A DNA stretch of 64,000 bases, from assembly GCF_008360935.1 (NCBI RefSeq), contig NZ_SRXO01000003.1:310001-374000 (forward strand), given 5' to 3'. The stretch is from Siccirubricoccus phaeus (GTDB lineage Bacteria > Pseudomonadota > Alphaproteobacteria > Acetobacterales > Acetobacteraceae). Below the pieces are notes generated by a model. The model was not told the DNA's origin and did no database searches. It was given only the letters and a program-made list of their open reading frames with translations. This document shows, one piece after another, positions 1 through 64,000 of the stretch (position 1 is its first letter; every line of letters starts with the position of its first letter). The translations under genes were made by a program, and so were the position numbers.

Positions 1-36
1 CTGCACGCTGGCTTAGCTGGCCTGCCAGGAGAATCG

Positions 37-71
37 CGGTGCGGCGGCCAGCGACCCCGGCCGCCGCACCG
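37..71. terminator. Strong GC hairpin upstream of the first gene
   Basis: A perfect 13-bp inverted repeat (half CGGTGCGGCGGCC) with a 9-base loop lies about 65 bases before the monooxygenase start. There is no T-run after it. It may terminate an upstream transcript that ends outside the window, or form a leader hairpin for the monooxygenase mRNA. The pairing is read directly; the role is inferred. Confidence 0.5.
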
Positions 72-137
72 GATGCCCCGATGGCGGGCACGCCCCGGGG
101 CAGGCACTGAGAGCGGAAACAAGAAGGACTGACTGCT

Positions 138-1781
138 ATGAATCACATTGCGCCCGGTTCAGGCGCCGGAACACCGGCCCATGGCGGCGATTTCGACGCG
201 ATCGTCATCGGCGCCGGCTTCTCCGGCATGTATCTGCTGCACCGCCTGCGCGACCAGCTCGGGCTGTCGGTGCGGGTGCTGGAGGCCGCGGACGGCGTCG
301 GCGGCACCTGGCACTGGAACCGCTACCCCGGCGCGCGCTGCGATTCCGAGAGCCATTCTTACTGCTACTACTTCTCGAAGGAACTGCTCGAGGAATGGGA
401 GTGGTCGGAACGCTACCCCACCCAGCCCGAGATCCTGCGCTACCTCAACCACGTCGCCGACCGCTTCGATCTGCGGCGCGACATCGCGCTCAACACCCGC
501 GTCAGCGCGGCCCGCTTCGACGAGGCGGCGAACCTGTGGCAGGTGACGACCGCCGAGGGCCGGACGCTCAGCGCGCCCTTCCTCATCACCGCGGTCGGCT
601 GCCTGTCGGCCGCCAATGTGCCGAAGATCCCGGGCCTCGAGGATTTCGCCGGCCAATGGTACCACACCGGCGAATGGCCGCAGGAAGGCGTGGACTTCGC
701 CGGCAAGCGCGTGGGCCAGATCGGAACCGGCTCCACCGGCATCCAGGCGGTGCCCGTGATCGCTGAGACCGCGGGCCATCTGTGGGTGTTCCAGCGCACC
801 GCCAACTACAGCGTGCCCGCCCACAACGCCCCGCTGTCACCCGAGGCCAAACGCTGGATCCGCGAGCACCGCGAGGATATCCGGGAGGTGATGACCACCA
901 ACACCAACGGTCATCCCTTCCATATCGAGGACCGCTCGGCGCTCGCGGTGAGCGAGGAGGAGCGCCAGCGCCTGTATGAGCAGGCCTGGGCCAAGGGCGG
1001 GCTGCAGTTCCGCGCCACCTTCCGCGACCTGCTGACGGACAAGGCGGCGAACGACACCGCCTCGGAGTTCCTGCGCGCCAAGATCCGCTCGATCGTGAAG
1101 GACCCGAAGACCGCGGCGATCCTGTCGAACATCGACCACCCCTATGCGACCAAGCGCCCGCCGATCGACAGCGGCTATTTCGAGGCCTTCAACCGCGACA
1201 ACGTCACCCTGGTCGATCTGCGCGCCGCGCCGATCGAACGCATCACGCCGCGCGGCATCAAGACGAAGGATGCGGAATATCCGCTCGACATCATCGTCTT
1301 CGCCACCGGCTTCGACGCGCTGACCGGGCCGCTGCTGCGGATCGACATCCGCGGCCGCGACGGCCGCACCCTGCGCGATGCCTGGGAGGCCGGGCCGGTC
1401 AACTATCTCGGCCTGCAGGTGCCGGGCTTCCCCAACATGTTCACCATGACCGGGCCGGGCAGCCCCTCGGTGCTGTGTAACATGCCGGTGGCGATCGAGC
1501 AGCACGCCAACTGGATCGCCGATTGCATCGCGGGGATGCGCGCGAAGGGACTGAGGCGGATCGAGGCGCGGCCCGAAGCGGCGCAGACCTGGGTGCGCGA
1601 CGTGAACGCCGCGGCCGAATCGACGCTGCTCCCCGAGGCCGGCAGTTCCTGGTATCTCGGCGCCAACGTGCCGGGCAAGCCGCGCGTCTTCATGCCCTAT
1701 GCCGGCGGCATGGCGCAGTACCGCGCGATCTGCGACGAGGTCGCGCGCAAGGACTACGAGGGCTTCGCCCTGTCCGCCTGA
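138..1781 (+). CDS. Baeyer-Villiger flavin monooxygenase, cyclohexanone-monooxygenase-like
   Basis: A 547-residue class B flavoprotein monooxygenase, expected to insert one oxygen of O2 next to a ketone using NADPH, giving an ester or lactone. Visible motifs: FAD site GAGFSG (about residues 25-30), the family fingerprint FAGQWYHTGEWP (about 170-181), NADPH site GTGSTG (about 196), and ATGFD (about 390). Length is usual for cyclohexanone or cyclopentanone monooxygenases. The start has AGAAGGA 9 bases upstream. It stands alone on the plus strand and converges on Bug genes. A paralog lies at 28791-30431. The substrate is not readable; the nearby alicyclic-acid genes make a cyclic or terpenoid ketone plausible. 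Monooxygenase class is near certain; substrate is open. Confidence 0.9.
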   Translation: MNHIAPGSGAGTPAHGGDFDAIVIGAGFSGMYLLHRLRDQLGLSVRVLEAADGVGGTWHWNRYPGARCDSESHSYCYYFSKELLEEWEWSERYPTQPEILRYLNHVADRFDLRRDIALNTRVSAARFDEAANLWQVTTAEGRTLSAPFLITAVGCLSAANVPKIPGLEDFAGQWYHTGEWPQEGVDFAGKRVGQIGTGSTGIQAVPVIAETAGHLWVFQRTANYSVPAHNAPLSPEAKRWIREHREDIREVMTTNTNGHPFHIEDRSALAVSEEERQRLYEQAWAKGGLQFRATFRDLLTDKAANDTASEFLRAKIRSIVKDPKTAAILSNIDHPYATKRPPIDSGYFEAFNRDNVTLVDLRAAPIERITPRGIKTKDAEYPLDIIVFATGFDALTGPLLRIDIRGRDGRTLRDAWEAGPVNYLGLQVPGFPNMFTMTGPGSPSVLCNMPVAIEQHANWIADCIAGMRAKGLRRIEARPEAAQTWVRDVNAAAESTLLPEAGSSWYLGANVPGKPRVFMPYAGGMAQYRAICDEVARKDYEGFALSA

Positions 1782-1789
1782 CGGCAGGC

Positions 1790-1820
1790 CGGGCGGCGGG
1801 CGCGTCCCGCCCGCCGCCCG
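1790..1820. terminator. Bidirectional hairpin between convergent genes
   Basis: A perfect 13-bp stem (half CGGGCGGCGGGCG) with a 5-base loop sits 8 bases after the monooxygenase stop and 10 bases before the stop of the convergent Bug gene. Its symmetry and placement fit a shared terminator without a U-tract on either strand. Confidence 0.7.
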
Positions 1821-1830
1821 CGCCCCCGGT

Positions 1831-2817
1831 TCAGGTCGGCTCCATTCCGGCCTTGGCCATCAGTTCGCGGTTGACCGCCAGTTCGCGGCGGATCCGCTCG
1901 ACCAGCGGCGCCTCGCCGATCTCGGGCGGCGCCATGCCCTGGGTGGCCATGAAGGCCCGCACCGCCGGATCGGCGAAATGCTCCGTCAGGGCGCCGCGGA
2001 TGCGCTCGATGATCGGCGCCGGGGTGCGCGCCGGGGCCTCCACCGAATACCAAGTGGTCGAGATGAAGCCGGGGAAGCCCTTCTCGATGAAGGTCGGCAC
2101 ATCGGGCAGTTGCTCGGTCCGCGCGGCTGTGGGCACCGCCAGGGGGCGCAGCCGCCCGGCCTCGATATGCCCCTTGCAGGCACCGAGCAGGGCGAACATG
2201 CAGTCGGTGCGCCCGGCGATGGTGTCGGTCATCGCCGGCGGCGAACCCGCATAGGGGACGTGCAGCATCTCGATGCCGGCGCGATTGCAGAGGTCGAGCA
2301 TCGCCATGTGCGCGGTGGTGCCGACGCCCCAGGTGGCATAGGAGATCGACTCGGGCCGCGCGCGCGCCGCCGCCAGCAATTCCTCAAGGCTGTTCCAGCG
2401 CGGATTGGCGACCAGCAGATAGAGGCTGTCGCAGACCTGGGTGATGTGGGTGAAGTCGGTGATCGGGTCGTAGCCTGGGTTGCGCAGCGCCAGCGGCGTC
2501 AGCGTGAAGGTGGAGATGGTGCCGAGCAGCAGCGTCAGCCCGTCCGGCCGCGCGCGGGCGACGTAGCGCGCCCCGATCGAGGTCGAGGCGCCGGGCTTGT
2601 GGTCCATGATGAAACTGCCGCCCAGGCGCGCCTGCAGCCCGTCGGTCACGATGCGCCCGATCACGTCGGAGGCGCCGCCCGGCGCATAGGTCACCACCAG
2701 CGCGACCGACTGCCCGGCCGGATAGGGCGCCTGCGCCTGGGCGGCCGGGGCGGCAAGGCTTGCCGCCGCGCCCGTCAGCGCGCCGCGGCGCGTGATGTTC
2801 GTCTGTCGCATGGTCAT
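1831..2817 (-). CDS. Bug/TTT-family periplasmic solute-binding protein
   Basis: A 328-residue extracytoplasmic binding protein of the Bug (TctC, tripartite tricarboxylate transporter) family, which captures carboxylate-like solutes in the periplasm. The N terminus has a twin-arginine-like leader (TRRGALTG, then an Ala-rich core ending about AQAQA). The mature part has the family pattern APGGASDVIGR, GSFIMDHKPGAS and HVPYAGSPPAMTD. RBS GAGGAAG precedes the ATG. It is one of two tandem near-copies with 2872-3852. No TctA or TctB permease gene occurs in the window, so it either works with a permease elsewhere or serves as a sensor-type Bug protein. Ligand unknown. Confidence 0.9.
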   Translation of the reverse strand: MTMRQTNITRRGALTGAAASLAAPAAQAQAPYPAGQSVALVVTYAPGGASDVIGRIVTDGLQARLGGSFIMDHKPGASTSIGARYVARARPDGLTLLLGTISTFTLTPLALRNPGYDPITDFTHITQVCDSLYLLVANPRWNSLEELLAAARARPESISYATWGVGTTAHMAMLDLCNRAGIEMLHVPYAGSPPAMTDTIAGRTDCMFALLGACKGHIEAGRLRPLAVPTAARTEQLPDVPTFIEKGFPGFISTTWYSVEAPARTPAPIIERIRGALTEHFADPAVRAFMATQGMAPPEIGEAPLVERIRRELAVNRELMAKAGMEPT

Positions 2818-2871
2818 GCTCTCGCTTCCTCATCCGATCGTTCGGAGCCGGCGGCCCGCAGCGCCCGCGGC

Positions 2872-3852
2872 TCATGCCGGCTCGACGCCGGCGCGGACCA
2901 TCAGCTCCCGGTGCAGCGCCAGTTCGCGCCGGATGCGGGCGAGCAGCGGGCCCTCGCCGATCTCCGGCGGCAGCATCCCCTGGGCCGCCATGAAGGCCTG
3001 CACCGCGGGATCGGCGAAGTGCTGGGCGAGCGCGTCGCGGATGCGCACCACGATCAACGCCGGCATGCCTGGCGGCCCCTGCACCGAATACCAGACGGCC
3101 GAGACGAAGTCGGCAAAGCCCTTCTCGATGAAGGTCGGCACGTCGGGCAGTTGCGGCGGCCGCGTCGCGGTCGGCACGGCGAGCCCGCGCAGCCGCCCGG
3201 CCTCCATGTGCCCCTTGCAGGCGGCGAGCAGCGCCGGCAAGCAGTCGGTGCGCCCGGCGATGGTGTCAGTCATCGCCGGCGGCGAGCCCGCATAGGGGAC
3301 GTGCAGCATCCGCACGCCCGCGCGGCGGCACAGATCCTCCATCCACAGATGCGAAGTGGTGCCGATCCCCCAGGTCGCGTAGGAGATCGACTCCGGCCGC
3401 GCCCGCGCTGCGTCGAGCAGCGCCTCAAGGCTCGGCCAGCGCGGATTGGCCGCGAGCAGGAACAGGCTCTCGCAGGCCTGGGTGATGTGGGTGAAGTCGT
3501 TGATCGGGTCATAGCCCGGGTTCCGCATGGTCAGCGGCGTCAGCGCGAAGGTCGAGACGCTGCCGAGGAACAGCGTGCTGCCGTCCGACCGCGCACGCGC
3601 GACATAGCGCGCGGCGATCGAGGTCGAGCCGCCGGTTCGGTGCTCGAGGAAGAAGGTGCCGCCGAGCCGCTCCTGCAGCCCCTGTGTGACGATCCGCCCG
3701 ATGACGTCCGAGGCGCCGCCCGGCGCTAGCGCCACCACCAGGGCGACGGACTGGCCGGCGGGGTAGGGCGCCTGCGCGCGCACCGACGGGGCGGCGAGGC
3801 TCGCGCCGGAGGTGAGAACCGCGCGGCGGCGGGTGATGGTCCCATATGCCAT
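2872..3852 (-). CDS. Bug/TTT-family solute-binding protein, tandem copy
   Basis: A 326-residue Bug-family binding protein that aligns end to end with the 1831-2817 product. Shared stretches include APYPAGQSVALVV, NPGYDP and HVPYAGSPPAMTDTIAGRTD, so the pair looks like a tandem gene duplication followed by divergence. The leader has TITRRRAVL followed by an Ala-rich segment, consistent with Tat or Sec export. A strong GGGAGGAGGAAG site precedes the ATG. It is upstream of its copy in the same minus-strand unit, with a 54-base gap. Ligand unknown; no cognate membrane permease is nearby. Confidence 0.9.
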   Translation of the reverse strand: MAYGTITRRRAVLTSGASLAAPSVRAQAPYPAGQSVALVVALAPGGASDVIGRIVTQGLQERLGGTFFLEHRTGGSTSIAARYVARARSDGSTLFLGSVSTFALTPLTMRNPGYDPINDFTHITQACESLFLLAANPRWPSLEALLDAARARPESISYATWGIGTTSHLWMEDLCRRAGVRMLHVPYAGSPPAMTDTIAGRTDCLPALLAACKGHMEAGRLRGLAVPTATRPPQLPDVPTFIEKGFADFVSAVWYSVQGPPGMPALIVVRIRDALAQHFADPAVQAFMAAQGMLPPEIGEGPLLARIRRELALHRELMVRAGVEPA

Positions 3853-3910
3853 GACGGCTTCCTCCTCCCTTGCTTGCGGCGCGAGAGCGCCGGACCCCGT
3901 GCCGCCGGCC

Positions 3911-4897
3911 TCAGCCCTGGCGGGCGGCGATGCGGGCGAGGATCGGCCGCCAGCGCTCCGCCTCGACCTGCATGAACGCGCTGAATTCAGCCGGCGTGCT
4001 GCCGGCGAGGAATTGCGCCTCGTCGGTCAGGCGCCGCTCGATCCTCTGGTCGCGCAGCGCCTCCACCGTGGCGCCGTGCAGGCGGTCGATCACCGGCTGC
4101 CGCGTGCGCGCCGGCGCCACCAGGCCGAACCAGCTCTGCGCCACCAGGCCCGGCGTCACCTCGCCGAAGGTCGGGATCTCCGACGTCGTGGGCACGCGCC
4201 GCTCGCTGGTCCAGCCGAGCAGCCGCCCCTGCCGGTTGTGATAGACCGGCAGCGCGGTGCTGCCGGCGACCACCATCAGGTCGAGGTTGCGCGCAAGGAA
4301 GTCGTTGAGCTGCCCGGCATCGCCGCGATAGGTCACGTCCTGCATCTGCAGGCCGAGCCGTTCGAGCACCATCAGCATCGCCATGTTGGTCAGCGTGGTC
4401 GGGCCGTTGGTGCCGTAGGTGATCTGCCCCGGGCGCGCCCGCGCCGCCGCCACCATGGCGGCGATGTCGGCCGGCCCGTCATGCTGGGCGATGATCGCGA
4501 AGGGGAAGGTCGAGACCAGCGAGATCGGCGCGAAATCCGCCACCGCATAAGGCAGGTTCGGCACGATCACGGGATTGATGGTCAGCGTGGTGCCGGCGGC
4601 CATCAGCAGCGTCTGGCCGTCCGGCCTGGCGCGGGCGACCGATTCGGCGCCGATCACGGTATTGCCGCCGGGACGGTTCTCGACCAGCACGGTCTGGCCG
4701 AGCAGCTGGCCCATGCGCTCAGCCAGCAGGCGCGTGACGACATCGGTGCTGCCGCCGGCGGCGAAGGGCACGACGATGGTGACCGGCCGCTGCGCGCCGC
4801 CCTGCTGGGCCAGCGCCGTGCGGCCCAGGCCCGGGCCTGCCGCCAACGCACCCATGCCGGCGGCAAGACGGCGGCGCGTAAAGGACAACGAACCCAT
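3911..4897 (-). CDS. Bug/TTT-family solute-binding protein
   Basis: A third Bug-family periplasmic binding protein, clearly divergent from the two downstream copies. The chosen ATG (MGSLSFTRRR) has GGGGAGGAAG 3 bases upstream; an ATG 87 bases further upstream would add a tail without a signal peptide. The twin-arginine leader FTRRRLAAG is followed by a hydrophobic Ala/Gly segment to about TALAQQ. Family motifs PFAAGGSTDVVTRLLAE, VENRPGGNTV and DVTYRGDAGQ are present. It is first of three consecutive Bug genes and follows the carboxylase gene by 123 bases, so it could be read through from the carboxylase operon. Its ligand may be a terpenoid or branched acid, but that is inference only. Confidence 0.88.
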   Translation of the reverse strand: MGSLSFTRRRLAAGMGALAAGPGLGRTALAQQGGAQRPVTIVVPFAAGGSTDVVTRLLAERMGQLLGQTVLVENRPGGNTVIGAESVARARPDGQTLLMAAGTTLTINPVIVPNLPYAVADFAPISLVSTFPFAIIAQHDGPADIAAMVAAARARPGQITYGTNGPTTLTNMAMLMVLERLGLQMQDVTYRGDAGQLNDFLARNLDLMVVAGSTALPVYHNRQGRLLGWTSERRVPTTSEIPTFGEVTPGLVAQSWFGLVAPARTRQPVIDRLHGATVEALRDQRIERRLTDEAQFLAGSTPAEFSAFMQVEAERWRPILARIAARQG

Positions 4898-4991
4898 CTG
4901 CTTCCTCCCCATTTTTCCTTGTTCTTCTTTGCCCTGGGTGCGGGTCCGGCCGTACCGCCATCGCCCCGCCCCGCGGCGCATCATCGCGCTT

Positions 4992-5009
4992 CCGGCCGGC
5001 GACGGCCGG
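4992..5009. terminator. Small hairpin after the carboxylase alpha gene
   Basis: A 7-bp perfect stem (CCGGCCG paired with CGGCCGG, loop GCGA) lies 12 bases past the carboxylase alpha-subunit stop on the minus strand. It could attenuate read-through into the Bug genes. It is short and has no U-run, so confidence is low. Confidence 0.35.
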
Positions 5010-5020
5010 CGCGCAGCAGG

Positions 5021-7003
5021 CTAGGCGCCAACCGTCTCCGCCACCTCCAGCCGCGCGAGCAACTGCCGCGGCCGCACCTGCTCGCCTTCCGCGACACGCA
5101 GCTCGACAACCTTGCCGGCGGCCGCCGCGGTGACCGCGAGGTGCATCTTCATCGCCTCGAGCACCAGCAGGGCCGCGCCCTTCTCCACCTGCTCCCCCGC
5201 CGTGACCTTCACCGCTACGACGCGCCCGCTCATCGGCGCCAGCACCTCGCCGCCCGCCGCCCCGTCCTGCAGCCGCGCATCCGACAGCGGCGCCGGCTCG
5301 AAGCGCAGCACCCGCCCGCCGAGGTCGAGCAGCAGCGCCTCGCCGTCGAAGGCGTGGCGGGCCGTCGCCTGCACGGGGCCGATGCGGAAGCGCAGCCGGT
5401 CGCCCTCGCGCGGCAGCAGCGCCACCGCCAGCCCCAGCGCGTCATCGCCCGGCGGGGCGGCGCCCTCGCCCAGGCTGACCGCGAGATGGCCCTCGGTGCG
5501 CGCGATGCGGGCATGGCGCAGCGTCTCGCCATGGCGCAGCCGCAGCGGCCGGCGCATCCGCCCCGCGCTCCACCAGCCCTGCCCGGCGCCCTCGCGCCCT
5601 TCCAGCAGCACCGCCGCCAGCGCCCAGGCCGCGTCGTCCGGCGCCGGGGCCGGCGGCATGGCCAGGCGATGGTCCACCCAGTCGGTGGTCGCCTGCCCCC
5701 CGGCGAAGACTGGGTCGCGCAGGATGCCGAGCAGGAAGTCGCGGTTGGTGGTCGGCCCCAGCAGCGCCAGTTCCTCGAGCGCGCGCACCAGCCGCCGCCG
5801 TGCCTCCTCGCGGTCGCGGCCATGGGCGATGACCTTGGCGAGCATCGGGTCGTAGAAGGCCGTCACCTCCTGCCCCGCCAGGATGCCGGCATCCACGCGC
5901 AGCCCCGGCCCCGCCGGCGGGTCGAAGACCAGCACCGGGCCGGTCTGCGGCAGGAAGCCCTGGCGCGGATCCTCGGCATAGAGCCGCGCCTCGATGGCGT
6001 GGCCGCGCAGCGCCACCTCATCCTGCGCGAGCGGCAGGCGCGCCCCTGCGGCGACCTCGATCTGCAACGCCACCAGGTCGAGGCCGGTGACGCATTCGGT
6101 GACCGGGTGCTCGACCTGCAGGCGCGTGTTCATCTCGAGGAACCAGAAGGCGCCCTCGGCGTCGAGCAGGAACTCCACCGTGCCGGCCCCGACATAGCCG
6201 ACAGCATGGGCGAGGCGCACCGCCGCCTGCCCCATCGCCGCGCGCAGCGCCGGGTCCACCGCGGGGGAGGGCGCCTCCTCGATGATCTTCTGGTGGCGAC
6301 GCTGCACCGAGCAGTCGCGCTCGCCCAGATGCAGGCAGTTGCCATGGGTGTCGGCGAAGACCTGCACCTCGACATGGCGGCCCGACAGCACGGCGCGTTC
6401 AAGGATCAGTTCGCCGTCACCGAAGGCGGATTGCGCCTCGGCCGCCGCGAGGGCGAGGGCGGGGGCGAGGTCGGCCTCGCGCTCGACGAAGCGCAGCCCG
6501 CGCCCGCCGCCGCCGGCCGCCGCCTTGACCATCAGCGGCAGGCCGAGACCGCGCGCCACCGCGAGGATGCCGGCCTGGTCGAGGCCGCGGCATTCGAGCC
6601 CGGGCAGGCAGGGCACGCCCGCCGCCGCCGCCCGTTCCTTGGCCTCGCGCTTGTTGCCCATGGCCTGGATCGCGGCCGGGGGCGGGCCGATGAAGGTCAG
6701 CCCCGCGGCGATGCAGGCGGCGGCGAATTCCGCGTTCTCGGCCAGGAAGCCGTAGCCCGGATGCAGCGCGTCGGCGCCGGTCAGCGCCGCCGCCTCAAGC
6801 AGCCGCGGCACCGAGAGGTAGGATTCGCCCACCGGCGCGGGGCCGATCTCCACCGCCTCGTCGGCCAGGGCGACATGCGGCGCGCCGGCATCGGCGGCGC
6901 TGTGCACCGCCACCGTGCGATAGCCCAGCGCGCGCGCGCTGCGGATGATGCGCGCGGCGATCTCGCCGCGATTGGCCACCAGGATCTTGGAGAAACCCGC
7001 CAC
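5021..7003 (-). CDS. atuF: Biotin carboxylase/BCCP (alpha) subunit of a branched acyl-CoA carboxylase
   Basis: A 660-residue biotin-containing subunit. It charges biotin with CO2 using ATP for an acyl-CoA carboxylase (geranyl-CoA or 3-methylcrotonyl-CoA type). The N terminus ILVANRGEIAARIIRSA opens the biotin carboxylase domain. An ATP-grasp glycine loop (AAGGGGRGLRF, about residue 170) follows, then a linker and a C-terminal biotinyl domain with EAMKMHL; the lysine, about residue 619, would carry biotin. Length equals both AtuF and LiuD. The start is GTG after AGGGGGCG. It is last in the order dehydrogenase, beta, hydratase, alpha. The atu rather than liu assignment rests mainly on the partner beta subunit and dehydrogenase; 3-methylcrotonyl-CoA remains possible. 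Confidence 0.8.
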   Translation of the reverse strand: MAGFSKILVANRGEIAARIIRSARALGYRTVAVHSAADAGAPHVALADEAVEIGPAPVGESYLSVPRLLEAAALTGADALHPGYGFLAENAEFAAACIAAGLTFIGPPPAAIQAMGNKREAKERAAAAGVPCLPGLECRGLDQAGILAVARGLGLPLMVKAAAGGGGRGLRFVEREADLAPALALAAAEAQSAFGDGELILERAVLSGRHVEVQVFADTHGNCLHLGERDCSVQRRHQKIIEEAPSPAVDPALRAAMGQAAVRLAHAVGYVGAGTVEFLLDAEGAFWFLEMNTRLQVEHPVTECVTGLDLVALQIEVAAGARLPLAQDEVALRGHAIEARLYAEDPRQGFLPQTGPVLVFDPPAGPGLRVDAGILAGQEVTAFYDPMLAKVIAHGRDREEARRRLVRALEELALLGPTTNRDFLLGILRDPVFAGGQATTDWVDHRLAMPPAPAPDDAAWALAAVLLEGREGAGQGWWSAGRMRRPLRLRHGETLRHARIARTEGHLAVSLGEGAAPPGDDALGLAVALLPREGDRLRFRIGPVQATARHAFDGEALLLDLGGRVLRFEPAPLSDARLQDGAAGGEVLAPMSGRVVAVKVTAGEQVEKGAALLVLEAMKMHLAVTAAAAGKVVELRVAEGEQVRPRQLLARLEVAETVGA

Positions 7004-7012
7004 CGGCGCCCC

Positions 7013-7831
7013 CTATGCCTCGCCGGCCCAGGCCGGGCGGCGTTTTTCCAGGAAGGACCTTGTGCCCTCGATGCCTTCCTCGGTGGTGACGCAATCGGCG
7101 AAGACCTCGGCGGCGAATTCGATCATCGCCGCGTCGTCGAGCAGCGATGCGGCGTTGAGCACCCGCTTGGTGCCCGCCAGCGCCCCCGGCCCGCAGCGCC
7201 GCACAGCGCGCTCGATCTCGGCGAGGCGCGCCTCGATCGCCGCATCGTCCTCGCACAGGTGATGCGCGAGGCCGAGCGACGCCGCCTCCCGCCCGTCGAT
7301 CCGCGCGGCGGTGAGCGCGAGCCGGCGCGCCTGCGACAGGCCGAGCCGCCGCACCACATAGGGGGCGATCTGCGCCGGGGCGACGCCGATGCTCGCCTCC
7401 GGCATGGCGAATTGCGCGTCGGGCCGGGTGAGGGTGATGTCGGCCGCGCAGGCAAGGCCGAAGCCCCCGCCCATCGCCGCCCCCTCGACCACCGCGACGA
7501 CCACCTGCGGCGCGTGGTTGACGGCGCGGAACAGCTCCCCGCCCAGGCGGTTGCGCTCGCGCGCCGCGACGCGCGGATCCGCGGCCTGGTCGTGCAGGCT
7601 CTGGTCGCGCTCGCGCATGTCGCCGCCCGAGCAGAACCAGCCGCCGGCGCCGCGCAGCACCACCAGCCGCACCGAGCGGTCATCGGCCAGCGCCGCGAAC
7701 AGCGCGCGCATCTCCCGGTTCAGCGCGGCGCTCATGGCGTTGCGGCGTTCCGGCCGGGTGAACAGCACGTCGAGCCGCATGCCGCGGCGGGCAAGCGCCA
7801 GCGCCTCATGCTGACCGGTGGCGATCTCCAT
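7013..7831 (-). CDS. atuE: Enoyl-CoA hydratase of the branched-acid (AtuE/LiuC) type
   Basis: A 272-residue crotonase-family protein expected to hydrate isohexenylglutaconyl-CoA (AtuE) or 3-methylglutaconyl-CoA (LiuC). The oxyanion-hole segments RPERRNAMS and FCSGGDM are present, then GGGFGLACAAD and a single active-site Glu in MPEASIGVAPAQIAPYV. The APAQIAPYV stretch is what I associate with isohexenylglutaconyl-CoA hydratases. The open frame extends much further upstream, but into the antisense of the beta-subunit gene. The ATG chosen starts MEIATG, with GGAGAGACGAGAG upstream. The gene sits between the two carboxylase subunit genes, 17 bases after beta and 9 before alpha, so the product of carboxylation would feed it directly. 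Confidence 0.8.
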   Translation of the reverse strand: MEIATGQHEALALARRGMRLDVLFTRPERRNAMSAALNREMRALFAALADDRSVRLVVLRGAGGWFCSGGDMRERDQSLHDQAADPRVAARERNRLGGELFRAVNHAPQVVVAVVEGAAMGGGFGLACAADITLTRPDAQFAMPEASIGVAPAQIAPYVVRRLGLSQARRLALTAARIDGREAASLGLAHHLCEDDAAIEARLAEIERAVRRCGPGALAGTKRVLNAASLLDDAAMIEFAAEVFADCVTTEEGIEGTRSFLEKRRPAWAGEA

Positions 7832-7848
7832 CTCTCGTCTCTCCGTCG

Positions 7849-9468
7849 TCACAGCCGCGCCGCGCCGAAGGTGATCGGGCTCAGCGGCCGCAGCGCGCCC
7901 TCGCGGCAGATCGACAGGCACAGCCCGAGCACCCGGCGCGTGTCGCGCGGGTCGATGATGCCGTCGTCCCACAGCCGCGCCGTGGCATAGAGCGCGGTGG
8001 AGACGCGGTCGTATTTCTCGATGATCTCGCGGCGCAGGGTGGCGATCCGCTCCTCGTCCACCGGCTTGCCGGCGCGCTGCAGCTTCGCCTCGGTCACGGT
8101 GCACAGCACGCCCGCCGCCTGCTCGCCGCCCATCACCGCGATGCGCGAATTGGGCCAGGAGAACAGGAAGCGAGGGTCGAAGCTGCGCCCGCACATGCCG
8201 TAGTTGCCGGCGCCGAAACTGCCGCCGACGATGACGGTGATCTGCGGCACGGTGGCGTTGGTGACCGCCTGGATCATCTTCGAGCCGTGCTTGACGATGC
8301 CCTCGGTCTCGGCCTCCCGCCCCACCATGTAGCCGGTGGTGTTCTGCAGGTAGATGATCGGGATGCCCGACTGGCAGCACAGCTGGATGAACTGCGCCGC
8401 CTTGACCGCGCCGCGCTGCGTGATCGGGCCGTTGTTGCCGATCAGCCCGCAGGGATGGCCCTCGATCCGGCCGCGGCCGCAGATGGTGTAGGGGTCGAAG
8501 GCGGCCTTGAACTCCAGGTAGTCGGAATCGTCGAGGATGCGCGCGAGGATCTCGCGCATGTCGTAGGGCGTCTGGTGGCGGGGCGGCACCAGGCCGAGCA
8601 GCTCCTCGGCCGCATGGCGCGGCGGGCGGGCCGGCGGCACCTCGATCTTCGGCCGGCGGTCGTTCCAGTAGAGCTTCTCCACCACCTCGCGCGCCAGGGC
8701 GATCGCGTCGGCGTCGTCCTCGGCGAGGTATTCGGTGGTGCCCGGCCCGGTCGCGTGCATGTCGGCGCCGCCGAGCTCCTCGTCGTCGGCGATCTCGCCG
8801 GTGGCGGCGCGCAGCAGCGGCGGGCCGGCGAGGAAGACGCGCGCGCGCCGCCGCACCATGATGACATGGTCCGACATGCCGGGCACATAGGCGCCGCCGG
8901 CGGTCGAGCTGCCATGCACCACCGTCACCTGCGGGATGCCGGCGGCCGACAGCCGCGCCTGGTTGAAGAACTTGCGGCCGCCGCGGACGAAGGTCTCCTC
9001 CTGGCGGAACAGGTTGCCGCCGCCGCTCTCGACCAGCTGGATCAGCGGCAGCTTCTCGCGCAGGGCGATGTCCTGCGCGCGCAGCGCCTTCTCGGTGCCC
9101 ATCGGCACCGTGGTGCCGCCCTTGATGGCGCTGTCATTGGCGATGACCATGACGCGCGTGCCCGCGACCTGGCCGATGCCCACGATCAGCCCGCCGCCGA
9201 ACACCTCCTCCACCCCGTCATCGTCATGCATGCCGAGCCCGGCGAGGGTCGAGAGGGCAAGGAAGGGCGCCCCGGGGTCGAGCAGCAGCTCGACCCTCTC
9301 GCGCGGCAGCAGCTGGCCGCGGCGGCGGAAGCGTTCGCGCTCGCGCTCCGAACGCTGCCGCACCTTGTCCTCGAGCGCGCGGAAGCGGGCGATCTCCGCC
9401 AGCATCCGCTCCCGGTTGTCGTGAAAGGCGGGCGCTGCGGTGTCGAGCCGCGATTCGATCACCGGCAT
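7849..9468 (-). CDS. atuC: Carboxyltransferase (beta) subunit of a branched acyl-CoA carboxylase
   Basis: A 539-residue carboxyltransferase subunit of the propionyl/methylcrotonyl/geranyl-CoA carboxylase family. It moves CO2 from biotin to the gamma-methyl carbon of an alpha,beta-unsaturated acyl-CoA. Landmarks are GQLLPRERVELLLDPGAPF near residue 50, HGSSTAGGAYVPGMSD mid-protein, FLAGPPLLRAATGE, and the C-terminal half with GSFGAGNYGMCGR. Around the ANDSAIKGGT segment it departs from what I recall of the LiuB pattern and looks closer to AtuC, so geranyl-CoA-type substrates are favoured; this is recollection, not an alignment. RBS GGGAGG precedes ATG. It is translationally close (19 bases) to the dehydrogenase upstream. 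Confidence 0.82.
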   Translation of the reverse strand: MPVIESRLDTAAPAFHDNRERMLAEIARFRALEDKVRQRSERERERFRRRGQLLPRERVELLLDPGAPFLALSTLAGLGMHDDDGVEEVFGGGLIVGIGQVAGTRVMVIANDSAIKGGTTVPMGTEKALRAQDIALREKLPLIQLVESGGGNLFRQEETFVRGGRKFFNQARLSAAGIPQVTVVHGSSTAGGAYVPGMSDHVIMVRRRARVFLAGPPLLRAATGEIADDEELGGADMHATGPGTTEYLAEDDADAIALAREVVEKLYWNDRRPKIEVPPARPPRHAAEELLGLVPPRHQTPYDMREILARILDDSDYLEFKAAFDPYTICGRGRIEGHPCGLIGNNGPITQRGAVKAAQFIQLCCQSGIPIIYLQNTTGYMVGREAETEGIVKHGSKMIQAVTNATVPQITVIVGGSFGAGNYGMCGRSFDPRFLFSWPNSRIAVMGGEQAAGVLCTVTEAKLQRAGKPVDEERIATLRREIIEKYDRVSTALYATARLWDDGIIDPRDTRRVLGLCLSICREGALRPLSPITFGAARL

Positions 9469-9487
9469 CGCCGGACCTCCCGCCGCC

Positions 9488-10654
9488 TCAATGCCGCTTC
9501 CGCTGCCGGTGCGACAGGCCCATGTCCTTGGCGATGATCTGCAGCATCACCTCATTGGCCCCGCCGCCGATCGAGCTGATGCGCGAATCGCGGTAGATGC
9601 GCGAGACCGGGTTCTCCCACATGAAGCCCTGGCCGCCCCAGAACTGCAGGCAGCCGCTCGGGATCACCTGCAGCAGCTGGCCCGCCTTGAGCTTCGCCAT
9701 CGAGGCCAGCCGCGTGACGTTGCCGCCATTCACATAGATCTCGACCGCGCGGTAGATCAGCGAGCGCAGCGCCTCGATCTCGGTCTGCCATTCGGCCAGC
9801 TTGAACTGGATCCACTGGTTGTCGAGCAGGGCCTGCCCGAAGGCCTGGCGCTGGCCGGTGTATTCGGCCGTCATCGCCACCGCGTCCTCGAGCTGCGTGA
9901 TGCTGCGCGTCGCCCCGTAGAGGCGTTCCTCCTGGAACTGCTCCATCTGGTAGATGAAGCCCTTGCCTTCCTCGCCGATGCGGTTGCGGACCGGCACGCG
10001 CACCTCGTCGAAGAAGATCTGCGCGGTGTCCGAGCAGCGCAGGCCGAGCTTGTCCAGCACCCGCGCCACCGTCACGCCCTTGGTCTTCATCGGCACCACG
10101 ATGAGCGACTTGTTGCGGTGCGGCGCGCCTTCCTCGCCGGTGTTGCACAGCAGGCAGATCCAGTCGGCCTGGGCGCCGTTGGTGATCCACATCTTGCCGC
10201 CGTTGATGACGTAGTCGTCGCCGTCGCGCCGCGCATGGGTGCGGATGCTCGCCACGTCCGATCCCGCGCCTTCCTCGCTGACGCCGATCGCGCCGACCAT
10301 GTCGCCGGCGATCAGCGGCACCAGGAACTCGCGGCGCAGCTCGTCCGAGCCATGCTTGGCCAGCGCCGGGCAGCACATGTTGGTCTGCACGCCGATCGAG
10401 GTGGACACGCCCTGCGCCGCGACATGGCCGAGCTCCTCGGCCATCACCGTCTCGTAGGAATAGTCGAGGCCGAGGCCGCCGAAGGAGGGCGGGCGGGTGA
10501 TGCCGAGCAGCCCGGCCTTGCCGAGGATCTTCATCACCTGGTGGGCGGGGTAGCGGCCAGCCTTCTCCCACTCATCGACATGGGGGTTGATCTCCTCCTT
10601 CACGATGCGGGCGATCGTGCGGCGGATGGCCTCGTGTTCCTCGGTGAACAGCAT
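9488..10654 (-). CDS. atuD: Acyl-CoA dehydrogenase, citronellyl-CoA-dehydrogenase-like
   Basis: A 388-residue FAD-dependent acyl-CoA dehydrogenase that would introduce the 2,3-double bond before carboxylation, passing electrons to ETF. Family signature regions: IGVSEEGAGSDVASI (FAD/substrate) and KMWITNG. The C-terminal loop reads SSIGGGANEVML, so the usual loop glutamate is glycine, as in isovaleryl-CoA dehydrogenase. The candidate base is instead the Glu in helix G (QFQEERLYG, about residue 244). The start MLFTEEHEAIRRT and the GGGANEVML end resemble AtuD (citronellyl-CoA dehydrogenase) more than LiuA. It is first of the dehydrogenase-beta-hydratase-alpha run, 26 bases after the synthetase gene. 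Substrate assignment is moderate. Confidence 0.8.
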   Translation of the reverse strand: MLFTEEHEAIRRTIARIVKEEINPHVDEWEKAGRYPAHQVMKILGKAGLLGITRPPSFGGLGLDYSYETVMAEELGHVAAQGVSTSIGVQTNMCCPALAKHGSDELRREFLVPLIAGDMVGAIGVSEEGAGSDVASIRTHARRDGDDYVINGGKMWITNGAQADWICLLCNTGEEGAPHRNKSLIVVPMKTKGVTVARVLDKLGLRCSDTAQIFFDEVRVPVRNRIGEEGKGFIYQMEQFQEERLYGATRSITQLEDAVAMTAEYTGQRQAFGQALLDNQWIQFKLAEWQTEIEALRSLIYRAVEIYVNGGNVTRLASMAKLKAGQLLQVIPSGCLQFWGGQGFMWENPVSRIYRDSRISSIGGGANEVMLQIIAKDMGLSHRQRKRH

Positions 10655-10680
10655 GCGCGTCTCCTCGTTCGTTGTGTCGG

Positions 10681-12912
10681 TCAGAGCGTCTGGATCAGGG
10701 CGTCCACGGCGACGCCGCCGCGCCCGCGCGGGTGCAGGATGAAGGGGTTGACGTCCACGCCGAGCAGCCGGTCGCGGTGGCGGTCGGCGAAGACCGACAG
10801 CCGCGCGAGTGCGGCGGCCAGCGCCTCGACATCGGCCGGCGGCGCCCCGCGCGCGCCTTCGAGCAGCGGCCAGGCGCGCAGCTCGCGCAGCATCCGCATC
10901 GCCTCGGCCTCGCTGAAGGGCGCCACGCGGAAGCTGACATCGCCGAGTGCCTCGACATGGATGCCGCCGAGCCCGGCCATCACCACCGGGCCGAAGACCG
11001 GGTCGCGGTGGACGCCGAGGATCATCTCGGTGCCCCGCCCGACCATGGGGGAGACGATCACGCCCTCGATGCGCGCGCCCGGCGCCTTCTCGCGCGCCGA
11101 GGCGCCGATGCGCGCGAAGGCGTCGCGCACCGCCGCGGCGGAGGCGAGGCCGAGCGCCACGCCGCCCACCTCGGTCTTGTGGGCGATGTCGGGCGAGAGG
11201 ATCTTCATCGCCACCGGGAAGCCCAGCGCCTCGGCCGCCGCCGCCGCCTCCTCGGCCGTGCGGGCGATGCGGTCGGGGACCATCGGGATGCCGGCGCCGG
11301 CGAGGATCGCCTTGGCCGCGCGCTCATCGAGCGGGCCGGCCGGCAGGTCCGGCTGCGGCGGCAGCACCGGCGGCGCCTCGGCCGCGCCGCGCTCGGCGAA
11401 GGCGCGCCCGAAGCGCACCAGCGCGGCGATGGCGCGCGTCGCCTCCACCGGGTCGCGATAGACCAGCATGCCGCGTTCCTCGAGGCTGCGGCGGACCTCC
11501 GGCGCGGCATCCATGGCCAACGCGAAGACGCGGTCCGAGAACTCGGCCGACAGCGCCTCGAAGATCGGGCGCAGGCGCTCGACGAAAACGGGGTTGCGGC
11601 CGAGATGCGCCATGAACAGCACCGCCGTCGGGCAGCCGCCCTGCTGCATGAGGATCCGCAGCGACTTCGGCCACAGCGAGAAATCATGCAGCGCCGCGCC
11701 GGTCAGGTCCACCGGGTTGCGAAGCCCGCCCGCCGGCACCAGCGCGCGCAGCTCCTCCCGCGCCGGGGCCGGCAGTTCCGGCACGTCCAGCCCCTCGCGC
11801 CGCGCGGTGTCGGCGGTCAGCACGCCCGCCCCGCCCGAGATGGTCAGCACGCCGAGCGCCGGCGTGGTCGGGAAGCGCCCGAGGTTGCAGGCGTAGCCGA
11901 TCGAGAGGAACTCCTCGAGCGAGCGGGCGCGGTGCACGTCGTACTGGCGGAACAGCGCGTCATAGACCTCGTCCGCGCCGGCCAGCGAGGCGGTGTGCGA
12001 GGCCGCCGCCGCGGCGCCGACATCCGAGGCGCCGACCTTCATCATCACCACCGGCTTGCCCAGCGCGCGGGCGCGTTCCAGCGCGCCCACCAGCGCCTGC
12101 GGCCGGCCGCAGCCCTCGATATAGGCGAGCACGACGCGCGTCTCGGGATCCTCGAGCGCATAGGCCAGGGTGTCGGTGAAATCCACATCCGCCTGGTTGC
12201 CCGTGGTGGCCCAGAGGTTGAGGCCGATCCCCTGGTCGCGCGCGAGGCCGAGGCAATAGGAGCCGAAGGCGCCAGACTGGCTGACGATGCTGACCCCGCC
12301 CGGCTTCGGCCAATTGCCCGAGACGATATAGGTGAAGGAGGCGATGAGCCGCCGGCGCACATTGATCGTGCCCATGCAGTTCGGCCCCATCAGCCGCATG
12401 CCGTGCCGGCGCGCCAGCGCGACCAGGCTGTCCTGCGCCTGCCGTCCCGCCTCGTCCACCTCGGCGAAGCCGGCGCTGAACACCACCGCGGCGCGCACGC
12501 CCTTGGCCGCGCAGGCCTCGATCGCGCCATGCACGTCGCGCGTCGGCACCGAGACGATGGCGAGATCGACCTCGCCCGGCACATCGGCGATGGAGCGGTA
12601 GGCGGGCAGGCCCTGCACCGTCGGGTAGTTCGGGTTGACGGGCAGGATGCGGCCCTCGAAGCCGGCCTCGATCAGGCCGGCGACGGGGCGGCCGCCGATC
12701 TTGAGCGGGTCGGCCGAGGCGCCGATCACCGCCACCGAACGGGCATTGAAGAAGGGCGCGACCGTGGCGGCCGCCGGCCAGGAAGCGAGGGTCACGGGCG
12801 CCGCGCCCACCGGCGCGAAGCGCCCCGCATGGCGCGCCGCGATACGCGGCCCGCGCCGTCGTGCCGCAGCGCGGCCCGCAAGCGAGTCGTCATCCTGAAC
12901 TTCCCCACCCAT
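10681..12912 (-). CDS. Fused ADP-forming acyl-CoA synthetase
   Basis: About 743 residues. An NDP-forming acyl-CoA (acetate-CoA type) synthetase with alpha and beta parts fused, making or breaking an acyl-CoA with ATP/ADP. The CoA-binding domain begins at PFFNARSVAVIGAS. The likely phospho-histidine lies in AASHTASLAG, and a C-terminal ATP-grasp contains MKILSPDIAHKTEVGGV. The start is uncertain: the ATG chosen (MGGEVQ) lies about 37 bases after a good promoter but has no clear RBS, and a GTG at 12795 nearer the conserved domain is an alternative. It leads the carboxylase operon. It may activate the acid that the operon degrades, or recover ATP from an acyl-CoA end product; the direction cannot be read. 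Confidence 0.8.
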   Translation of the reverse strand: MGGEVQDDDSLAGRAAARRRGPRIAARHAGRFAPVGAAPVTLASWPAAATVAPFFNARSVAVIGASADPLKIGGRPVAGLIEAGFEGRILPVNPNYPTVQGLPAYRSIADVPGEVDLAIVSVPTRDVHGAIEACAAKGVRAAVVFSAGFAEVDEAGRQAQDSLVALARRHGMRLMGPNCMGTINVRRRLIASFTYIVSGNWPKPGGVSIVSQSGAFGSYCLGLARDQGIGLNLWATTGNQADVDFTDTLAYALEDPETRVVLAYIEGCGRPQALVGALERARALGKPVVMMKVGASDVGAAAAASHTASLAGADEVYDALFRQYDVHRARSLEEFLSIGYACNLGRFPTTPALGVLTISGGAGVLTADTARREGLDVPELPAPAREELRALVPAGGLRNPVDLTGAALHDFSLWPKSLRILMQQGGCPTAVLFMAHLGRNPVFVERLRPIFEALSAEFSDRVFALAMDAAPEVRRSLEERGMLVYRDPVEATRAIAALVRFGRAFAERGAAEAPPVLPPQPDLPAGPLDERAAKAILAGAGIPMVPDRIARTAEEAAAAAEALGFPVAMKILSPDIAHKTEVGGVALGLASAAAVRDAFARIGASAREKAPGARIEGVIVSPMVGRGTEMILGVHRDPVFGPVVMAGLGGIHVEALGDVSFRVAPFSEAEAMRMLRELRAWPLLEGARGAPPADVEALAAALARLSVFADRHRDRLLGVDVNPFILHPRGRGGVAVDALIQTL

Positions 12913-12955
12913 GACCGCGGCTGCGTCGCGCCGCGTGCCTCGTTCTCGTGGTCCA

Positions 12956-12984
12956 ATCATTGACGGCCGGAACAGGGCTGTCAA
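12956..12984 (-). promoter_or_regulatory. Overlapping divergent promoters between the synthetase and lyase genes
   Basis: On the minus strand TTGACA (12984-12979), a 17-base spacer and AATGAT (12961-12956) make a good sigma70-type promoter for the synthetase/carboxylase operon. On the plus strand TTGACG (12960-12965), 17 bases, then AAGGAT (12983-12988) is a weaker match facing the lyase gene. The TTGAC/GTCAA ends are inverted repeats of each other, so the two promoters lie on top of one another. Confidence 0.55.
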
Positions 12985-13079
12985 GGATGCCGGGACGGCT
13001 GGCGCGATACCGCCCTCGTGCCGCAAGATGGCGCGGCGGGCGCAACGCGCCGGCGCAAATGGGGAGGAGGCCAGGACGC

Positions 13080-14060
13080 ATGTCCGATCTGCCGAAGCGC
13101 GTCGAGTTCCACGAGGAAGGCCCGCGCGAGGGCTTCCAGATCGAGCCGCGGGTCTATCCGCTCGAACAGCGCGCCGCGCTGGTCGAGGCGCTGGCCGAGA
13201 CCGGCCTCAAGGCGGTGCAGGTCGCCTCCTTCGTCTCGCCCAAGGCGGTGCCGCAGATGGCGGATTCCGAGGCGCTCTTCGCCGCCATCCGCCGCCGCCC
13301 CGGCGTGCGCTACGAGGCGGTCTGGTTGAACGAGCAGGGCTTCGAGCGCGCCCGCGCCACGCCCGGCGTCGATCTCGCCGGCAAGATCAGCCTCTATGCC
13401 TCCGACGCCTTCGCGCGGCGCAACAACAACTGCTCGGCCGAGGAGATGCGCGGGCGCGTGCTGCGCTGGCTCGACCTCTATGCCGAGGCGGGGCTGAAGG
13501 TCGAGCGCGCGCTGGTCATGGCCGCCTTCGGCTGCAACTTCGAGGGCGAGATCCCGCCGGCCCGCGCGGTGGACGAGCTGGTCTGGGCGCACCGCACCTG
13601 CGCCGAGCGCGGCATCGTGCTGCCGAAGGTCTATCTCGCCGACACCATGGGCTGGGCCAATCCGCAATCGGTCCGCCGGCTGGTGGGCATGCTGCGCGAG
13701 GCGCTGCCCGCCACCCGCATCGGGCTGCACCTGCACGACACGCGCGGGCTCGGCGCGGCGAATGTGCTGGCGGCGCTCGAGATGGGCGTCGATCTGTTCG
13801 ACAGCTCGATCGCCGGGCTCGGCGGCTGCCCATTCGCGGGGCATGGCGACAGCCGCGGCGCGGGCAACATCTGCACCGAGGACACGGTGTTCCTCTGCCA
13901 CGAGATGGGCATCGAGACCGGCCTCGACCTCGAGAAGCTGATCGAGGCGGCGCGCCTCGCCGAGCGCATCATCGGCCGTCCGCTCGGCGGGCATGTCATG
14001 CATGCCGGCTCGCTCGCCAAATACCGCGCGCGGGCGGGCGCCGCCGCCGGCCACGGCTGA
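13080..14060 (+). CDS. HMG-CoA-lyase-family enzyme (DRE-TIM aldolase)
   Basis: A 326-residue lyase of the 3-hydroxy-3-methylglutaryl-CoA lyase family, which splits a tertiary 3-hydroxyacyl-CoA into two smaller parts with a divalent metal. It has EEGPREGFQIE at the N terminus (counterpart of the VGPRDGLQ strand), LADTMGWANP, metal-binding HLHDTRGLG, and the catalytic-loop cysteine in GLGGCPFAG. After that cysteine the loop reads GHGDSRGAGN, longer than the usual short Gly-rich stretch, so the substrate may not be plain HMG-CoA. A 3-hydroxy-3-isohexenylglutaryl-CoA lyase role would complete the divergent atu-like operon. RBS GGGGAGGAGG is 8 bases from the ATG. It is followed by the aliB-like gene after 38 bases. 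Confidence 0.82.
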   Translation: MSDLPKRVEFHEEGPREGFQIEPRVYPLEQRAALVEALAETGLKAVQVASFVSPKAVPQMADSEALFAAIRRRPGVRYEAVWLNEQGFERARATPGVDLAGKISLYASDAFARRNNNCSAEEMRGRVLRWLDLYAEAGLKVERALVMAAFGCNFEGEIPPARAVDELVWAHRTCAERGIVLPKVYLADTMGWANPQSVRRLVGMLREALPATRIGLHLHDTRGLGAANVLAALEMGVDLFDSSIAGLGGCPFAGHGDSRGAGNICTEDTVFLCHEMGIETGLDLEKLIEAARLAERIIGRPLGGHVMHAGSLAKYRARAGAAAGHG

Positions 14061-15197
14061 TCGCGACCAGGGGCGGGACATCCGCGAGGGAACCACGAAT
14101 GAGCTTCATACCGACCGAGGAGCAGCAGGCGATCTCCGACGCCGCGCGCCGCTTCGCCGCCAGCCGGCTCGCGCCCGGCTACCGCGCGCGCGAACAGGCC
14201 GGCGCGCTCGATCGCGCGCTGCTGCGCGAGATGGGCGGCCTCGGCCTGATCGCGCCCGAGATGCCCGAGAGCCATGGCGGCCTCGGCCAGTCCTGCGTGA
14301 CGGCGGGGCTGGTGGTCGAGGCGGTGGCCCATGCCGACATCAATGTCAGCTACGTCCAGCTGCTCGGCTCGCTGATGGGCAGCATCATCCTGCGCCACGC
14401 GGCGGCGCCGCTGGCGCAGGACTGGGTGCGGCGCATCGTCGGCGGGGAGGCGATCGTCGCCATCGGCCTGACCGAGCCGCGCGGCGGGTCGGATGCGGCC
14501 AACCTCGCGCTGCGCGCCGAGCGCGCCGGCAATGGCTGGGTGCTGTCGGGCGAGAAGACCTCGATCAGCTGCGCCGACCAGGCCGAGGGGATCGTCGTCT
14601 TCGCCCGCAGCGGCCGCCCCGAGGACGGCGCGCGCGGCGTCAGCGCCTTCCTCGTGCCGCTCGACGCGCCGGGCATCTCGCGCTCGCGCTTCGACGATTT
14701 CGGCACCTGCGCGGTGGGCCGCGGCTCGGTCTTCTTCGACGGCGTGAAGGTGCCGGCCGACCACATGCTCGGCGAGGAGAACCGCGGCTTCGTGCAGGTC
14801 ATGCAGGGCTTCGACTACAGCCGCGCGCTGATCGGGCTGCAATGCATCGCCGCCGCGCAGGCCTCGCTCGACGAGAGCTGGGCCTACATCCAGGAACGCC
14901 GGACCTTCGGCGCGCCGCTGGCGCAATACCAGGGCGTGACCTTCCCCCTCGCCGAGGGGGAGACCATGCTCGCCGCGGCGCGGATGCTCTGCTACCAGAC
15001 CCTGGCGCTGCGCGACCACGGCCTGCCGCACACCTCGGAAGCGGCGATGTGCAAGTGGCTCGCCCCCAAGACGGCGGTGGAGGTGATCCACCAATGCCTG
15101 CTGACCCACGGCCATGCCGGCTATTCGAAGGACCTGCCGCACCAGCAGCGGCTGCGCGACGTCATGGGACTCGAGATCGGCGACGGCACCGCGCAGA

Positions 15198-16916
<1,719 letters not shown>

Positions 16917-16950
16917 GGACGTTGCCTCCGTTGATTGGGGGCCCGCCCTG

Positions 16951-18126
16951 TCAGTCGCGCCGGGCGAAACTCCGGCCGATCAGCTGGCGGTGCACCTGGT
17001 TCGTACCTTCCCATATCTGGGTGATCTTGGCGTCACGGAAAAGGCGCTCGACCCGGTAGTCCTGGATGTAGCCGTAGCCGCCATGCATCTGGATCGCGTC
17101 GGTGGCGATCCGCATGGCGAGGTCGGAGGCGCGCATCTTCGCCATCGAGGATTCGAGGCCGTAGCCCTCCTCGCCGTCCTCCATCACGCCGCACAGGTAG
17201 TCGAGCCACGCCTCGGCCATGGCGAGGTCGGTCGCGGCATCGGCGATGGTGAACTGGTTGGCCTGGAAATCCACGATCCGCCGGCCGGAGGAGCGGCGGT
17301 CATTGGCATAGGAGACCATGTCGCGGAAGGCCGCCCGCGCGATGCCGAGCGCATGCGCCGCCACCGAGGGGCGCGAGCGGTTGAGCGCGGCGAACAGCAG
17401 CTTCAGCCCCTCCCCCGGCGCGCCGATCAGGTTGGCGCGCGGCACGCGGCAGCCCTCGAAGGCGAGCGCGGCGGTGGAGGATGCGCGGTGGCCGAGCTTC
17501 TCCTCCAGCCGCAGCACCTTGTAGCCCTGCACCGCCTGCCGCTCGATCACCAGCAGGCTGATCGCGCCCTTGGGGTCGGCGATGCCCTCCCACTTGCCGA
17601 AAAGAAGCAGGAAATCGGCCACGTCGCCGCTGGTGATGAAGACCTTGCCGCCATCGACCACGATCTCGTCGCCCTCGGGGCGGAAGCGCGTGGTCATGGC
17701 GGTGGCGTCGGAGCCGCCGACCGCCTCGGTGATGGCGAGCGCGCCGAGCGCGCCCTCGGCGATGCGCGGCAGCACGCGCGCCTTCAGCTCCTCGGAGCCG
17801 AAATCCATCAGCGGCCCGAGCGCATGGTAGTTGGTGGCATAGATGATGGCGGTGGAGGCGCAGGCCTCGGCGAGGATCTTGACCACCTCGAGATAGGTGC
17901 GGAAGCGCAGCCCCACCCCGCCATGGGCCTCGGGCAGGAAGATACGGTTGAGGCCGAGCTCGTTGATGCGGCGGATATTGTCCCAGGGGAATTCGCCGCT
18001 GCGGTCGTGATGGGCCGCGCGCGGGGCGATGTGCTCGGCGCAGAGCCGGCGCACCTGGTCGAGCAGCAGCGTCTCCTCGGCGGTCCAGCCGCGGCGGCGT
18101 TCGAGGCGTTCGAAGATGGGGTTCAT
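16951..18126 (-). CDS. Acyl-CoA dehydrogenase
   Basis: A 391-residue acyl-CoA dehydrogenase with the usual loop glutamate (QIWEGTNQVHR near the C terminus) and the middle-domain signature AITEAVGGSDATAM and KVFITSGD. An in-frame upstream ATG exists, but the chosen one (MNPIFERL) has AGGCAGGAA 3 bases away. It sits 34 bases upstream of the aliA-like ligase and downstream of a Bug gene in the alicyclic-acid operon. It could oxidise the ring acyl-CoA or pimeloyl-CoA produced by BadI. The aspartate-type dehydrogenase at 14099-15265 is the competing candidate for the ring step. Confidence 0.82.
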   Translation of the reverse strand: MNPIFERLERRRGWTAEETLLLDQVRRLCAEHIAPRAAHHDRSGEFPWDNIRRINELGLNRIFLPEAHGGVGLRFRTYLEVVKILAEACASTAIIYATNYHALGPLMDFGSEELKARVLPRIAEGALGALAITEAVGGSDATAMTTRFRPEGDEIVVDGGKVFITSGDVADFLLLFGKWEGIADPKGAISLLVIERQAVQGYKVLRLEEKLGHRASSTAALAFEGCRVPRANLIGAPGEGLKLLFAALNRSRPSVAAHALGIARAAFRDMVSYANDRRSSGRRIVDFQANQFTIADAATDLAMAEAWLDYLCGVMEDGEEGYGLESSMAKMRASDLAMRIATDAIQMHGGYGYIQDYRVERLFRDAKITQIWEGTNQVHRQLIGRSFARRD

Positions 18127-18160
18127 GGGTTCCTGCCTTTCCTGCGCTGGCGCCGCCCGG

Positions 18161-19147
18161 TCATGCCGGCCGCATGCCGGAACGGCGGACGACATCGCCC
18201 CAGCGCTCGATCTCGCGGGTGATGAAGGCTGCGATCTCCGGCGGCGACATGGGCTCGCCCGGATTGGCGCCGAGTTCGGCGAAGCGCGCGCGCAGCGCCG
18301 GTTCGGCCAGCGCGGCGATGATGGCCTCGTTCAGCCGCGCCACCGCCTCGGGCGGCGTGCGCGCGGGCGCGAGCGCCGCGTTCCAGGTGCGGCAGTCGAA
18401 GCCCGCGACGCCCGCTTCCTCGAGCGTGGGCACGCCGGGGAAGACCGGCGAAGGGGTGCGGGTGCTGATCGCGAGGGCCCGCACGCTGCCCGAACGCACC
18501 AGCGCCGAGGCGGTGGAGACCGGGTCGAACGTGAACTGGATCTGTCCCGCCACCAGATCCTGCAGCGCCGGGCCGTTGCCGCGATAGGCGACGTGCAGGA
18601 TGTCCACCCCGGCCAGCAGCCGCAGCAGCTCGCCCGCCAGGTGCGGCGTGCTGCCCACCCCGGCCGAGCCATAGGTGAAGGCGCCCGGCCGCGCGCGCAG
18701 CAGCGCCAGGAAGGCGCGCGCATCCGCCGCCGGCACCGCCGGGTGGACGATCAGCGCCATCGGCACCTCGCTGAACATGGCCACCGGGGCGAAGTCGCGC
18801 TCGGTGTCGTAGGGCAGGGAGGGCAGCAGCGTCGGGTTGACCGTGTGGCTGGTGGTCGCCACCAGCAGCGTGTAGCCGTCGGGCGCCGCGCGCGCGACGA
18901 ATTCCGAGCCGCCGACGACCCCTCCGCCGGTGCGGTTCTCGACCACCACGGGCTGGCCGAGCCGGGCGGTGATCGCCTGCGCCACGAGGCGGGAGACGAC
19001 ATCGGTGCCCCCGCCCGCGGCATAGGGCACGACAAGACGCACCGGACGGTCGGGAAACGCCGCCGATGCGGGCGCCGCCAGCGCCACGCCGCCCATCCCG
19101 GCCATCAGCGACCGGCGCGAGATGCCAGGATTGTGCTTGTTGTTCAT
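18161..19147 (-). CDS. Bug/TTT-family solute-binding protein
   Basis: A 328-residue Bug-family periplasmic protein inside the alicyclic-acid operon. The ATG chosen (MNNKHNPGISRRS) has GGGAGG upstream and gives a twin-arginine leader SRRSLMAG ending near APASAAF; an upstream extension of 69 codons is Arg/Pro-rich and non-coding in style. Family motifs PYAAGGGTDVVSR, VENRTGGGVVGG and HVAYRGNGPALQD are present. Because an entire ABC importer is encoded in the same operon, this protein would be a second capture route for the same or a related carboxylate. No TctAB permease is nearby. Confidence 0.87.
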   Translation of the reverse strand: MNNKHNPGISRRSLMAGMGGVALAAPASAAFPDRPVRLVVPYAAGGGTDVVSRLVAQAITARLGQPVVVENRTGGGVVGGSEFVARAAPDGYTLLVATTSHTVNPTLLPSLPYDTERDFAPVAMFSEVPMALIVHPAVPAADARAFLALLRARPGAFTYGSAGVGSTPHLAGELLRLLAGVDILHVAYRGNGPALQDLVAGQIQFTFDPVSTASALVRSGSVRALAISTRTPSPVFPGVPTLEEAGVAGFDCRTWNAALAPARTPPEAVARLNEAIIAALAEPALRARFAELGANPGEPMSPPEIAAFITREIERWGDVVRRSGMRPA

Positions 19148-19229
19148 CGCCGCCGCCTCCCTGCCTTGTGGCAGGCGCGGGCGGCGATCCGCCCGCGCCC
19201 GTGATGGTCCGGTTCCCCGCGCCCCTCGC

Positions 19230-20015
19230 TCAGCGGAAGGGCGAGAAGTCCGGCTTGCGCTTCTCGACGAAGGCGCGCTTGCCTTCCATCGCTTCCTCGG
19301 TGTGGCCGAAGCCGTCGAGCGCGGCCATCGCCATCTTGGTGGTGCCGTAGGCATGGGCCGAATCGGCGTTGAAGGAATACTTCAGGAACTTGATGGCGGT
19401 CGGGCTCAGCGCCGCGATCTCCGCCGCCCAGCCCTTGGCCTCGGTCATCAGCTGGGCCTGCGGCACGATCTTGTTGACGAGGCCCATCTCCTTCGCTTCC
19501 TCCGCCGTGTACTGGCGGCAGAGGAACCAGATCTCGCGCGCCTTCTTCTCGCCGACGATGCGCGTCAGCAGCGCCGTGCCCCAGCCGGCGTCGAAGGAGC
19601 CGACGCGTGGCCCGGCCTGGCCGAAGCGGGCATTGTCGGATGCGATGGTCAGGTCGCACAGCACATGCAGCACATGGCCGCCGCCGATGGCGAAGCCGTT
19701 CACCGCCGCGATCACCGGCTTGGGGATGTCGCGGATGGTGTTCTGCAGCGTCTCGACCTCCCACAGCCCGTTGGCGCTGGTGCCGTAGCCGCCGGTCTCG
19801 ACGTATTCCTTCTGGTCGCCGCCGGTGCAGAAGGCCTTGCTGCCCGCGCCGGTCAGGATCACGCAGGCGACCTTCTGGTCCACCCAGGCGCGCTGGAGGG
19901 CGTTGATGAGTTCCTCCACCGTGCGGCCGCGGAAGGAATTGTAGCGGTCGGGCCGGTTGATGGTGATGATCGCCGTGGAATCCTCCACGGCATAGAGGAT
20001 GTCGGTGTAGTCCAT
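19230..20015 (-). CDS. badI: 2-Ketocyclohexanecarboxyl-CoA hydrolase
   Basis: A 261-residue crotonase-fold enzyme that opens the ring of 2-ketocyclohexanecarboxyl-CoA to give pimeloyl-CoA. It matches BadI closely in remembered landmarks: RPDRYNSFRG, AFCTGGDQKEY, IRDIPKPVIAAVNG, GGGHVLHVLCDLTI, FGQAGPRVGSFDAGWGT and VGEKKAREIWF. Both glutamates of classical hydratases are absent and an Asp/Gly-rich stretch replaces them, as expected for this ring hydrolase. The ATG (MDYTDILY) has AGGAGAAC upstream; the frame runs further upstream only as antisense of badH. The next gene upstream is badH, so the two steps are adjacent as in the Rhodopseudomonas benzoate cluster. Confidence 0.88.
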   Translation of the reverse strand: MDYTDILYAVEDSTAIITINRPDRYNSFRGRTVEELINALQRAWVDQKVACVILTGAGSKAFCTGGDQKEYVETGGYGTSANGLWEVETLQNTIRDIPKPVIAAVNGFAIGGGHVLHVLCDLTIASDNARFGQAGPRVGSFDAGWGTALLTRIVGEKKAREIWFLCRQYTAEEAKEMGLVNKIVPQAQLMTEAKGWAAEIAALSPTAIKFLKYSFNADSAHAYGTTKMAMAALDGFGHTEEAMEGKRAFVEKRKPDFSPFR

Positions 20016-20077
20016 CGGTGTGTTCTCCTGGAGATGGGCGAGAAGGGAAGGCGCGGGGCGCGGCGGCCCCGCACCCG

Positions 20078-20821
20078 TCACGACATGGTCAGCCCGCCCG
20101 AGACGCTGAGCGTCTGGCCGGTGATGTAGCGCGAGCGGTCGGAGGCGAAGAACAGGATCGCGTCGGCGATCTCCTCGGGCTTCGCCACGCGCTTGAGCGG
20201 GATGGCTCGGGCCAGCGCCTCGCGCATCCGCTCGGGCTGGGCGGCGAAGAGCGGCGTGTCGGTCGGCCCCGGGCAGACCACGTTGCAGGTGATCTCGTGG
20301 CGCGCCATCTCGCGCGCCAGCGACTTGGTGAAGGCGATGACGCCGCCCTTGGCGCCGGCATAGACCGTCTCGCCCATGCTGCCGACGCGCCCGGCGTCGC
20401 TCGCCACCGTCACCACCCTGCCGCCGCCGCCTTCCATCATCGGGTCGAGGAAGGCGCGCACGAAGCGCACGCAGCCGAGGTAGTTGATCTGCACGATCTG
20501 TTCCCAGAACTCGGGCGGATTCTTCACGAAGGGCTCGATGCGGTCCCACCCGGCGGTGCTGATCACCGCATCGGCGCGCTTGACCTTCGCATGCACCGCG
20601 GCGGCGAAGGCGGCGACCGCCTCGGGCTTGGTGACGTCGAGCGGCAGCGCCTCGGCCTGGCCGCCGGCGGCGGCGATGCGCGCGGCGGTCTCGCGCCCGC
20701 CATCGAGGTTGAGGTCGCCGATGAAGACGCGCGCGCCGGCCTGCGCCAGCGCCAGGCAGGTGGCGCGCCCGATGCCGGAGGCGCCGCCGCTCACCACGGC
20801 GACCTTGTCGTTGAGTTTCAT
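20078..20821 (-). CDS. badH: 2-Hydroxycyclohexanecarboxyl-CoA dehydrogenase (SDR)
   Basis: A 247-residue short-chain dehydrogenase expected to oxidise 2-hydroxycyclohexanecarboxyl-CoA to the 2-keto compound with NAD+. The Rossmann motif is GGASGIG (about residues 12-18), the active site is YAGAKGG, and the BadH-like stretch CPGPTDTPLF follows. RBS TAGGAG precedes the ATG. It lies between badI (62 bases downstream) and the hydratase gene (9 bases upstream). Generic SDR genes are common; the specific call depends on its neighbours and on the CPGPTDTPLF segment. Confidence 0.83.
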   Translation of the reverse strand: MKLNDKVAVVSGGASGIGRATCLALAQAGARVFIGDLNLDGGRETAARIAAAGGQAEALPLDVTKPEAVAAFAAAVHAKVKRADAVISTAGWDRIEPFVKNPPEFWEQIVQINYLGCVRFVRAFLDPMMEGGGGRVVTVASDAGRVGSMGETVYAGAKGGVIAFTKSLAREMARHEITCNVVCPGPTDTPLFAAQPERMREALARAIPLKRVAKPEEIADAILFFASDRSRYITGQTLSVSGGLTMS

Positions 20822-20830
20822 CTCTCGCTC

Positions 20831-21592
20831 CTACTTTCGTCTGCTTTCGAGGAAGGCCGAGACGCGCTTGCGCGCCTCCTCCGTGGTCATCAGCCGCCGC
20901 GTCGCGTCGTGCTCCATCGCGTAGCCGTCCGGGGCGCGGTCGGTCGAGGCGCGGATGCACGCCTTGCAGGCGGCCAGCGCCGGCCCCGCGAGGCCGGCCA
21001 CCTGGTCGGCCAGCGCGCGCGCGCGCGCCGGCAATTCGGCGCCCGGCACCGCCCACTGGACGATGCCAAGGCGCTCGGCGGTGGCGCCGTCCACCGCCTC
21101 GGCGGCGAGGATGATGCGCGCCGCGACGCCCGGCCCGCACAGCCGGGTCAGCCGCTGCGTGCCGCCGGCGCCGGGGATCAGGCCGATGCCGGCTTCCGGC
21201 AGCCCGATCCGCGCCTCCTGCGCGGCGATCCGCAGGTCGCACGACAGCGCCAGTTCCAGCCCGCCGCCGAGCGCCGGGCCGTTGATCTCGGCGATGGTGA
21301 CGAGCGGCAGCCGCTCGATACGGTCATAGAGGTGATGGAAGGCGGCGACATGGCGCAGCATGTCGCGCACCCCATCCTCGGCGCCGAACCGCCCGCCGAT
21401 CTCCTTGAGATCGGCGCCGGCCGAGAAGAACCGCAGCGCGCTGCGGATGTGCAGCGCGCGCGGCAGGCCCTCGCGCTCGATCCCGTCGAGCACGCGGTTG
21501 AAGCCGGCGAGGAACTCCTCGCTGATGGCATTGGCGGGCGCGCGGTTCATCGTCACCACGACGACGCCTTCGCGCCGCTCGACCTCGAACAT
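20831..21592 (-). CDS. Enoyl-CoA hydratase, likely cyclohex-1-ene-carboxyl-CoA hydratase role
   Basis: A 253-residue true crotonase: both catalytic glutamates are present (GGGLELALSCD and LPEAGIGLIPGAGGTQRL). By position before badH and badI it would hydrate cyclohex-1-ene-carboxyl-CoA, the BadK role. Its N-terminal half (APANAISEEFL, LPRALHIRS) is unlike the Rhodopseudomonas BadK I recall, so I give no symbol; it may have been recruited from another hydratase. [13 protein letters not shown] precedes the ATG, and the gap to badH is 9 bases. Confidence 0.78.
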   Translation of the reverse strand: MFEVERREGVVVVTMNRAPANAISEEFLAGFNRVLDGIEREGLPRALHIRSALRFFSAGADLKEIGGRFGAEDGVRDMLRHVAAFHHLYDRIERLPLVTIAEINGPALGGGLELALSCDLRIAAQEARIGLPEAGIGLIPGAGGTQRLTRLCGPGVAARIILAAEAVDGATAERLGIVQWAVPGAELPARARALADQVAGLAGPALAACKACIRASTDRAPDGYAMEHDATRRLMTTEEARKRVSAFLESRRK

Positions 21593-21623
21593 CCTGATTC
21601 CTTCCTTCCCTTCTGCGGGCGCC

Positions 21624-22826
21624 TCAGCCCATCCGGCAGGCCGCCGATGGCGGCGGCGTCGCCTCGGCGGCCGGCACCGTCATCTCGATCGCGCGGTGCA
21701 CGCGCCCGCCGTCGCGCACCACGCGGCCCATCAGGTTCGGCATCACCAGCTGGTGGTCCTCGGCGCGCATCCGCACCATGCCGAAGGGCGATTCGAACTC
21801 CAGGCCGTTCATCGCCTGCGCCACCTTGTCCGCATCGGTGCTGCCGGCCTTGCGGACGCCCTCGAAGATCAGGCGCATGCCGGTATAGGTCTCGGCCTCG
21901 TATTCGCCGGGGTCCTGGTTGAAGCGGCGGCGCCAGGCCTCGACGAAGCGGCGGTTCTGCGGCGTGTCGAGGGAGGCGTCGTAGTTGATGACGCCATAGG
22001 AGCCGACCACGTCCTCGCCCGCCGCGCGCAGCGTCGTCGGCACGATATAGGCGTGCCCGACGATCGTCAGCTCCGCCGCCAGGCCGAACTGCCGCGCCTG
22101 CTTGGCGAAGTTGATCGCGTCCCCGCCCGAGAGCACCACCCACACCCCCTGCAGCCCGGCCGCCTTGAGCTGCGAGATGTAGGGCGCGTAGTCGCGGGTG
22201 CCGAGCGGCGGGAAGACGCTGAGCGCGACCTCCTTGCCGGTTTCCTGCGCCGCGCGGGTGAAGCCGGCCGCCGAATCGCGGCCCCAGACGTAGTCCGCCG
22301 CGCAGATGCCCCATTTGCGTTCCGGCCGGCCGCGCAGCCACGGCCCCACCACCATCAGGTCCATCGCATCCGAATGGTTGGCGCGGAACAGCCGCCGCCC
22401 GCAGGCTTCGCCCGTCAGCCGGTCGGCCTTGTTGACCGTCGAGACGTAGAGCGCGTTCCACCGATCGAGCTGGCCCGCGATGGCAAGCCCGCTCGCCGAG
22501 GAGATGGCGCCGATCAGCAGCCCGTGGCCGCCCAGCGCGAGGCGCTCGGCGGCGCGGCGCGCGGCGTCGGGGTTGCTCTGCTCGTCGCCAATGCGGAACT
22601 CCACCTGGCGGCCGTCGATGCCGCCGGCGGCATTGGCCTCATCCACCGCGAACTGCACGCCGCGGATCACCTCCTCGCCCAGCACGGCATAGGCGCCGGT
22701 CTGCGAGGTGGGCACGCCGACGCGGATCGGCTCGCGCCGCGCCTGGGCGCGCGCCGCCCCGGCAAGCCCGGCGGCGGAAGCGCCGAAGGCGGTGGCGCCG
22801 ATGATCGCTTCTCTCCTGCTTCGCAT
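21624..22826 (-). CDS. ABC transporter periplasmic binding protein (LivK-like)
   Basis: A 400-residue type I periplasmic binding protein of the branched-chain amino acid/amide/aromatic acid family. The leader SRREAIIGATAFGASAAG ends near ARAQA; an RR pair suggests Tat export. The mature region begins EPIRVGVPTSQTGAYAVLGEEV, typical of this class. The ATG chosen has a strong AGGAGGAA; an earlier ATG 75 bases upstream is poorer. It follows the four other ABC genes, completing a five-gene importer whose neighbours degrade cyclohexanecarboxylate-type acids. The ligand is therefore likely an aromatic or alicyclic acid, by context only. Confidence 0.87.
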   Translation of the reverse strand: MRSRREAIIGATAFGASAAGLAGAARAQARREPIRVGVPTSQTGAYAVLGEEVIRGVQFAVDEANAAGGIDGRQVEFRIGDEQSNPDAARRAAERLALGGHGLLIGAISSASGLAIAGQLDRWNALYVSTVNKADRLTGEACGRRLFRANHSDAMDLMVVGPWLRGRPERKWGICAADYVWGRDSAAGFTRAAQETGKEVALSVFPPLGTRDYAPYISQLKAAGLQGVWVVLSGGDAINFAKQARQFGLAAELTIVGHAYIVPTTLRAAGEDVVGSYGVINYDASLDTPQNRRFVEAWRRRFNQDPGEYEAETYTGMRLIFEGVRKAGSTDADKVAQAMNGLEFESPFGMVRMRAEDHQLVMPNLMGRVVRDGGRVHRAIEMTVPAAEATPPPSAACRMG

Positions 22827-22854
22827 GACGTTCCTCCTGTTCCCTTGGTTGACG

Positions 22855-23549
22855 CTAGACGCCCAGATGCTCGTGCAACACCGCCTCGTCGAGGCCGGCA
22901 ACCGGCCCCGAGGCGACGATCCTGCCCTTCGCCATCGCGTGGAACTGCCGCGCGGCGCGGCGGATCAGCCCCAGATGCTGCTCGATCAGCAGCAGCGCCG
23001 TGCCTTCGCGCGTCGCCAGGCGGTCGAGCGCCTCGCCGAGCTCGTCCACCACCACCGGCGCCAGCCCCTCGCTCGGCTCATCGAGGATGAGCAGGTCCGG
23101 ATTGGCCATCAGCGCGCGCCCGATGGCGAGCATCTGCTGCTGCCCGCCCGACAGCGCGGTGCCCGGCGTCGCCGCGCGCTCGGCGAGGATGGGGAACATC
23201 GCGCAGACCGAGGCGAGCGTCCATGGCCCCGGCCGCCGCACCGCGGCGCCGAGCAGGAGGTTCTCGCGCACCGTCAGGTTGGGCAGGATGCGCCGGCCCT
23301 GCACCACCACCGCGATGCCCGCCCGCGCCGCCCGGTAGGGCCGCAGCGGCAGCGTCTGCGCCGCCCCGTGGAAGCGCACCGCGCCCGCCCGCACCCGCGC
23401 CAGCCCGAGCACGGCATTGACCGTGGTGGTCTTGCCCACGCCGTTGCGCCCGACCAGCGCCACGCGCTCCCCCTCGGCCACCGCCAGGCTGACGCCGTGC
23501 AGGATATGCGCCTCGCCGTAGAAGGCGTGCACGCCGTCGAGTTCGAGGA

Positions 23550-23553
<4 letters not shown>
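22855..23553 (-). CDS. livF: ABC transporter ATP-binding protein (LivF-like)
   Basis: A 232-residue cytoplasmic ATPase with Walker A GRNGVGKTT, signature LSGGQQQML, Walker B LLILDEPSEGL and a switch His region (LLIEQHLGL). Its length and the VLHEHLGV C terminus are typical of the LivF subunit of hydrophobic/branched amino acid-type importers. The ATG overlaps the stop of the LivG-like gene by four bases (ATGA), indicating translational coupling. It acts with the LivG-like ATPase and the two permeases in the same operon. Confidence 0.92.
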
Positions 23554-24256
<703 letters not shown>

Positions 24257-24260
<4 letters not shown>

Positions 24261-25219
24261 GCCTCGGCCCCGTGCCGCCGGCGCAGCCGCCGCGGCAGGC
24301 CCGACAGCCCGTCCGGCAGGAACACCATGACCAGCACCAGCAGGATGCCAAGCAGGCCGAGCCAGCGCTCGGTCACCTCGACCAGCTGCTCGCGCAGCAG
24401 GAAATAGACCGCCGCGCCGGCGAGCGGCCCCCATACCGTGCGCGTGCCGCCGAGCAGCGCCATGATCAGCGCCGAGCCCGAGACGCTCCAATGCACCGTC
24501 TCAGGGGAGACGAAGCCGTTGTAGAGCACGTAGAGCACGCCGCCCGCCGCGGCGATGCCGCCCGACAGCGCGAACACCGCCGCGCGCGGCAGCACCGTGC
24601 CATAGCCGAGGAAGCGGGCGCGTTCCTCGTTCTCGCGGATCGCCTCGGTCAGCAGGCCGAAGCGGCTGCGCGCGAGCAGCGCGGCGAGCGCGGCCAGCGC
24701 CACCATCGCCAGCCAGGCGATGAGGAACATTCCCTCGGCCCGCTGGAAGGTGGCGGCGGGCAGGCCGAAGATCTCGCGCGGCAGGGCCACGGTCAGCCCG
24801 TCGGCGCCGCCGGTCACGCCGCGCGCCTTGTTCGCCGCCTCGAAGCAGGCCTGGCCGAGGGCGAGCGTCAGCATGGCGAAGGCGATGCCGTGCACCCGCA
24901 CGACGATCAGCCCGAGGCCGAAGCAGACCGCCGCCACCGCCAGCACGGCCAGCGGCAGCGCCGCTTCCGCCGGCAGCAGCCCGGGCGCGCCGAGGCCGAT
25001 GCCGGCGAGATAGGCGCCGGCGCCGAACATCGCCGCATGGCCGAAGCTGACCATGCCGTTCTGCCGCGCCAGCACGCCGACGGACAGCGCGAGGATGGCG
25101 TAGATGCAGGCCTGCGCCAGCAGCGAGAGCAGCACGCCCGGCGGCACCAGCGCCGCGATCGCCGGCCCCGCCGCCGCTGCCGCCAGCGCCCCGGCGGCGA
25201 TCCGCCCTGCCCCGCTCAC
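24257..25219 (-). CDS. livM: ABC transporter permease (LivM-like)
   Basis: A 320-residue polytopic inner-membrane permease with about eight to ten hydrophobic segments and the family motif FGHAAMFGAGAYLAG (about residues 54-68). The start is GTG (VSGAGRI), overlapping the livH stop as GTGA, so livH and livM are translationally coupled. The frame stays open far upstream, but only as another frame over livH. The C terminus ends in a basic tail (RRLRRRHG). It forms the membrane pathway together with the LivH-like permease. Confidence 0.88.
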
Positions 25220-26064
25220 AGCCGCTTCCCCGCCAGCCCGGTCGGCCGCCACAGCAGCACCGCCGCCATGGTCAGGAACGGGATCAGCGCCGCGATGTCG
25301 GGCAGCAGCACCGCGCCCAGCACCTGCACCTGGCCGAGCAGCAGCGCCGCCAGCGCCGCGCCGCCCAGGCTGCCCAGCCCGCCCACCACTACCACCACGA
25401 AGCAATCCACCAGGATCTGCCCGCCCATCGCCGGGGACAGCGACAGGAACGGCGCGGCGATCACCCCCGACACCCCGGCCAGCGCGGCGCCGAGCGCGGT
25501 GACCAGCATCGCCACCGCGTCGGTGTTCACCCCCTGCACGGCGGTGATCGCCGGATCGAGGCTCGCGGCGCGGACGAACAGCCCGGCGCGGGAACGGTGC
25601 AGCCAGGCCAGCAGCGCGGCGGTCAGCGCCGCCGCCATGGCGATCACCGCCAGGCGATAGACCGGGAAGGCGTCGCCGCCCAGCGCGACGGAACCCGCCA
25701 GCAGCGCCGGCGCATCCATCGAGCGGCCCTCGGTGCCCCAGATCCACTGCACCGCATCCTCGATCACCAGCAGCAGGCCGAAGGTGACGATCACCGTCAC
25801 CAGCGGGTCGCGGTCCTGCAAGGCGCGGAACACCAGCCGGTCGAGCACTGCGCCGAACAGCGCCAGCACCACCGCGCTCGCCGCCAGCCCGGCCCAGAAG
25901 CCGCCCGCCTGCGCCGCCGTGTAGCCGGCATAGGCGCCGAGCATGTAGAAGGCGCCATGGCCGAAATTGACCACGCGCCGCAGCCCGTAGATCAGCGCCA
26001 GCCCCGCCGCCAGCACCAGCAGCAGGCTGCCATAGACGAGGCCGTTGAGGATCTGGATGGTCAC
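25216..26064 (-). CDS. livH: ABC transporter permease (LivH-like)
   Basis: A 282-residue permease starting MTIQILNGLVYGSLLLVLA, a typical LivH opening, with about eight membrane segments and the FGHGAFYMLGAYAG loop near residue 35. The start codon is GTG and overlaps the tetR stop by four bases (GTGA), so the regulator and transporter are made from one message. Its partners are the LivM-like permease and two ATPases directly downstream. Confidence 0.9.
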   Translation of the reverse strand: MTIQILNGLVYGSLLLVLAAGLALIYGLRRVVNFGHGAFYMLGAYAGYTAAQAGGFWAGLAASAVVLALFGAVLDRLVFRALQDRDPLVTVIVTFGLLLVIEDAVQWIWGTEGRSMDAPALLAGSVALGGDAFPVYRLAVIAMAAALTAALLAWLHRSRAGLFVRAASLDPAITAVQGVNTDAVAMLVTALGAALAGVSGVIAAPFLSLSPAMGGQILVDCFVVVVVGGLGSLGGAALAALLLGQVQVLGAVLLPDIAALIPFLTMAAVLLWRPTGLAGKRL

Positions 26065-26789
26065 CGCGCCGCCTCCGCCCGCCGTTGCGCGCCGAGCGGC
26101 GTGAGCAGCGCGCCGAGCAGCATCTCAAGGCTGTCGGCGATGTAGTCGTCGATCGTCATCCGCCCCGCCAGCCGCCAGGTCTTGAGCGCCCATCCATGCG
26201 CCATCATCACCACGCGATAGGCGGTCAGCTCGGCATCCACCGGCCGGAACAGCCCCTGCGCGATGCCGTCGCTGATGCAGTCGGCGATCAGCGCATTCGT
26301 CTCGACCTCGCGCCGCTTGATGTGCTCGCGCAACGAGCGGCGCAGCGAACGCGATTCCTGATAGGCGAGCAGGGTCGCCTCGGGCCTTTCGGCGACGATC
26401 CGGCAATAGGTATCCACCGCGGCGGCGAAGCGCGCGAGCGGATCGCGCAACCCGGCGAGCGCCGCCGGGATACTGCTGGCATAGGCATCAAGCAGGCTGT
26501 CGAGGACCAGGAGCAGGAGTTCCTCCTTGTCCTCGACATAGTTGTAGATGAGCCCGGGGCTGACGCCGACGCGAAGGGCGATGTCGCGCATCGTCGCCGC
26601 GTGATAGCCGCGGCGCGCGAACAATTCGCCCGCCGCCTTGGTGATCTGGGCCCGGCGCTCGGCGGTCAGCCTGGCCGCGGCGGGCTGGCCGCCGCCGGCC
26701 GCGCGCGCCGACACGGGGGCACCGCGTCCCGCGCTCACCGACCGGCTCCGCGTGCGCCGGTGTCCCGCCGGGGCGCCATGCCGCGGCAC
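26061..26789 (-). CDS. TetR-family transcriptional regulator
   Basis: About 242 residues, with an N-terminal TetR DNA-binding domain: ITKAAGELFARRGYHAATM then the recognition helix region VGVSPGLIYNYVEDKEEL. The C-terminal ligand domain is unassigned. The start is uncertain: the GTG at 26789 has only a weak GGCGGA, and GTG codons at 26738 or later would still keep the HTH, which begins about 40 residues in. It is first in the transporter/alicyclic-acid operon and overlaps livH. A 26-bp perfect palindrome lies 4 bases upstream of the GTG and is an obvious candidate operator for autoregulation. The effector could be the imported acid or its CoA ester. Confidence 0.87.
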   Translation of the reverse strand: MPRHGAPAGHRRTRSRSVSAGRGAPVSARAAGGGQPAAARLTAERRAQITKAAGELFARRGYHAATMRDIALRVGVSPGLIYNYVEDKEELLLLVLDSLLDAYASSIPAALAGLRDPLARFAAAVDTYCRIVAERPEATLLAYQESRSLRRSLREHIKRREVETNALIADCISDGIAQGLFRPVDAELTAYRVVMMAHGWALKTWRLAGRMTIDDYIADSLEMLLGALLTPLGAQRRAEAAR

Positions 26790-26792
26790 TTC

Positions 26793-26818
26793 CGCCCGCC
26801 CGCCCGGGCGGGCGGGCG
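26793..26818. promoter_or_regulatory. 26-bp perfect GC palindrome between the Nudix and tetR genes
   Basis: The half-site CGCCCGCCCGCCC is followed immediately by its exact complement, with no spacer. It stands in the 66-base gap between the Nudix gene stop and the tetR start. It could be a TetR operator, or a hairpin ending the Nudix transcript. The repeat is built from the unit CGCC, so simple-sequence origin is possible. Confidence 0.5.
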
Positions 26819-26855
26819 CCCTTCGATGGAAGGTCCGATCATCGCCGCGCGCCGG

Positions 26856-27665
26856 TCAACGCGGCGGCGCCCCGCCCGAGGCCGGCATGTCGTGGGCGAG
26901 GAAGATCTCGCCGCCATAGCCGGCGGCGAGCGGGATGCGGAGTTCGCGCCCGCCGGGGACGGCGCGCACGAATTCCGGCTCGACGGTGATGACGGGCGCG
27001 CTGCGCGCGGCGCCGATCGAGGCTTCGGCGGTGGTCTCGCGCGCCAGCTTCATCAGGTTGATGCGGGTCGGGAATATCATCTTGCGGCGCCCGTTGGCGG
27101 CATCGTCCAGCGCGTCGGCCGGCCGGATCCAGACGGAATCGACCGCCTCCCCGCCGTCATGCAGGGCGAGATGGTCCTCCGGCGCGACGGTTAGGAAGAA
27201 ATGCGTGTCGAAGCGCTTGGGCTGGGTGCGCGGCGTGATCCAATGCGCGAAATGCACCAGCAGGTCGGTCGCCGGCACCAGGTCCTCGGCGGCGAGGATA
27301 TCGGCGAAGGCGGCCTCGCGGCGGCACAGCGCGGCGCGCGGCGCCTCCAGCCGCTGCACCACCTCGGCGCCGACCAGCCCCTGCTCGCCGCGCCGCCGGG
27401 CCAGCAGCACGCCGCATTCCTCGAAGGTTTCGCGCACCGCCGCGACGTGGATGGGCGTGGCGTGCGAAGCACCGCCGAGGGCCTCGGCGATCGCGGCATC
27501 GTCCGGATCGACGCGGCCGCCGGGAAACACCAGCGCGCCCGAGGCGAAGTCGATCTCATGGTGGCGGACCACCATGAACACCTCCATGCCCTGCGGGCGG
27601 TCGCGCAACAGCAGCACGGTGGCGGCGGCGCGGGCGGAAACCGGGGAAGCGGGGCTGGCGGACAT
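26856..27665 (-). CDS. Nudix hydrolase, NUDT19-like (CoA diphosphatase type)
   Basis: A 269-residue Nudix protein. The motif is split: the Gly-rich part is ALVFPGGRVDPDD, then a stretch of about 25 residues, then the metal-binding part VRETFEECGVLL. This interrupted Nudix box is the pattern of the NUDT19/RP2 group, which hydrolyses CoA and acyl-CoA to phosphopantetheine compounds. The ATG chosen starts MSASPASP; a GTG 45 bases upstream would add a Pro-rich tail. It is downstream of pantothenate kinase on the same strand, so one gene makes CoA and the next may degrade it. The CoA role is inference from the family; the Nudix fold is clear. Confidence 0.75.
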   Translation of the reverse strand: MSASPASPVSARAAATVLLLRDRPQGMEVFMVVRHHEIDFASGALVFPGGRVDPDDAAIAEALGGASHATPIHVAAVRETFEECGVLLARRRGEQGLVGAEVVQRLEAPRAALCRREAAFADILAAEDLVPATDLLVHFAHWITPRTQPKRFDTHFFLTVAPEDHLALHDGGEAVDSVWIRPADALDDAANGRRKMIFPTRINLMKLARETTAEASIGAARSAPVITVEPEFVRAVPGGRELRIPLAAGYGGEIFLAHDMPASGGAPPR

Positions 27666-27749
27666 GGGCAGGGGAGCCTCGGGCGGCGTGCAGGCAGGGG
27701 CCGGCTGCACAGGCGGCGTGGGGCGCCATCGCGGCGCGGGGAGGCGTGG

Positions 27750-28715
27750 TCAGTGGCGGCGCAGCAGCACCTCCCCCACGGCATGGTCGCTGCGCTTGGA
27801 CAGCACGAGGCGCGCGCGCTCGCGCGTCGGCGCGACATTGCGGCGGAGGTTGACGAGGTTGACGCGCCGCCAGATGTCGCGCGCCATCGTCTCCGCCTCC
27901 GCGCGCGGCAGGTCGCGGTAGCGGTGGAAATAGGAGGCCGGGTCGCGGAAGGCGGTGCGCTGAAGCAGCAGGAAGCGCTCAAGGTACCAGGCCTCGATGT
28001 CGGCCGTCTCGGCATCGACGTAGATCGAGAAGTCGAAGAAGTCCGAGGCGACGACCGCGGCGGCGGTGGTCTGCAGCACGTTCAGCCCCTCGAAGATCAG
28101 GATATCGGGCCGGCGCACCGCCTGGTGCTCGCCGGGCACGATGTCGTAGGCGAGGTGCGAATAGACCGGCGCCTGCACCTCGAGCCCCGACTTCGCATCG
28201 GCGAGGAAGCGGATCATCCGGCGCTGGTCGTAGCTTTCGGGAAAGCCCTTGCGATGCATCAGCCCGCGCTGTTCCAGCACCCGGTTCGGATGCAGGAAGC
28301 CGTCGGTGGTCACCAGATCCACCCGCGGATGGTCGGGCCAGCGCGCCAGCAGGAAGCGCAGCGTGCGCGCCAGCGTGCTCTTGCCCACGGCGACGCTGCC
28401 GGCGATGGCGACGATGAACGGCCGGCGTTCCGCCGCGCGGCCGAGGAAGGCGGCCTTGTCCGCCGCCAGCCGCCGCGCCGCCGCCACCTCGAGGTTGATG
28501 AGGCAAGCGAGCGGGGTCAGCGTCTCGGTCACCTCGGCGAAGGAGACCGGCTCGCTCAAGCCGCACAGCGCGGCGTACTCGGCTTGCGTCAGGGCGGGCG
28601 GCGTGCCGGCTGCGAGCGCGGCCCAGTCGCGCCGCGTGAAATGTTCCCATTCCTGCGGGCGGGGTTTCGCGCAGGACGCGCCGCGCGCCGAGGCGAGCAT
28701 GACCAGCCGCGGCAT
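27750..28715 (-). CDS. coaA: Type I pantothenate kinase
   Basis: A 321-residue bacterial type I (P-loop) pantothenate kinase, first and usually rate-limiting enzyme of CoA synthesis. Walker A is GSVAVGKST (about residue 105), then [34 protein letters not shown] and IFEGLNVLQ, all classic CoaA landmarks. Length is normal. It is normally a housekeeping gene; here it is placed among acyl-CoA catabolic genes, next to a CoA-diphosphatase-like Nudix gene. CoaA of this type is feedback-inhibited by CoA. The start is the first ATG (MPRLVML); a second ATG five codons in is possible. Confidence 0.93.
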
Positions 28716-28790
28716 CAGCCGCCATGCTCCGCGGTGCGGGGAGGCGAGGGAACCACCGGAAAGGCAGCGCGGTCCATGGCGGGCCCGGCC

Positions 28791-30431
28791 TCAGCTCAGC
28801 GCCAGGCCGGCATAGCCGCGCGCGGCGATGTCCTCGGCCCATGCGCGATAGGTCGGCGCGCTGCCGGTGTAGCGCGCGACTCGGCGCACCTGCCGGCCCT
28901 CGACATTGACGTTGACGCCGGTCATCCAGGAATCGACCTCCATGGAGAGCAGCCCCTGGGCGACCTCCATCACATGGTCCATCCACTTTGCCATCGCCTC
29001 GGGCGTCGCCTCGGCGCGGGTCAGGCCATTGGCCTGCATGTGGCGCAGCAGGCGCGTCACCCAGTCCACGTTGAACTCGATCGAGCGCGGGATGTTGCCG
29101 AGCGCGGCGTGCGGGCCGAGCAGCATGAACATGTTCGGGAAGCCGTCCTGCAGCATGCCGACCAGCGATGTCGCGCCGTCCTTCCACATCTCCTTCAGCG
29201 CCACGCCGTCCTTGCCGCGGAACTCGATGCGGTCGAAGGCGCCGCGCAGGGCATCGAAGCCGGTGGCATAGACGATGATGTCGAACTCGTAGTCCCGCTC
29301 GCTGGTGCGGATGCCGGTCGCGGTGATGCGCTCGATCGGCGTCTCGCGGGTGTCCACCAGCGTCACGTTGGGCTGGTTGTAGACCTCGTAGTATTTCGTC
29401 TCGAGCGGCACGCGGCGGGTGCCGAAGCCATGATTCTTCGGGATCAGCTTCTCGGCGACCTTCTGGTCCTTCACCCGCTGACGGATCTTGTTGGCGACGA
29501 AGTCCGAGATGACCCGGTTGGCCTCGCGGCTGGTCAGCATGTCCTTGAAGTTGCCGACCCAGATGCCGAAGCCGCGCTCATTGTAGAGCTTCTCGAGGAT
29601 CGCGTTGCGCTCCTCCTCGGACACCTCGAAGGCGCCCTTCTCCATCGGCGTGTGCAGGAAGCAGGAGAAGGTCTCCTCGCAGCGGCGGAAGATCTCGTCG
29701 TAGCGGGCGCGGATCTGCTCCATCTCCTCGGGCGTGATCCTGCCGTTGCCGAGCGGGGCGCACCAGTTCGGCGTGCGCTGGAACACCACCAGTTCCCGCG
29801 CCGTCTTGGCGACCTCCTGGATGGTCTGCACGCCCGAGGCGCCGGTGCCGATGACGGCGACGCGCTTGCCGGCGAAATCCACCGGCTCCTTGGGCCACAG
29901 GCCGGTGTGGAAGGACTGGCCGCGGAAGTCGCCGATGCCGGGGAAGTTCGGCATGGTCGGCGCCGACAGCGCGCCGATCGCGGTGATCAGGAAGCGCGCG
30001 CGGTGGCGGCTGCCATCCTCGAGCGTGACGGTCCAGCTGCGGCTGGCCTCGTCCCATTCGGCCGCCTTGACCCGCGCGTTGAACTGGATGTCGCGGCGCA
30101 GGTCGTATTTGTCGGCGACGCGGTTGAGGTAGCGCTCGGTCTCCGGCTGCGGGGCGAAATGCTCGCTCCAGCTCCATTCCTGCAGCAGGTCCTTGTCGAA
30201 GGAAAAGCCGTAGGAATAGCTCTCGGAATCGAAGCGGCAGCCGGGGTAGCGGTTCCAGTACCAGGTGCCGCCGACGCCGGTGCCGGCCTCGAAGACGCGC
30301 GCGCTGAGGCCGAGCTCGCGCAGCCGGATCAGCTGGTAGAGGCCCGACATGCCGGCGCCGATCACGATGGCGTCGAAGGTGGTGCCAGGGGCACCGGCGG
30401 GCGCGGTGCGCGTCTCGGTCATGGTGGTCAT
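28791..30431 (-). CDS. Baeyer-Villiger flavin monooxygenase
   Basis: A 546-residue class B monooxygenase, paralogous to 138-1781 and almost the same length. FAD site GAGMSG (about residues 25-30), GGTWYWNRYPGCRFDSES, the fingerprint FRGQSFHTGLWP (about 175), NADPH site GTGASG, and ATGFD (about 380) are present. It differs from the first copy around the substrate region, so different ketones are likely. The start MTTMTETRT has AAAGGA upstream; an ATG three codons in is an alternative. It is followed after 75 bases by coaA and preceded by a Bug gene 36 bases away, which may encode uptake for its substrate. Confidence 0.9.
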   Translation of the reverse strand: MTTMTETRTAPAGAPGTTFDAIVIGAGMSGLYQLIRLRELGLSARVFEAGTGVGGTWYWNRYPGCRFDSESYSYGFSFDKDLLQEWSWSEHFAPQPETERYLNRVADKYDLRRDIQFNARVKAAEWDEASRSWTVTLEDGSRHRARFLITAIGALSAPTMPNFPGIGDFRGQSFHTGLWPKEPVDFAGKRVAVIGTGASGVQTIQEVAKTARELVVFQRTPNWCAPLGNGRITPEEMEQIRARYDEIFRRCEETFSCFLHTPMEKGAFEVSEEERNAILEKLYNERGFGIWVGNFKDMLTSREANRVISDFVANKIRQRVKDQKVAEKLIPKNHGFGTRRVPLETKYYEVYNQPNVTLVDTRETPIERITATGIRTSERDYEFDIIVYATGFDALRGAFDRIEFRGKDGVALKEMWKDGATSLVGMLQDGFPNMFMLLGPHAALGNIPRSIEFNVDWVTRLLRHMQANGLTRAEATPEAMAKWMDHVMEVAQGLLSMEVDSWMTGVNVNVEGRQVRRVARYTGSAPTYRAWAEDIAARGYAGLALS

Positions 30432-30467
30432 CGGATTCGGTCCTTTGCAGGAGTGGCGGCGCGCCGG

Positions 30468-31466
30468 TCAGTCCACGCGGGCACCGGAAATGCGGACGAT
30501 CTCGGCCCAGCGGTCGATCTCGGAGGCGATGATCCGGCGCGTCTCCTCGGGCGAGGAGAAGGCGACCTCGAGCCCGAGCATCTCGCGGAAGCGTTCCTCG
30601 ACGCCCGGCGCGCCAAGGGCCCGCTGCAGCACGGCCGAGCTGCGCTCGACCGCGGCGCGGGGAATCCCGGCCGGGCCGATCACGGCGAAGAACACGTCGG
30701 TGACGCAATCCGGCACGCCGGCTTCGGCCATGGTCGGCACATCGGGCAGCGCCGGCGCCCGCGCCGCCCCGCTCACCGCCAGGGGGCGGAACTGCTCGGC
30801 GCGGATCGCGGCGAGGCCGGTCGTCATGGTCTCGAAGGTGAAGGCGACGTCGCCGCGCATCATCGCGGTGTTCGACGGCGCATTGCCGGCGAAATGGACG
30901 GGGAAGATGTCGATCCCGGCGCGCACGCGCAGCAGCTCGCCAGACAGGTGGCTCGACGAGCCCACCCCCGGGGTGGCGTAGGACAGCTCCCCCGGCCGCG
31001 CCCGCGCCGCGGCAATCAGCTCCGGCAGGGTGCGGATGGGCGATTGCGCGCTCACCACCAGGATGTTCGCCGTGCGCGCGATCTGGGCGATCGGCTCGTG
31101 GTCGCGGCGCGGATCATAGGGCAGGCGGCGGAACAGCGAGACATTGATCGCCAGCGCCCCGCCCGCAGACACGCCCATCGTGTAGCCGTCGGGCGCCGCC
31201 TTGGCGATGGCGTCCACGCCGATATTGCCGCCGGCGCCGGCGCGGTTCTCGACCACCACGGGTTGGCCGAGGCCCTCGCGCAGCATTTCGGCCAGCAGCC
31301 GTCCGAGCACGTCGGTCGAGCCGCCGGCGGGGAAGGGCACGATGAAGCGGATCGGCCGGGCCGGCCATGCCTGGGCGCGGGCCGGGGCGGCCAATGCGGG
31401 CGACAGCAGCGCCGCGCCGATCAGCGCCTGGCGGCGCGGCAGGGCCGCACCCTTCGGTCGTTCCAT
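30468..31466 (-). CDS. Bug/TTT-family solute-binding protein
   Basis: A 332-residue Bug-family protein. The ATG chosen (MERPKGA) has GGGGGAAA 4 bases upstream; another ATG four codons earlier exists. The leader LPRRQALIGAALLS followed by an Ala-rich stretch to APARAQA suggests Tat/Sec export. Family motifs: PFPAGGSTDVLGRLLAE, VENRAGAGGNIG and FPVHFAGNAPSN. It is first of a possible Bug-monooxygenase pair on the minus strand and diverges from the marR efflux operon over a 255-base region. Confidence 0.88.
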   Translation of the reverse strand: MERPKGAALPRRQALIGAALLSPALAAPARAQAWPARPIRFIVPFPAGGSTDVLGRLLAEMLREGLGQPVVVENRAGAGGNIGVDAIAKAAPDGYTMGVSAGGALAINVSLFRRLPYDPRRDHEPIAQIARTANILVVSAQSPIRTLPELIAAARARPGELSYATPGVGSSSHLSGELLRVRAGIDIFPVHFAGNAPSNTAMMRGDVAFTFETMTTGLAAIRAEQFRPLAVSGAARAPALPDVPTMAEAGVPDCVTDVFFAVIGPAGIPRAAVERSSAVLQRALGAPGVEERFREMLGLEVAFSSPEETRRIIASEIDRWAEIVRISGARVD

Positions 31467-31518
31467 GGTTTCCCCCACTCCACTTTTTATTTCAGTTTGC
31501 TTTTCCAGCGTCTTTGTC

Positions 31519-31538
31519 CAGCGGGTGGCAGCCCGCTG
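31519..31538. promoter_or_regulatory. Inverted repeat in the Bug/marR divergent region
   Basis: A 7-bp inverted repeat (CAGCGGG and CCCGCTG, 6-base spacer) lies in the divergent region, about 53 bases upstream of the Bug start. It could be an operator or a leader hairpin of the Bug mRNA. Short, so weakly supported. Confidence 0.3.
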
Positions 31539-31691
31539 AACAGGCGTTCAGTCTGCGCAGCCGGCGCGGCAATCGTCAATCACCTCTCCAGCGGTCCACG
31601 AGCTCGCCATCGGGCGACGCATCGGCGGATGCCGCCTCGGGCGGCGGACCGCCGCGAGGACCGCGCATCGCCGCTTTTTCGGTTGCAGGAG

Positions 31692-31717
31692 ATTAATTGC
31701 CCGGCTAATTAGTTGCC
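31692..31717 (+). promoter_or_regulatory. AT-rich candidate MarR operator/promoter
   Basis: Just before the marR ATG is an AT-rich island in otherwise GC-rich DNA, holding the imperfect inverted pair TTAATTGCC and GGCTAATTA and a further AATTAGTTGC. MarR proteins typically bind such short palindromes overlapping their own promoter. The sequence is seen directly; autoregulation is inferred. Confidence 0.5.
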
Positions 31718-31721
31718 TGCG

Positions 31722-32210
31722 ATGAGAGTGGATGCAACCCTGCTCGGTGGTCAGGAACGCTTCGGCGTGCTGCTCGGACAGATCGCCCGCCATTGGCGCG
31801 CGCGCCTGGACCGCCGGCTGAGCGAGTTCGGGCTGACGGATGCCCGCTGGGTGACGCTGCTGCACCTCGCGCGCAGCGGCGACGGCCTCACCCAGAAGGA
31901 TCTCGCCGCCGGCGTCGGCGTCGGCGGGCCGACGCTGGTGCGCACCCTCGACCGGCTGGAGCGCGAAGGCATGGTCGTCCGGGTGGGCGACGCGCAGGAC
32001 CGGCGCGCCAAGACCGTCCATTTGACGGACAAGGCGATCCCGGTGCTGCGGGTGATCGAGGACACGGCGGCCGCGGTGCGGTCGGAACTGCTGAGTGGCA
32101 TCTCCGCGGCGGAGCTTGATCTCTGCCTCGCGGTGTTCGATCGCGTGGCGGCCAATCTCGCCGCCGCGGCGGCAAGGACGGATTGCGAGAATGGACATAG
32201 GGCAGCCTAG
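31722..32210 (+). CDS. MarR-family transcriptional regulator
   Basis: A 162-residue winged-helix regulator. The central DNA-binding part reads LTQKDLAAGVGVGGPTLVRTLDRLEREGMV, followed by the wing DAQDRRAKTVHLTDKA, both typical of MarR/SlyA. The first plausible ATG (MRVDATLL) is used; a TTG 9 bases upstream is possible. It overlaps the next gene (membrane fusion protein) by 20 bases, so it is the first gene of an EmrAB-type efflux operon. It probably represses that operon until a phenolic or aromatic inducer binds; the inducer class is assumed from family behaviour. Confidence 0.9.
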   Translation: MRVDATLLGGQERFGVLLGQIARHWRARLDRRLSEFGLTDARWVTLLHLARSGDGLTQKDLAAGVGVGGPTLVRTLDRLEREGMVVRVGDAQDRRAKTVHLTDKAIPVLRVIEDTAAAVRSELLSGISAAELDLCLAVFDRVAANLAAAAARTDCENGHRAA

Positions 32211-33333
32211 CGGCATCCCGGCGGAGACGGCCGGCCGGCCTGCGCGGATGCGGGTGATGCGGCGGATCGTGGGGCGGGCGGCCGCGGTGGTGGTGGGCGG
32301 GGCGATCCTGGTCGCCGCCGGTTCGTGGCTGATGAAGCAGTTCACCCACATCCATGTCGATGACGCGCGCATCGCCGCCGACATGGTCGTGCTGAGCAGC
32401 CGCATGCCCGGCTGGGTGACGGCGGTCAACGTCGCCGAAGGCGATTCCGTTGCCCAGGGGACGGTGATCATCGCCATCGACGAGCGCATCGCCTCGCTCG
32501 ACCTGCGCAACGTCGAGGCGCAGCTCGCCGGCGTGGCCGCCCGCCGCGCCGAGACCGAGGCGCGCATCGTGATGATCGACCACCAGACCGCCAGCCAGGA
32601 ACAAGCCCAGCGCGCCCGGGTCGAGGCGGCCGAGGCGGCGCTCGCCGGGGCGGAGGCGCAGTTCAAGCTCGCCCAGGCGGATTTCGCGCGCGCGCAGGAA
32701 CTCGTGGCCACCGGCGCCGGCACCAGGGCCCGCTTCGACCAGAGCCGCGCCGCCCTCGATTCCGGCCGGCAGGCGGTGCTCGCCCGCCGCGCGGACCTGA
32801 CCAATGCGCGCGCCACCCTCGCCGAGGTCATCGCGGCGCGCGAGCAGCTCAACGTGCTGCGACGGCAGCTCGACACCCTGTCGGCCGAGGAGGCGAGCCT
32901 GACGGCGCAGCGCGAGCGCGCCGCGCTCGACCTCGCCGACCGGCGCATCGTCATGCCGTTCAACGGCCGGGTGGACCGCGTCTTCGTCGATCCGGGCGAA
33001 TACGTCACGCCGGGCCAGCGCCTGCTGATGGTGCACGATCCCGACGCGGTGCGCGTGGATGCCAACGTCAAGGAAACCGACATCCGCTATTTCCGCCCCG
33101 GCGGGCGGGTGCGGGTCACGGTGGATGCCTATCCCGGCCAGGTCCTCGACGGCACGGTCGATCGCATCGGCCAGGCCGCGACCAGCGAATTCGCGCTGCT
33201 GCCCAATCCGAACCCGAGCGGCAACTTCACCAAGATCTCCCAGCGCCTGCCGGTGCGGATCCGCGTGCCGCAGCAGGAAGGGCGGCTGCGCCCGGGCATG
33301 ATGGTGGAGGTCGAGGCATCCATCCGTGACTGA
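32191..33333 (+). CDS. HlyD/EmrA-type membrane fusion protein
   Basis: A 380-residue periplasmic adaptor with one N-terminal membrane segment (about residues 30-48, AAAVVVGGAILVAAGSWLM). A biotinyl-lipoyl-like first half (HVDDARIAADMVVLSSRMPGWV) follows, then a long Ala/Glu/Arg-rich coiled-coil hairpin (about 100-215) and the second lipoyl half NGRVDRVFVDPGEYVTPGQRL. The gene overlaps marR by 20 bases and the MFS gene by 8. It would link the inner-membrane pump to an outer-membrane TolC-like channel; no outer-membrane gene is in the window. Confidence 0.9.
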   Translation: MDIGQPSGIPAETAGRPARMRVMRRIVGRAAAVVVGGAILVAAGSWLMKQFTHIHVDDARIAADMVVLSSRMPGWVTAVNVAEGDSVAQGTVIIAIDERIASLDLRNVEAQLAGVAARRAETEARIVMIDHQTASQEQAQRARVEAAEAALAGAEAQFKLAQADFARAQELVATGAGTRARFDQSRAALDSGRQAVLARRADLTNARATLAEVIAAREQLNVLRRQLDTLSAEEASLTAQRERAALDLADRRIVMPFNGRVDRVFVDPGEYVTPGQRLLMVHDPDAVRVDANVKETDIRYFRPGGRVRVTVDAYPGQVLDGTVDRIGQAATSEFALLPNPNPSGNFTKISQRLPVRIRVPQQEGRLRPGMMVEVEASIRD

Positions 33334-34948
33334 CCAGGCGCCGGCACCCGGCTCGCTCCCCGCGCTTATGAAGCGCTGGGGGGCCAACTACCGGTGGTAT
33401 GTCACGATCACGGCGATGATGGGCACCATCAGCACCGTGCTCAGCTCGACCATCGTCAATGTCGCCCTGCCGGACATCATGGGGACATTCGGCATGGGCC
33501 AGGACAAGGCCCAGCTGATCTCCACCGGCTTCCTCGCCGCGATGACCGGCACCATGCTCATCAATGCCTGGCTGGTGGACAGTTTCGGCCAGCGCGCCAC
33601 CTTCTCCGGCACCATCGCCGTGTTCATCGTCGCCTCGGCGATGGGCGGCCTCGCGCCCAGCGAGCCGGTCCTGATCCTTGCCCGCGTGCTGCAGGGCGGC
33701 GCGGCGGGGGTGCTGCAGCCGCTGGCGATGGTGACCATCTTCCAGGTCTTCCCGCCCGAGCGGCGCGGCTCGGCCATGGGCATCTATGGCATCGGGGTGG
33801 TGCTGGCGCCCGCGCTCGGGCCGACCATCGGCGGGCTGATGGTGGACAACTTCAACTGGCGATTCGTGTTCTTCCTGGTGCTGCCGTCCTGCATCGTCGG
33901 GCTGTTCCTCTCGGCGCTGTTCATGCCCGGGCGCGCGTCCAGCGGCCCGCGCAAGCCCTTCGACTGGATCGGCTTCGCGCTGCTGTCGGTGTTCCTCTTC
34001 GTGCTGCTCAACGGGCTGTCCAACGGCCAGCGTCATGGCTGGCTGTCGCACATGGTGCTGGCCGACTTCACCCTCGCCGCGGTCTCGGGCCTCGCCTTCC
34101 TGGGGTGGGAGAGCTGGACCGCCGCGCCGATGCTGAACCTCGCGCTGTTCCGCTTCCCCAGCTTCTCCGGCGCCTCCATCGTCGCCATCGTGTTCGGCGC
34201 CGGCATCTTCGGCTCGACCTACCTGGTGCCGATCTTCGTGCAGACCATCCAGGGCTATACCGCGACGCGCTCGGGGCTGGTGCTGATGCCCGCCGGGCTC
34301 ATCCTGACCATCGCCTTTCCCATCGCCGGGCGGCTGACGGACAAGCTGCCGGCCGACGTGATGATCACCGCCGGGCTGCTGCTGTTCGCCTGGTCCTCGC
34401 TGCTCATGGCCGGGCTCGACACCAATACCTCCTTCTGGTCGCTGGCGATATGGATCGCGCTGGGGCGCATCGGGCTTTCCCTCATCATGCCGAGCCTGAA
34501 CGCGGGGGCGCTGCGTGCGCTGCCGCCGCACCTGCTGGGCCAGGGTTCGGGGGCGCTCAACTTCGTCCGCCAGCTCGGCGGGGCGATCGGGACCAACCTG
34601 CTCGCCGTGATGAGCGAGCGGCGCGGCCAGCTCTACGCCCATGCCTTCGCCGCCTCCCAGGACACCGCCAATCCGGCCACAGTAGACATGCTGCGGCAAC
34701 TTCTTTCCTATCTCCTGGCCGAGGGGGGCATTGCCGAAGGCGGCGTCGCCCCGGGCTTCGGAGCGGAGAGCATCGGCCTGGCCGAGGGACAGCGGCTTGG
34801 CTACGCGCTGGATTATCTCGGTCGCATGCTGGCCGCGCAGGCGATGATGATGGGCTACCGCGACGGCTTCCTGCTGGTCGCCATCGCCTTCGTCGTCGCC
34901 ATCCCGCCCGCCTGGCTGATGCGCCTGCGCTCCCGCCGGGCAGGCTGA
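33326..34948 (+). CDS. MFS drug/acid efflux pump, DHA2 (EmrB) family
   Basis: A 540-residue 14-helix major facilitator. It opens after a GTG start with a cytoplasmic leader, then STIVNVALPDIMGTFGMG in helix 1-2, the DHA2 proton-antiport region GVVLAPALGPTIGG, and a terminal NxxRQxGxxxG-like NFVRQLGGAIGTN. The start overlaps the adaptor stop by 8 bases, so expression is coupled. With the adaptor it would expel lipophilic or acidic compounds, plausibly intermediates of the catabolic pathways here, a common role for MarR-EmrAB sets. A hairpin lies 20 bases after the stop. Confidence 0.92.
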   Translation: MTDQAPAPGSLPALMKRWGANYRWYVTITAMMGTISTVLSSTIVNVALPDIMGTFGMGQDKAQLISTGFLAAMTGTMLINAWLVDSFGQRATFSGTIAVFIVASAMGGLAPSEPVLILARVLQGGAAGVLQPLAMVTIFQVFPPERRGSAMGIYGIGVVLAPALGPTIGGLMVDNFNWRFVFFLVLPSCIVGLFLSALFMPGRASSGPRKPFDWIGFALLSVFLFVLLNGLSNGQRHGWLSHMVLADFTLAAVSGLAFLGWESWTAAPMLNLALFRFPSFSGASIVAIVFGAGIFGSTYLVPIFVQTIQGYTATRSGLVLMPAGLILTIAFPIAGRLTDKLPADVMITAGLLLFAWSSLLMAGLDTNTSFWSLAIWIALGRIGLSLIMPSLNAGALRALPPHLLGQGSGALNFVRQLGGAIGTNLLAVMSERRGQLYAHAFAASQDTANPATVDMLRQLLSYLLAEGGIAEGGVAPGFGAESIGLAEGQRLGYALDYLGRMLAAQAMMMGYRDGFLLVAIAFVVAIPPAWLMRLRSRRAG

Positions 34949-34968
34949 ACGCCGCCGCGCCATCGGGT

Positions 34969-34990
34969 TTCGCGGAGGTGCTTCCGCGAA
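34969..34990. terminator. Hairpin after the efflux operon
   Basis: An 8-bp perfect stem (TTCGCGGA with TCCGCGAA, 6-base loop, extendable by a G-T pair) lies 20 bases past the MFS stop. No U-run follows. Likely end of the marR-emrAB transcript. Confidence 0.5.
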
Positions 34991-35086
34991 TGGCGGGGCC
35001 ATGCCAGCCTGGGATGGCGACTTGACGGATGCCGGTCCGACCCGATAGCTGCGGATGGCGATCGAGGAATGAAGGGGGATAACGTC

Positions 35087-36253
35087 GTGGATTTCGCTCT
35101 GACGCCGCAGCACGAGGCGCTGCAGGAGGCCATCGGGCGCATCTGCGCCGATTTCGGCGACGAATACTGGCTGATGCGCGACCGCCAGGGCGGGTTCCCG
35201 ACCGAGCTGCACCAGGCGCTCGCGAAGGGCGGCTGGCTCGGCGTCTGCATGCCCGAGGATGTGGGCGGCACCGGCCTCGGCATCACCGAGGCGGCGCTGA
35301 TGATGCAGACCATCGCGCAATCCGGCGCGGGCATGAGCGGCGCCTCGGCCATCCACATGAACATCTTCGGGCTGCAGCCGGTGGTGGTGTTCGGCACCGA
35401 GGAGCAGAAGCAGCGGATGCTGCCGCCGCTGATCGAGGGCCGCGAGCGCGCCTGCTTCGCCGTGACCGAGCCCAATACCGGCCTCGACACCACCCAGCTC
35501 AAGACCCGCGCCGAGCGGCGCGGCGACCGCTATGTCGTGCATGGCCAGAAGGTGTGGATCAGCACGGCGCAGGTCGCCGAGAAGATGCTGCTGCTGGCGC
35601 GCACCACCCCGGCCGAGCAGGCGCGCAAGCGCACCGAGGGGCTGTCGCTGTTCTACACCAACTTCGACCGCAGCCGCATCGAGGTGCGCGAGATCGAGAA
35701 GATGGGCCGCAAGGCGGTCGATTCCAACCAGGTGTTCATCGACGGACTCGAGATTCCGGTCGAGGACCGCATAGGCGAGGAAGGGCAGGGCTTCCGCTAC
35801 ATCCTGCACGGCATGAACCCCGAGCGCATCCTGATCGCCGCGGAGGCGGCGGGCCTTGGTCATCTCGCGGTGTCGCGCGCCGCCGCATATGCCAAGGAGC
35901 GCGTGGTGTTCGGGCGCCCGATCGGCCAGAATCAGGCGATCCAGCATCCGCTCGCCGAATGCTGGATGGAACTCGAGGCGGCGCGGCTGATGACGATGAA
36001 CGCCGCCTGGCGCTACGACAGCGGGCTCGAATGCGGGGCGCAGGCGAACGCGGCGAAATACCTCGCCGCCGAGGCCGGCTTCAAGGCATGCCAGCAGGCA
36101 GTGATGACGCATGGCGGCTTCGGCTACGCGAAGGAATATCACGTCGAGCGCTACCTGCGCGAAAGCATGATCCCGCGCATCGCTCCGATCAGCCCGCAGC
36201 TCATCCTAAGCTTCGTCGCCGAGCGCGTGCTCGGGCTGCCGAAATCCTACTGA
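35087..36253 (+). CDS. Acyl-CoA dehydrogenase linked to etfBA
   Basis: A 388-residue acyl-CoA dehydrogenase. The GTG start ([12 protein letters not shown]) is preferred because GGGGGA is 8 bases upstream; an ATG 18 bases earlier has GAGGA only 1 base away. Middle-domain signature [14 protein letters not shown] and KVWISTAQ are present. The usual C-terminal glutamate loop is replaced by [12 protein letters not shown], so the base is probably the Glu of helix G (GMNPERIL). This dehydrogenase subtype often sits next to ETF genes, as here: etfB starts 46 bases later. Substrate unknown. Confidence 0.85.
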
Positions 36254-36299
36254 ACGCGCCGCCGCAGGGCGGTCCCTTGAGCAAACCAGGAAGATGCCG

Positions 36300-37049
36300 A
36301 TGAAGGTTCTCGTCCCCGTCAAGCGGGTGGTCGATTACAATGTGAAGGTCCGCGTTAAGGCGGATGGGTCGGGCGTCGAGACGGCGAACGTCAAGATGTC
36401 GATGAACCCGTTTGATGAGATCGCGGTCGAGGAAGCCGTGCGCCTGAAGGAGAAGGGCGTGGCGGAGGAGATCGTCGCGGTGTCCTGCGGCCCGAACGCG
36501 GCGCAGGAGCAGCTCCGCACGGCGCTGGCCATGGGGGCCGATCGCGGCATCCTGGTCGAGCATGACGGCGTGCTGGAGCCGCTGGCGGTGGCCAAGCTGC
36601 TGAAGGCGATCGTCGGCAGGGAAGGCCCGGCGCTGGTCATCCTGGGCAAGCAGGCGATCGACGACGACATGAGCGCGACGGGGCAGATGCTGGCGGCGCT
36701 GCTCGGCTGGGGCCAGGGCACCTTCGCCTCCAGGGTCGAGAAGGAGGGCGATGCCCTCAGGGTGACGCGCGAGGTCGATGGCGGGCTGGAGACGGTGTCG
36801 GTGAAGCTGCCGGCGATCGTGACCGCCGACCTGCGGCTGAACGAGCCGCGCTACGCCTCGCTGCCCAACATCATGAAGGCGCGCAAGAAGCCGATCGAGA
36901 CGGTGAAGCCGGCCGATCTGGGCGTTGATGTGACGCCGCGGCTGAGCGTGCTGAAGGTCGAGGAGCCGGCGAAGCGCCAGGCCGGCAAGAAGGTGGGCTC
37001 GGTGCAGGAACTCGTCGAGAAGCTGCGCAACGAAGCGAAGGTGATCTGA
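36300..37049 (+). CDS. etfB: Electron transfer flavoprotein beta subunit
   Basis: A 249-residue ETF beta subunit. ETF takes electrons from acyl-CoA dehydrogenases and passes them to ETF-ubiquinone oxidoreductase. It opens [19 protein letters not shown], with the recognition loop [19 protein letters not shown] and the AMP-binding [14 protein letters not shown]. The ATG at 36300 is chosen over 36294 because AGGA is 8 bases away and the product then begins at the conserved MKVLV. etfA follows after 2 bases. With at least seven intact acyl-CoA dehydrogenases in the window, this pair could serve many of them. Confidence 0.95.
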
Positions 37050-37051
37050 CC

Positions 37052-37975
37052 ATGGCCGTGCTTGTTCTCGCCGACCACAAGGACGGCGCGCTGACCCAGC
37101 CCACCCGCAGCACGGTGGCCGCGGCGCGGAAACTTGGTGATGTGCATGTGCTGGTGGCCGGCGAAGGGGCCGGCGCGGCCGCGGCCGCCGCGGCAAGGCT
37201 GCCGGGGGTGGCGAAGCTGCTGACCGGGTCCGAGGCGCCGGCGCTGGCCGAGCCGCTGGCGGCGCAGCTGGTGGCGCTGGCGCCGGGCTATTCGCACCTG
37301 CTGGCCCCGGCCTCGGCCGCGGGCAGGAACGTGATGCCGCGCGCCGCGGCGCTGCTCGACGTGCAGGTGCTGTCCGATGTCTGCGGCGTGGTCGATGCCG
37401 ACACCTTCATCCGCCCGATCTACGCGGGCAACGCGCTGGCCACCGTGAAGTCGGCGGATGCGAAGAAGGTGCTGACGGTGCGCGCCACCTCCTTCGACCC
37501 GGTCCCGGCCGAAGGCGGCAACGCGACGGTGGAAGCCGCCCCGGCCGCCGCCGACCCCGGCCTGTCATCCTTCGTGGGCGCCGAGATCGTGAAGTCCGAG
37601 CGGCCGGAACTGACGGCGGCACGGATCGTCATCTCGGGCGGGCGGGCGATGGGCTCGGCGGAGAACTTCGCCATCATCGAGAAGGTGGCGGACCGGCTGG
37701 GCGCCGCGGTCGGCGCCTCGCGCGCGGCGGTGGATGCGGGCTACGCGGCGAACGACATGCAGGTCGGCCAGACCGGCAAGATCGTGGCGCCGGAACTCTA
37801 CATCGCGGTGGGCATCTCGGGCGCCATCCAGCACTTGGCGGGGATGAAGGACAGCAAGGTCATCGTCGCCATCAACAAGGACGAGGAAGCGCCGATCTTC
37901 CAGGTGGCCGACTACGGGCTGGTGGCGGACCTGTTCAAGGCAGTGCCGGAACTGGAAGCCGAACTGGCGAAGTGA
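37052..37975 (+). CDS. etfA: Electron transfer flavoprotein alpha subunit
   Basis: A 307-residue ETF alpha subunit carrying the FAD. The C-terminal FAD domain shows [45 protein letters not shown] and [10 protein letters not shown], with the conserved Asp/Lys run [18 protein letters not shown]. It starts 2 bases after etfB. Two hairpins follow its stop, separating it from the convergent CoA-transferase gene. Confidence 0.95.
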
Positions 37976-37980
37976 AGGTC

Positions 37981-38000
37981 GGGGGAGGAGAACCTCCCCC
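37981..38000. terminator. Hairpin after etfA
   Basis: An 8-bp perfect stem (GGGGGAGG with CCTCCCCC, loop AGAA) begins 6 bases after the etfA stop. It could terminate the etf transcript together with the stronger hairpin further on. Confidence 0.55.
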
Positions 38001-38078
38001 GAACCCCCTCCCTTCCTTGACCATTGGCACCGGCCGCCGCCGCCGGTCCCCAAATGACAAAGAAGGTTGAGGGGGGGC

Positions 38079-38104
38079 GGGGGGAGAAGTTCTCTTCTCC
38101 CCCC
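38079..38104. terminator. Bidirectional hairpin between etfA and the CoA-transferase gene
   Basis: An 11-bp perfect stem (GGGGGGAGAAG with CTTCTCCCCCC, loop TTCT) lies 11 bases from the stop of the convergent CoA-transferase gene. It is placed to end transcripts from both sides, most directly the minus-strand one. Confidence 0.65.
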
Positions 38105-38114
38105 GTTTCAGGGT

Positions 38115-39296
38115 TCAGCCCGCGAGGACGATGCCTTCCTCGACCAGCGCGGCGATCTCGGCGCTGGTCGCGCCGAGTCCTTCCAGCACCTCGATGCTGT
38201 GCTCGCCGATGCCTGGCGCGGGCCGGATCGCCGCCGCCGCTTCCGGCGGCACCCCGGGCAGCCGGGGCACGAGGATGCGGCCATAGGGCGCCTGGTCCAG
38301 TTCCGTCAGGATGCGCGAATGGCGCACCTGCGGATCGGCGCGCATCTCGGCATAGCTGTTCACCGCGCCGCACAGCACGTCGTGGCGGCTCAGCAGCTCG
38401 ATCCAATGCGCGGTCGGCGCGGTGGCGAACAGCGCGCCGAGCCCGGCATCGATCTCGCCGCGCCGTTCGAGCCGGCCGGCGACCTTGGCGAAGGACGCAT
38501 CCCCCGCCCAGTCGGTCCGCCCGATCGCCTGGGCGAGCTTGGCGAACATCGGGTCGGTCAGCGCGGTGACGTTGATGTAGCCGTCGGCGGTCGCGTAGGT
38601 CGCCGCCGGCACCGCCACGGGCTGCACCGTCTTGCCGCCGGCGATCTCGTGCTCGACCACCGCCATGGCCTGGAAGGCGGTGGTGGCTTCGAGCAGCGAC
38701 GCCTCCACATGCCCGCCCTTGCCGGTGGTGGCCCGGCGATAGAGCGCCGCGCCGGTCGCCTGCGCCGCATAGACGCCGGTGCAGATGTCGGCCACCAGCA
38801 CGCCCACCTTGCGCGGCGTCCCGCTCGCATCGCGGTTGACGCGCATCAGCCCGGTCATCGCCTGGAACACGGAATCCGATCCGGGCCGCTTCTCATAGGG
38901 GCCATCCTGCCCGTAGCCATTGACCGAGACATAGACGAGCCGCGGATCGCGCGCGGCGAGGTCGGCGTAGCCGAGGCCGAGCCGCGCCGCGACGCCGGGG
39001 CGGAAACTCTCCACCACCACGTCGGCGCCCTGGGCGAGGCGCGCCAGCAATTCGCGTCCCTTCGGCCGCGTCGCGTCAATGGCGATGGACCGCTTGCCGA
39101 GGTTGCCGGCGATGAACAGCCCGCACTTGCCTTCGAGCCCCCAGCCGATGCCGCGGCCCCAGTCGCCCGCGGGCGGCTCCACCTTGATCACCTCCGCTCC
39201 CTGCTGGGCGAGGATCGAGGCGCAGGACGGCCCCGCGAGCCCCTGGCTGATATCGAGCACCCTGAGCCCGCGATAGGGCGGCTCCCATGCCGGCAT
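38115..39296 (-). CDS. Class III (CaiB/BaiF) CoA-transferase
   Basis: A 393-residue formyl-CoA-transferase-fold enzyme that moves CoA from one acyl-CoA to another acid. The N terminus GLRVLDISQGLAGPSCA is typical, then EVIKVEPPAGDWGR, NLGKRSIAIDA, NGYGQDGPY and the active-site Asp region LVADICTGVYAAQA. The ATG chosen (MPAWEPPY) has a strong AGAAGGAGGAA; the open frame upstream is antisense reading over the TRAP binding protein gene. It is last in a minus-strand run with a TRAP binding protein and large permease, so it probably activates the acid that this transporter imports. Confidence 0.88.
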   Translation of the reverse strand: MPAWEPPYRGLRVLDISQGLAGPSCASILAQQGAEVIKVEPPAGDWGRGIGWGLEGKCGLFIAGNLGKRSIAIDATRPKGRELLARLAQGADVVVESFRPGVAARLGLGYADLAARDPRLVYVSVNGYGQDGPYEKRPGSDSVFQAMTGLMRVNRDASGTPRKVGVLVADICTGVYAAQATGAALYRRATTGKGGHVEASLLEATTAFQAMAVVEHEIAGGKTVQPVAVPAATYATADGYINVTALTDPMFAKLAQAIGRTDWAGDASFAKVAGRLERRGEIDAGLGALFATAPTAHWIELLSRHDVLCGAVNSYAEMRADPQVRHSRILTELDQAPYGRILVPRLPGVPPEAAAAIRPAPGIGEHSIEVLEGLGATSAEIAALVEEGIVLAG

Positions 39297-39310
39297 GGCG
39301 TTCCTCCTTC

Positions 39311-40438
39311 TCAGAACCTGGCCCGGTCGTAGATCTCGGTCCGCAGCGCCTGCTCGAAGCGGTCCACGTCCACGCCGGTGCGCTGCACGATCTCGCGCCA
39401 TTTCCGCAGATTGGCAAGGAAGGCCTCGATCACCGGCTCCGGATTGCGGGCGCCGCGCTGGCGCGCCACGGCGATGGCGTTGCGGACCTCGTCGCGGTTG
39501 TATTCCTCGAGCAGCCGGGTCAGCGCCGGGTCGGGCGGGAAGGTCGTCACGCCGCGCTCGCGCGCGCGGCGCTCCACCGTCTCGTCGTCGCAGACGTAGC
39601 CGACCGCGACCTGCGCCAGGGCGCGCGGGACCAGGCGCAGGAAGGCGGCGCGGTCCTCGGCGCGGATGCCGTTCCAGCTGTCGCGGTTGAAGGCGATCAG
39701 CGCGCCGCCGAAATACGCCCCCATCGGCAGGTCCACCACGTTCTTCGCCACGTCCCACAGCGACAGCGTCTCGAGCCAGGCCACCGAGCCGATGACGCAG
39801 TCGAGCTGGCCGCGCTCGAGTGCCTCATAGGCCTCGGCATTGGGGATGTTGACGCCGACGCCGCCCATGCGCTGCGCCCAGCGGCCATAGACATTGCCGG
39901 CCGCGCGCATCCGCAGCCCGCGCAGGTCGTCCATGCTGCGAACCGGCTGGCGGCACATGACGCGGTATGGCGTGGTCGAGTAGGCGCCGACATAGACCGT
40001 GTTGTTGCGGCGATACTCGGCCAGGCAGTCGGGGCAGTTCAGCAGCACCGTCTCGTTGATGGCGCCCATCGTCGCCAGCGGATCGGCGGCGAGCAGCGCG
40101 AGGTCGCTCATCGCCGTGTTCAGCGGGATCTGGTTCGGGTGGTAGAGCGAGACGACGAAGCCGCCATCGACCAGCCCGGTGCGGATGGCCGAGAGCGTCG
40201 CCGGCCCGGCGACCAGCGAGCCGCCCGTGTGCAGCTGGATCCGCAGCGACCCGCCGGTCGCGCGCTCCGCCTCCTGGAACAGCGGGATCAGCCCGTCGCG
40301 GTTGCTGCCGTGGCTGGGCGGCAGGTAGCTGGAATAGGTCAGCGCCCGCTGTTGCGCCGATGCGCCGGCCGGCAGCAGGCTGCCCAGCGCCAGCGCGGCG
40401 CCGGCCAGCAGGGTTGTCAGTCCCGATCGTCTCGTCAT
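39311..40438 (-). CDS. TRAP transporter solute-binding protein (DctP family)
   Basis: A 375-residue periplasmic binding protein of the TRAP class, with a Sec-type leader (TRRSGLTTLLAGAALALG, cleavage about ASAQQ). The DctP landmark arginine region is DLRGLRMRAAGNVYGRWAQ, followed by NIPNAEAYEALERGQLDCV. Two Cys (LNCPDC) are unusual extras. RBS AAGGGAGGAAC. It lies between the CoA-transferase (14 bases) and the large permease (50 bases). The ligand is a carboxylate by family, but not identifiable. Confidence 0.88.
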   Translation of the reverse strand: MTRRSGLTTLLAGAALALGSLLPAGASAQQRALTYSSYLPPSHGSNRDGLIPLFQEAERATGGSLRIQLHTGGSLVAGPATLSAIRTGLVDGGFVVSLYHPNQIPLNTAMSDLALLAADPLATMGAINETVLLNCPDCLAEYRRNNTVYVGAYSTTPYRVMCRQPVRSMDDLRGLRMRAAGNVYGRWAQRMGGVGVNIPNAEAYEALERGQLDCVIGSVAWLETLSLWDVAKNVVDLPMGAYFGGALIAFNRDSWNGIRAEDRAAFLRLVPRALAQVAVGYVCDDETVERRARERGVTTFPPDPALTRLLEEYNRDEVRNAIAVARQRGARNPEPVIEAFLANLRKWREIVQRTGVDVDRFEQALRTEIYDRARF

Positions 40439-40488
40439 CTCCGTTCCTCCCTTGTGGTTGATGGCCGGTCGCGCGCGGGGCGGCAGCC

Positions 40489-41799
40489 TCAGCGCCCCAT
40501 CAGGTCCGGCAGCCAGAGCGAAATCTGCGGATAGGCGATCAGCAGCGCCATGATCACCGCCTCGGCCGCCAGGAACCACAGCAGGCCGCGGAAGATCGTC
40601 GGCAGCGGCACCTCCTTGCCGACGATGCCACTGACGACATAGGCGTTCATCCCCACCGGCGGCGTCAGCAGGCCGATCTCGAGATACTTGATGACCAGCA
40701 CGCCGATCCACACCAGGTCGAGGTTGAGCGCCTGGAACATCGGCAGCAGCACCGGCAGCGTCAGCAGCATCAGCCCGAGCGGATCGAGGAAGCAGCCGAG
40801 AAACAGGTAGATCAGCGAGGCGCCGATCACCACCAGCAGCGGATCCACCGCCCAGCTTCCCATCAGCCCGGCAAGGAAGCCCGGCATCCCCGACAGCGCC
40901 AGGAAGCGCGACAGCAGCACCGCGCCGATGGCGATGAAGAAGATCGAGGCGGTCCCCTCCAGCGCCTCCATCACCGCCGCGCCCATCGCCGCGCGCGACA
41001 TCCGGCCCTGCAGCGCGGCGATGCCGCAGGCGGCGAGCGCGCCGACCGCCGCCGCCTCGGTCGGCGTGGCGACGCCGCCATAGAGGCTGCCGATCACCGC
41101 CAGCACCAGCACCGGGATCGGCCAGACCTGGCGCAGCGCGGCCAGCCGCTCGGCCCAGCCGGCCGGCTCCTCCGCGCGCGGCGCCAGCGCCGGGTTCAGC
41201 CAGCAGCGCAGGATGATCATCGCCGCATAGACCGCCGCCGTCAGCAGCCCCGGCACGATGCCCGCGATCAGCAGCCGGCCGATCGGCTGCTCGGCGAAGA
41301 TGCCGTAGAGCACCATCAGGATGCTCGGCGGGATGAGCGAGCCGAGGGTGCCGCTCGCCGCCACCACGGCGGTGGCGAGGCCGGGCTCGTAGCGCGCGCG
41401 CAGCATCTCGGGGATGGCGAGCCGGCCCATCGCCGCCGCCGTCGCCATCGAGGATCCCGAGGCGGCTGCGAAGCCCGCGGCGGCGAAGTTGGTGGCGACC
41501 GCGAGCCCGCCCGGCAGGAAGCCCAGCCACAGCCGCGCGGCGCGGAACAGGCTGCCGGTCATGCCGGTGTGGTAGGCCACCGCCCCCATCAGCAGGAACA
41601 TCGGCACCGCCGAGAGCGACCAATGCGCGGCGAATTCGAAGGGCAGCGCGCCGAGCGCGCCGAGCGCCGCCTGCGGGCTCCGCAGCACCGCGATGCCGAC
41701 GACCGATACGCCGCCGAGGGCGACGCCGATCGGCACCCGCAGTGCGATCAGCACGAAGACGGCGCCGAGCCCGGCGAAGCCGATCTGCAGCGGGGTCAT
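40489..41799 (-). CDS. dctM: TRAP transporter large permease (DctM family)
   Basis: A 436-residue inner-membrane permease with about 12 hydrophobic segments and DctM motifs: AAAGFAAASGSSMATAAAMG, SGTLGSLIPPSILMVLYG, TPTEAAAVGA and TPPVGMNAYVV. It uses a sodium or proton gradient to import what DctP binds, with a small DctQ subunit. DctQ is not adjacent; the only candidate is at 45561-46064, beyond two Bug genes and an oppositely oriented ligase gene. The ATG at 41799 gives a normal length. Confidence 0.92.
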   Translation of the reverse strand: MTPLQIGFAGLGAVFVLIALRVPIGVALGGVSVVGIAVLRSPQAALGALGALPFEFAAHWSLSAVPMFLLMGAVAYHTGMTGSLFRAARLWLGFLPGGLAVATNFAAAGFAAASGSSMATAAAMGRLAIPEMLRARYEPGLATAVVAASGTLGSLIPPSILMVLYGIFAEQPIGRLLIAGIVPGLLTAAVYAAMIILRCWLNPALAPRAEEPAGWAERLAALRQVWPIPVLVLAVIGSLYGGVATPTEAAAVGALAACGIAALQGRMSRAAMGAAVMEALEGTASIFFIAIGAVLLSRFLALSGMPGFLAGLMGSWAVDPLLVVIGASLIYLFLGCFLDPLGLMLLTLPVLLPMFQALNLDLVWIGVLVIKYLEIGLLTPPVGMNAYVVSGIVGKEVPLPTIFRGLLWFLAAEAVIMALLIAYPQISLWLPDLMGR

Positions 41800-41849
41800 G
41801 CGGCGGCTCCGGGCCGGGGGCGGCAGGGAGGCGGGCGGCGCTGCGGCAT

Positions 41850-42821
41850 CTACTCCACCCTGATCCCGGCTTCGCGGATCAGCGCTCGCCAGGTCGCGAG
41901 GTCGGCGGTGAGCAGCGCGCGCAGCTCCTCCGGCCCGCCCTGGCCCATCACCAGCCCGCGCGCTTCCCACTGGGCGCGGAAGGCGGGATCGGCGGTGGCG
42001 GCGCGCATTGCCGCGGCAAGGCGCGCGATGATCGGCTGCGGCGTGCCCGCCGGGGCGAAGAGCGCCTGCCAGAAACTCGCCTGCACGCCGGGCAGCGTCT
42101 CCTGCATCGCCGGCAGGTCGGGCATCAGCGCGATCCGCTCGCGCGCGGTGACGGCGATGGCGCGCGCGCGGCGGTCGGCCAGCAGCGGCGCCGCATCCGA
42201 CACCGTGGCGAGGAAGGCGGGCAGCCGCCCCGCCGTCAGGTCCACCAGCGCCGGCGCCGCGCCGCGATAGGGCACATGCACGAAGGGCGCGCCGGAGGCG
42301 CGGTGGATCATCTCGATCATCAGGTGGTTCACCGCGCCGATGCCCGAGCTGCCGAAAGTCAGCCCGCCCGGCGTGCGCCGCGCGAGGTCGAGGAAACCGG
42401 CGAAGTCGGCCGCCGGCACGTCGGGGTGGAGCACCAGGATGAAGGGCGTGTCGTAGAAATGCGCGATCGGCGCCAGTTCGCGCAGCGGGTCCTGCGGCAC
42501 CAGCTGCGGCTGCAGCGCCGGCGCGATGGCGAGGCTCGCCGCGCCCATCAGCAGCGTGTAGCCGTCGGGTCGCGCGCGCACGACATGGGCGGCGGCGATG
42601 GCGGCCGCCGCGCCGGTGCGGTTCTCCACCACCACCGGCTGGCCGAGCTCGCGCGCGATCCGCTCGGCCGCCGCGCGCGTCGCCGTGTCGGTCAGCGCCC
42701 CGGCCGGATAGCCGGTGACCAGCGTGACCGGCCGCGCCGGCCAGGCCGCCTCCTGCGCGCGCGCGATCCCCGGCGCGGCGAGCGCCGCCGCGAGGAGTGT
42801 CCGCCGATGCAAACCGTTCAT
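41850..42821 (-). CDS. Bug/TTT-family solute-binding protein
   Basis: A 323-residue Bug-family binding protein. The start (MNGLHRRT) has AGGAAGGAA 4 bases upstream; an ATG 21 bases earlier is less well placed. The leader HRRTLLAAALAAPG runs to about ARAQEA. Motifs: TGYPAGALTDTATRAAAE, VENRTGAAAAIAA and HVPYRGAAPALVD. It is a near-tandem copy of the broken gene upstream (42921-43891). Both share the QEAAWPARPVTLV opening of the mature protein and the LQPQL/LQPSL-xPQDPLRELAP stretch. It follows dctM by 50 bases (upstream side). Confidence 0.87.
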   Translation of the reverse strand: MNGLHRRTLLAAALAAPGIARAQEAAWPARPVTLVTGYPAGALTDTATRAAAERIARELGQPVVVENRTGAAAAIAAAHVVRARPDGYTLLMGAASLAIAPALQPQLVPQDPLRELAPIAHFYDTPFILVLHPDVPAADFAGFLDLARRTPGGLTFGSSGIGAVNHLMIEMIHRASGAPFVHVPYRGAAPALVDLTAGRLPAFLATVSDAAPLLADRRARAIAVTARERIALMPDLPAMQETLPGVQASFWQALFAPAGTPQPIIARLAAAMRAATADPAFRAQWEARGLVMGQGGPEELRALLTADLATWRALIREAGIRVE

Positions 42822-42920
42822 CCCGTTCCTTCCTGTGACCATGCCGCCCGGCGTCCGGACGCCGGCGATGAATTCCCGTTGCCGCGCGCCGGGCGGGTGC
42901 CGGCGGCGCGACCCCGCAGC

Positions 42921-43891
42921 CTAATCCGCCCTGATCCCGGTCTCGCGGATCAGGCGCCCCCAGGATTCGATCTCGGAGGCCAGCATCCTGTGCAATTCCT
43001 CCGGTCCGCCGCTCGCGATCACCACGCCGCGCGGCCCCCACAGCGCGCGGAACTCCGGCGCGCCGGTGGCCGCGCGAAGCGAGGCGGCCAGGCGCGCGAT
43101 CACCGGCGCAGGCGTCCCCGCCGGCGCGAACATCGCCTGCCAGAATGCCGCATGCACGCCGGGCAGCGTTTCCTGCACCGTCGGGACGGCGGGGATCGCC
43201 GCGATCCGCTCGCGCGAGGAGACGGCGAGCAGCCGCAGCCGGCCATCCTCCAGCTGCGGCTGGGCGTCGGAGAGGGTGGCGAAGGTCGCCTGCACCCGGC
43301 CCGCCTTCAGGTCGAGCAGCGCCGGCGGCGCGCCGCGATAGGGCACTTGGCCGAAGCGCAGCCCGGCGGCGCGTTGCACCATCTCGGTCAGCAGGTGGTT
43401 GACGGAACCGGTGCCGGAATGCGCCACCATCACCTCGCCCGGCCGGGCGCGCGCGTAGTCGAGGAAGCCGGCGAGGTCGCGCGCCGGCAGTTCCGCATTC
43501 ACCAGCAGCACGAAGGGCGTGTCGTAGGTCTGCGCGACGGGCGCCAGTTCGCGCAGCGGGTCCTGCGGCGGCAATGACGGCTGCAAGGTCGGGTTGATCG
43601 CGAGGGTCGAGGTGCCGAGCAGCAGCGTGTAGCCGTCCGGCCGTGCGCGCACGACATGGGCGGCGGCGATCGAGGCCGCGGCCCCGGTGCGGTTCTCCAC
43701 CACCACGGGCTGGCCGAGATCCGCCGCCATGCGTTCCGCCACCGCCCGCCCCACGACGTCGGACAGCCCACCCGCGGCATAGCCCTCACCAGCGTGACCG
43801 GCCGCGCCGGCCAGGCCGCCTCCTGCGCGCGCGCTGCCGCCGGCGCGCCGAGTGCTGCCGCCATCAATGTCCGCCTGCCGATGCCGCTCAT
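42921..43891 (-). pseudogene. Frameshifted Bug-family solute-binding protein gene
   Basis: The N-terminal part (MSGIGRRTLMAAALG, leader, mature start AWPARPVTLV) is in one frame. The remainder (GYAAGGLSDVVGRAVAERMA onward to the normal C terminus) is in another. The break is at about 43783-43786, where the coding strand has GTG then only two bases (AG) before GGC TAT GCC. The sister gene at 41850-42821 has a full codon there. So one base has been lost, next to a run of G. The rest is intact and well conserved, suggesting a very recent mutation or a sequencing error. If real, export and function are lost, since the second frame lacks a leader. Confidence 0.85.
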
Positions 43892-43983
43892 CGCCTCTCT
43901 CCCCATCCGCGCCCGTGCCGCGCGCCCCGTTGACGCATCATCGCCCCGCCCGCAGCCTGCGCGCGAAGAAGCAGGAGGACGCC

Positions 43984-45528
43984 ATGACAGAAAGCCCCGC
44001 CGAGCCCGGCATCCTTGGCGCCGCGGCGCTGACCGTCGCGGACCTGTTCCGCGACCGCGCGGCGCGGCACCGCGACCGCGTCGCGCTCGAACAGGATGGT
44101 CGGCGCTGGACCTATGGCGCGCTGGAGGAACGGGTGAACCGCCTCGCCCGCGCGCTCGCCGCGCGCGGCGTCGGGCGCGGAGAGCGCATCGCCGTGCTGT
44201 CGGAGAACCGGCACGAATTCGTCGAGGCCGAACTCGCCGCCGCCTCGCTGGGCGCCATCGTGGCCTGCCAGAACTGGCGCCAGTCGCGCGAGGAACTGGC
44301 CTATTGCCTCGCCCTTGCCGACCCTTGCCTGTGCCTGGTCTCGGAACGCTTCGAGGCGCGCCTGGCCGAGGCCGGCGGCGGCGCGCTGCCGGGCCTGGTG
44401 TTCGGCCCGCGCTACGAGGCGGCGCTGGCCGCCGAAAGCGCCGCGCCGCCGCCCGACCGCGCCGAGCCGGAAGACGGCCTCGTCATCCTCTACACCAGCG
44501 GCACCACCGGCATGCCGAAGGGCGCGCTCATCAGCCAGCGCGCCATGGTCGCGCGCGCCATCATCGCCCGCGCCGACCAGAGCGCCTTCCCCGAGGAGAC
44601 CTTCGTCGCCTGGTCGCCGATGTTCCACATGGGCGCGACCGACAGCGCGCTGGCGGCGCTGATGCATGGCGGCAAGGTCATCATCCACGACGGCTTCGAC
44701 CCGGCCGCCCTGGTCGCGGTGCTGGCGCGCGAGGAGCTCGGCTGGCTCTCGGTCATGCCCGGCACCGCCGAGCCGCTGCTCGAGGAACTGCGCCGCACCG
44801 GCGCGCGCCCGCGCGGGGTCCGGCTGGTCGGCGCCATGGCCGACCTGATCGCGCCGGCCGCCATCGCCGAGCTGACCGAAAGGCTGCAGGCGCCGTTCCG
44901 CAACACCTTCGGCTCGACCGAGACCGGCCCCGGCCCGGCCAGCCGCGGCCGCATCCCGGTGGGCGCGACGCCGGCGCGGCTGTCCAAGGTGCAGAGCTCC
45001 TACTGCCGCATCCGCCTGGTGGACCCCGAGGACCGCGAGGTGCCCGACGGCGAGCCCGGCGAGGTCGCCTTCCGCGGCCCGAGCCTGTTCAGCGGCTACT
45101 GGCGCGCGCCCGAGACCAATGCGCGCGACTTCCGCGGCGGCTGGTTCCACATGGGCGACGTGATGCGGCGCAACCCGGACGGCACGCTCGATTTCGTGGA
45201 CCGGGTGAAATACCTCATCAAGTCGGGCGGCGAGAACATCTACCCGGCCGAGATCGAGCGCGTGCTGCTCGCCTCCCCGCGGGTGAGCGAGGCGGTGGTG
45301 GTGCGCCGCCCCGACGCCCGCTGGGGAGAGGTGCCGGTGGCCTTCGTCGCCCGCCGCGACGCGGCACTGACCGAGGCCGAGCTGATCGCCGCCTGCCGCG
45401 CCGCCATCGCTGGCTACAAGGTGCCCAAGGAGATCCGCTTCATCGAGGAAGCCGCGCTGCCGCGCAGCACCACCGGCAAGATCCGCCGCCACGAGCTGGA
45501 GGCGCTGCTGTCCCCGCCTCCCGCCTGA
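43984..45528 (+). CDS. AMP-forming acyl-CoA ligase
   Basis: A 514-residue adenylate-forming ligase with ATP loop LYTSGTTGMPKGA, TFGSTETGP, WFHMGDVMRR, the hinge/acyl region KSGGENIYPAEIERVLL, and catalytic lysine motif STTGKIRRHE. It lies on the plus strand between minus-strand genes, cutting the TRAP genes apart, and has its own strong GGAGGA site. It is shorter than most FadD-type ligases. Substrate not readable; neighbours suggest a short, branched or cyclic carboxylic acid. It converges on dctQ with a 32-base gap. Confidence 0.9.
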   Translation: MTESPAEPGILGAAALTVADLFRDRAARHRDRVALEQDGRRWTYGALEERVNRLARALAARGVGRGERIAVLSENRHEFVEAELAAASLGAIVACQNWRQSREELAYCLALADPCLCLVSERFEARLAEAGGGALPGLVFGPRYEAALAAESAAPPPDRAEPEDGLVILYTSGTTGMPKGALISQRAMVARAIIARADQSAFPEETFVAWSPMFHMGATDSALAALMHGGKVIIHDGFDPAALVAVLAREELGWLSVMPGTAEPLLEELRRTGARPRGVRLVGAMADLIAPAAIAELTERLQAPFRNTFGSTETGPGPASRGRIPVGATPARLSKVQSSYCRIRLVDPEDREVPDGEPGEVAFRGPSLFSGYWRAPETNARDFRGGWFHMGDVMRRNPDGTLDFVDRVKYLIKSGGENIYPAEIERVLLASPRVSEAVVVRRPDARWGEVPVAFVARRDAALTEAELIAACRAAIAGYKVPKEIRFIEEAALPRSTTGKIRRHELEALLSPPPA

Positions 45529-45560
45529 ACCGGCGGGCATCGCCCAGGGCGCGGCGCGCG

Positions 45561-46064
45561 TCACGGCGCCGGCGCCCGGGGCGGCGCCACCTCGCGCACG
45601 GCCTGCAGCAGCATCCACGCCGCCATCGACCAGGTGCCGAGCGGCACCGCCCAGCGCGTCGGCCAGATCAGCACGTCGAAGGCGACCGCGCCGGTGGCCT
45701 CGCCGACCTGCGTCATCTCCCACGCCTCCTCGGCGCCGGCCCAGCCGAAGGCGGCCAGATAGACGGCCGAGAGCAGCAGCGCCGCCGCCTCCACCCCGCG
45801 GCGCGCGGGCGCCGGCAGCGCGTCGGTGAACAGCGTCACCGCGATGTGGTGGCGCTTGCGCTGCACATGGGCGAAGGGGAAGAACACCGCGGCCGCCATG
45901 AAGTAGTAGGAGACCATCTCGAGCGTGCCGGGCACCGGCCAGCGGAACAGGTATTTCAGCGTCACGTCGAGCGTGACGTTGACCATCATCAGCAGCAGCG
46001 CCGCCCCGGCGATCCACAGCATCGCCGCGGTGGCGGCATCGAGCGCGCCTTCGGCGGTCCGCAT
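45561..46064 (-). CDS. dctQ: TRAP transporter small permease (DctQ family)
   Basis: A 167-residue membrane protein with four predicted hydrophobic helices and the DctQ pattern (TLDVTLKYLFRWPVPGTLE near residue 30, then AHVQRKRHHIAVTLF, the basic loop typical of DctQ). DctQ forms a complex with DctM. The only DctM in the window is 3.8 kb downstream on the same strand, past three other genes. It is last in the right-hand minus-strand catabolic cluster, 19 bases after an acyl-CoA dehydrogenase. It may pair with the separated DctPM, or be a leftover. Confidence 0.85.
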   Translation of the reverse strand: MRTAEGALDAATAAMLWIAGAALLLMMVNVTLDVTLKYLFRWPVPGTLEMVSYYFMAAAVFFPFAHVQRKRHHIAVTLFTDALPAPARRGVEAAALLLSAVYLAAFGWAGAEEAWEMTQVGEATGAVAFDVLIWPTRWAVPLGTWSMAAWMLLQAVREVAPPRAPAP

Positions 46065-46083
46065 GACCGCGCCCCCCTGCCGC

Positions 46084-47244
46084 TCACAGCCCCATGCGGC
46101 GGGCGATGATCCCGCGCATGATCTCGCTGGTGCCGCCGCCGATGGTGCCCACGCGCGCGTCGCGGAAATACATCTGCATGTCGTGGTCCATCATGTAGCC
46201 GGCCCCGCCCATGATCTGGATGCCCATGTCGGCGCAGCGGCTGTTGTTCTCGGTCGCCACGACCTTGGCGATGGTGGTCTCGCTCACCGGGTCGAGGCCG
46301 GCATCCATCATCTCCGCCGCTCGGTAGGTCAGGGCGCGCGCCGCCTCGGCCATCATCCGCATGTCGGCGAATTTGTGCGCCACCGCCTGGAACTCGGTGA
46401 TCCGCCGGCCGAAGGCGGTGCGATCGAGCGCGAAGTCGCGGGCGTCGTCGATGATGCGCTGGCAATTGCCGCTCGCCGCCGCGGCGAGGCAGAGCCGCTC
46501 GACATTGAGCCCGCGCATCAGGTTGCTCCAGCCCTGGCCGCGCCCGCCCAGCATGCGCGCGGCGGGCACGCGCACATCGTCGAAGAACACCTCGTTCACA
46601 TGGATCATCCGCCGCCCCAGCGCGCGCAGCGGCCGGATGGTCAGCCCCGGGCTGCGCGCATCCACCAGGAACACGGTGATGCCGCGATGGCCGGCATCGG
46701 CCTCGGTCTTGGTCACCACCGCGAGGTGGTGCGCGACATGGGCGCAGGTGATGTAGATCTTCTGCCCGGTGATGACGAAGTCCTCGCCGTCCTGCACCGC
46801 GCGGGTGCGGATCGCCGCGGCGTCCGAACCGGTATGCGGCTCAGTCAGGCAGAAGGCGAGCCGGGTCTCGCCGCGCAGCAGGCCCGGCATGATCTCGGCC
46901 TTCAGCGCCTCCGATCCGCCGAGCAGCTGCCGCCCGCCATAGATCGCCGTGGTCAGCCAGGCCGAGGCCATCTGCGCGCTGTGCCAGGAGACGGCCTCGA
47001 CGAAGACCGCGAGGTCCTTGAACGAGCCGCCCGCGCCGCCGATCGCCGTGGGGAAGGGCAGGCCGAGCCAGCCGTCCCGCGCCAGCGCCTCATAGGCGTC
47101 GAAGGGGAACTCGCCGGCCTCGTCGAGCGTGCGGATGCGCTCGCGCGGCAGCACGCGGGCGAGCAGCGCCCGCACGCTGTCACGCATCATGCGCTGTTCG
47201 TCGGTCAGGCCGAAATCGCGCCCAGGATCCTGCATCGCCATCAT
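46084..47244 (-). CDS. Acyl-CoA dehydrogenase
   Basis: A 386-residue acyl-CoA dehydrogenase. Motifs: CLTEPHTGSDAAAI, KIYITCAHV, and C-terminal GTIGGGTSEIMRGIIARRMGL, where the loop glutamate is Gly. A helix-G Glu (GLNVERLCLAAA) is the likely base, as in isovaleryl-CoA-type enzymes, hinting at a branched substrate. The ATG overlaps the stop of the upstream flavin oxidoreductase (ATGA), so they are coupled. An in-frame ATG one codon later fits the GGGGGAAGG site slightly better. Confidence 0.87.
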   Translation of the reverse strand: MMAMQDPGRDFGLTDEQRMMRDSVRALLARVLPRERIRTLDEAGEFPFDAYEALARDGWLGLPFPTAIGGAGGSFKDLAVFVEAVSWHSAQMASAWLTTAIYGGRQLLGGSEALKAEIMPGLLRGETRLAFCLTEPHTGSDAAAIRTRAVQDGEDFVITGQKIYITCAHVAHHLAVVTKTEADAGHRGITVFLVDARSPGLTIRPLRALGRRMIHVNEVFFDDVRVPAARMLGGRGQGWSNLMRGLNVERLCLAAAASGNCQRIIDDARDFALDRTAFGRRITEFQAVAHKFADMRMMAEAARALTYRAAEMMDAGLDPVSETTIAKVVATENNSRCADMGIQIMGGAGYMMDHDMQMYFRDARVGTIGGGTSEIMRGIIARRMGL

Positions 47245-48230
47245 CCTTCCCCCTGCGCGCCCGCCAGCGCCGCCGCGCGTCCCGCCGCCGCGCGCGCCCC
47301 GGCGACGATGCGCGCCACCACCTCCCCCGCCGGGGGCAAATCGTCGATCAGGCCGACCGCCTGGCCGGCCCAGACCAGCCCCTCGTCGAGCGCGCCGCCG
47401 ACCGCGGCGCGTTCATTCGCCGCCCAGTCCACCATGGCGAGCACGCTGTCGCGGTCCGCCCCCGCCTTCTCCGCCGCCTGGATGCGGCGGGTCCAGGCGC
47501 TGTCCAGCACCCGGCCGGGCATGCCGAGGCTCTGCTTGATGACCAGCGTGTCCTCGGGCTGCGCCGCCAGCAGCGCCGCCTTGTAGCGTTCATGCGCCGC
47601 CGCCTCGCGGGTGGCGACGAAGCGCGTGCCGAGCTCGATCCCATCCGCGCCGAGCGCCAGCGCCGCGGCCAGGCCGCGCCCGTCCACGATGCCCCCGCTC
47701 GCCAGCACCGGGATGCCGACGGCATCCACGACCATCGGCACCGCCACCATCGTCGTCAGGTCCGAACGGCCGAGATGGCCGCCGCCCTCGTAGCCCACCG
47801 TCGCCACCACGTCGGCGCCGGCCTGTTCCGCCTTGCGCGCCTGCTCGGCGCCGGCCACCAGCACCAGGGTGCGGGTGCCGGTGCCCGCCAGGCGGTCGAT
47901 CCAGGGCCGCGGATTGCCCGCGGTGAAGGAGAGCACCGGCACGCCTTCCTCGACCGAGAGATCCACCAGCGCCGAGATGTCGATCCGCCCGATCGGGAAG
48001 TTCACCGCGAAGGGTGCGGCGGTCAGCGCCTTGGCCTTGTGGATCTCGGCGCGCAGCAGCTCGGGCTGGTGCAGCCCGGCCATGGCGATCTGGCCGAGGC
48101 CGCCGGCCGCCGAGACCGCCGCCGCCAGCTCCGCCCGCGCGACGCGCGCGAGCCCGCCCTGCACGATCGGGTAGCGGATGCCGAGCACGCGCGTCGCGCG
48201 CGTCTCCATCCGGTCGGCGGCGCCGTTCAT
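47241..48230 (-). CDS. NAD(P)H-dependent flavin oxidoreductase / nitronate monooxygenase family
   Basis: A 329-residue TIM-barrel FMN protein of the nitronate monooxygenase (2-nitropropane dioxygenase) family. It starts VLGIRYPIVQGGLARVA, has the phosphate-binding VLASGGIVDGRGLAAALALGA and GTRFVATREAAAH. Many such genes in acyl-CoA clusters are annotated as nitronate monooxygenases although their real substrates are unknown; a role as an enoyl-CoA or quinone reductase is possible. It is coupled to the dehydrogenase downstream and follows the MaoC-like gene by 7 bases. Confidence 0.82.
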   Translation of the reverse strand: MNGAADRMETRATRVLGIRYPIVQGGLARVARAELAAAVSAAGGLGQIAMAGLHQPELLRAEIHKAKALTAAPFAVNFPIGRIDISALVDLSVEEGVPVLSFTAGNPRPWIDRLAGTGTRTLVLVAGAEQARKAEQAGADVVATVGYEGGGHLGRSDLTTMVAVPMVVDAVGIPVLASGGIVDGRGLAAALALGADGIELGTRFVATREAAAHERYKAALLAAQPEDTLVIKQSLGMPGRVLDSAWTRRIQAAEKAGADRDSVLAMVDWAANERAAVGGALDEGLVWAGQAVGLIDDLPPAGEVVARIVAGARAAAGRAAALAGAQGEG

Positions 48231-48237
48231 CGCGCGC

Positions 48238-48705
48238 TCAGCCCGGCCGGCGGCGATAGAGCAGGGTGGCGCGCATCTCCTGCGCCACCGTGCCGTCCTG
48301 CTTCACGCAGCGCCGGTCGAGCGTGACGGTGCCGCGGTCCGGCTTGCTCGATTCCTTCTTCGCCACCACCTTCGCCACCATGCGGATGGTGTCGCCGTGC
48401 TTGACCGGGGAGAGCATCTTCCAGCCGTCGATCTGCAGCAGCGCGAGCAGCGTGCCGTCATTGATGCCGCTGGCGTAGGTGAGGCCGCCCATCACCGCAT
48501 AGACCAGCGGCCCATGGGCGATCGGCTCGCCGAACTGGGTGGTGCGGCAATACTCGAAATTGGTGTGGACCTCGTTGAAGTCGCCCGACAGGCAGGCGAA
48601 GTTGACGATGTCGGTCGAGGTGATGGTGCGCGCCGGCGTCGTCAGCTCCTGGCCGATCTCGAAATCCTCGAAATACATCCCGCGCGGCTTGCCTGCGGTG
48701 GTCAT
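48238..48705 (-). CDS. MaoC-like hot-dog (R)-enoyl-CoA hydratase
   Basis: A 155-residue MaoC-domain protein with the hydratase active-site motif GDFNEVHTNFEY (Asp and His about residues 42 and 47), followed by FGEPIAHGPLVYAVMGGL. It would hydrate an enoyl-CoA to the (R)-3-hydroxyacyl-CoA. The ATG (MTTAGKPRG) has GAGGAGGAAC upstream; a longer frame upstream runs antisense-like over the thiolase gene. It lies 13 bases after the thiolase-like gene, giving a thiolase-MaoC pair that mirrors the plus-strand cluster. Confidence 0.87.
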   Translation of the reverse strand: MTTAGKPRGMYFEDFEIGQELTTPARTITSTDIVNFACLSGDFNEVHTNFEYCRTTQFGEPIAHGPLVYAVMGGLTYASGINDGTLLALLQIDGWKMLSPVKHGDTIRMVAKVVAKKESSKPDRGTVTLDRRCVKQDGTVAQEMRATLLYRRRPG

Positions 48706-48718
48706 GCTCCGTTCCTCC

Positions 48719-49897
48719 TCACGCCTTGTCCTTGCCGAGCAGCATCGTGCAGTGGGAGGACAGGATGCCGCCCTCATTGTGCACCAGCGCGATCTCGGCG
48801 CCTTCCACCTGCCGCGCGCCGAGGCCGCCGCGCAGCTGGCGCACCGCCTCGACGATGCCGAACAGCCCGCCCGCCGCGCCCGCATGGGCGTGGGAGAGCA
48901 TGCCGCCATGGGTGTTCACCGGCACCGCGCCGCCGCCGATCGCCGCCCGCCCGTCGAGCCAGTAGCGGCCGCCCTCGCCGCGCGGGCAGAGCCCGAGCTC
49001 CTCGGCCTCGATGATCGGCACGATGCTGAAGCAGTCGTACAGCTCGGCCACGTCGATGTCCGCCGGGCCGAGCCCGGCCATGCGATAGGCCGCGGCGCCC
49101 GAGCGCGTGGCGCCGAACTCGGTCAGGCTCGGCGCGCACATGATGTGCTCATGCGTGTGGAACTCGCCGATGCCGAGCAGGTAGGCCGGCTTCGCGCGCA
49201 GGTCGGCCGCCCGCTCGGCCGAGGTGACGATGAAGGCGCCCCCCGCATCGGAGATCAGGCAGCAATCGAGCATGCCGAGCGGATCGGCGATCGGCTTGGC
49301 CGCGAGCACCTGCTCGCGCGTCAGCGGCGCCTTCATGTGGGCGTTGGGGTGCAGCAGCGCGTGCCGGCGCGTGGTCGCGGCCACCTCGGCCATCTGCTCG
49401 CGCGTGGTGCCGTATTCCAGCATGTGGCGGCGCGCGATCATGGCGTAGAAGCCGGGGATCGAGGATCCGTAGGGCTGCTCGAAATACGGGTGGCCGACCG
49501 CGGTCAGCGCCGCCACCGCCTGGTCGCGGCTCTGGCCGGTGGCGCGGTTCTCGCCGGCGGTCACCAGCACCACCTCGGCCTGGCCGGCGACGATCGCCTC
49601 GGCCGCGTGCTTCAGCATCACCGCCGGCGTCGCCCCGCCCACCACGAGGGAGGCGTTGAAGCGCGGCTGCAGGCCGAGATACTCGCACAGCACCGAGCCG
49701 AGCATGAAATAGGGCTCGGTGAAGGAATAGGCGGTCAGCAGCCCGTCGATGTCCAACGGCTTCAGCCCGGCATCGTCCAGCGCGCGCTTCGCCGCCTGGG
49801 CATTCAGCCCGAGTCCGGTCATGCCCGGCACCTTGCCGATGTCGGATTCGCCGACGCCGACGATCGCCACCCGGTTCCGCAGGCTCGTCTCGCTCAT
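48719..49897 (-). CDS. Thiolase-like protein lacking the nucleophilic cysteine (Ltp2-type retro-aldolase candidate)
   Basis: A 392-residue thiolase-fold protein of the SCP-x/lipid-transfer group: VAIVGVGESDIGKVPGMTG at the N terminus, AELYDCFSIVPIIEAEELG, and NTHGGMLSHAHAGAAGG near the C terminus. At the loading-cysteine position it reads VGGATPAVMLKHA, so the nucleophile is missing. The C-terminal CxG cysteine of biosynthetic/degradative thiolases is also absent (NEGGILSSHCTMLLG). Such proteins, paired with a DUF35 partner, are known in steroid side-chain degradation as aldolases (Ltp2 with ChsH2). A DUF35 gene lies just upstream, with the dehydrogenase remnant between. The retro-aldolase role is inference. 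Confidence 0.82.
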   Translation of the reverse strand: MSETSLRNRVAIVGVGESDIGKVPGMTGLGLNAQAAKRALDDAGLKPLDIDGLLTAYSFTEPYFMLGSVLCEYLGLQPRFNASLVVGGATPAVMLKHAAEAIVAGQAEVVLVTAGENRATGQSRDQAVAALTAVGHPYFEQPYGSSIPGFYAMIARRHMLEYGTTREQMAEVAATTRRHALLHPNAHMKAPLTREQVLAAKPIADPLGMLDCCLISDAGGAFIVTSAERAADLRAKPAYLLGIGEFHTHEHIMCAPSLTEFGATRSGAAAYRMAGLGPADIDVAELYDCFSIVPIIEAEELGLCPRGEGGRYWLDGRAAIGGGAVPVNTHGGMLSHAHAGAAGGLFGIVEAVRQLRGGLGARQVEGAEIALVHNEGGILSSHCTMLLGKDKA

Positions 49898-49934
49898 CTT
49901 CCCGCTTCCTTGCCGCGGCGTCCCGTCGCGCCGT

Positions 49935-50273
49935 TCACAACCCGATCTCCCGCGCGATCAGCTGCCGCTGGATCTGCGAGATCCCGCCGCCCACCGTGGA
50001 ATTGCGCGCATCGCGCCAGTAGCGCTGCATATCATGGTCATAGGTGTAGGCATGCCCGCCCAGCACCTGCATCCCGAGCGTGGTCAGCCGCACCAGCATC
50101 TCCGACGCATGCAGCTTCGCCATGCTCGCCTCCACCATCGTCGCGTGCAGCGTCTCGGGGAACTCGCCCTCGGCGTCCCGGCGGCGCACCGCCCCGCGCG
50201 GGCAGTGGCGGCGGACGAAGGCGGCCGCACTCTCGCGCAGCAACTGCTGCTCCTCGGTGGGGGCGAAATCCAT
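49935..50273 (-). pseudogene. Internally deleted acyl-CoA dehydrogenase (112-codon in-frame remnant)
   Basis: The first about 45 residues (MDFAPTEEQQLLRESAAAF to EFPETLHATMV) match the start of an acyl-CoA dehydrogenase. The last about 65 (MAKLHASEMLVRLTTLG, then GGHAYTYDHDMQRYWRDAR and STVGGGISQIQRQLIAREIGL) match its end. The middle of roughly 270 residues, with the FAD and substrate sites, is gone, with the junction near base 50138. Start codon, frame and stop are intact and it fits tightly between the DUF35 gene (3 bases) and the thiolase-like gene. It cannot be an active dehydrogenase; it is a deletion remnant or, less likely, a retained small helical protein. Confidence 0.88.
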
Positions 50274-50276
50274 CGC

Positions 50277-50693
50277 TCAGCCCCGGCCGCCGGCGCGGCG
50301 GAACTGCGGCACGGCGGCGCCCTCGCCGCGATCCTCGAAGCAGACCGCGACGGCATCGCCGATCGCCGTGTCGAGCGCATCATCGCCGAGGATGTTGGCC
50401 ATCATGCGCGGGCCTTCCTCAAGGTCGATCAGCGCCACCACATAGGGCACGCGCGGGGCGAAGGCGGCGAGCGGCGCGCGGCGGATGATCGTGAAGCTGT
50501 GCACCGTGCCGCGGCCCGTGGCCTCGACCCAGCGCAGGTCGGCGGACCAGCAGGCGGGGCACAAATGGCGCGGCATGAAATGCGTCTGGCCGCAGGCATC
50601 GCAGCGGCGGATCAGCAGCCGCCCCTCCCGCGCGCCCTGCCAGTAGGGGGCGGAATCGGCGTTGACGACGGGGCTCGGCAGCGTTTCGGTCAT
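50277..50693 (-). CDS. DUF35 zinc-ribbon/OB-fold acyl-CoA-associated protein
   Basis: A 138-residue protein with an N-terminal rubredoxin-like zinc ribbon (CDACG, then CPACW, about residues 31-50) and a C-terminal OB fold (GRGTVHSFTIIRRA, VPYVVALIDLEEGPRM). DUF35 proteins accompany thiolase-like enzymes; ChsH2 of the steroid pathway combines such a domain with a MaoC domain and activates Ltp2. The gene is three bases from the dehydrogenase remnant and two genes from the thiolase-like gene. It is paralogous in layout to the plus-strand protein at 57051-57476. Confidence 0.87.
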   Translation of the reverse strand: MTETLPSPVVNADSAPYWQGAREGRLLIRRCDACGQTHFMPRHLCPACWSADLRWVEATGRGTVHSFTIIRRAPLAAFAPRVPYVVALIDLEEGPRMMANILGDDALDTAIGDAVAVCFEDRGEGAAVPQFRRAGGRG

Positions 50694-50714
50694 GCTCTCG
50701 GGTTCCTGTCGGGC

Positions 50715-51527
50715 TCAGCGGCGCGCCGCGGCGGCGGCGGCCGGGAAACCGGCGGGCCGGCGGTCGAGCATCGCCGCCAGCCCCTCGCGGAACTCGGGGT
50801 TGGACATGGCCAGCGCCTGGCCCAGCCCCTCATAGGCGAACATCTCGTCGAGGCTGCTCTCGAAGCTGCGCGCCATCAGGATCTTGGCGAGGCCCATCAC
50901 CTCCGCCGGACCGGAAGCGAGGCGCTGCGCCTCGGCGAGTCCCGCCGCGTCGAGTTCGGCATCGGGCACCACGCGGCCGACCAGGCCGATCGCCAGCGCC
51001 TCGGCCGCCGTCAGGCTGCCGCCACCGAACAGGAAATCCTTGGCGCGCGCCATGCCGATCAGCCGCGGCAGCGTGTACATCATGCCGATGTCGGGAATCG
51101 CGCCGAGGCGGAAGAAGCCGGCCATGAACACCGCGCCCTCGGCGGCGATCAGCCGGTCGCCGGTGAGCGCGAGGCCCATCCCGCCACCAACCGCATGGCC
51201 GTTGACGCCGATCACCACCGGCTTCTCCAGCGTCATCAGCGGCACCAGCCAGCGGCCGAGGCGGCGGAAGCGGCGATGCACCGGCCAGGGGTCGCTCGCC
51301 TCGCGCAGCATCCGCAGGTCGCCGCCGGCGCAGAAGCTCGGCCCCGCGCCGGTGAGATAGACCGCGCGCACGGCGGGGTCGGATTCGGCTTCCTCGACCG
51401 CGGCGCCGAGCGCGACGCGCATCGGCTCGTCGAGCCCGTTGCGGTTGCGCGGATTGTCGAGGCGCAGCACCAGCACCGCGCCCTCGCGCCGCCGCCTGAC
51501 CAGCTCCCCGCCCGGATCGGTGCTCAT
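50715..51527 (-). CDS. Enoyl-CoA hydratase/isomerase family protein, isomerase-like
   Basis: A 270-residue crotonase-fold protein. The segments PRNRNGLDEPM and FCAGGDLRML form the oxyanion hole, but both hydratase glutamates are absent: GGGMGLALTGD and FFRLGAIPDIGMMYTLPRLIG. The Asp in IPD at this point resembles enoyl-CoA isomerases of the PaaG type, so double-bond shifting is more likely than hydration. RBS AAGGAGAAAG. It follows the dienoyl-CoA-reductase-like SDR, which fits handling of unsaturated acyl chains. Confidence 0.8.
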   Translation of the reverse strand: MSTDPGGELVRRRREGAVLVLRLDNPRNRNGLDEPMRVALGAAVEEAESDPAVRAVYLTGAGPSFCAGGDLRMLREASDPWPVHRRFRRLGRWLVPLMTLEKPVVIGVNGHAVGGGMGLALTGDRLIAAEGAVFMAGFFRLGAIPDIGMMYTLPRLIGMARAKDFLFGGGSLTAAEALAIGLVGRVVPDAELDAAGLAEAQRLASGPAEVMGLAKILMARSFESSLDEMFAYEGLGQALAMSNPEFREGLAAMLDRRPAGFPAAAAAARR

Positions 51528-51551
51528 GGCCTTGCCCTTTCTCCTTCCGCG

Positions 51552-52346
51552 TCACGCCGAGACATGCTTCAGCCAGCGCCCGCCATCGACGACGAGGTTC
51601 TCCCCCGTCACATAGGCGGCGAGCGGCGAGGCGAGGAACACCGCGGCATTGGCGACATCCTCGGTCCGCCCGAAGCGGCCGAGCGCGGTGCGCCGGCGTT
51701 CCAGCTCCGCCACGCCGCGATCCTCGTAGAGCCGGCGCACCCCTTCGGTGTCGGCGATCGGCCCTGGCGAGATGGTGTTGCTGCGGATGCCGTCCGGCCC
51801 CCATTCGACCGCCAGGCTGCGGCTGAGCGAGAGGATGCCCGCCTTGGCCGCCGCTGCATGGGCCGCGCCCGGCCAGCCCGACAGCGCGTTCATGGTGATG
51901 ATGCTGATGATCCGCCCGCCGCCGCGCGACGCCTTGAGCGCGGCATAGGCGGCGCGGCAGCAGTGGAAGGTGCCGTTGAGGTCGATGTCCACGACCGTCT
52001 TCCAGCCATTGGCCGAGAGGTCGGCGGTCGGGCAGAAGAAGTTGCCGGCGGCGTTGTTCACCAGGATGTCGAGCGCGCCGAAGCGTTCGACCGTGCGCGT
52101 CACCGCCTCGTGCACCTGCTCGTAGGAGCGCACATCGGCCTGGAAGGCGGCGACCTCGGCACCCTCGGTGGCGAGGCGCGCCGCCGCGGCATCGAGCGTT
52201 GCCTGCCTGCGGCTGGCGATCACCACCCGCGCGCCGAGCCGAGCATAGGCGGAGGCGATGGCGAAGCCGATGCCGCTGCCGCCGCCGGTGACGAAGGCCA
52301 CCTGGTCGGCGAGCAGCCCGGGCGCGAAGGCGGTGCCGGCGAGCAT
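51552..52346 (-). CDS. 2,4-Dienoyl-CoA reductase-like SDR
   Basis: A 264-residue SDR of the peroxisomal-type 2,4-dienoyl-CoA reductase group, using NADPH to remove a conjugated double bond. The Rossmann motif is TGGGSGIG; VNNAAGNFFCPTADLS and SISPGPI-like NTISPGPIADTEG are typical. The classical Tyr of YxxxK is replaced (HAAAAKAG keeps the Lys), as in this family, which protonates the product differently. The ATG (MLAGTAF) comes one base after the stop of the upstream crotonase gene. With two isomerase-like crotonases it forms an unsaturated-acyl-CoA handling set. Confidence 0.85.
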   Translation of the reverse strand: MLAGTAFAPGLLADQVAFVTGGGSGIGFAIASAYARLGARVVIASRRQATLDAAAARLATEGAEVAAFQADVRSYEQVHEAVTRTVERFGALDILVNNAAGNFFCPTADLSANGWKTVVDIDLNGTFHCCRAAYAALKASRGGGRIISIITMNALSGWPGAAHAAAAKAGILSLSRSLAVEWGPDGIRSNTISPGPIADTEGVRRLYEDRGVAELERRRTALGRFGRTEDVANAAVFLASPLAAYVTGENLVVDGGRWLKHVSA

Positions 52347-52347
52347 G

Positions 52348-53124
52348 TCAGGATCCCTTGCGCGGCGCGGATTGCCGCCGGCGGGCGGCGGCCAGCGCGG
52401 CGCGGTGCGAGGCGGTGGTGGTGGCGAGGGCGAAGGCGTCCGCCTCATGCGCCAGCGCATTGTCGAGGCCCTGGCCCCAGCGCTGGCGGCACAGCGACTT
52501 GGTCAGCGCCAGCGCCTCGCGCGGCAGCGCCGCGACCTCCTGCGCCAGCGCCAGCGCCGCGGCGTCGAAGCCGGCCACCGGCGCCACCCGCCGCGTCAGG
52601 CCGAGCCGCCGCGCCTCCTCGGCCGGCAGGGTGCCGCCGGTCAGCAGCAGGTCGAGCGCGACGGCGCTGCCGAGGCGCGCCTGCAGCAGGAAGGCGGCGC
52701 CGCCATCGGGCACGATGCCCAGATGCACGAAGGGAAAGCCGAGACGCGCATCCTCGGCGAGCAGCAGGATGTCGGCCGCGAGAGCGAGCGAGGCGCCGCC
52801 GCCATAGGCCGCGCCCTGCACCGCCGCGACCACGATCTTGTCCATGCGGATCAGCGCGAGGTGCTGCGCCTGCGCGAGCAGGATGCGCTCGCGCCAGGCG
52901 AAGGCGTCCTCGGGCATGTCGTCGAGATCGGCGCCGGCGCAGAAGGCGCGGCCTTCCCCGCGCAGCAGCAGCACGGTGATGTCGGGGTCGGCGGCGACCT
53001 CGCGCAGCCGCGCGGCGATGGCGTGGCGCATCGCCGCGGACAGCGCGTTGAGCCGGCCGGGCCGGCACAGCCGCAGCACAGCCACGGCGCCATCGCGTTC
53101 CAGCGCGACGCCCTCCGCACTCAT
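52348..53124 (-). CDS. Enoyl-CoA hydratase/isomerase family protein, PaaG-like
   Basis: A 258-residue crotonase-fold protein, first gene of the right-hand minus-strand cluster. Oxyanion-hole stretches: RPGRLNALS and FCAGADLDDM. The active-site region is GGGASLALAAD and LGFPFVHLGIVPDGGAAFLL: no hydratase glutamates, but the Asp of VPDGG as in PaaG/dienoyl-CoA isomerases. It probably moves a double bond. Its stop is one base from the SDR start. It faces the 429-base divergent promoter region. Confidence 0.82.
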   Translation of the reverse strand: MSAEGVALERDGAVAVLRLCRPGRLNALSAAMRHAIAARLREVAADPDITVLLLRGEGRAFCAGADLDDMPEDAFAWRERILLAQAQHLALIRMDKIVVAAVQGAAYGGGASLALAADILLLAEDARLGFPFVHLGIVPDGGAAFLLQARLGSAVALDLLLTGGTLPAEEARRLGLTRRVAPVAGFDAAALALAQEVAALPREALALTKSLCRQRWGQGLDNALAHEADAFALATTTASHRAALAAARRRQSAPRKGS

Positions 53125-53304
53125 GGCGCGTCGCCTCCATCGCGCTGATCTGAGCGCATGGCTGTTCCTCCCGCGGGGCAGGACGTCGCCGTCGCGGCGC
53201 GCACCATGCCTCCGAGGATGAACGCAGCAATGCATGTGCCAGCGGCGCGGGCCGCCGCATCCGGGCCGGTGCATGCGTCTGCCCTTCCCGGCATTGTCGG
53301 CGCT

Positions 53305-53321
53305 GCGGACATGATGTCCGC
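53305..53321. promoter_or_regulatory. 17-bp palindrome, candidate operator
   Basis: GCGGACAT, one central G, then ATGTCCGC: perfect 8-bp arms. Its size suits a dimeric regulator of the TetR or FadR class. It lies about 180 bases from the minus-strand start and 230 from the plus-strand start. Confidence 0.55.
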
Positions 53322-53481
53322 GCCGCGCGCAGCGAACGCCATCGCGCTATGGAGGGCTTGCATCGGCGATGGCGCGACGTGACACTGCGGGGCCGTTGCA
53401 TCGATGCCGCGAGGACGCTGGCACGCCGCGCGCAAGGCACGTCGCGCAAGACGGGCCGCGCCGGAGGCGTCGGGGGGGGGC

Positions 53482-53500
53482 TGGCGCCACCCGGGCGCCA
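53482..53500. promoter_or_regulatory. Inverted repeat before the plus-strand cluster
   Basis: TGGCGCC, 5-base spacer, GGCGCCA, placed 53 bases before the first plus-strand start and next to a G9 run. Could be a second operator or a leader hairpin. Confidence 0.4.
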
Positions 53501-53553
53501 CGGGATGCGGCGGTCCGGCGGGCGGGATTTGGAAGAATGAGCGGAGGAACTCC

Positions 53554-54771
53554 ATGGACTTGACGCTGACCCCGAAACACCGCGCGCTGCGCGAGGAGGT
53601 CGATGCCTTCATCGCCGCGCATCGCGACGCCGCGCCGCGCCCGGGCGGCGGGCGCAAGCGGCCCGACCGCAAGGCGCTGGACTGGCAGGCGCTGCTGCTC
53701 AAGCACGGCTATTTCGCGCGCACCATCCCGCGCGAATACGGCGGCTTCGGCGCGCCGCACGACGTCATCGAGCTGGCGATCATCGCCGACGCCTTCAGCC
53801 GCGCCGGCATCTCGCCGGGCATCCACAACCAGGGCATCAGCATGCTGGTGCCGACGCTGCTCGAGGTCGGCACCGAGGAGCAGAAGCGGCGCTGGATCGG
53901 CCCCACCATCCGCGGCGAGACGATCTGGTGCCAGGGCTATTCGGAGCCGGGCTCGGGCTCCGACCTCGCCGCCGCGCAGACCCGCGCCGCGGTCGAGGAC
54001 GGGCATTTCGTCATCAACGGCCAGAAGATCTGGACCAGCTCGGCGCATTTCGCCGACATGATGTTCCTGCTCTGCCGCACCGAGCCCGACAAGTCGAAGC
54101 ATGCCGGCCTGTCCTACCTGCTGCTGCCGATGAGCGCGCCGGGGATCGAGGTGCGCCCGCTGCGGACCATGACCGGCCGCGCCGAGTTCAACGAGACCTT
54201 CTTCACCGACGTGCGCGTGCCGGTGGACCAGATCGTGATGGGCCGCGGCGACGGCTGGCACGTCGCCAACGTCACGCTGAAGTACGAGCGGATGCTGCTC
54301 GGCGATCCCAACAAGCTGCAGCAGCGGCTTGAGGCGACCCGCCGCATGATGGAGCAGCCGGGCGCCGACGGCGCGCGCCTGCTCGACCGCGCGGAATGGC
54401 GCGACCGGCTGCTGCGCCTGCAGGGCGAGGTGATCGCGGCGCGCAACCACAACATGCGCCTGCTGACGGAAACCGCCGAAGGGGTGGATTCGGGCCTCGG
54501 GCGCTTCATCGTGAAGTATCACGGCACCATGCTCGCGCACCGGCTCGCCTCGCTGGCGCTCGACGTCATGGGCAGCACCGGCCTGCTCTATGAGCCGCAG
54601 GGCGAGGTGGCCGAGGACGATCCCGCCACCACCTGGCAGATCGACTACATGTACGACATCGGCCTCATCATCGGCGGCGGGTCGTCGAACATCCAGAAGA
54701 ACATCATCGGCGAGCGCGGCCTCGGCCTGCCGCGCGAGCCCAAGGCGGCGGTGCCGGCGGGGAGGAACTGA
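53554..54771 (+). CDS. Acyl-CoA dehydrogenase, catalytic partner of a heteromeric pair
   Basis: A 405-residue acyl-CoA dehydrogenase. Motifs: WCQGYSEPGSGSDLAAAQ, KIWTSSAHFAD, and C-terminal IGGGSSNIQKNIIGERGLGLP. The loop Glu is Gly; the likely base is the helix-G Glu in LKYERMLLG. RBS GCGGAGGAAC. The second dehydrogenase gene starts one base after its stop, and that partner looks non-catalytic. Together they resemble the two-subunit dehydrogenases of steroid side-chain degradation (FadE28-FadE29/ChsE). First gene of the plus-strand cluster. Confidence 0.87.
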   Translation: MDLTLTPKHRALREEVDAFIAAHRDAAPRPGGGRKRPDRKALDWQALLLKHGYFARTIPREYGGFGAPHDVIELAIIADAFSRAGISPGIHNQGISMLVPTLLEVGTEEQKRRWIGPTIRGETIWCQGYSEPGSGSDLAAAQTRAAVEDGHFVINGQKIWTSSAHFADMMFLLCRTEPDKSKHAGLSYLLLPMSAPGIEVRPLRTMTGRAEFNETFFTDVRVPVDQIVMGRGDGWHVANVTLKYERMLLGDPNKLQQRLEATRRMMEQPGADGARLLDRAEWRDRLLRLQGEVIAARNHNMRLLTETAEGVDSGLGRFIVKYHGTMLAHRLASLALDVMGSTGLLYEPQGEVAEDDPATTWQIDYMYDIGLIIGGGSSNIQKNIIGERGLGLPREPKAAVPAGRN

Positions 54772-54772
54772 G

Positions 54773-55870
54773 ATGCGGTTCGGATTGACGGAAGACCAGG
54801 GACTGTTCGGCCGCTCGCTGCGCGGCTTCCTCGCCGACCGGCTGCCGCTCGACGCGCTGCGCCGGCTCGCCGAAACCGGCACCGGCTTCGATGCCGAGCT
54901 GTGGCGCGGCCTCGGCGAGCTCGGCCTGCATGGGCTGCTGGTGCCCGAGGAGCATGGCGGCGCCGGGCTCGGCATGCTCGATGCCGCGCTGGCGGCCGAG
55001 GCGCTCGGCTACCATGCCGCGCCGGCGCCCTTCGCGGCGGCGCTGGTGATGGCCGTGCAGGCCTTCCGCAGCGCCGGCGACGCCGAGCAGCAGCGCCAGT
55101 GGCTGCCGCGCATCGCCGCGGGGCAGGCGCGCATCGGCCTCGGCTTCGCGGGGCTGGCGGGGCAGACCGGGCGGGCGGCGCTGCGCCTTGAGGGCGGGCG
55201 CCTGTCGGGCGCGCTGGACGGGCTGATGGATGGAGGCGAGGCCACCCATTTCCTCGCCTATCTGGCCGATGGCCGCGCCGCGCTGATCGAGGCCGGCGCC
55301 CCGGGCGTGACCGCGACGCTGCGCCGCAGCGTGGACCGCACCCGCGCGCTGGTCGATCTCGACCTCGCGGGGGCGGCGCCGGTGGCGCTGCTGCAATCCT
55401 CGAACGATCCGCTCGCCGCGGCGCGGCGGGTGCGCGACGCGGGACGGGTGATGCTGGCGGCCGACACGCTCGGCGCCGCGCAGAACATGCTCGACCGTGC
55501 CGTGGCCTATGCCAATGAGCGGGTGCAGTTCGGCCGCGTCATCGGCAGCTTCCAGGGCGTGAAGTACATGTGCGCCGACATGGCGACCATGCTCGAACCC
55601 TGCCGCGCCATGGTCTGGTATGCCGCCTACGCGCAGGACGCGGTGCCGGAGGAAGCCGCCATGGTCGCCTCCCACGCCAAGGCCCATCTGGCCGAGGTCG
55701 GGCGCGAGGTCGCCCGCCTGGCGACCGAGGTGCATGGCGGCATGGGCTTCACCGACCTGCTCGGCCTGCACCACCAGTTCAAGCGCATCACCTTCGACCG
55801 GCAGGCCCTGGGCGGGCCCGAGCGCTGCCGGCACGACGCGGCGGTGGCGCAGGGCTGGGTCGCCGCCTGA
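54773..55870 (+). CDS. Acyl-CoA dehydrogenase-like partner subunit
   Basis: A 365-residue dehydrogenase-fold protein whose start is one base after the stop of the partner gene (RBS GGGGAGGAAC inside it). The middle domain lacks the usual TEP-GSD signature, reading IGLGFAGLAGQTGRA. The C terminus lacks a glutamate loop, ending RITFDRQALGGPERCRHD. It keeps the flavin/dimer helices (YANERVQFGRVIGSFQGVKYMCADM). It is therefore probably the structural half of an alpha2beta2 heterotetramer that builds a larger substrate pocket for polycyclic or branched CoA esters. Heteromer formation is inference from known ChsE-type pairs. Confidence 0.83.
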   Translation: MRFGLTEDQGLFGRSLRGFLADRLPLDALRRLAETGTGFDAELWRGLGELGLHGLLVPEEHGGAGLGMLDAALAAEALGYHAAPAPFAAALVMAVQAFRSAGDAEQQRQWLPRIAAGQARIGLGFAGLAGQTGRAALRLEGGRLSGALDGLMDGGEATHFLAYLADGRAALIEAGAPGVTATLRRSVDRTRALVDLDLAGAAPVALLQSSNDPLAAARRVRDAGRVMLAADTLGAAQNMLDRAVAYANERVQFGRVIGSFQGVKYMCADMATMLEPCRAMVWYAAYAQDAVPEEAAMVASHAKAHLAEVGREVARLATEVHGGMGFTDLLGLHHQFKRITFDRQALGGPERCRHDAAVAQGWVAA

Positions 55871-55905
55871 GCAAGCATTTCTGCGAAGAATGAAGGAGGA
55901 TAGCC

Positions 55906-57051
55906 ATGTCATTGCGTGAAAAGGGCGCGATCACCGGGGTGGGCGAAACCGCCTATTCCCGGGAATCGGGCCGCAGCGTGCTGTCGCTGCAGCTCGAGGC
56001 CTCGCTGAAGGCGATCGAGGATGCCGGCCTGAAGCCGTCCGACATCGACGGCGTGATCCCCTATTCGGGGGTCGTGGCCGAGGATTTCATCACCAATCTC
56101 GGCCTGCCCGACCTGCGCTACTCGGCGGTGACGCCGCTTGGCGGGGCGAGCTGCGTCGCCGCGGTGCAAAGCGCCGTCGCCGCGATCGCCGCGGGCATCT
56201 GCAACCATGTGCTGATCCCGGTCGGGCGCAACGGCGCCTCGGGCGGGCGCATCGGGACGCGGGTGCAGCAGATGCCGCAGTTCCGCCTGGTCGGCGAGTT
56301 CGAGATGCCGCTCGGCGCCATCGCGCCGGCGCAGCTCTACGCGCCGATGGCGCGCCGGCACATGGAGCTCTACGGCACCACCAGCCGGCAGCTCGGCGAG
56401 ATCGCGGTCTCGACCCGCGCCAACGCCATGCTCAACGGCAACGCCGTGATGACGAAGCCGATGACGATCGAGGACCACCAGGCCTCGCGCATGATCTCCG
56501 ACCCCTTCCGGCTGTTCGATTGCAGCCTTGAGAGCGACGGTTCCTGCGCCATCGTGGTCAGCGCCGCCGAGCGCGCCCGCGACCTCCGCAAGCCGCCGGT
56601 GGTGGTGATGGGCGTCGCCGAGGGCCACCCGGATTCGCCCAGCGTCATCACCCAGCGCCCGGACATGACGCGGCTGGGCATCGCCAAGGCGGCGCCGCGC
56701 GCCTTCGAGATGGCCGGCGTCAAGCACGACGACATCGACGTGGCCGAGATCTACGACTGCTTCACCTACATCGTGATGTGCCAGCTCGAGGATCTGGGTT
56801 TCTGCAAGAAGGGCGAGGGCGGCCCCTTCGTCGAGAGCGGCGCGATCCGCCTCGGCGGCAAGCTGCCCGTCAACACCCATGGCGGCCTGCTCAGCCAGGC
56901 GCACATGGTGGGCATGAACCACATCGCGGAGCTGGTGCGCCAGCTGCGCGGAGAGGCCGGCAAGGCCCAGGTGCGCGACGCCGAGATCGGCCTCGTCACC
57001 GGCTATGGCGACATGGGCGACGGCTCCGTCGCCATCATGAGGAGGGGATGA
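55906..57051 (+). CDS. Thiolase-like protein (SCP-x/lipid-transfer group), cysteine retained
   Basis: A 381-residue thiolase-fold protein: ITGVGETAYSRESGRS, AEIYDCFTYIVMCQLEDLG, NTHGGLLSQAHMVGMNH. At the loading position it has GGASCVAAVQSA, so a Cys is present, unlike its counterpart at 48719-49897. The C-terminal catalytic Cys is absent (TGYGDMGDGSVAIM). It may be a thiolase or an aldolase acting with the DUF35 protein encoded directly after it. RBS GAAGGAGGA. Its stop overlaps or abuts the DUF35 start. Confidence 0.83.
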   Translation: MSLREKGAITGVGETAYSRESGRSVLSLQLEASLKAIEDAGLKPSDIDGVIPYSGVVAEDFITNLGLPDLRYSAVTPLGGASCVAAVQSAVAAIAAGICNHVLIPVGRNGASGGRIGTRVQQMPQFRLVGEFEMPLGAIAPAQLYAPMARRHMELYGTTSRQLGEIAVSTRANAMLNGNAVMTKPMTIEDHQASRMISDPFRLFDCSLESDGSCAIVVSAAERARDLRKPPVVVMGVAEGHPDSPSVITQRPDMTRLGIAKAAPRAFEMAGVKHDDIDVAEIYDCFTYIVMCQLEDLGFCKKGEGGPFVESGAIRLGGKLPVNTHGGLLSQAHMVGMNHIAELVRQLRGEAGKAQVRDAEIGLVTGYGDMGDGSVAIMRRG

Positions 57052-57476
57052 TGAGCGCGACCGGAACCTACAACAAGCTCGTCCCCGAGCCGACGCCGCA
57101 CAGCGCGCCCTACTGGGAGGGGCTGAACCGCCGCAAGCTGCTGCTGCAGAAATGCCGCGGCTGCGGCAGGATCCGCCACTATCCGCAGCCGATGTGCCCG
57201 TCCTGCCATTCGATGGAAGTGGAATGGGTCGAGGCCAGCGGTCGCGGCGTGATCCACAGCTGGACCATCACCCACCACGCCTTCCACCCCGGCGTGCGCG
57301 AGGACCTGCCCTATACCCTCGCCACGGTGGACCTCGAGGAAGGCGTGCGGATGCTCGCGCAGCTGCGCGGCGTGCCGGACGACAAGCTGCGGATCGGCCT
57401 GCCCGTGCGCGTCGAGTTCGAGACGGTGAAGGACGGCCTCACCCTGCCCTACCTTGTCCCGGGAGAGCCGGCATGA
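57051..57476 (+). CDS. DUF35 zinc-ribbon/OB-fold acyl-CoA-associated protein
   Basis: A 141-residue DUF35 protein: zinc ribbon CRGCG and CPSCH (about residues 35-52), then an OB fold with GRGVIHSWTITHHAF and LPYTLATVDLEEGVRM. Two adjacent ATGs exist; the second (57051) is better spaced from AGGAGG, and the first overlaps the thiolase stop. It is coupled to both neighbours: its stop overlaps the MaoC-like start as ATGA. A probable obligate partner of the thiolase-like protein, by analogy with Ltp2-ChsH2. Confidence 0.88.
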   Translation: MSATGTYNKLVPEPTPHSAPYWEGLNRRKLLLQKCRGCGRIRHYPQPMCPSCHSMEVEWVEASGRGVIHSWTITHHAFHPGVREDLPYTLATVDLEEGVRMLAQLRGVPDDKLRIGLPVRVEFETVKDGLTLPYLVPGEPA

Positions 57477-58327
57477 AGATCGACATCGACGCGCTGCGAA
57501 GCCATATCGGCCGCAAGATCGAGGAGACCGACGAGGCGACGCTGCCGCCCATGCGCGGCATGACCGTCGTCTTCGAGCGCCCCGAGCCCGCGCCCAAGCG
57601 CGGCGACCCGGTGCCGGCGGGCTGGCACTGGTGCTTTTTCGTGCCGCTCGCGCCGCGCTCCGTGCTCGGCCCCGACGGGCTGCCCACCTCCGGCGGCGTG
57701 CTGCCGGAGATGCCGCTGCCGCGGCGGATGTTCGCCGGCCAGGCCTATACCTTCCACGCGCCGATCCTGGTCGGCGACGAGCTGCGGCGCGAGACCGAGC
57801 TCGCCGACCTCCAGCTGCGCGAAGGCGGCACCGGGACCATGGTGTTCGCCACCGTGCGGCGGCGGATCTACAACCCGCGCGGCCTCGCGGTGACCGAGGA
57901 CCAGCACACCGTGTTCCGCGAGGCGGCCGACCCCGCCGCCCCCACGCGCGCGCCCAAGCGCGACCCGGCGCCCACCGATGTCGCCTGGCGGCGCACCTAT
58001 GCCCCCGACACGGTGACGCTTTTCCGCTACTCGGCGCTGACCCTCAATCCGCACCGCATCCACTACGACCGCACCTATGCGATGCAGGAGGAAGGCTATC
58101 CGGGGCTGGTGGTGCATGGGCCGTTCTCGCAGCAATGCCTGCTCGACCTGCTGCGCGACAATCTTCCGGGCAAGGCGATCCGCAGCTTCACCATGCGGGC
58201 GCGCGCGCCGCTGTTCGACACCGCGCCCTTCACGGTGATCGGCCGGCCGACCGCCGAGGGCGCCGAGGTCTGGGCGGTGGGCCCGGATGGCGGCATCGCC
58301 ATGCAGGCGAGCGCCACGCTCGGCTGA
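57473..58327 (+). CDS. HTD2/FAS1-like MaoC-type dehydratase/hydratase
   Basis: A 284-residue double hot-dog protein of the HTD2/mesaconyl-CoA-hydratase-like group. The N-terminal half is a degenerate hot-dog (PPMRGMTVVFERPEPAPKRG, MFAGQAYTFHAPILVGDELR). The C-terminal half holds the hydratase motif TLNPHRIHYDRTYA and VVHGPFSQQCLLDLL. It would hydrate the enoyl-CoA made by the paired dehydrogenase. Its ATG overlaps the DUF35 stop. It is last in the plus-strand cluster; 62 bases separate it from a convergent gene. Confidence 0.87.
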   Translation: MKIDIDALRSHIGRKIEETDEATLPPMRGMTVVFERPEPAPKRGDPVPAGWHWCFFVPLAPRSVLGPDGLPTSGGVLPEMPLPRRMFAGQAYTFHAPILVGDELRRETELADLQLREGGTGTMVFATVRRRIYNPRGLAVTEDQHTVFREAADPAAPTRAPKRDPAPTDVAWRRTYAPDTVTLFRYSALTLNPHRIHYDRTYAMQEEGYPGLVVHGPFSQQCLLDLLRDNLPGKAIRSFTMRARAPLFDTAPFTVIGRPTAEGAEVWAVGPDGGIAMQASATLG

Positions 58328-58389
58328 ACCGCGCCTGGCGGGGAGGGGTGCGGCCCCTTCCCGCCATTCGCTTCCGGCCGGGGCGGGGA

Positions 58390-59367
58390 TCAGCCTTCCA
58401 GCAGCACCCGCCCGGGCAGGCCCCCGCGCGCGACGAGGCCCAGCGCCTCGGCCGCCGCGGCAAGCGGCAGGCGCCGATGGATGCGCGGCCGCAGCCGCCC
58501 TTCCAGGAACAGCGCGAAGATCGCCGCCTGCGCCGCCGCCACGCGGGCCGGCTCGCGGTCGCGGTGGTCGGCCCAGTTCAGGCCGAGCACGCCGACATTC
58601 TTGACCAGCAGGTAGTTGCTGCGGATCTGCGGGATCTCCCCGGCGGCGAAGCCGACCACCACCAGCCGCCCGCAGGGGGCGAGGCAGCGCAGCGCGGCGG
58701 CGGTGACGGCATCGCCCAGCGGGTCGATCACCACATCCACCCCGCGCCCGCCGGTCGCCGCCGCCACCTGCTCGCGCAATTCCGCCCCCTGGTCGAGCCG
58801 CAGCGCGGCATCGGCGCCATCGGCCAGGGCGGCGGCGGCCGCCGCCTCGCTGCGGATGCCGGCCAGCACCCGCGCGGCGCCGAGCGGGCGGGCCAGTTGC
58901 AGCGCCGCCGCGCCCACCGCGCCCGAGGCGCCGAGCACCAGCACGTTTTCCCCCGCCGCGAGGCCGCCGCGCGCGGCCAGCGCGAAATGCGCGGTCTGGT
59001 AGTTGAGCCCGAGGGCGGCCGCATCCGCCGCGCCGATCCCCTGGGGCACCGGCAGGCAGGCGGCGGCGGGCAGCGCCACGCGCTCGGCGAAGGCGCCGTA
59101 TTCGACATGCGCGATCACCCGCGCCCCGCGCGCCGGGGCCGCCGCGCCGCGCGCATCCAGCACCCGCCCGACGATGGTCTTGCCGGGGATGAAGGGCAGC
59201 GGCGGGCGCGTCTGGTAGCGCCCGCTCACCACCAGCGCGTCGGGGTAGTTCACCTCGGCCGCCTCGAAGCCCAGCAGCACCTCGCCCTCGGCCGGCGCCG
59301 GCTCGGGCAGCTCGCGCAAGACGATCGCCTCGGGGCCGGCGTAGTCGGTCAGCAGCGCCGCCTTCAT
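58390..59367 (-). CDS. Quinone-oxidoreductase-like zinc-free MDR enzyme
   Basis: A 325-residue medium-chain reductase of the quinone oxidoreductase/enoyl reductase type: EVNYPDALVVSGRYQ, FIPGKTIVGRVL, nucleotide-binding GASGAVGAAALQLARPLGA, no structural zinc Cys cluster. It likely uses NADPH to reduce an enone, quinone or enoyl-CoA. The ATG (MKAALLTDYAGP) overlaps the stop of the racemase-like gene by four bases. Last in the right-end minus-strand operon. Confidence 0.85.
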   Translation of the reverse strand: MKAALLTDYAGPEAIVLRELPEPAPAEGEVLLGFEAAEVNYPDALVVSGRYQTRPPLPFIPGKTIVGRVLDARGAAAPARGARVIAHVEYGAFAERVALPAAACLPVPQGIGAADAAALGLNYQTAHFALAARGGLAAGENVLVLGASGAVGAAALQLARPLGAARVLAGIRSEAAAAAALADGADAALRLDQGAELREQVAAATGGRGVDVVIDPLGDAVTAAALRCLAPCGRLVVVGFAAGEIPQIRSNYLLVKNVGVLGLNWADHRDREPARVAAAQAAIFALFLEGRLRPRIHRRLPLAAAAEALGLVARGGLPGRVLLEG

Positions 59368-60494
59368 GGCGCGAGCACCGCGGCGTTGTCGGCGCCGAGC
59401 GCCGGGGCGGGGCGGATGCCCGGCGGGCCGCGCAGCGCCGGGGCGAGCGGCACCGGCAGCGCCGGCATCTGCTGCCCCTCGGCATTGGCGAGGCGGTGGC
59501 CGAACAGCCCGCGCGCGGCGAAATGCGGGTCGTTCATGGCTTCCTCCACGGTGGCGACGATGCTGCAGCAGCAGTCGCGCCCGGCGATCGCGGCGCGCCA
59601 GGCATCGGCGTCGCGCGCCGCCACCAGCGCGGCCACCCGCGCCGCGGTGCCGGCGGGGTCGCGCGCATCGTCGCGCCATTGCGGCTCCAGCCCGATGATG
59701 TCGCAGAACACGGCCCAGAAGCGGTCCTCGATCGGCGCGGCGGCGAGCACCCGGCCATCGGCGGTCGGATAGAGCCGGTAGCGCGGCGTGCCGCCGGTCA
59801 CCAGCCCGTCGCCATTGCCGGGCCAGCGCCCGGTGGCGAAGCCCTGCCCCATCGCCCAGTAGAGGAAGGGAAACAGGTTGTCGGTCATGGCGATGTCGAG
59901 CCGCTGGCCGCTGCCGGTCGCCTGGCGGGCGTGCAGCGCCATCAGGATGTTCATCACCGCCGGGTAGGCGCCGCCGGCGATGTCGGCGATCAGCGCCGGC
60001 GGCACCACCGGCCGCGCGGCGTCGCCGAAGCTCAGCGAGAGCAGCCCGGCATCGCCGATGTAGTTGAGGTCGTGCCCCGCCGCGTCGCGCTTCGGCCCGC
60101 TCTGCCCGTAGCCGGTGATCGAGCACCAGATCAGCCGCGGGTTGCGCGCCATCACCTGCCCGGGGCCGAGGCCGAGGCGCTCCATCACGCCGGGGCGGAA
60201 CTGCTCGACCAGGATGTCGGCGCGCTCGATCAGCGGATCGAGCCGCGCGCGCTGCGCGGGGTCCTTGAGGTCGAGCGCGACGCTGCGCTTGCCGCGGTTG
60301 AGCAGGGCGAAATTGGCCGAATCCGCCCCCCAGGGCGGCTGGTAGCCGCGCATCTCGTCGCCCGTGCCGGGGCGTTCGACCTTGACCACCTCGGCCCCCG
60401 CCTCGGCCAGGATCAGCGTCGCCAGCGGCCCCGGCAGCAGGGTCGAGAAATCGAGCACCAGCAGCCCGGCGAGCGGCCCGGCGGCGGCGCTCAT
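59364..60494 (-). CDS. CaiB/BaiF-family protein, alpha-methylacyl-CoA-racemase-like
   Basis: A 376-residue class III CoA-transferase-fold protein. It has LLVLDFSTLLPGPLATL, VVKVERPGTGDEMRG and the racemase-like segment AAGHDLNYIGDAGLLSL, with His and the later Asp (LIADIAGGAYPAV) in the positions of the catalytic pair of alpha-methylacyl-CoA racemase. It would invert the 2-methyl centre of a branched acyl-CoA so that (S)-specific dehydrogenases can act. The call over a plain CoA-transferase rests on the GHDLNY motif. ATG and stop overlap both neighbours. Confidence 0.75.
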   Translation of the reverse strand: MSAAAGPLAGLLVLDFSTLLPGPLATLILAEAGAEVVKVERPGTGDEMRGYQPPWGADSANFALLNRGKRSVALDLKDPAQRARLDPLIERADILVEQFRPGVMERLGLGPGQVMARNPRLIWCSITGYGQSGPKRDAAGHDLNYIGDAGLLSLSFGDAARPVVPPALIADIAGGAYPAVMNILMALHARQATGSGQRLDIAMTDNLFPFLYWAMGQGFATGRWPGNGDGLVTGGTPRYRLYPTADGRVLAAAPIEDRFWAVFCDIIGLEPQWRDDARDPAGTAARVAALVAARDADAWRAAIAGRDCCCSIVATVEEAMNDPHFAARGLFGHRLANAEGQQMPALPVPLAPALRGPPGIRPAPALGADNAAVLAP

Positions 60495-61207
60495 TCGGCG
60501 ATCCCGTGCGCGCCGTCGATGGTCAGCGTCGTGCCGGTCATGAAGTCCATGCCTCCCTCGAACAGCGTGCCGACCAGCCGGCCGACCTCCTCGGCGCGGC
60601 CGTACCGCCGCAGCGGAATGCGCGTCATCAGCCGCTCGTGCAACTCCTGCCCGGCCAGGGCCTCGCGGTTGAGGTCGGTCTCGATGTAGCCGGGGGCGAC
60701 GCACAGGGCGCGGATGCCCTCGGGCGCCCATTCCACCGCGAGGCAGCGGGTGATCGCCCCGACCGCCGCCTTGGCGGCGCAATAGGCGAGCGCGCCCGGC
60801 ACGCCGAGCCGGGCGTAGAAGGAGCCGATATTGACGATCAGCCCGCCCCCGGCGGCTATGAGATGGGGGCGGATCTCGCGGCAGCCGACCATCACCGCGG
60901 TGGCGTCGAGGCGCATCACCGCCTCGAACTCCGCGGTGGTCAGCCGGGCGCTGCGGCGGTGATGGACGGCGCCGGCATTGTTGACCAGGCCGACCACCGG
61001 CCCTTCCTCGGCGGCGCGGGCGAAGGCGGCGCGCAGCGCCTCCTCCTCGGTCACGTCGCAGGCGATGCCGAGGCCCGAGGCGCAGACGCCGCTGCGCGAC
61101 AGCCCGACGACGCGGAAGCCGCGCCCGGCGAGGTCGGCGGCGATGGCGGCGCCGATGCCGCGGCTCGCCCCGGTGACGACGACGGCGCCGCGCGTCGGCG
61201 CGCTCAT
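60491..61207 (-). CDS. Short-chain dehydrogenase/reductase
   Basis: A 238-residue SDR with TGASRGIG, VNNAGAVHHRR and catalytic Tyr-Lys in AYCAAKAAVGAI, all classical. It probably oxidises a 3-hydroxyacyl-CoA or reduces a ketone in the same pathway. The start (MSAPTRGAV) overlaps the stop of the binding-protein gene, and the stop overlaps the racemase-like start; the whole run is translationally coupled. Confidence 0.87.
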   Translation of the reverse strand: MSAPTRGAVVVTGASRGIGAAIAADLAGRGFRVVGLSRSGVCASGLGIACDVTEEEALRAAFARAAEEGPVVGLVNNAGAVHHRRSARLTTAEFEAVMRLDATAVMVGCREIRPHLIAAGGGLIVNIGSFYARLGVPGALAYCAAKAAVGAITRCLAVEWAPEGIRALCVAPGYIETDLNREALAGQELHERLMTRIPLRRYGRAEEVGRLVGTLFEGGMDFMTGTTLTIDGAHGIAE

Positions 61208-62436
61208 GGGCGGCGCACCAGCGGGCACTCGCTCTCGGCGAGCGGGCGATAGGCCTCCTCGCCGGGGATCGTGCCGGCCACCTCGAGCAGGTCCCATTCG
61301 CCGCGGCTGTCCTGCGGGCGCTTGGCGCGCAGCAGGTACATGTCGCGGATGACGCGCCCATCCTCGCGGATGCGGCCGTTGCGGGTCATGAAGTCGTTGA
61401 TGGGCGTGGCGCGCATGCGCGCCATCACCGGCTCGGCGGCATCGGTGCCGGCGTCGCGGATGGCGTTGAGGTAGTGCGTCACCGCGCCCCAGACGCTCGC
61501 CTGCATCATGGTCGGCGGGCGGCCGTGGATGGCCTCGAAGCGGCGGGCGAAGGCGCGCGTCTCGTCATTCTGGTCCCAGTAATAGGCCTCGGTGAAGACC
61601 AGCCCCTGCGCCGTCTGCAGCCCCATCGCGCGGACATTGGTCAGCAGGCAGAGCAGCGCCGCCGGCTGGATGCCGCGCCGCGCCAGCCCGAACTCGCCCA
61701 TCTGCTTGACGATGTTCACGAGGTCGAGCCCCGCCGCCGCGATGCCCACCACATTCGCCCCCGAGGCGGCGGCGCGCAGCAGGTGGGAGGAATAGTCCGT
61801 CTCCCCCAGCGGGGCGCGCACCGCGCCCGTCACCTCCCCGCCCAGGCGGCGGACGAGCTCGGCGGCGTTCTGCTCGAGCGAATGGCCGAAGGCGTAGTCG
61901 GAGGTGAGGAAGAACCACTTCCGCCCGCCGCCGCGCACCAGCGGCGTTACCGTGCCCTTGGCCAGGGCGTAGTTGTCGTAGGTCCATTGCACGCCGAGCG
62001 GCGCGCAGGCCCTGCCGGTCAGCTCCGTGGTGCCGGGCGCGGTGGCGATCGCGATGCGCCGCTTCTCCTGGGCCAGCGGCTGGACCGCCAGCGCCACGGC
62101 GGAATTGCCGATGCCGAAGATGGCGTCCACCTTCTCCTGGTCGTACCAGCGCCGGGCGATGCCGAGCCCGACATCGGCCCGGTTCTGCAGGTCGCCATGG
62201 ATCAGCTCGATCGGCGCGCCGAGCACGCGGCCGCCGAAATCCTCGATCGCCATGCGCGCCGAGACGACATCGCCCATGCCCTGCTGGTCGGCGAAGACGC
62301 CGGACATGTCGTCCAGCACGCCGAGCTTCACCACGCCGTCCGACACCGCGCCCTGCGCCCGCAGCGCCGGCGCGCCCAGCGCCGCCAGCCCGCCGGCCGC
62401 CAGCGCCGCGCGCCTCGTGACATGCCTCATGGTCAT
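61204..62436 (-). CDS. ABC-type periplasmic binding protein (LivK-like)
   Basis: A 410-residue type I periplasmic binding protein with a twin-arginine leader (VTRRAALAAGGLAALG, ending about LRAQG) and mature start GVVKLGVLDDMSGVFADQQG, typical of the urea/branched amino acid/aromatic acid class. RBS AAGGAGGGA. No ABC permease or ATPase genes accompany it in the window, so it may share the livHMGF importer at 22855-26064 or one beyond the right edge. Co-expressed with the ligase upstream (37 bases). Confidence 0.87.
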   Translation of the reverse strand: MTMRHVTRRAALAAGGLAALGAPALRAQGAVSDGVVKLGVLDDMSGVFADQQGMGDVVSARMAIEDFGGRVLGAPIELIHGDLQNRADVGLGIARRWYDQEKVDAIFGIGNSAVALAVQPLAQEKRRIAIATAPGTTELTGRACAPLGVQWTYDNYALAKGTVTPLVRGGGRKWFFLTSDYAFGHSLEQNAAELVRRLGGEVTGAVRAPLGETDYSSHLLRAAASGANVVGIAAAGLDLVNIVKQMGEFGLARRGIQPAALLCLLTNVRAMGLQTAQGLVFTEAYYWDQNDETRAFARRFEAIHGRPPTMMQASVWGAVTHYLNAIRDAGTDAAEPVMARMRATPINDFMTRNGRIREDGRVIRDMYLLRAKRPQDSRGEWDLLEVAGTIPGEEAYRPLAESECPLVRRP

Positions 62437-62473
62437 GGTCGCTCCCTCCTTCGTTCCGCCGCCGCGCGGCGGT

Positions 62474-64000
62474 TCATGCTTCGCCCGCGCCGGCGCGGCG
62501 CACCGGCTCGGGCCGCAGCGTGCCGGCCCTGGCCATCGCCGCCAGTTCCCGCTTCAGCACCTTGCCGCTCGCGGTCAGGGGAAAGGCGTCGACCCGCAGG
62601 AACCATTCCGGCATGTCATAGCGCGACAGCCCCTCGGCGGCGAGATGCGCGAGCAGCGCCTCGGCCCCGATCTCGCCGATGACGGCGAGGCAGACGCGCT
62701 CGCCCAGCCGCTCGTCGGGCACCGGGAAGGCGGCGGCGCGCGCCACCGCCGGGTGGCGCAGCGCCAGCGCCTCGATGCGCGCGGGATGGATGTTGTGCCC
62801 GCCGCGGATGATGAGGTCCTTGCTGCGCCCGACCACGCGCAGGTTGCCGCGCGCGTCGATCATGCCGAGATCGCCCGAGAGGAACCAGCCCTCGCGGTTG
62901 AAGCTCGCCTCGGTCGCCGCCTGGTTGCCGAAATAGCCGAGCATCAGCGCCGCGCCGCGGCCGCCGATCTCGCCGATCTCGCCAGGTGCCGCGGGGCGGT
63001 CCGGATCGGCCGGGTCGAACAGGCGGATCGTGTAGGCGCGGCCGCCGCGCCCGCAGGTCTCGACGATCACCTCGGTCGGGTCGTCGGGGTGGGTGTACTG
63101 GTGCGAGGAGTTCTCGGTCATGCCATAGACGTTCTGCGGCCGCACGCCGAGCCGCACGAAGGCCTCGGCCACCGCCGGCGGGATCGGCGCCCCGGCCATG
63201 TAGAAGCAGCGCACCGCGCCGAGCGCATCGAGGCCGCGTTCGCCCGCCGCCGCCAGCACGTCCATCGCATGGGTCGGCACGCCGAGCACATAGGTCGCGC
63301 GGTTGCCGAGGATCCAGTCGAGCCGCCCGGTGCCCGCCGGCGGGTCGTCGGTGACCAGCAGCGCGCCGGCGACCAGCCATTGCGCCACCGCCACCCAGGC
63401 GATGTGGTGCGACAGCGGCGACAGGGTGAGGATGACGCTGTCCGGCCCATGCCCCCAGTCCCGCACCAGGTCGCGGGCATTGGCGAGCAGCGTGTTGTCC
63501 GAATGCATGACGCATTTCGGCGTGCCGGTGGTGCCGGAGGTGAAGGCGAGATAGGCGACCTTGTCGGGGTCGGCCACCGCCGGGCCCGGCGCGGCGCCGG
63601 GGCCGGGGAAGCCGGCGGGCGTCAGCACCGCGGCCAGCCCGGGCAGGGCGCCGAAGCGCGCCACCGGGTCGGCCAGCCGGTCGGCGCCCCAGCCCGGCTC
63701 GCTCAGCAGGGCGCGGGCGGAGAGCGCGGCGAGCAGCGGCGGGATCTCATCGGCCGTGTAGGTGCGGTGCAGCGAGGGGTTGCAGGCGATGCCCTGCCGC
63801 GCGCAGGCGAGGAACAGCACCAGCGTCTCCAGCCGGTTGCCGGCCCAGATCGCCACCCGTTCCCCCGCGCCGATGCGGAGCGCCCCGTCCAGATGCGCCG
63901 CCACCCCGTCCACCCAGTCGCGCAGCGCGCGCCAGCCCAGGGTGCGCGTGCCGTCGCGCGCCGCGGGGGCCTCGGGCCGCGCCTCGGCATGGGCGGCGAG
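62474..64000 (-). CDS. AMP-forming acyl-CoA ligase, 5' end outside the window
   Basis: At least 508 residues of an adenylate-forming ligase. The reading frame continues through the right edge (the last window codons read LAAHAEARPEAPAARDGTR), so the start is missing. Motifs: AFTSGTTGTPKCV (Cys in place of the usual Gly after Lys), NVYGMTENSS, WFLSGDLGMI and LTASGKVLKRE. A short GTG-initiated version beginning at 63913 would lack the N-terminal strand and is not favoured. First visible gene of the coupled operon; it would activate the acid captured by the binding protein encoded next. Confidence 0.88.
   Translation of the reverse strand, partial: LAAHAEARPEAPAARDGTRTLGWRALRDWVDGVAAHLDGALRIGAGERVAIWAGNRLETLVLFLACARQGIACNPSLHRTYTADEIPPLLAALSARALLSEPGWGADRLADPVARFGALPGLAAVLTPAGFPGPGAAPGPAVADPDKVAYLAFTSGTTGTPKCVMHSDNTLLANARDLVRDWGHGPDSVILTLSPLSHHIAWVAVAQWLVAGALLVTDDPPAGTGRLDWILGNRATYVLGVPTHAMDVLAAAGERGLDALGAVRCFYMAGAPIPPAVAEAFVRLGVRPQNVYGMTENSSHQYTHPDDPTEVIVETCGRGGRAYTIRLFDPADPDRPAAPGEIGEIGGRGAALMLGYFGNQAATEASFNREGWFLSGDLGMIDARGNLRVVGRSKDLIIRGGHNIHPARIEALALRHPAVARAAAFPVPDERLGERVCLAVIGEIGAEALLAHLAAEGLSRYDMPEWFLRVDAFPLTASGKVLKRELAAMARAGTLRPEPVRRAGAGEA

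Follow-up and report, generated by a model that had tools for sequence, protein, structure and literature searches.

What pathway is served by a gene block that has the order of a Liu operon but whose enzymes resemble those of acyclic terpene (Atu) degradation? Such a block lies in a stretch of 64,000 nucleotides of the Siccirubricoccus phaeus genome, hereafter the window. A preliminary description, made from the letters alone, had proposed a citronellol/geraniol pathway completed by a divergent lyase. The genes concerned are listed here by position in the window.

5021 to 7003, minus strand, no stop: geranyl-CoA-carboxylase-type alpha subunit (biotin carboxylase/BCCP), AtuF-like; 45-57% identical to alpha subunits at geranyl-type loci
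about 7013 to 7804 (start codon uncertain), minus strand: AtuE-like isohexenylglutaconyl-CoA-type hydratase, from PDB match, PAQIAPYV motif and tree
7849 to 9468, minus strand: geranyl-CoA-carboxylase-type beta subunit, AtuC-like, from PDB match, Gly163 and tree
9488 to 10654, minus strand: AtuD-like acyl-CoA dehydrogenase of the citronellyl-CoA-dehydrogenase type, from identity to atuD-type genes and IGGGANEVML motif
10681 to about 12915 (start uncertain), minus strand: ADP-forming acyl-CoA synthetase (NF045494, 420.6 bits, cut-off of 1200 not reached)
13080 to 14060, plus strand, ATG to stop, 326 amino acids: divergent long-loop lyase of the HMGL family (NF004283, 253.3 bits, cut-off 246)

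The four genes of liuABCD-like order were all found as described. Transcription on the minus strand from 10654 to 5021 runs dehydrogenase, beta, hydratase, alpha (D-C-E-F in Atu letters), and the ADP-forming synthetase, upstream in the same orientation, appears to be the first gene of this operon.

The beta subunit matched the geranyl-CoA carboxylase (GCC) beta structure 5ikl at 705.6 bits, higher than the methylcrotonyl-CoA carboxylase (MCC) beta structure 3u9r at 553.5 bits, and lay on the geranyl side of the split (support 100) in a tree of 86 rows. In the part of PMC4673880 that treats the substrate pocket, the two carboxylases are separated by a glycine instead of Phe191 and by an insertion. 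Gly163 of the window protein aligned to Gly162 of GCC, where MCC has Phe191 in its active site, and the three-residue insertion just before the marker residue was absent (FVRG---GRKFF vs FPDREHFGRIFY in the genome's own liuB). For the alpha subunit, the closest rows in a tree of 78 were geranyl-type, in a tree where the geranyl and methylcrotonyl groups were not cleanly apart; its best PDB match was MCC alpha (3u9s), with no GCC alpha named among the 60 chains listed.

For comparison, named loci without the insertion motif formed the geranyl-type class, and one locus (L215) was moved by hand to the methylcrotonyl type after inspection of its motif. Of 20 geranyl-type regions, 19 had an atuD-type gene to which the window dehydrogenase was 56-65% identical; its identity to the genome's own liuA was 32%. 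Its IGGGANEVML, with N for D, is of the IGGGADEVML kind, which 41 of the 48 geranyl-type loci have (7 without a match); 23 of 29 liu loci had the IGAGTSEIRR kind (6 without a match). The best PDB match of the hydratase was 4zu2, a putative isohexenylglutaconyl-CoA hydratase (243 bits), followed by 4k3w, an unassigned enoyl-CoA hydratase (222.7 bits), and in its tree it grouped with 28 geranyl-type rows (support 98). Its motif, earlier given as APAQIAPYV and read here as PAQIAPYV, contains PAQI, which 26 of the 35 hydratases from geranyl-type loci share (9 without a match) but none of the 25 from methylcrotonyl-type loci. From the trees, the PDB matches (beta and hydratase) and the glycine/insertion rule (beta), we assign the carboxylase, the dehydrogenase and the hydratase to the Atu type, not to Liu. 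Their reading as terpene-type enzymes was borne out to this extent, and clustering with LiuA-E did not appear.

The lyase matched PF00682 (E 1.1e-31) and PDB 2ftp (E 2e-55). Following GGCPFA it has GHGDSRGAGN, and the loop between GGCP[FY] and GN was 9 residues long in 24/24 long-loop sequences, 7 in 15/15 short-loop relatives and 5 in 24/24 liu-type lyases; none of the 24 liu-type lyases had the loop of the window. Among the catalytic residues listed in the relevant section of PMC6941031, Arg41, His233, His235, Cys266 and Asn275 were kept in the window lyase and in 24/24 long-loop sequences. Two catalytic acids were altered in the window lyase and in all 24 of these (Asp42 to Glu, Glu72 to Gln), vs Asp and Glu kept in 24/24 liu-type lyases. 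The long-loop lyase fell in a clade of its own (support 99), outside the liu-type clade; a divergent paralog on C54 was in this tree but left out of the loop and residue counts. Judged by clade, loop and residues, the protein is not an ordinary HMG-CoA lyase, and its altered acids could point to a different reaction. The distribution of the motifs quoted for the dehydrogenase, hydratase and lyase argues that they are not chance resemblances. Since a phylum-level search of 398 genomes gave only the organism's own lyase and one short-loop relative (G746) at E 1e-100, the long-loop clade is rare and its recurrence rests on few genomes.

Which lyase is expected beside a geranyl-type carboxylase? 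In the 100 carboxylase loci that were examined, AtuA and HMGL-type lyases were mutually exclusive. Within about 10 kb, atuA was present at 43 of 67 geranyl-type loci and an HMGL-type lyase at 0 of 67 (among 20 unnamed geranyl-type loci, search score decided the class of 16, and the motif was shown for 13); methylcrotonyl-type loci had the HMGL lyase in 23 of 33 cases and AtuA in none of the 33. Two loci, L223 and L224, were geranyl-type by motif, but the beta tree placed them with the methylcrotonyl type; both carry AtuA, and without them the geranyl-type counts were 41/65 for AtuA and 0/65 for the HMGL lyase. The window is the exception, a geranyl-type block with an HMGL-family lyase and no AtuA near.

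AtuA of a Pseudomonas nitroreducens locus had no match in the window, and the AtuB, AtuG and AtuH queries from the same locus gave only general SDR or ligase matches of 22-35%. At three control loci, AtuA, AtuB and AtuG matched at 76-88%, save for AtuG in one (26%); AtuH matched no control locus, so its absence from the window says little. The only AtuA-family match (PF07287) in the genome was on contig C8, not on the window contig. With AtuA missing, no close AtuB or AtuG, and ring-cleavage genes next door (below), the citronellol/geraniol pathway was not supported.

Nor is the lyase step as anonymous as the "poorly known" of the preliminary description suggests, although the enzyme name varies by paper. 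Cleavage of 3-hydroxy-3-isohexenylglutaryl-CoA is ascribed to LiuE in the pertinent lines of a review (PMC4097962) and to AtuA in those of a Thauera paper (PMC4847356); a passage of PMC9973270 calls the AtuA assignment "speculated". The exclusion pattern is circumstantial support for AtuA splitting this ester at other loci, and the HMGL-family lyase of an atuA-less geranyl-type locus is a further candidate.

Downstream of the lyase are the following genes.

14099 to 15265, plus strand: AliB, cyclohexanecarboxyl-CoA dehydrogenase (TIGR03207, 594.5 bits, cut-off 575.35); ATG 38 nt after the lyase stop
15198 to 16916, minus strand: AliA, cyclohexanecarboxylate-CoA ligase (TIGR03208, 791.8 bits, 0.5 under the cut-off of 792.3); 3' end overlaps aliB
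16951 to 18195, minus strand: acyl-CoA dehydrogenase (best model NF042972, 300.2 bits, under cut-off 640)
19230 to 20003, minus strand: BadI-like 2-ketocyclohexanecarboxyl-CoA hydrolase (TIGR03210, 331.1 bits, under cut-off 467.6)
20078 to 20821, minus strand: BadH-like 2-hydroxycyclohexanecarboxyl-CoA dehydrogenase (best model TIGR03206, 276.9 bits, under cut-off 431.2)
20831 to 21592, minus strand: enoyl-CoA hydratase, candidate for the BadK step (PRK09076, 185.1 bits, under cut-off 286)
21624 to 22826, minus strand: ABC-transporter binding protein of the branched-chain/urea kind, for uptake (TIGR03407, 134.5 bits, under cut-off 492.75)

For the BadI-like protein, the MenB model scored slightly above BadI (338.7, under its own cut-off of 380). 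The protein was 51-56% identical to the BadI adjoining AliB in nine other loci, the BadH-like protein 43-50% to the BadH adjoining BadI in nine, and AliA 52-60% to the AliA beside AliB in seven. Nine of the 10 other AliB loci had BadH-BadI-AliB as contiguous genes, and the window proteins matched these at 43-69%. These identities and arrangements suggest that aliB, aliA and the badI/badH-like genes are a cyclohexanecarboxyl-CoA ring-cleavage set, probably genuine bad-ali partners. No lyase or carboxylase was found at the 10 other AliB loci within the stretches examined. Three of nine other AliB genomes from the draw of 398 (G637, G746, G919) also have, at a locus apart from AliB, a geranyl-type beta subunit, vs 33 of 397 overall (hypergeometric P 0.03, post hoc and with kinship ignored). 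The full combination of Atu-type block, lyase and ring-cleavage genes was seen just three times (own, G193 and G074), in copies so nearly identical that they count as one event.

We tentatively favor a hybrid catabolic module in which Atu-type removal of a beta-branch would be joined to cyclohexane ring cleavage, with terpenoid or naphthenic acids as inferred substrates. The first product, made by the AtuD-like dehydrogenase, would be a CoA ester of the 3-alkyl-crotonyl type whose 3-substituent is bulky. Its gamma carbon would then receive a carboxyl group from the geranyl-type carboxylase, and the AtuE-like hydratase would form 3-hydroxy-3-alkylglutaryl-CoA. The long-loop lyase, in place of AtuA or LiuE, may split this ester into acetyl-CoA and a 3-oxo acid, which the ADP-forming synthetase would turn back into a CoA ester. 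A cyclohexane ring is our reading of the bulky group, because the lyase would form one unit with aliB, beside aliA and the badI/badH-like genes. Most likely, the side chain would first be trimmed to cyclohexanecarboxyl-CoA, then opened to a pimelyl-CoA by AliB, the BadK-like hydratase, BadH and BadI; in the reverse order, also possible, a 4-alkyl ring acid would be opened first and a 3-alkylglutaryl-type product passed to the hydratase and lyase. For this joint pathway we infer the lyase role, lyase-aliB co-transcription, the substrate and the order of the halves.

A bolder form of the proposal, which we regard as unlikely, is that this single mobile locus uses geranyl-type gamma-carboxylation and the long-loop lyase (Glu-Arg-Gln for Asp-Arg-Glu) to strip a beta-methyl-branched side chain off a cyclohexane ring, with AliB/BadHI receiving the cyclohexanecarboxyl-CoA directly; on this view, the long-loop lyases would make up a family devoted to bulky 3-hydroxy-3-alkylglutaryl-CoA esters. 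In the open-licence PMC literature we found no precedent for a geranyl-CoA carboxylase with cyclohexane ring acids (cyclohexane appeared there as a solvent) and none for 4-methylcyclohexane with 3-methylglutaryl-CoA. If the lyase-aliB link holds, Atu chemistry would reach from acyclic terpenes to ring-bearing acids (naphthenic, bisabolane-type), and this extension would sit in a region common to several genera.

Relatives of the lyase were found beside carboxylase genes in G461, a genome of another family, where two of them each immediately follow a carboxylase beta-alpha pair. In one row (L073), a single strand encodes an AliB-like protein, hydratase, dehydrogenase, ligase, carboxylase beta and alpha, and a long-loop lyase; this AliB-like protein was 63% identical to the window AliB (523.4 bits, under the family cut-off of 575.35). 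The other (L072) has beta, alpha and lyase, with an AliB match of only 29%. The G461 carboxylases are not geranyl-type: they were 54-56% identical to liuB and have an insertion and a phenylalanine at the marker site. Because AliB-like gene, carboxylase and long-loop lyase stand in one gene row, we counted G461 for the joint pathway. The long loop as a signature of a terpene pathway was ruled out, since 14 of 17 order-level genomes with a long-loop lyase had no geranyl-type beta and 14 of 15 stand-alone loci had CaiB.

How do other readings of the locus compare? The Atu-type and ring-cleavage halves might not be needed together and form no joint pathway, as would suit a carboxylase with the GCC pocket marker, halves that each occur alone elsewhere and a region rich in further acyl-CoA genes. 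This is somewhat improbable, because the window is without AtuA and a close AtuB or AtuG counterpart, the lyase adjoins aliB on aliB's strand and outside the carboxylase operon, and the association recurs in G461. The block as the organism's ordinary leucine/isovalerate operon, only diverged, would account for the liuABCD-like order; it was rejected as extremely improbable, since the window enzymes are on the Atu side of the trees, the lyase is outside the liu-type clade, and a separate liuA-liuB-liuD-like set lies on contig C12, its beta having the insertion and the phenylalanine.

The lyase itself could belong to neither half: its partner would be a CoA-transferase of the CaiB type, its substrate a small, citramalate-like branched hydroxydicarboxylate, and its place beside aliB the outcome of a mere relocation. 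At the other stand-alone loci of the same family it was paired with CaiB in 14 of 15 cases, at 1.2 kb or less, and with a carboxylase in 0 of 15; CaiB there was 70-100% identical to the copy at L053, and because of this pairing an (R)-citramalyl-CoA lyase identity was considered; the open-licence PMC papers searched gave nothing on such a lyase. A cognate CaiB gene (60-70% identity) stands beside that of a TTT-type receptor about 49 kb off in the same region as the window. The lyase may on these grounds serve another reaction, as its catalytic acids, unlike those of HMG-CoA lyase, would also allow. Lyase and CaiB are nevertheless far apart in the own and G074 copies (the G193 contig ends short of CaiB), whereas aliB adjoins the lyase in all three, and in G461 the lyase follows carboxylase subunits; we consider the CaiB partnership unlikely here. 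The idea that the lyase acts in an Atu-like pathway stands in part: the G461 neighbors and the lack of atuA in the window speak for it, and the pairings at the stand-alone loci against a terpene lyase family.

Comparison with known systems showed partial likeness to each. The window resembles the Atu cluster (atuABCDEFGH) of Pseudomonas in AtuC (47-67% at geranyl-type loci), AtuD (56-70%), AtuE (37-52%), AtuF (45-59%) and the pocket glycine, and differs in its Liu-like order, its HMGL-family lyase instead of AtuA, the lack of a close AtuB, the upstream ADP-forming synthetase and the adjacent ring-cleavage genes. The order and a nearby HMGL-family lyase recall liuABCDE, but the enzymes lie outside the Liu clades and the lyase is divergent, with a longer loop and altered catalytic acids. 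AliA, AliB, BadH-like and BadI-like proteins and a candidate BadK are shared with the bad-ali clusters of Rhodopseudomonas palustris and Aromatoleum sp. CIB, as set out in the cluster description of PMC9795900; in the window the set is split by other genes, the lyase precedes aliB, and an Atu-type carboxylase block is adjacent. In Castellaniella defragrans, Bad-like enzymes of the mrc cluster (limonene/perillyl-CoA ring cleavage) are proposed for a monoterpene ring, which gives terpenoid use of such enzymes a precedent, but the excerpt of PMC4109377 mentions no carboxylase and names citrate lyase as the sole lyase. AtuA-like lyases are listed in the thn cluster for ring-acid degradation of anaerobic naphthalene degraders, so finding Atu-type chemistry next to ring acids is not wholly without precedent; the excerpt of PMC12016498 concerns anaerobic hosts and AtuA-like, not HMGL-like, lyases, and does not mention geranyl-CoA.

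The region of the block is probably a large mobile stretch. It is flanked by conjugation-type genes (TrbI, TrbL, VirB8, CagX, T2SSE and CagE/TrbE types, a T4SS coupling protein and DUF3363, which we take to be part of a relaxase) and by integrase genes (two tyrosine-recombinase ORFs). An attachment-site repeat, sought at its tRNA-Arg end, was not found. The region is mostly 92-99% identical across three genera; their rpoB regions are 86% identical. For 12 genes examined against the G074 copies, dN/dS was 0.05-0.28. Against G193 it was 0 to 0.73, highest in aliA, the differences being too few for dN/dS; in G193, aliA may carry a frameshift. The block is under purifying selection and horizontally shared. 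Elsewhere in the window, an acyl-CoA dehydrogenase encoded at 35069-36253 shared 47% identity with an acyl-CoA dehydrogenase from the lyase row of G461.

The window comes from a genome of 6.55 Mb and covers 310001-374000 of contig C23. The coordinates, gene order and motifs of the preliminary description were all correct on re-examination of the window. The carboxylase operon and the lyase gene are laid out as follows.

10681 to about 12915, minus strand: ADP-forming acyl-CoA synthetase, first in transcription order
9488-10654, minus strand: acyl-CoA dehydrogenase, second
7849-9468, minus strand: carboxylase beta subunit, third
about 7013-7804, minus strand: hydratase, fourth
5021-7003, minus strand: biotin carboxylase alpha subunit, fifth
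next after alpha, minus strand: putative tripartite-tricarboxylate receptor, judged by eye
13080-14060, divergent from the carboxylase operon: long-loop lyase

The beta subunit scored 705.6 bits against the solved structure of geranyl-CoA carboxylase (GCC) beta, 5ikl, and 553.5 bits against that of methylcrotonyl-CoA carboxylase (MCC) beta, 3u9r. The hydratase scored 243 bits against 4zu2, a putative isohexenylglutaconyl-CoA hydratase, 222.7 against the unassigned 4k3w and 104.9 against 5jbw/5jbx, which we take to be LiuC-type. According to passages of Jurado and others (PMC4673880), GCC beta has Gly162 at the site of Phe191 in MCC beta, and MCC beta has three additional residues immediately ahead of Phe191. 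The window's beta reads FVRG---GRKFF, with Gly163 aligned with Gly162 of GCC and the three-residue insertion absent, and the genome's second beta (contig C12) reads FPDREHFGRIFY at the same site.

FastTree trees were built from the window, the loci from one genome scan (80 among the matches listed) and four further regions. In the beta tree (86 rows), a split with support 100 put the window with the geranyl group. Its nearest rows were geranyl loci also in the dehydrogenase (79 rows), alpha (78) and hydratase (61) trees; the geranyl and methylcrotonyl groups were less cleanly apart in the alpha and dehydrogenase trees, and the dehydrogenase tree was flagged for long branches. The earlier suggestion of terpene-type enzymes thus agrees with the pocket residues of beta and with the phylogeny of both carboxylase subunits, less cleanly for alpha. 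Judged by sequence, the enzymes of the block are Atu-type rather than Liu-type.

We compared the gene order of 20 regions around geranyl-type beta genes from other taxonomic families. The atuB-F order, SDR-beta-dehydrogenase-hydratase-alpha, was complete in 14, and the remaining 6 were variants or partial stretches. Compared with this order, that of the window is rearranged. A geranyl-type beta (E <= 1e-185) was present in 3 of 200 genomes drawn from the taxonomic order, namely the window's own and G193 and G074, which carry near-identical copies of the region.

The lyase was above the HMG-CoA lyase subfamily cut-off (253.3 versus 246). In a tree of 64 lyases it belonged to a long-loop clade (n = 24, support 99), with a short-loop clade beside it (n = 15, support 93); 25 liu-type lyases and paralogs were apart from both (support 100). 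The stretch from GGCP[FY] to GN has 9 residues in 24/24 long-loop lyases, 7 in 15/15 short-loop lyases and 5 in 24/24 liu-type lyases, so the loop is indeed longer than in the liu-type lyases examined, as first noticed for HMG-CoA lyase. The genome has a liu-type lyase of its own on contig C12. Passages of PMC6941031 give Arg41, Glu72, Tyr167 and Cys266 as critical residues of HMG-CoA lyase and Asp42, Asn275, His233 and His235 as metal ligands. In the window's lyase the Arg, Cys, Asn and both His are conserved, Asp42 is replaced by Glu and Glu72 by Gln. Numbered from the ATG at 13080, the two replacements are Glu17 and Gln47. Both replacements were found in all 24 long-loop lyases; among the short-loop lyases, 15 of 15 had the Glu and 14 of 15 the Gln, and in all 24 liu-type lyases Asp42 and Glu72 were unchanged. 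The Tyr167 position is variable in the three groups alike. The replacements at Asp42 and Glu72 imply that the long-loop clade deviates in its catalytic set as well as in its loop.

Among 67 geranyl-type carboxylase loci (47 from one genome scan and 20 from another; 59 are at least 17 kb), an AtuA relative was present in 43 and an HMGL-family lyase in none. Among 33 methylcrotonyl-type loci, 23 had an HMGL lyase and none had AtuA. Without two loci that the tree makes doubtful as geranyl-type (L223 and L224), the geranyl-type counts are 41/65 for AtuA and 0/65 for the HMGL lyase. AtuA and HMGL lyases are mutually exclusive at the carboxylase loci examined. The window is a geranyl-type locus that has an HMGL lyase but lacks AtuA; the single AtuA-family gene of its genome lies on contig C8, and its product shares 33% identity with a Pseudomonas fluorescens AtuA. 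Absence of AtuA by itself says little, because both genes are missing from 24 of the 67 geranyl-type loci. By its title, Chavez-Aviles 2009 reportedly implicates liuE in the catabolism of acyclic terpenes. In passages of other papers, the lyase of the acyclic terpene pathway is called LiuE (PMC4097962), the same step is assigned to AtuA (PMC4847356), or AtuA is only 'speculated' for it (PMC9973270). These papers are divided over which lyase acts, LiuE or AtuA.

At 70% identity or more, the lyase was found in 17 of the 200 genomes of the order, and only the three carrying the shared region also had a geranyl-type beta. A CaiB-type CoA-transferase was within 1.2 kb at 14 of 15 stand-alone lyase loci, and none of the 15 had a carboxylase. 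This is the main evidence that disfavours a terpene-specific lyase, the role proposed in the preliminary description. The shared region has its own CaiB (C23:273124-274272), about 49 kb upstream and 60-70% identical to the lyase-partner CaiBs.

A class-level search gave seven lyase loci in six of 385 genomes. At both loci of G461, a genome of another family, the lyase directly follows a carboxylase beta-alpha pair. One of them, L073, reads AliB-like, hydratase, dehydrogenase, ligase (presumably PaaK-type), beta, alpha, lyase, SDR, citryl-CoA-lyase-like. Its AliB-like protein is 63% identical to the window's AliB and scores 523.4 bits with TIGR03207 (cut-off 575.35). The carboxylases of L073 and the other locus, L072, are not geranyl-type: they are 54-56% identical to liuB and have an insertion and a phenylalanine at the marker site. 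This third carboxylase kind was seen at L072, L073 and L274-L277 in G461, G225, G200 and G384, genomes that also have long-loop lyases. Of the six class-level genomes that carry a long-loop lyase, three (G200, G384 and G461) have, by plain count, a separate atuB-F-like cluster; no atuA match was found within about 9 kb of these clusters, and no hydratase match in that of G461. G277 and G225 carry loci of the methylcrotonyl type; a divergent relative (56%) is present in G554. At L273 (genome G746), a short-loop lyase relative is located between carboxylase-like subunits, so carboxylase neighbours are not confined to the long-loop clade.

The ATG of aliB is 38 nt past the lyase stop codon. AliB scored 594.5 bits (cut-off 575.35) and AliA, which is convergent with it, 791.8 (cut-off 792.3). 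A BadI-like gene (331.1 bits, cut-off 467.6; MenB model 338.7, cut-off 380), a BadH-like gene (276.9 bits, cut-off 431.2) and a hydratase gene also follow. For comparison we used 10 other AliB loci from nine genomes in a phylum draw of 398. BadH-BadI-AliB were contiguous in 9 of them, with AliA alongside in 7, and identity to the window's proteins was 43-50% for BadH, 51-56% for BadI, 56-69% for AliB and 52-60% for AliA.

From gene order and known chemistry, we suggest with limited confidence that Atu-type branch removal and ring cleavage form one pathway. Following the scheme in passages of PMC4847356, the Atu set would convert an acyl-CoA that bears a 3-methyl branch and a bulky group R to R-CO-CH2-COO- and acetyl-CoA. 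With R as cyclohexyl, the ADP-forming synthetase would re-activate the 3-oxo acid, and thiolysis would then yield cyclohexanecarboxyl-CoA, the substrate of AliB. Such a pathway, if true, would make use of the block's main genes and would account for the apparent shared unit of the lyase and aliB. Passages of PMC4109377 provide a precedent, in Castellaniella, for Bad-like enzymes proposed to act on a terpenoid ring.

The two halves might possibly act in reverse order, the ring being opened first. That the carboxylase block and the ring-cleavage set are instead separate modules seems somewhat less likely to us than the joint pathway. Neither a lyase nor a carboxylase subunit was found at the 10 other AliB loci (stretches of 6.8-19.9 kb). 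Three of the nine AliB genomes (G637, G746 and G919) also encode a geranyl-type beta, away from the AliB locus, versus 0.75 expected from 33/397 (P 0.03, a post hoc value that ignores kinship).

All 85.7 kb of G193 contig C34 match the window's region at 96.7-98.9%. G074 contig C16 (134.7 kb) matches piecewise, mostly at 92-96%, with some gaps and shorter pieces at 88, 91 and 98%; the match spans about C23:259,900 to 387,600 and stops where the contig stops. The rpoB regions of the three genomes are 86% identical pairwise. The interval C23:255149-395276 (L138, L140, L253 and L254), with the window inside, is common to two other genera, mostly at 92-99%. This interval is probably an integrative conjugative element, with the following features.

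Sides of the region: conjugation-type genes (TrbI, TrbL, VirB8, CagX, T2SSE-type ATPase, T4SS coupling protein)
Sides of the region: other mobility genes (DUF3363, IS110 and DDE transposases, two tyrosine-recombinase ORFs)
C23:255,149-255,225: tRNA-Arg

No att repeat was found in a search at the tRNA-Arg end. The region is chromosomal, because the genome's rpoB is located on C23 too. For twelve block genes, dN/dS against G074 was 0.05-0.28, which indicates that they are maintained under selection; against G193 it ranged from 0 to 0.73, with too few changes. The G193 copy of aliA (L043) has gaps of 7 and 1 nt relative to window 15198-16916. Its single-frame match to the window's aliA is limited to the first part, and the gene may be broken there or carry sequencing errors.

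Many TctC-like receptor genes lie amid the catabolic genes of the window (1831-4984, 18161-19282, 30468-31478 and 41850-43754), one checked by Pfam and the others judged by eye. Two Baeyer-Villiger-type flavin monooxygenases are at 138-1781 and 28791-30431; their closest named model is pentalenolactone D synthase, with scores far under the cut-off. A 48% relative of the first adjoins a long-loop lyase at locus L070. A second acyl-CoA cluster (46084-58327) has several acyl-CoA dehydrogenases, two Thiolase_C_1 proteins, an SDR, a hydratase and a FAS1_DH-type protein, and resembles sets for the degradation of branched side chains. The match of an ORF at 49935-50273 is limited to the C-terminal domain of acyl-CoA dehydrogenases.
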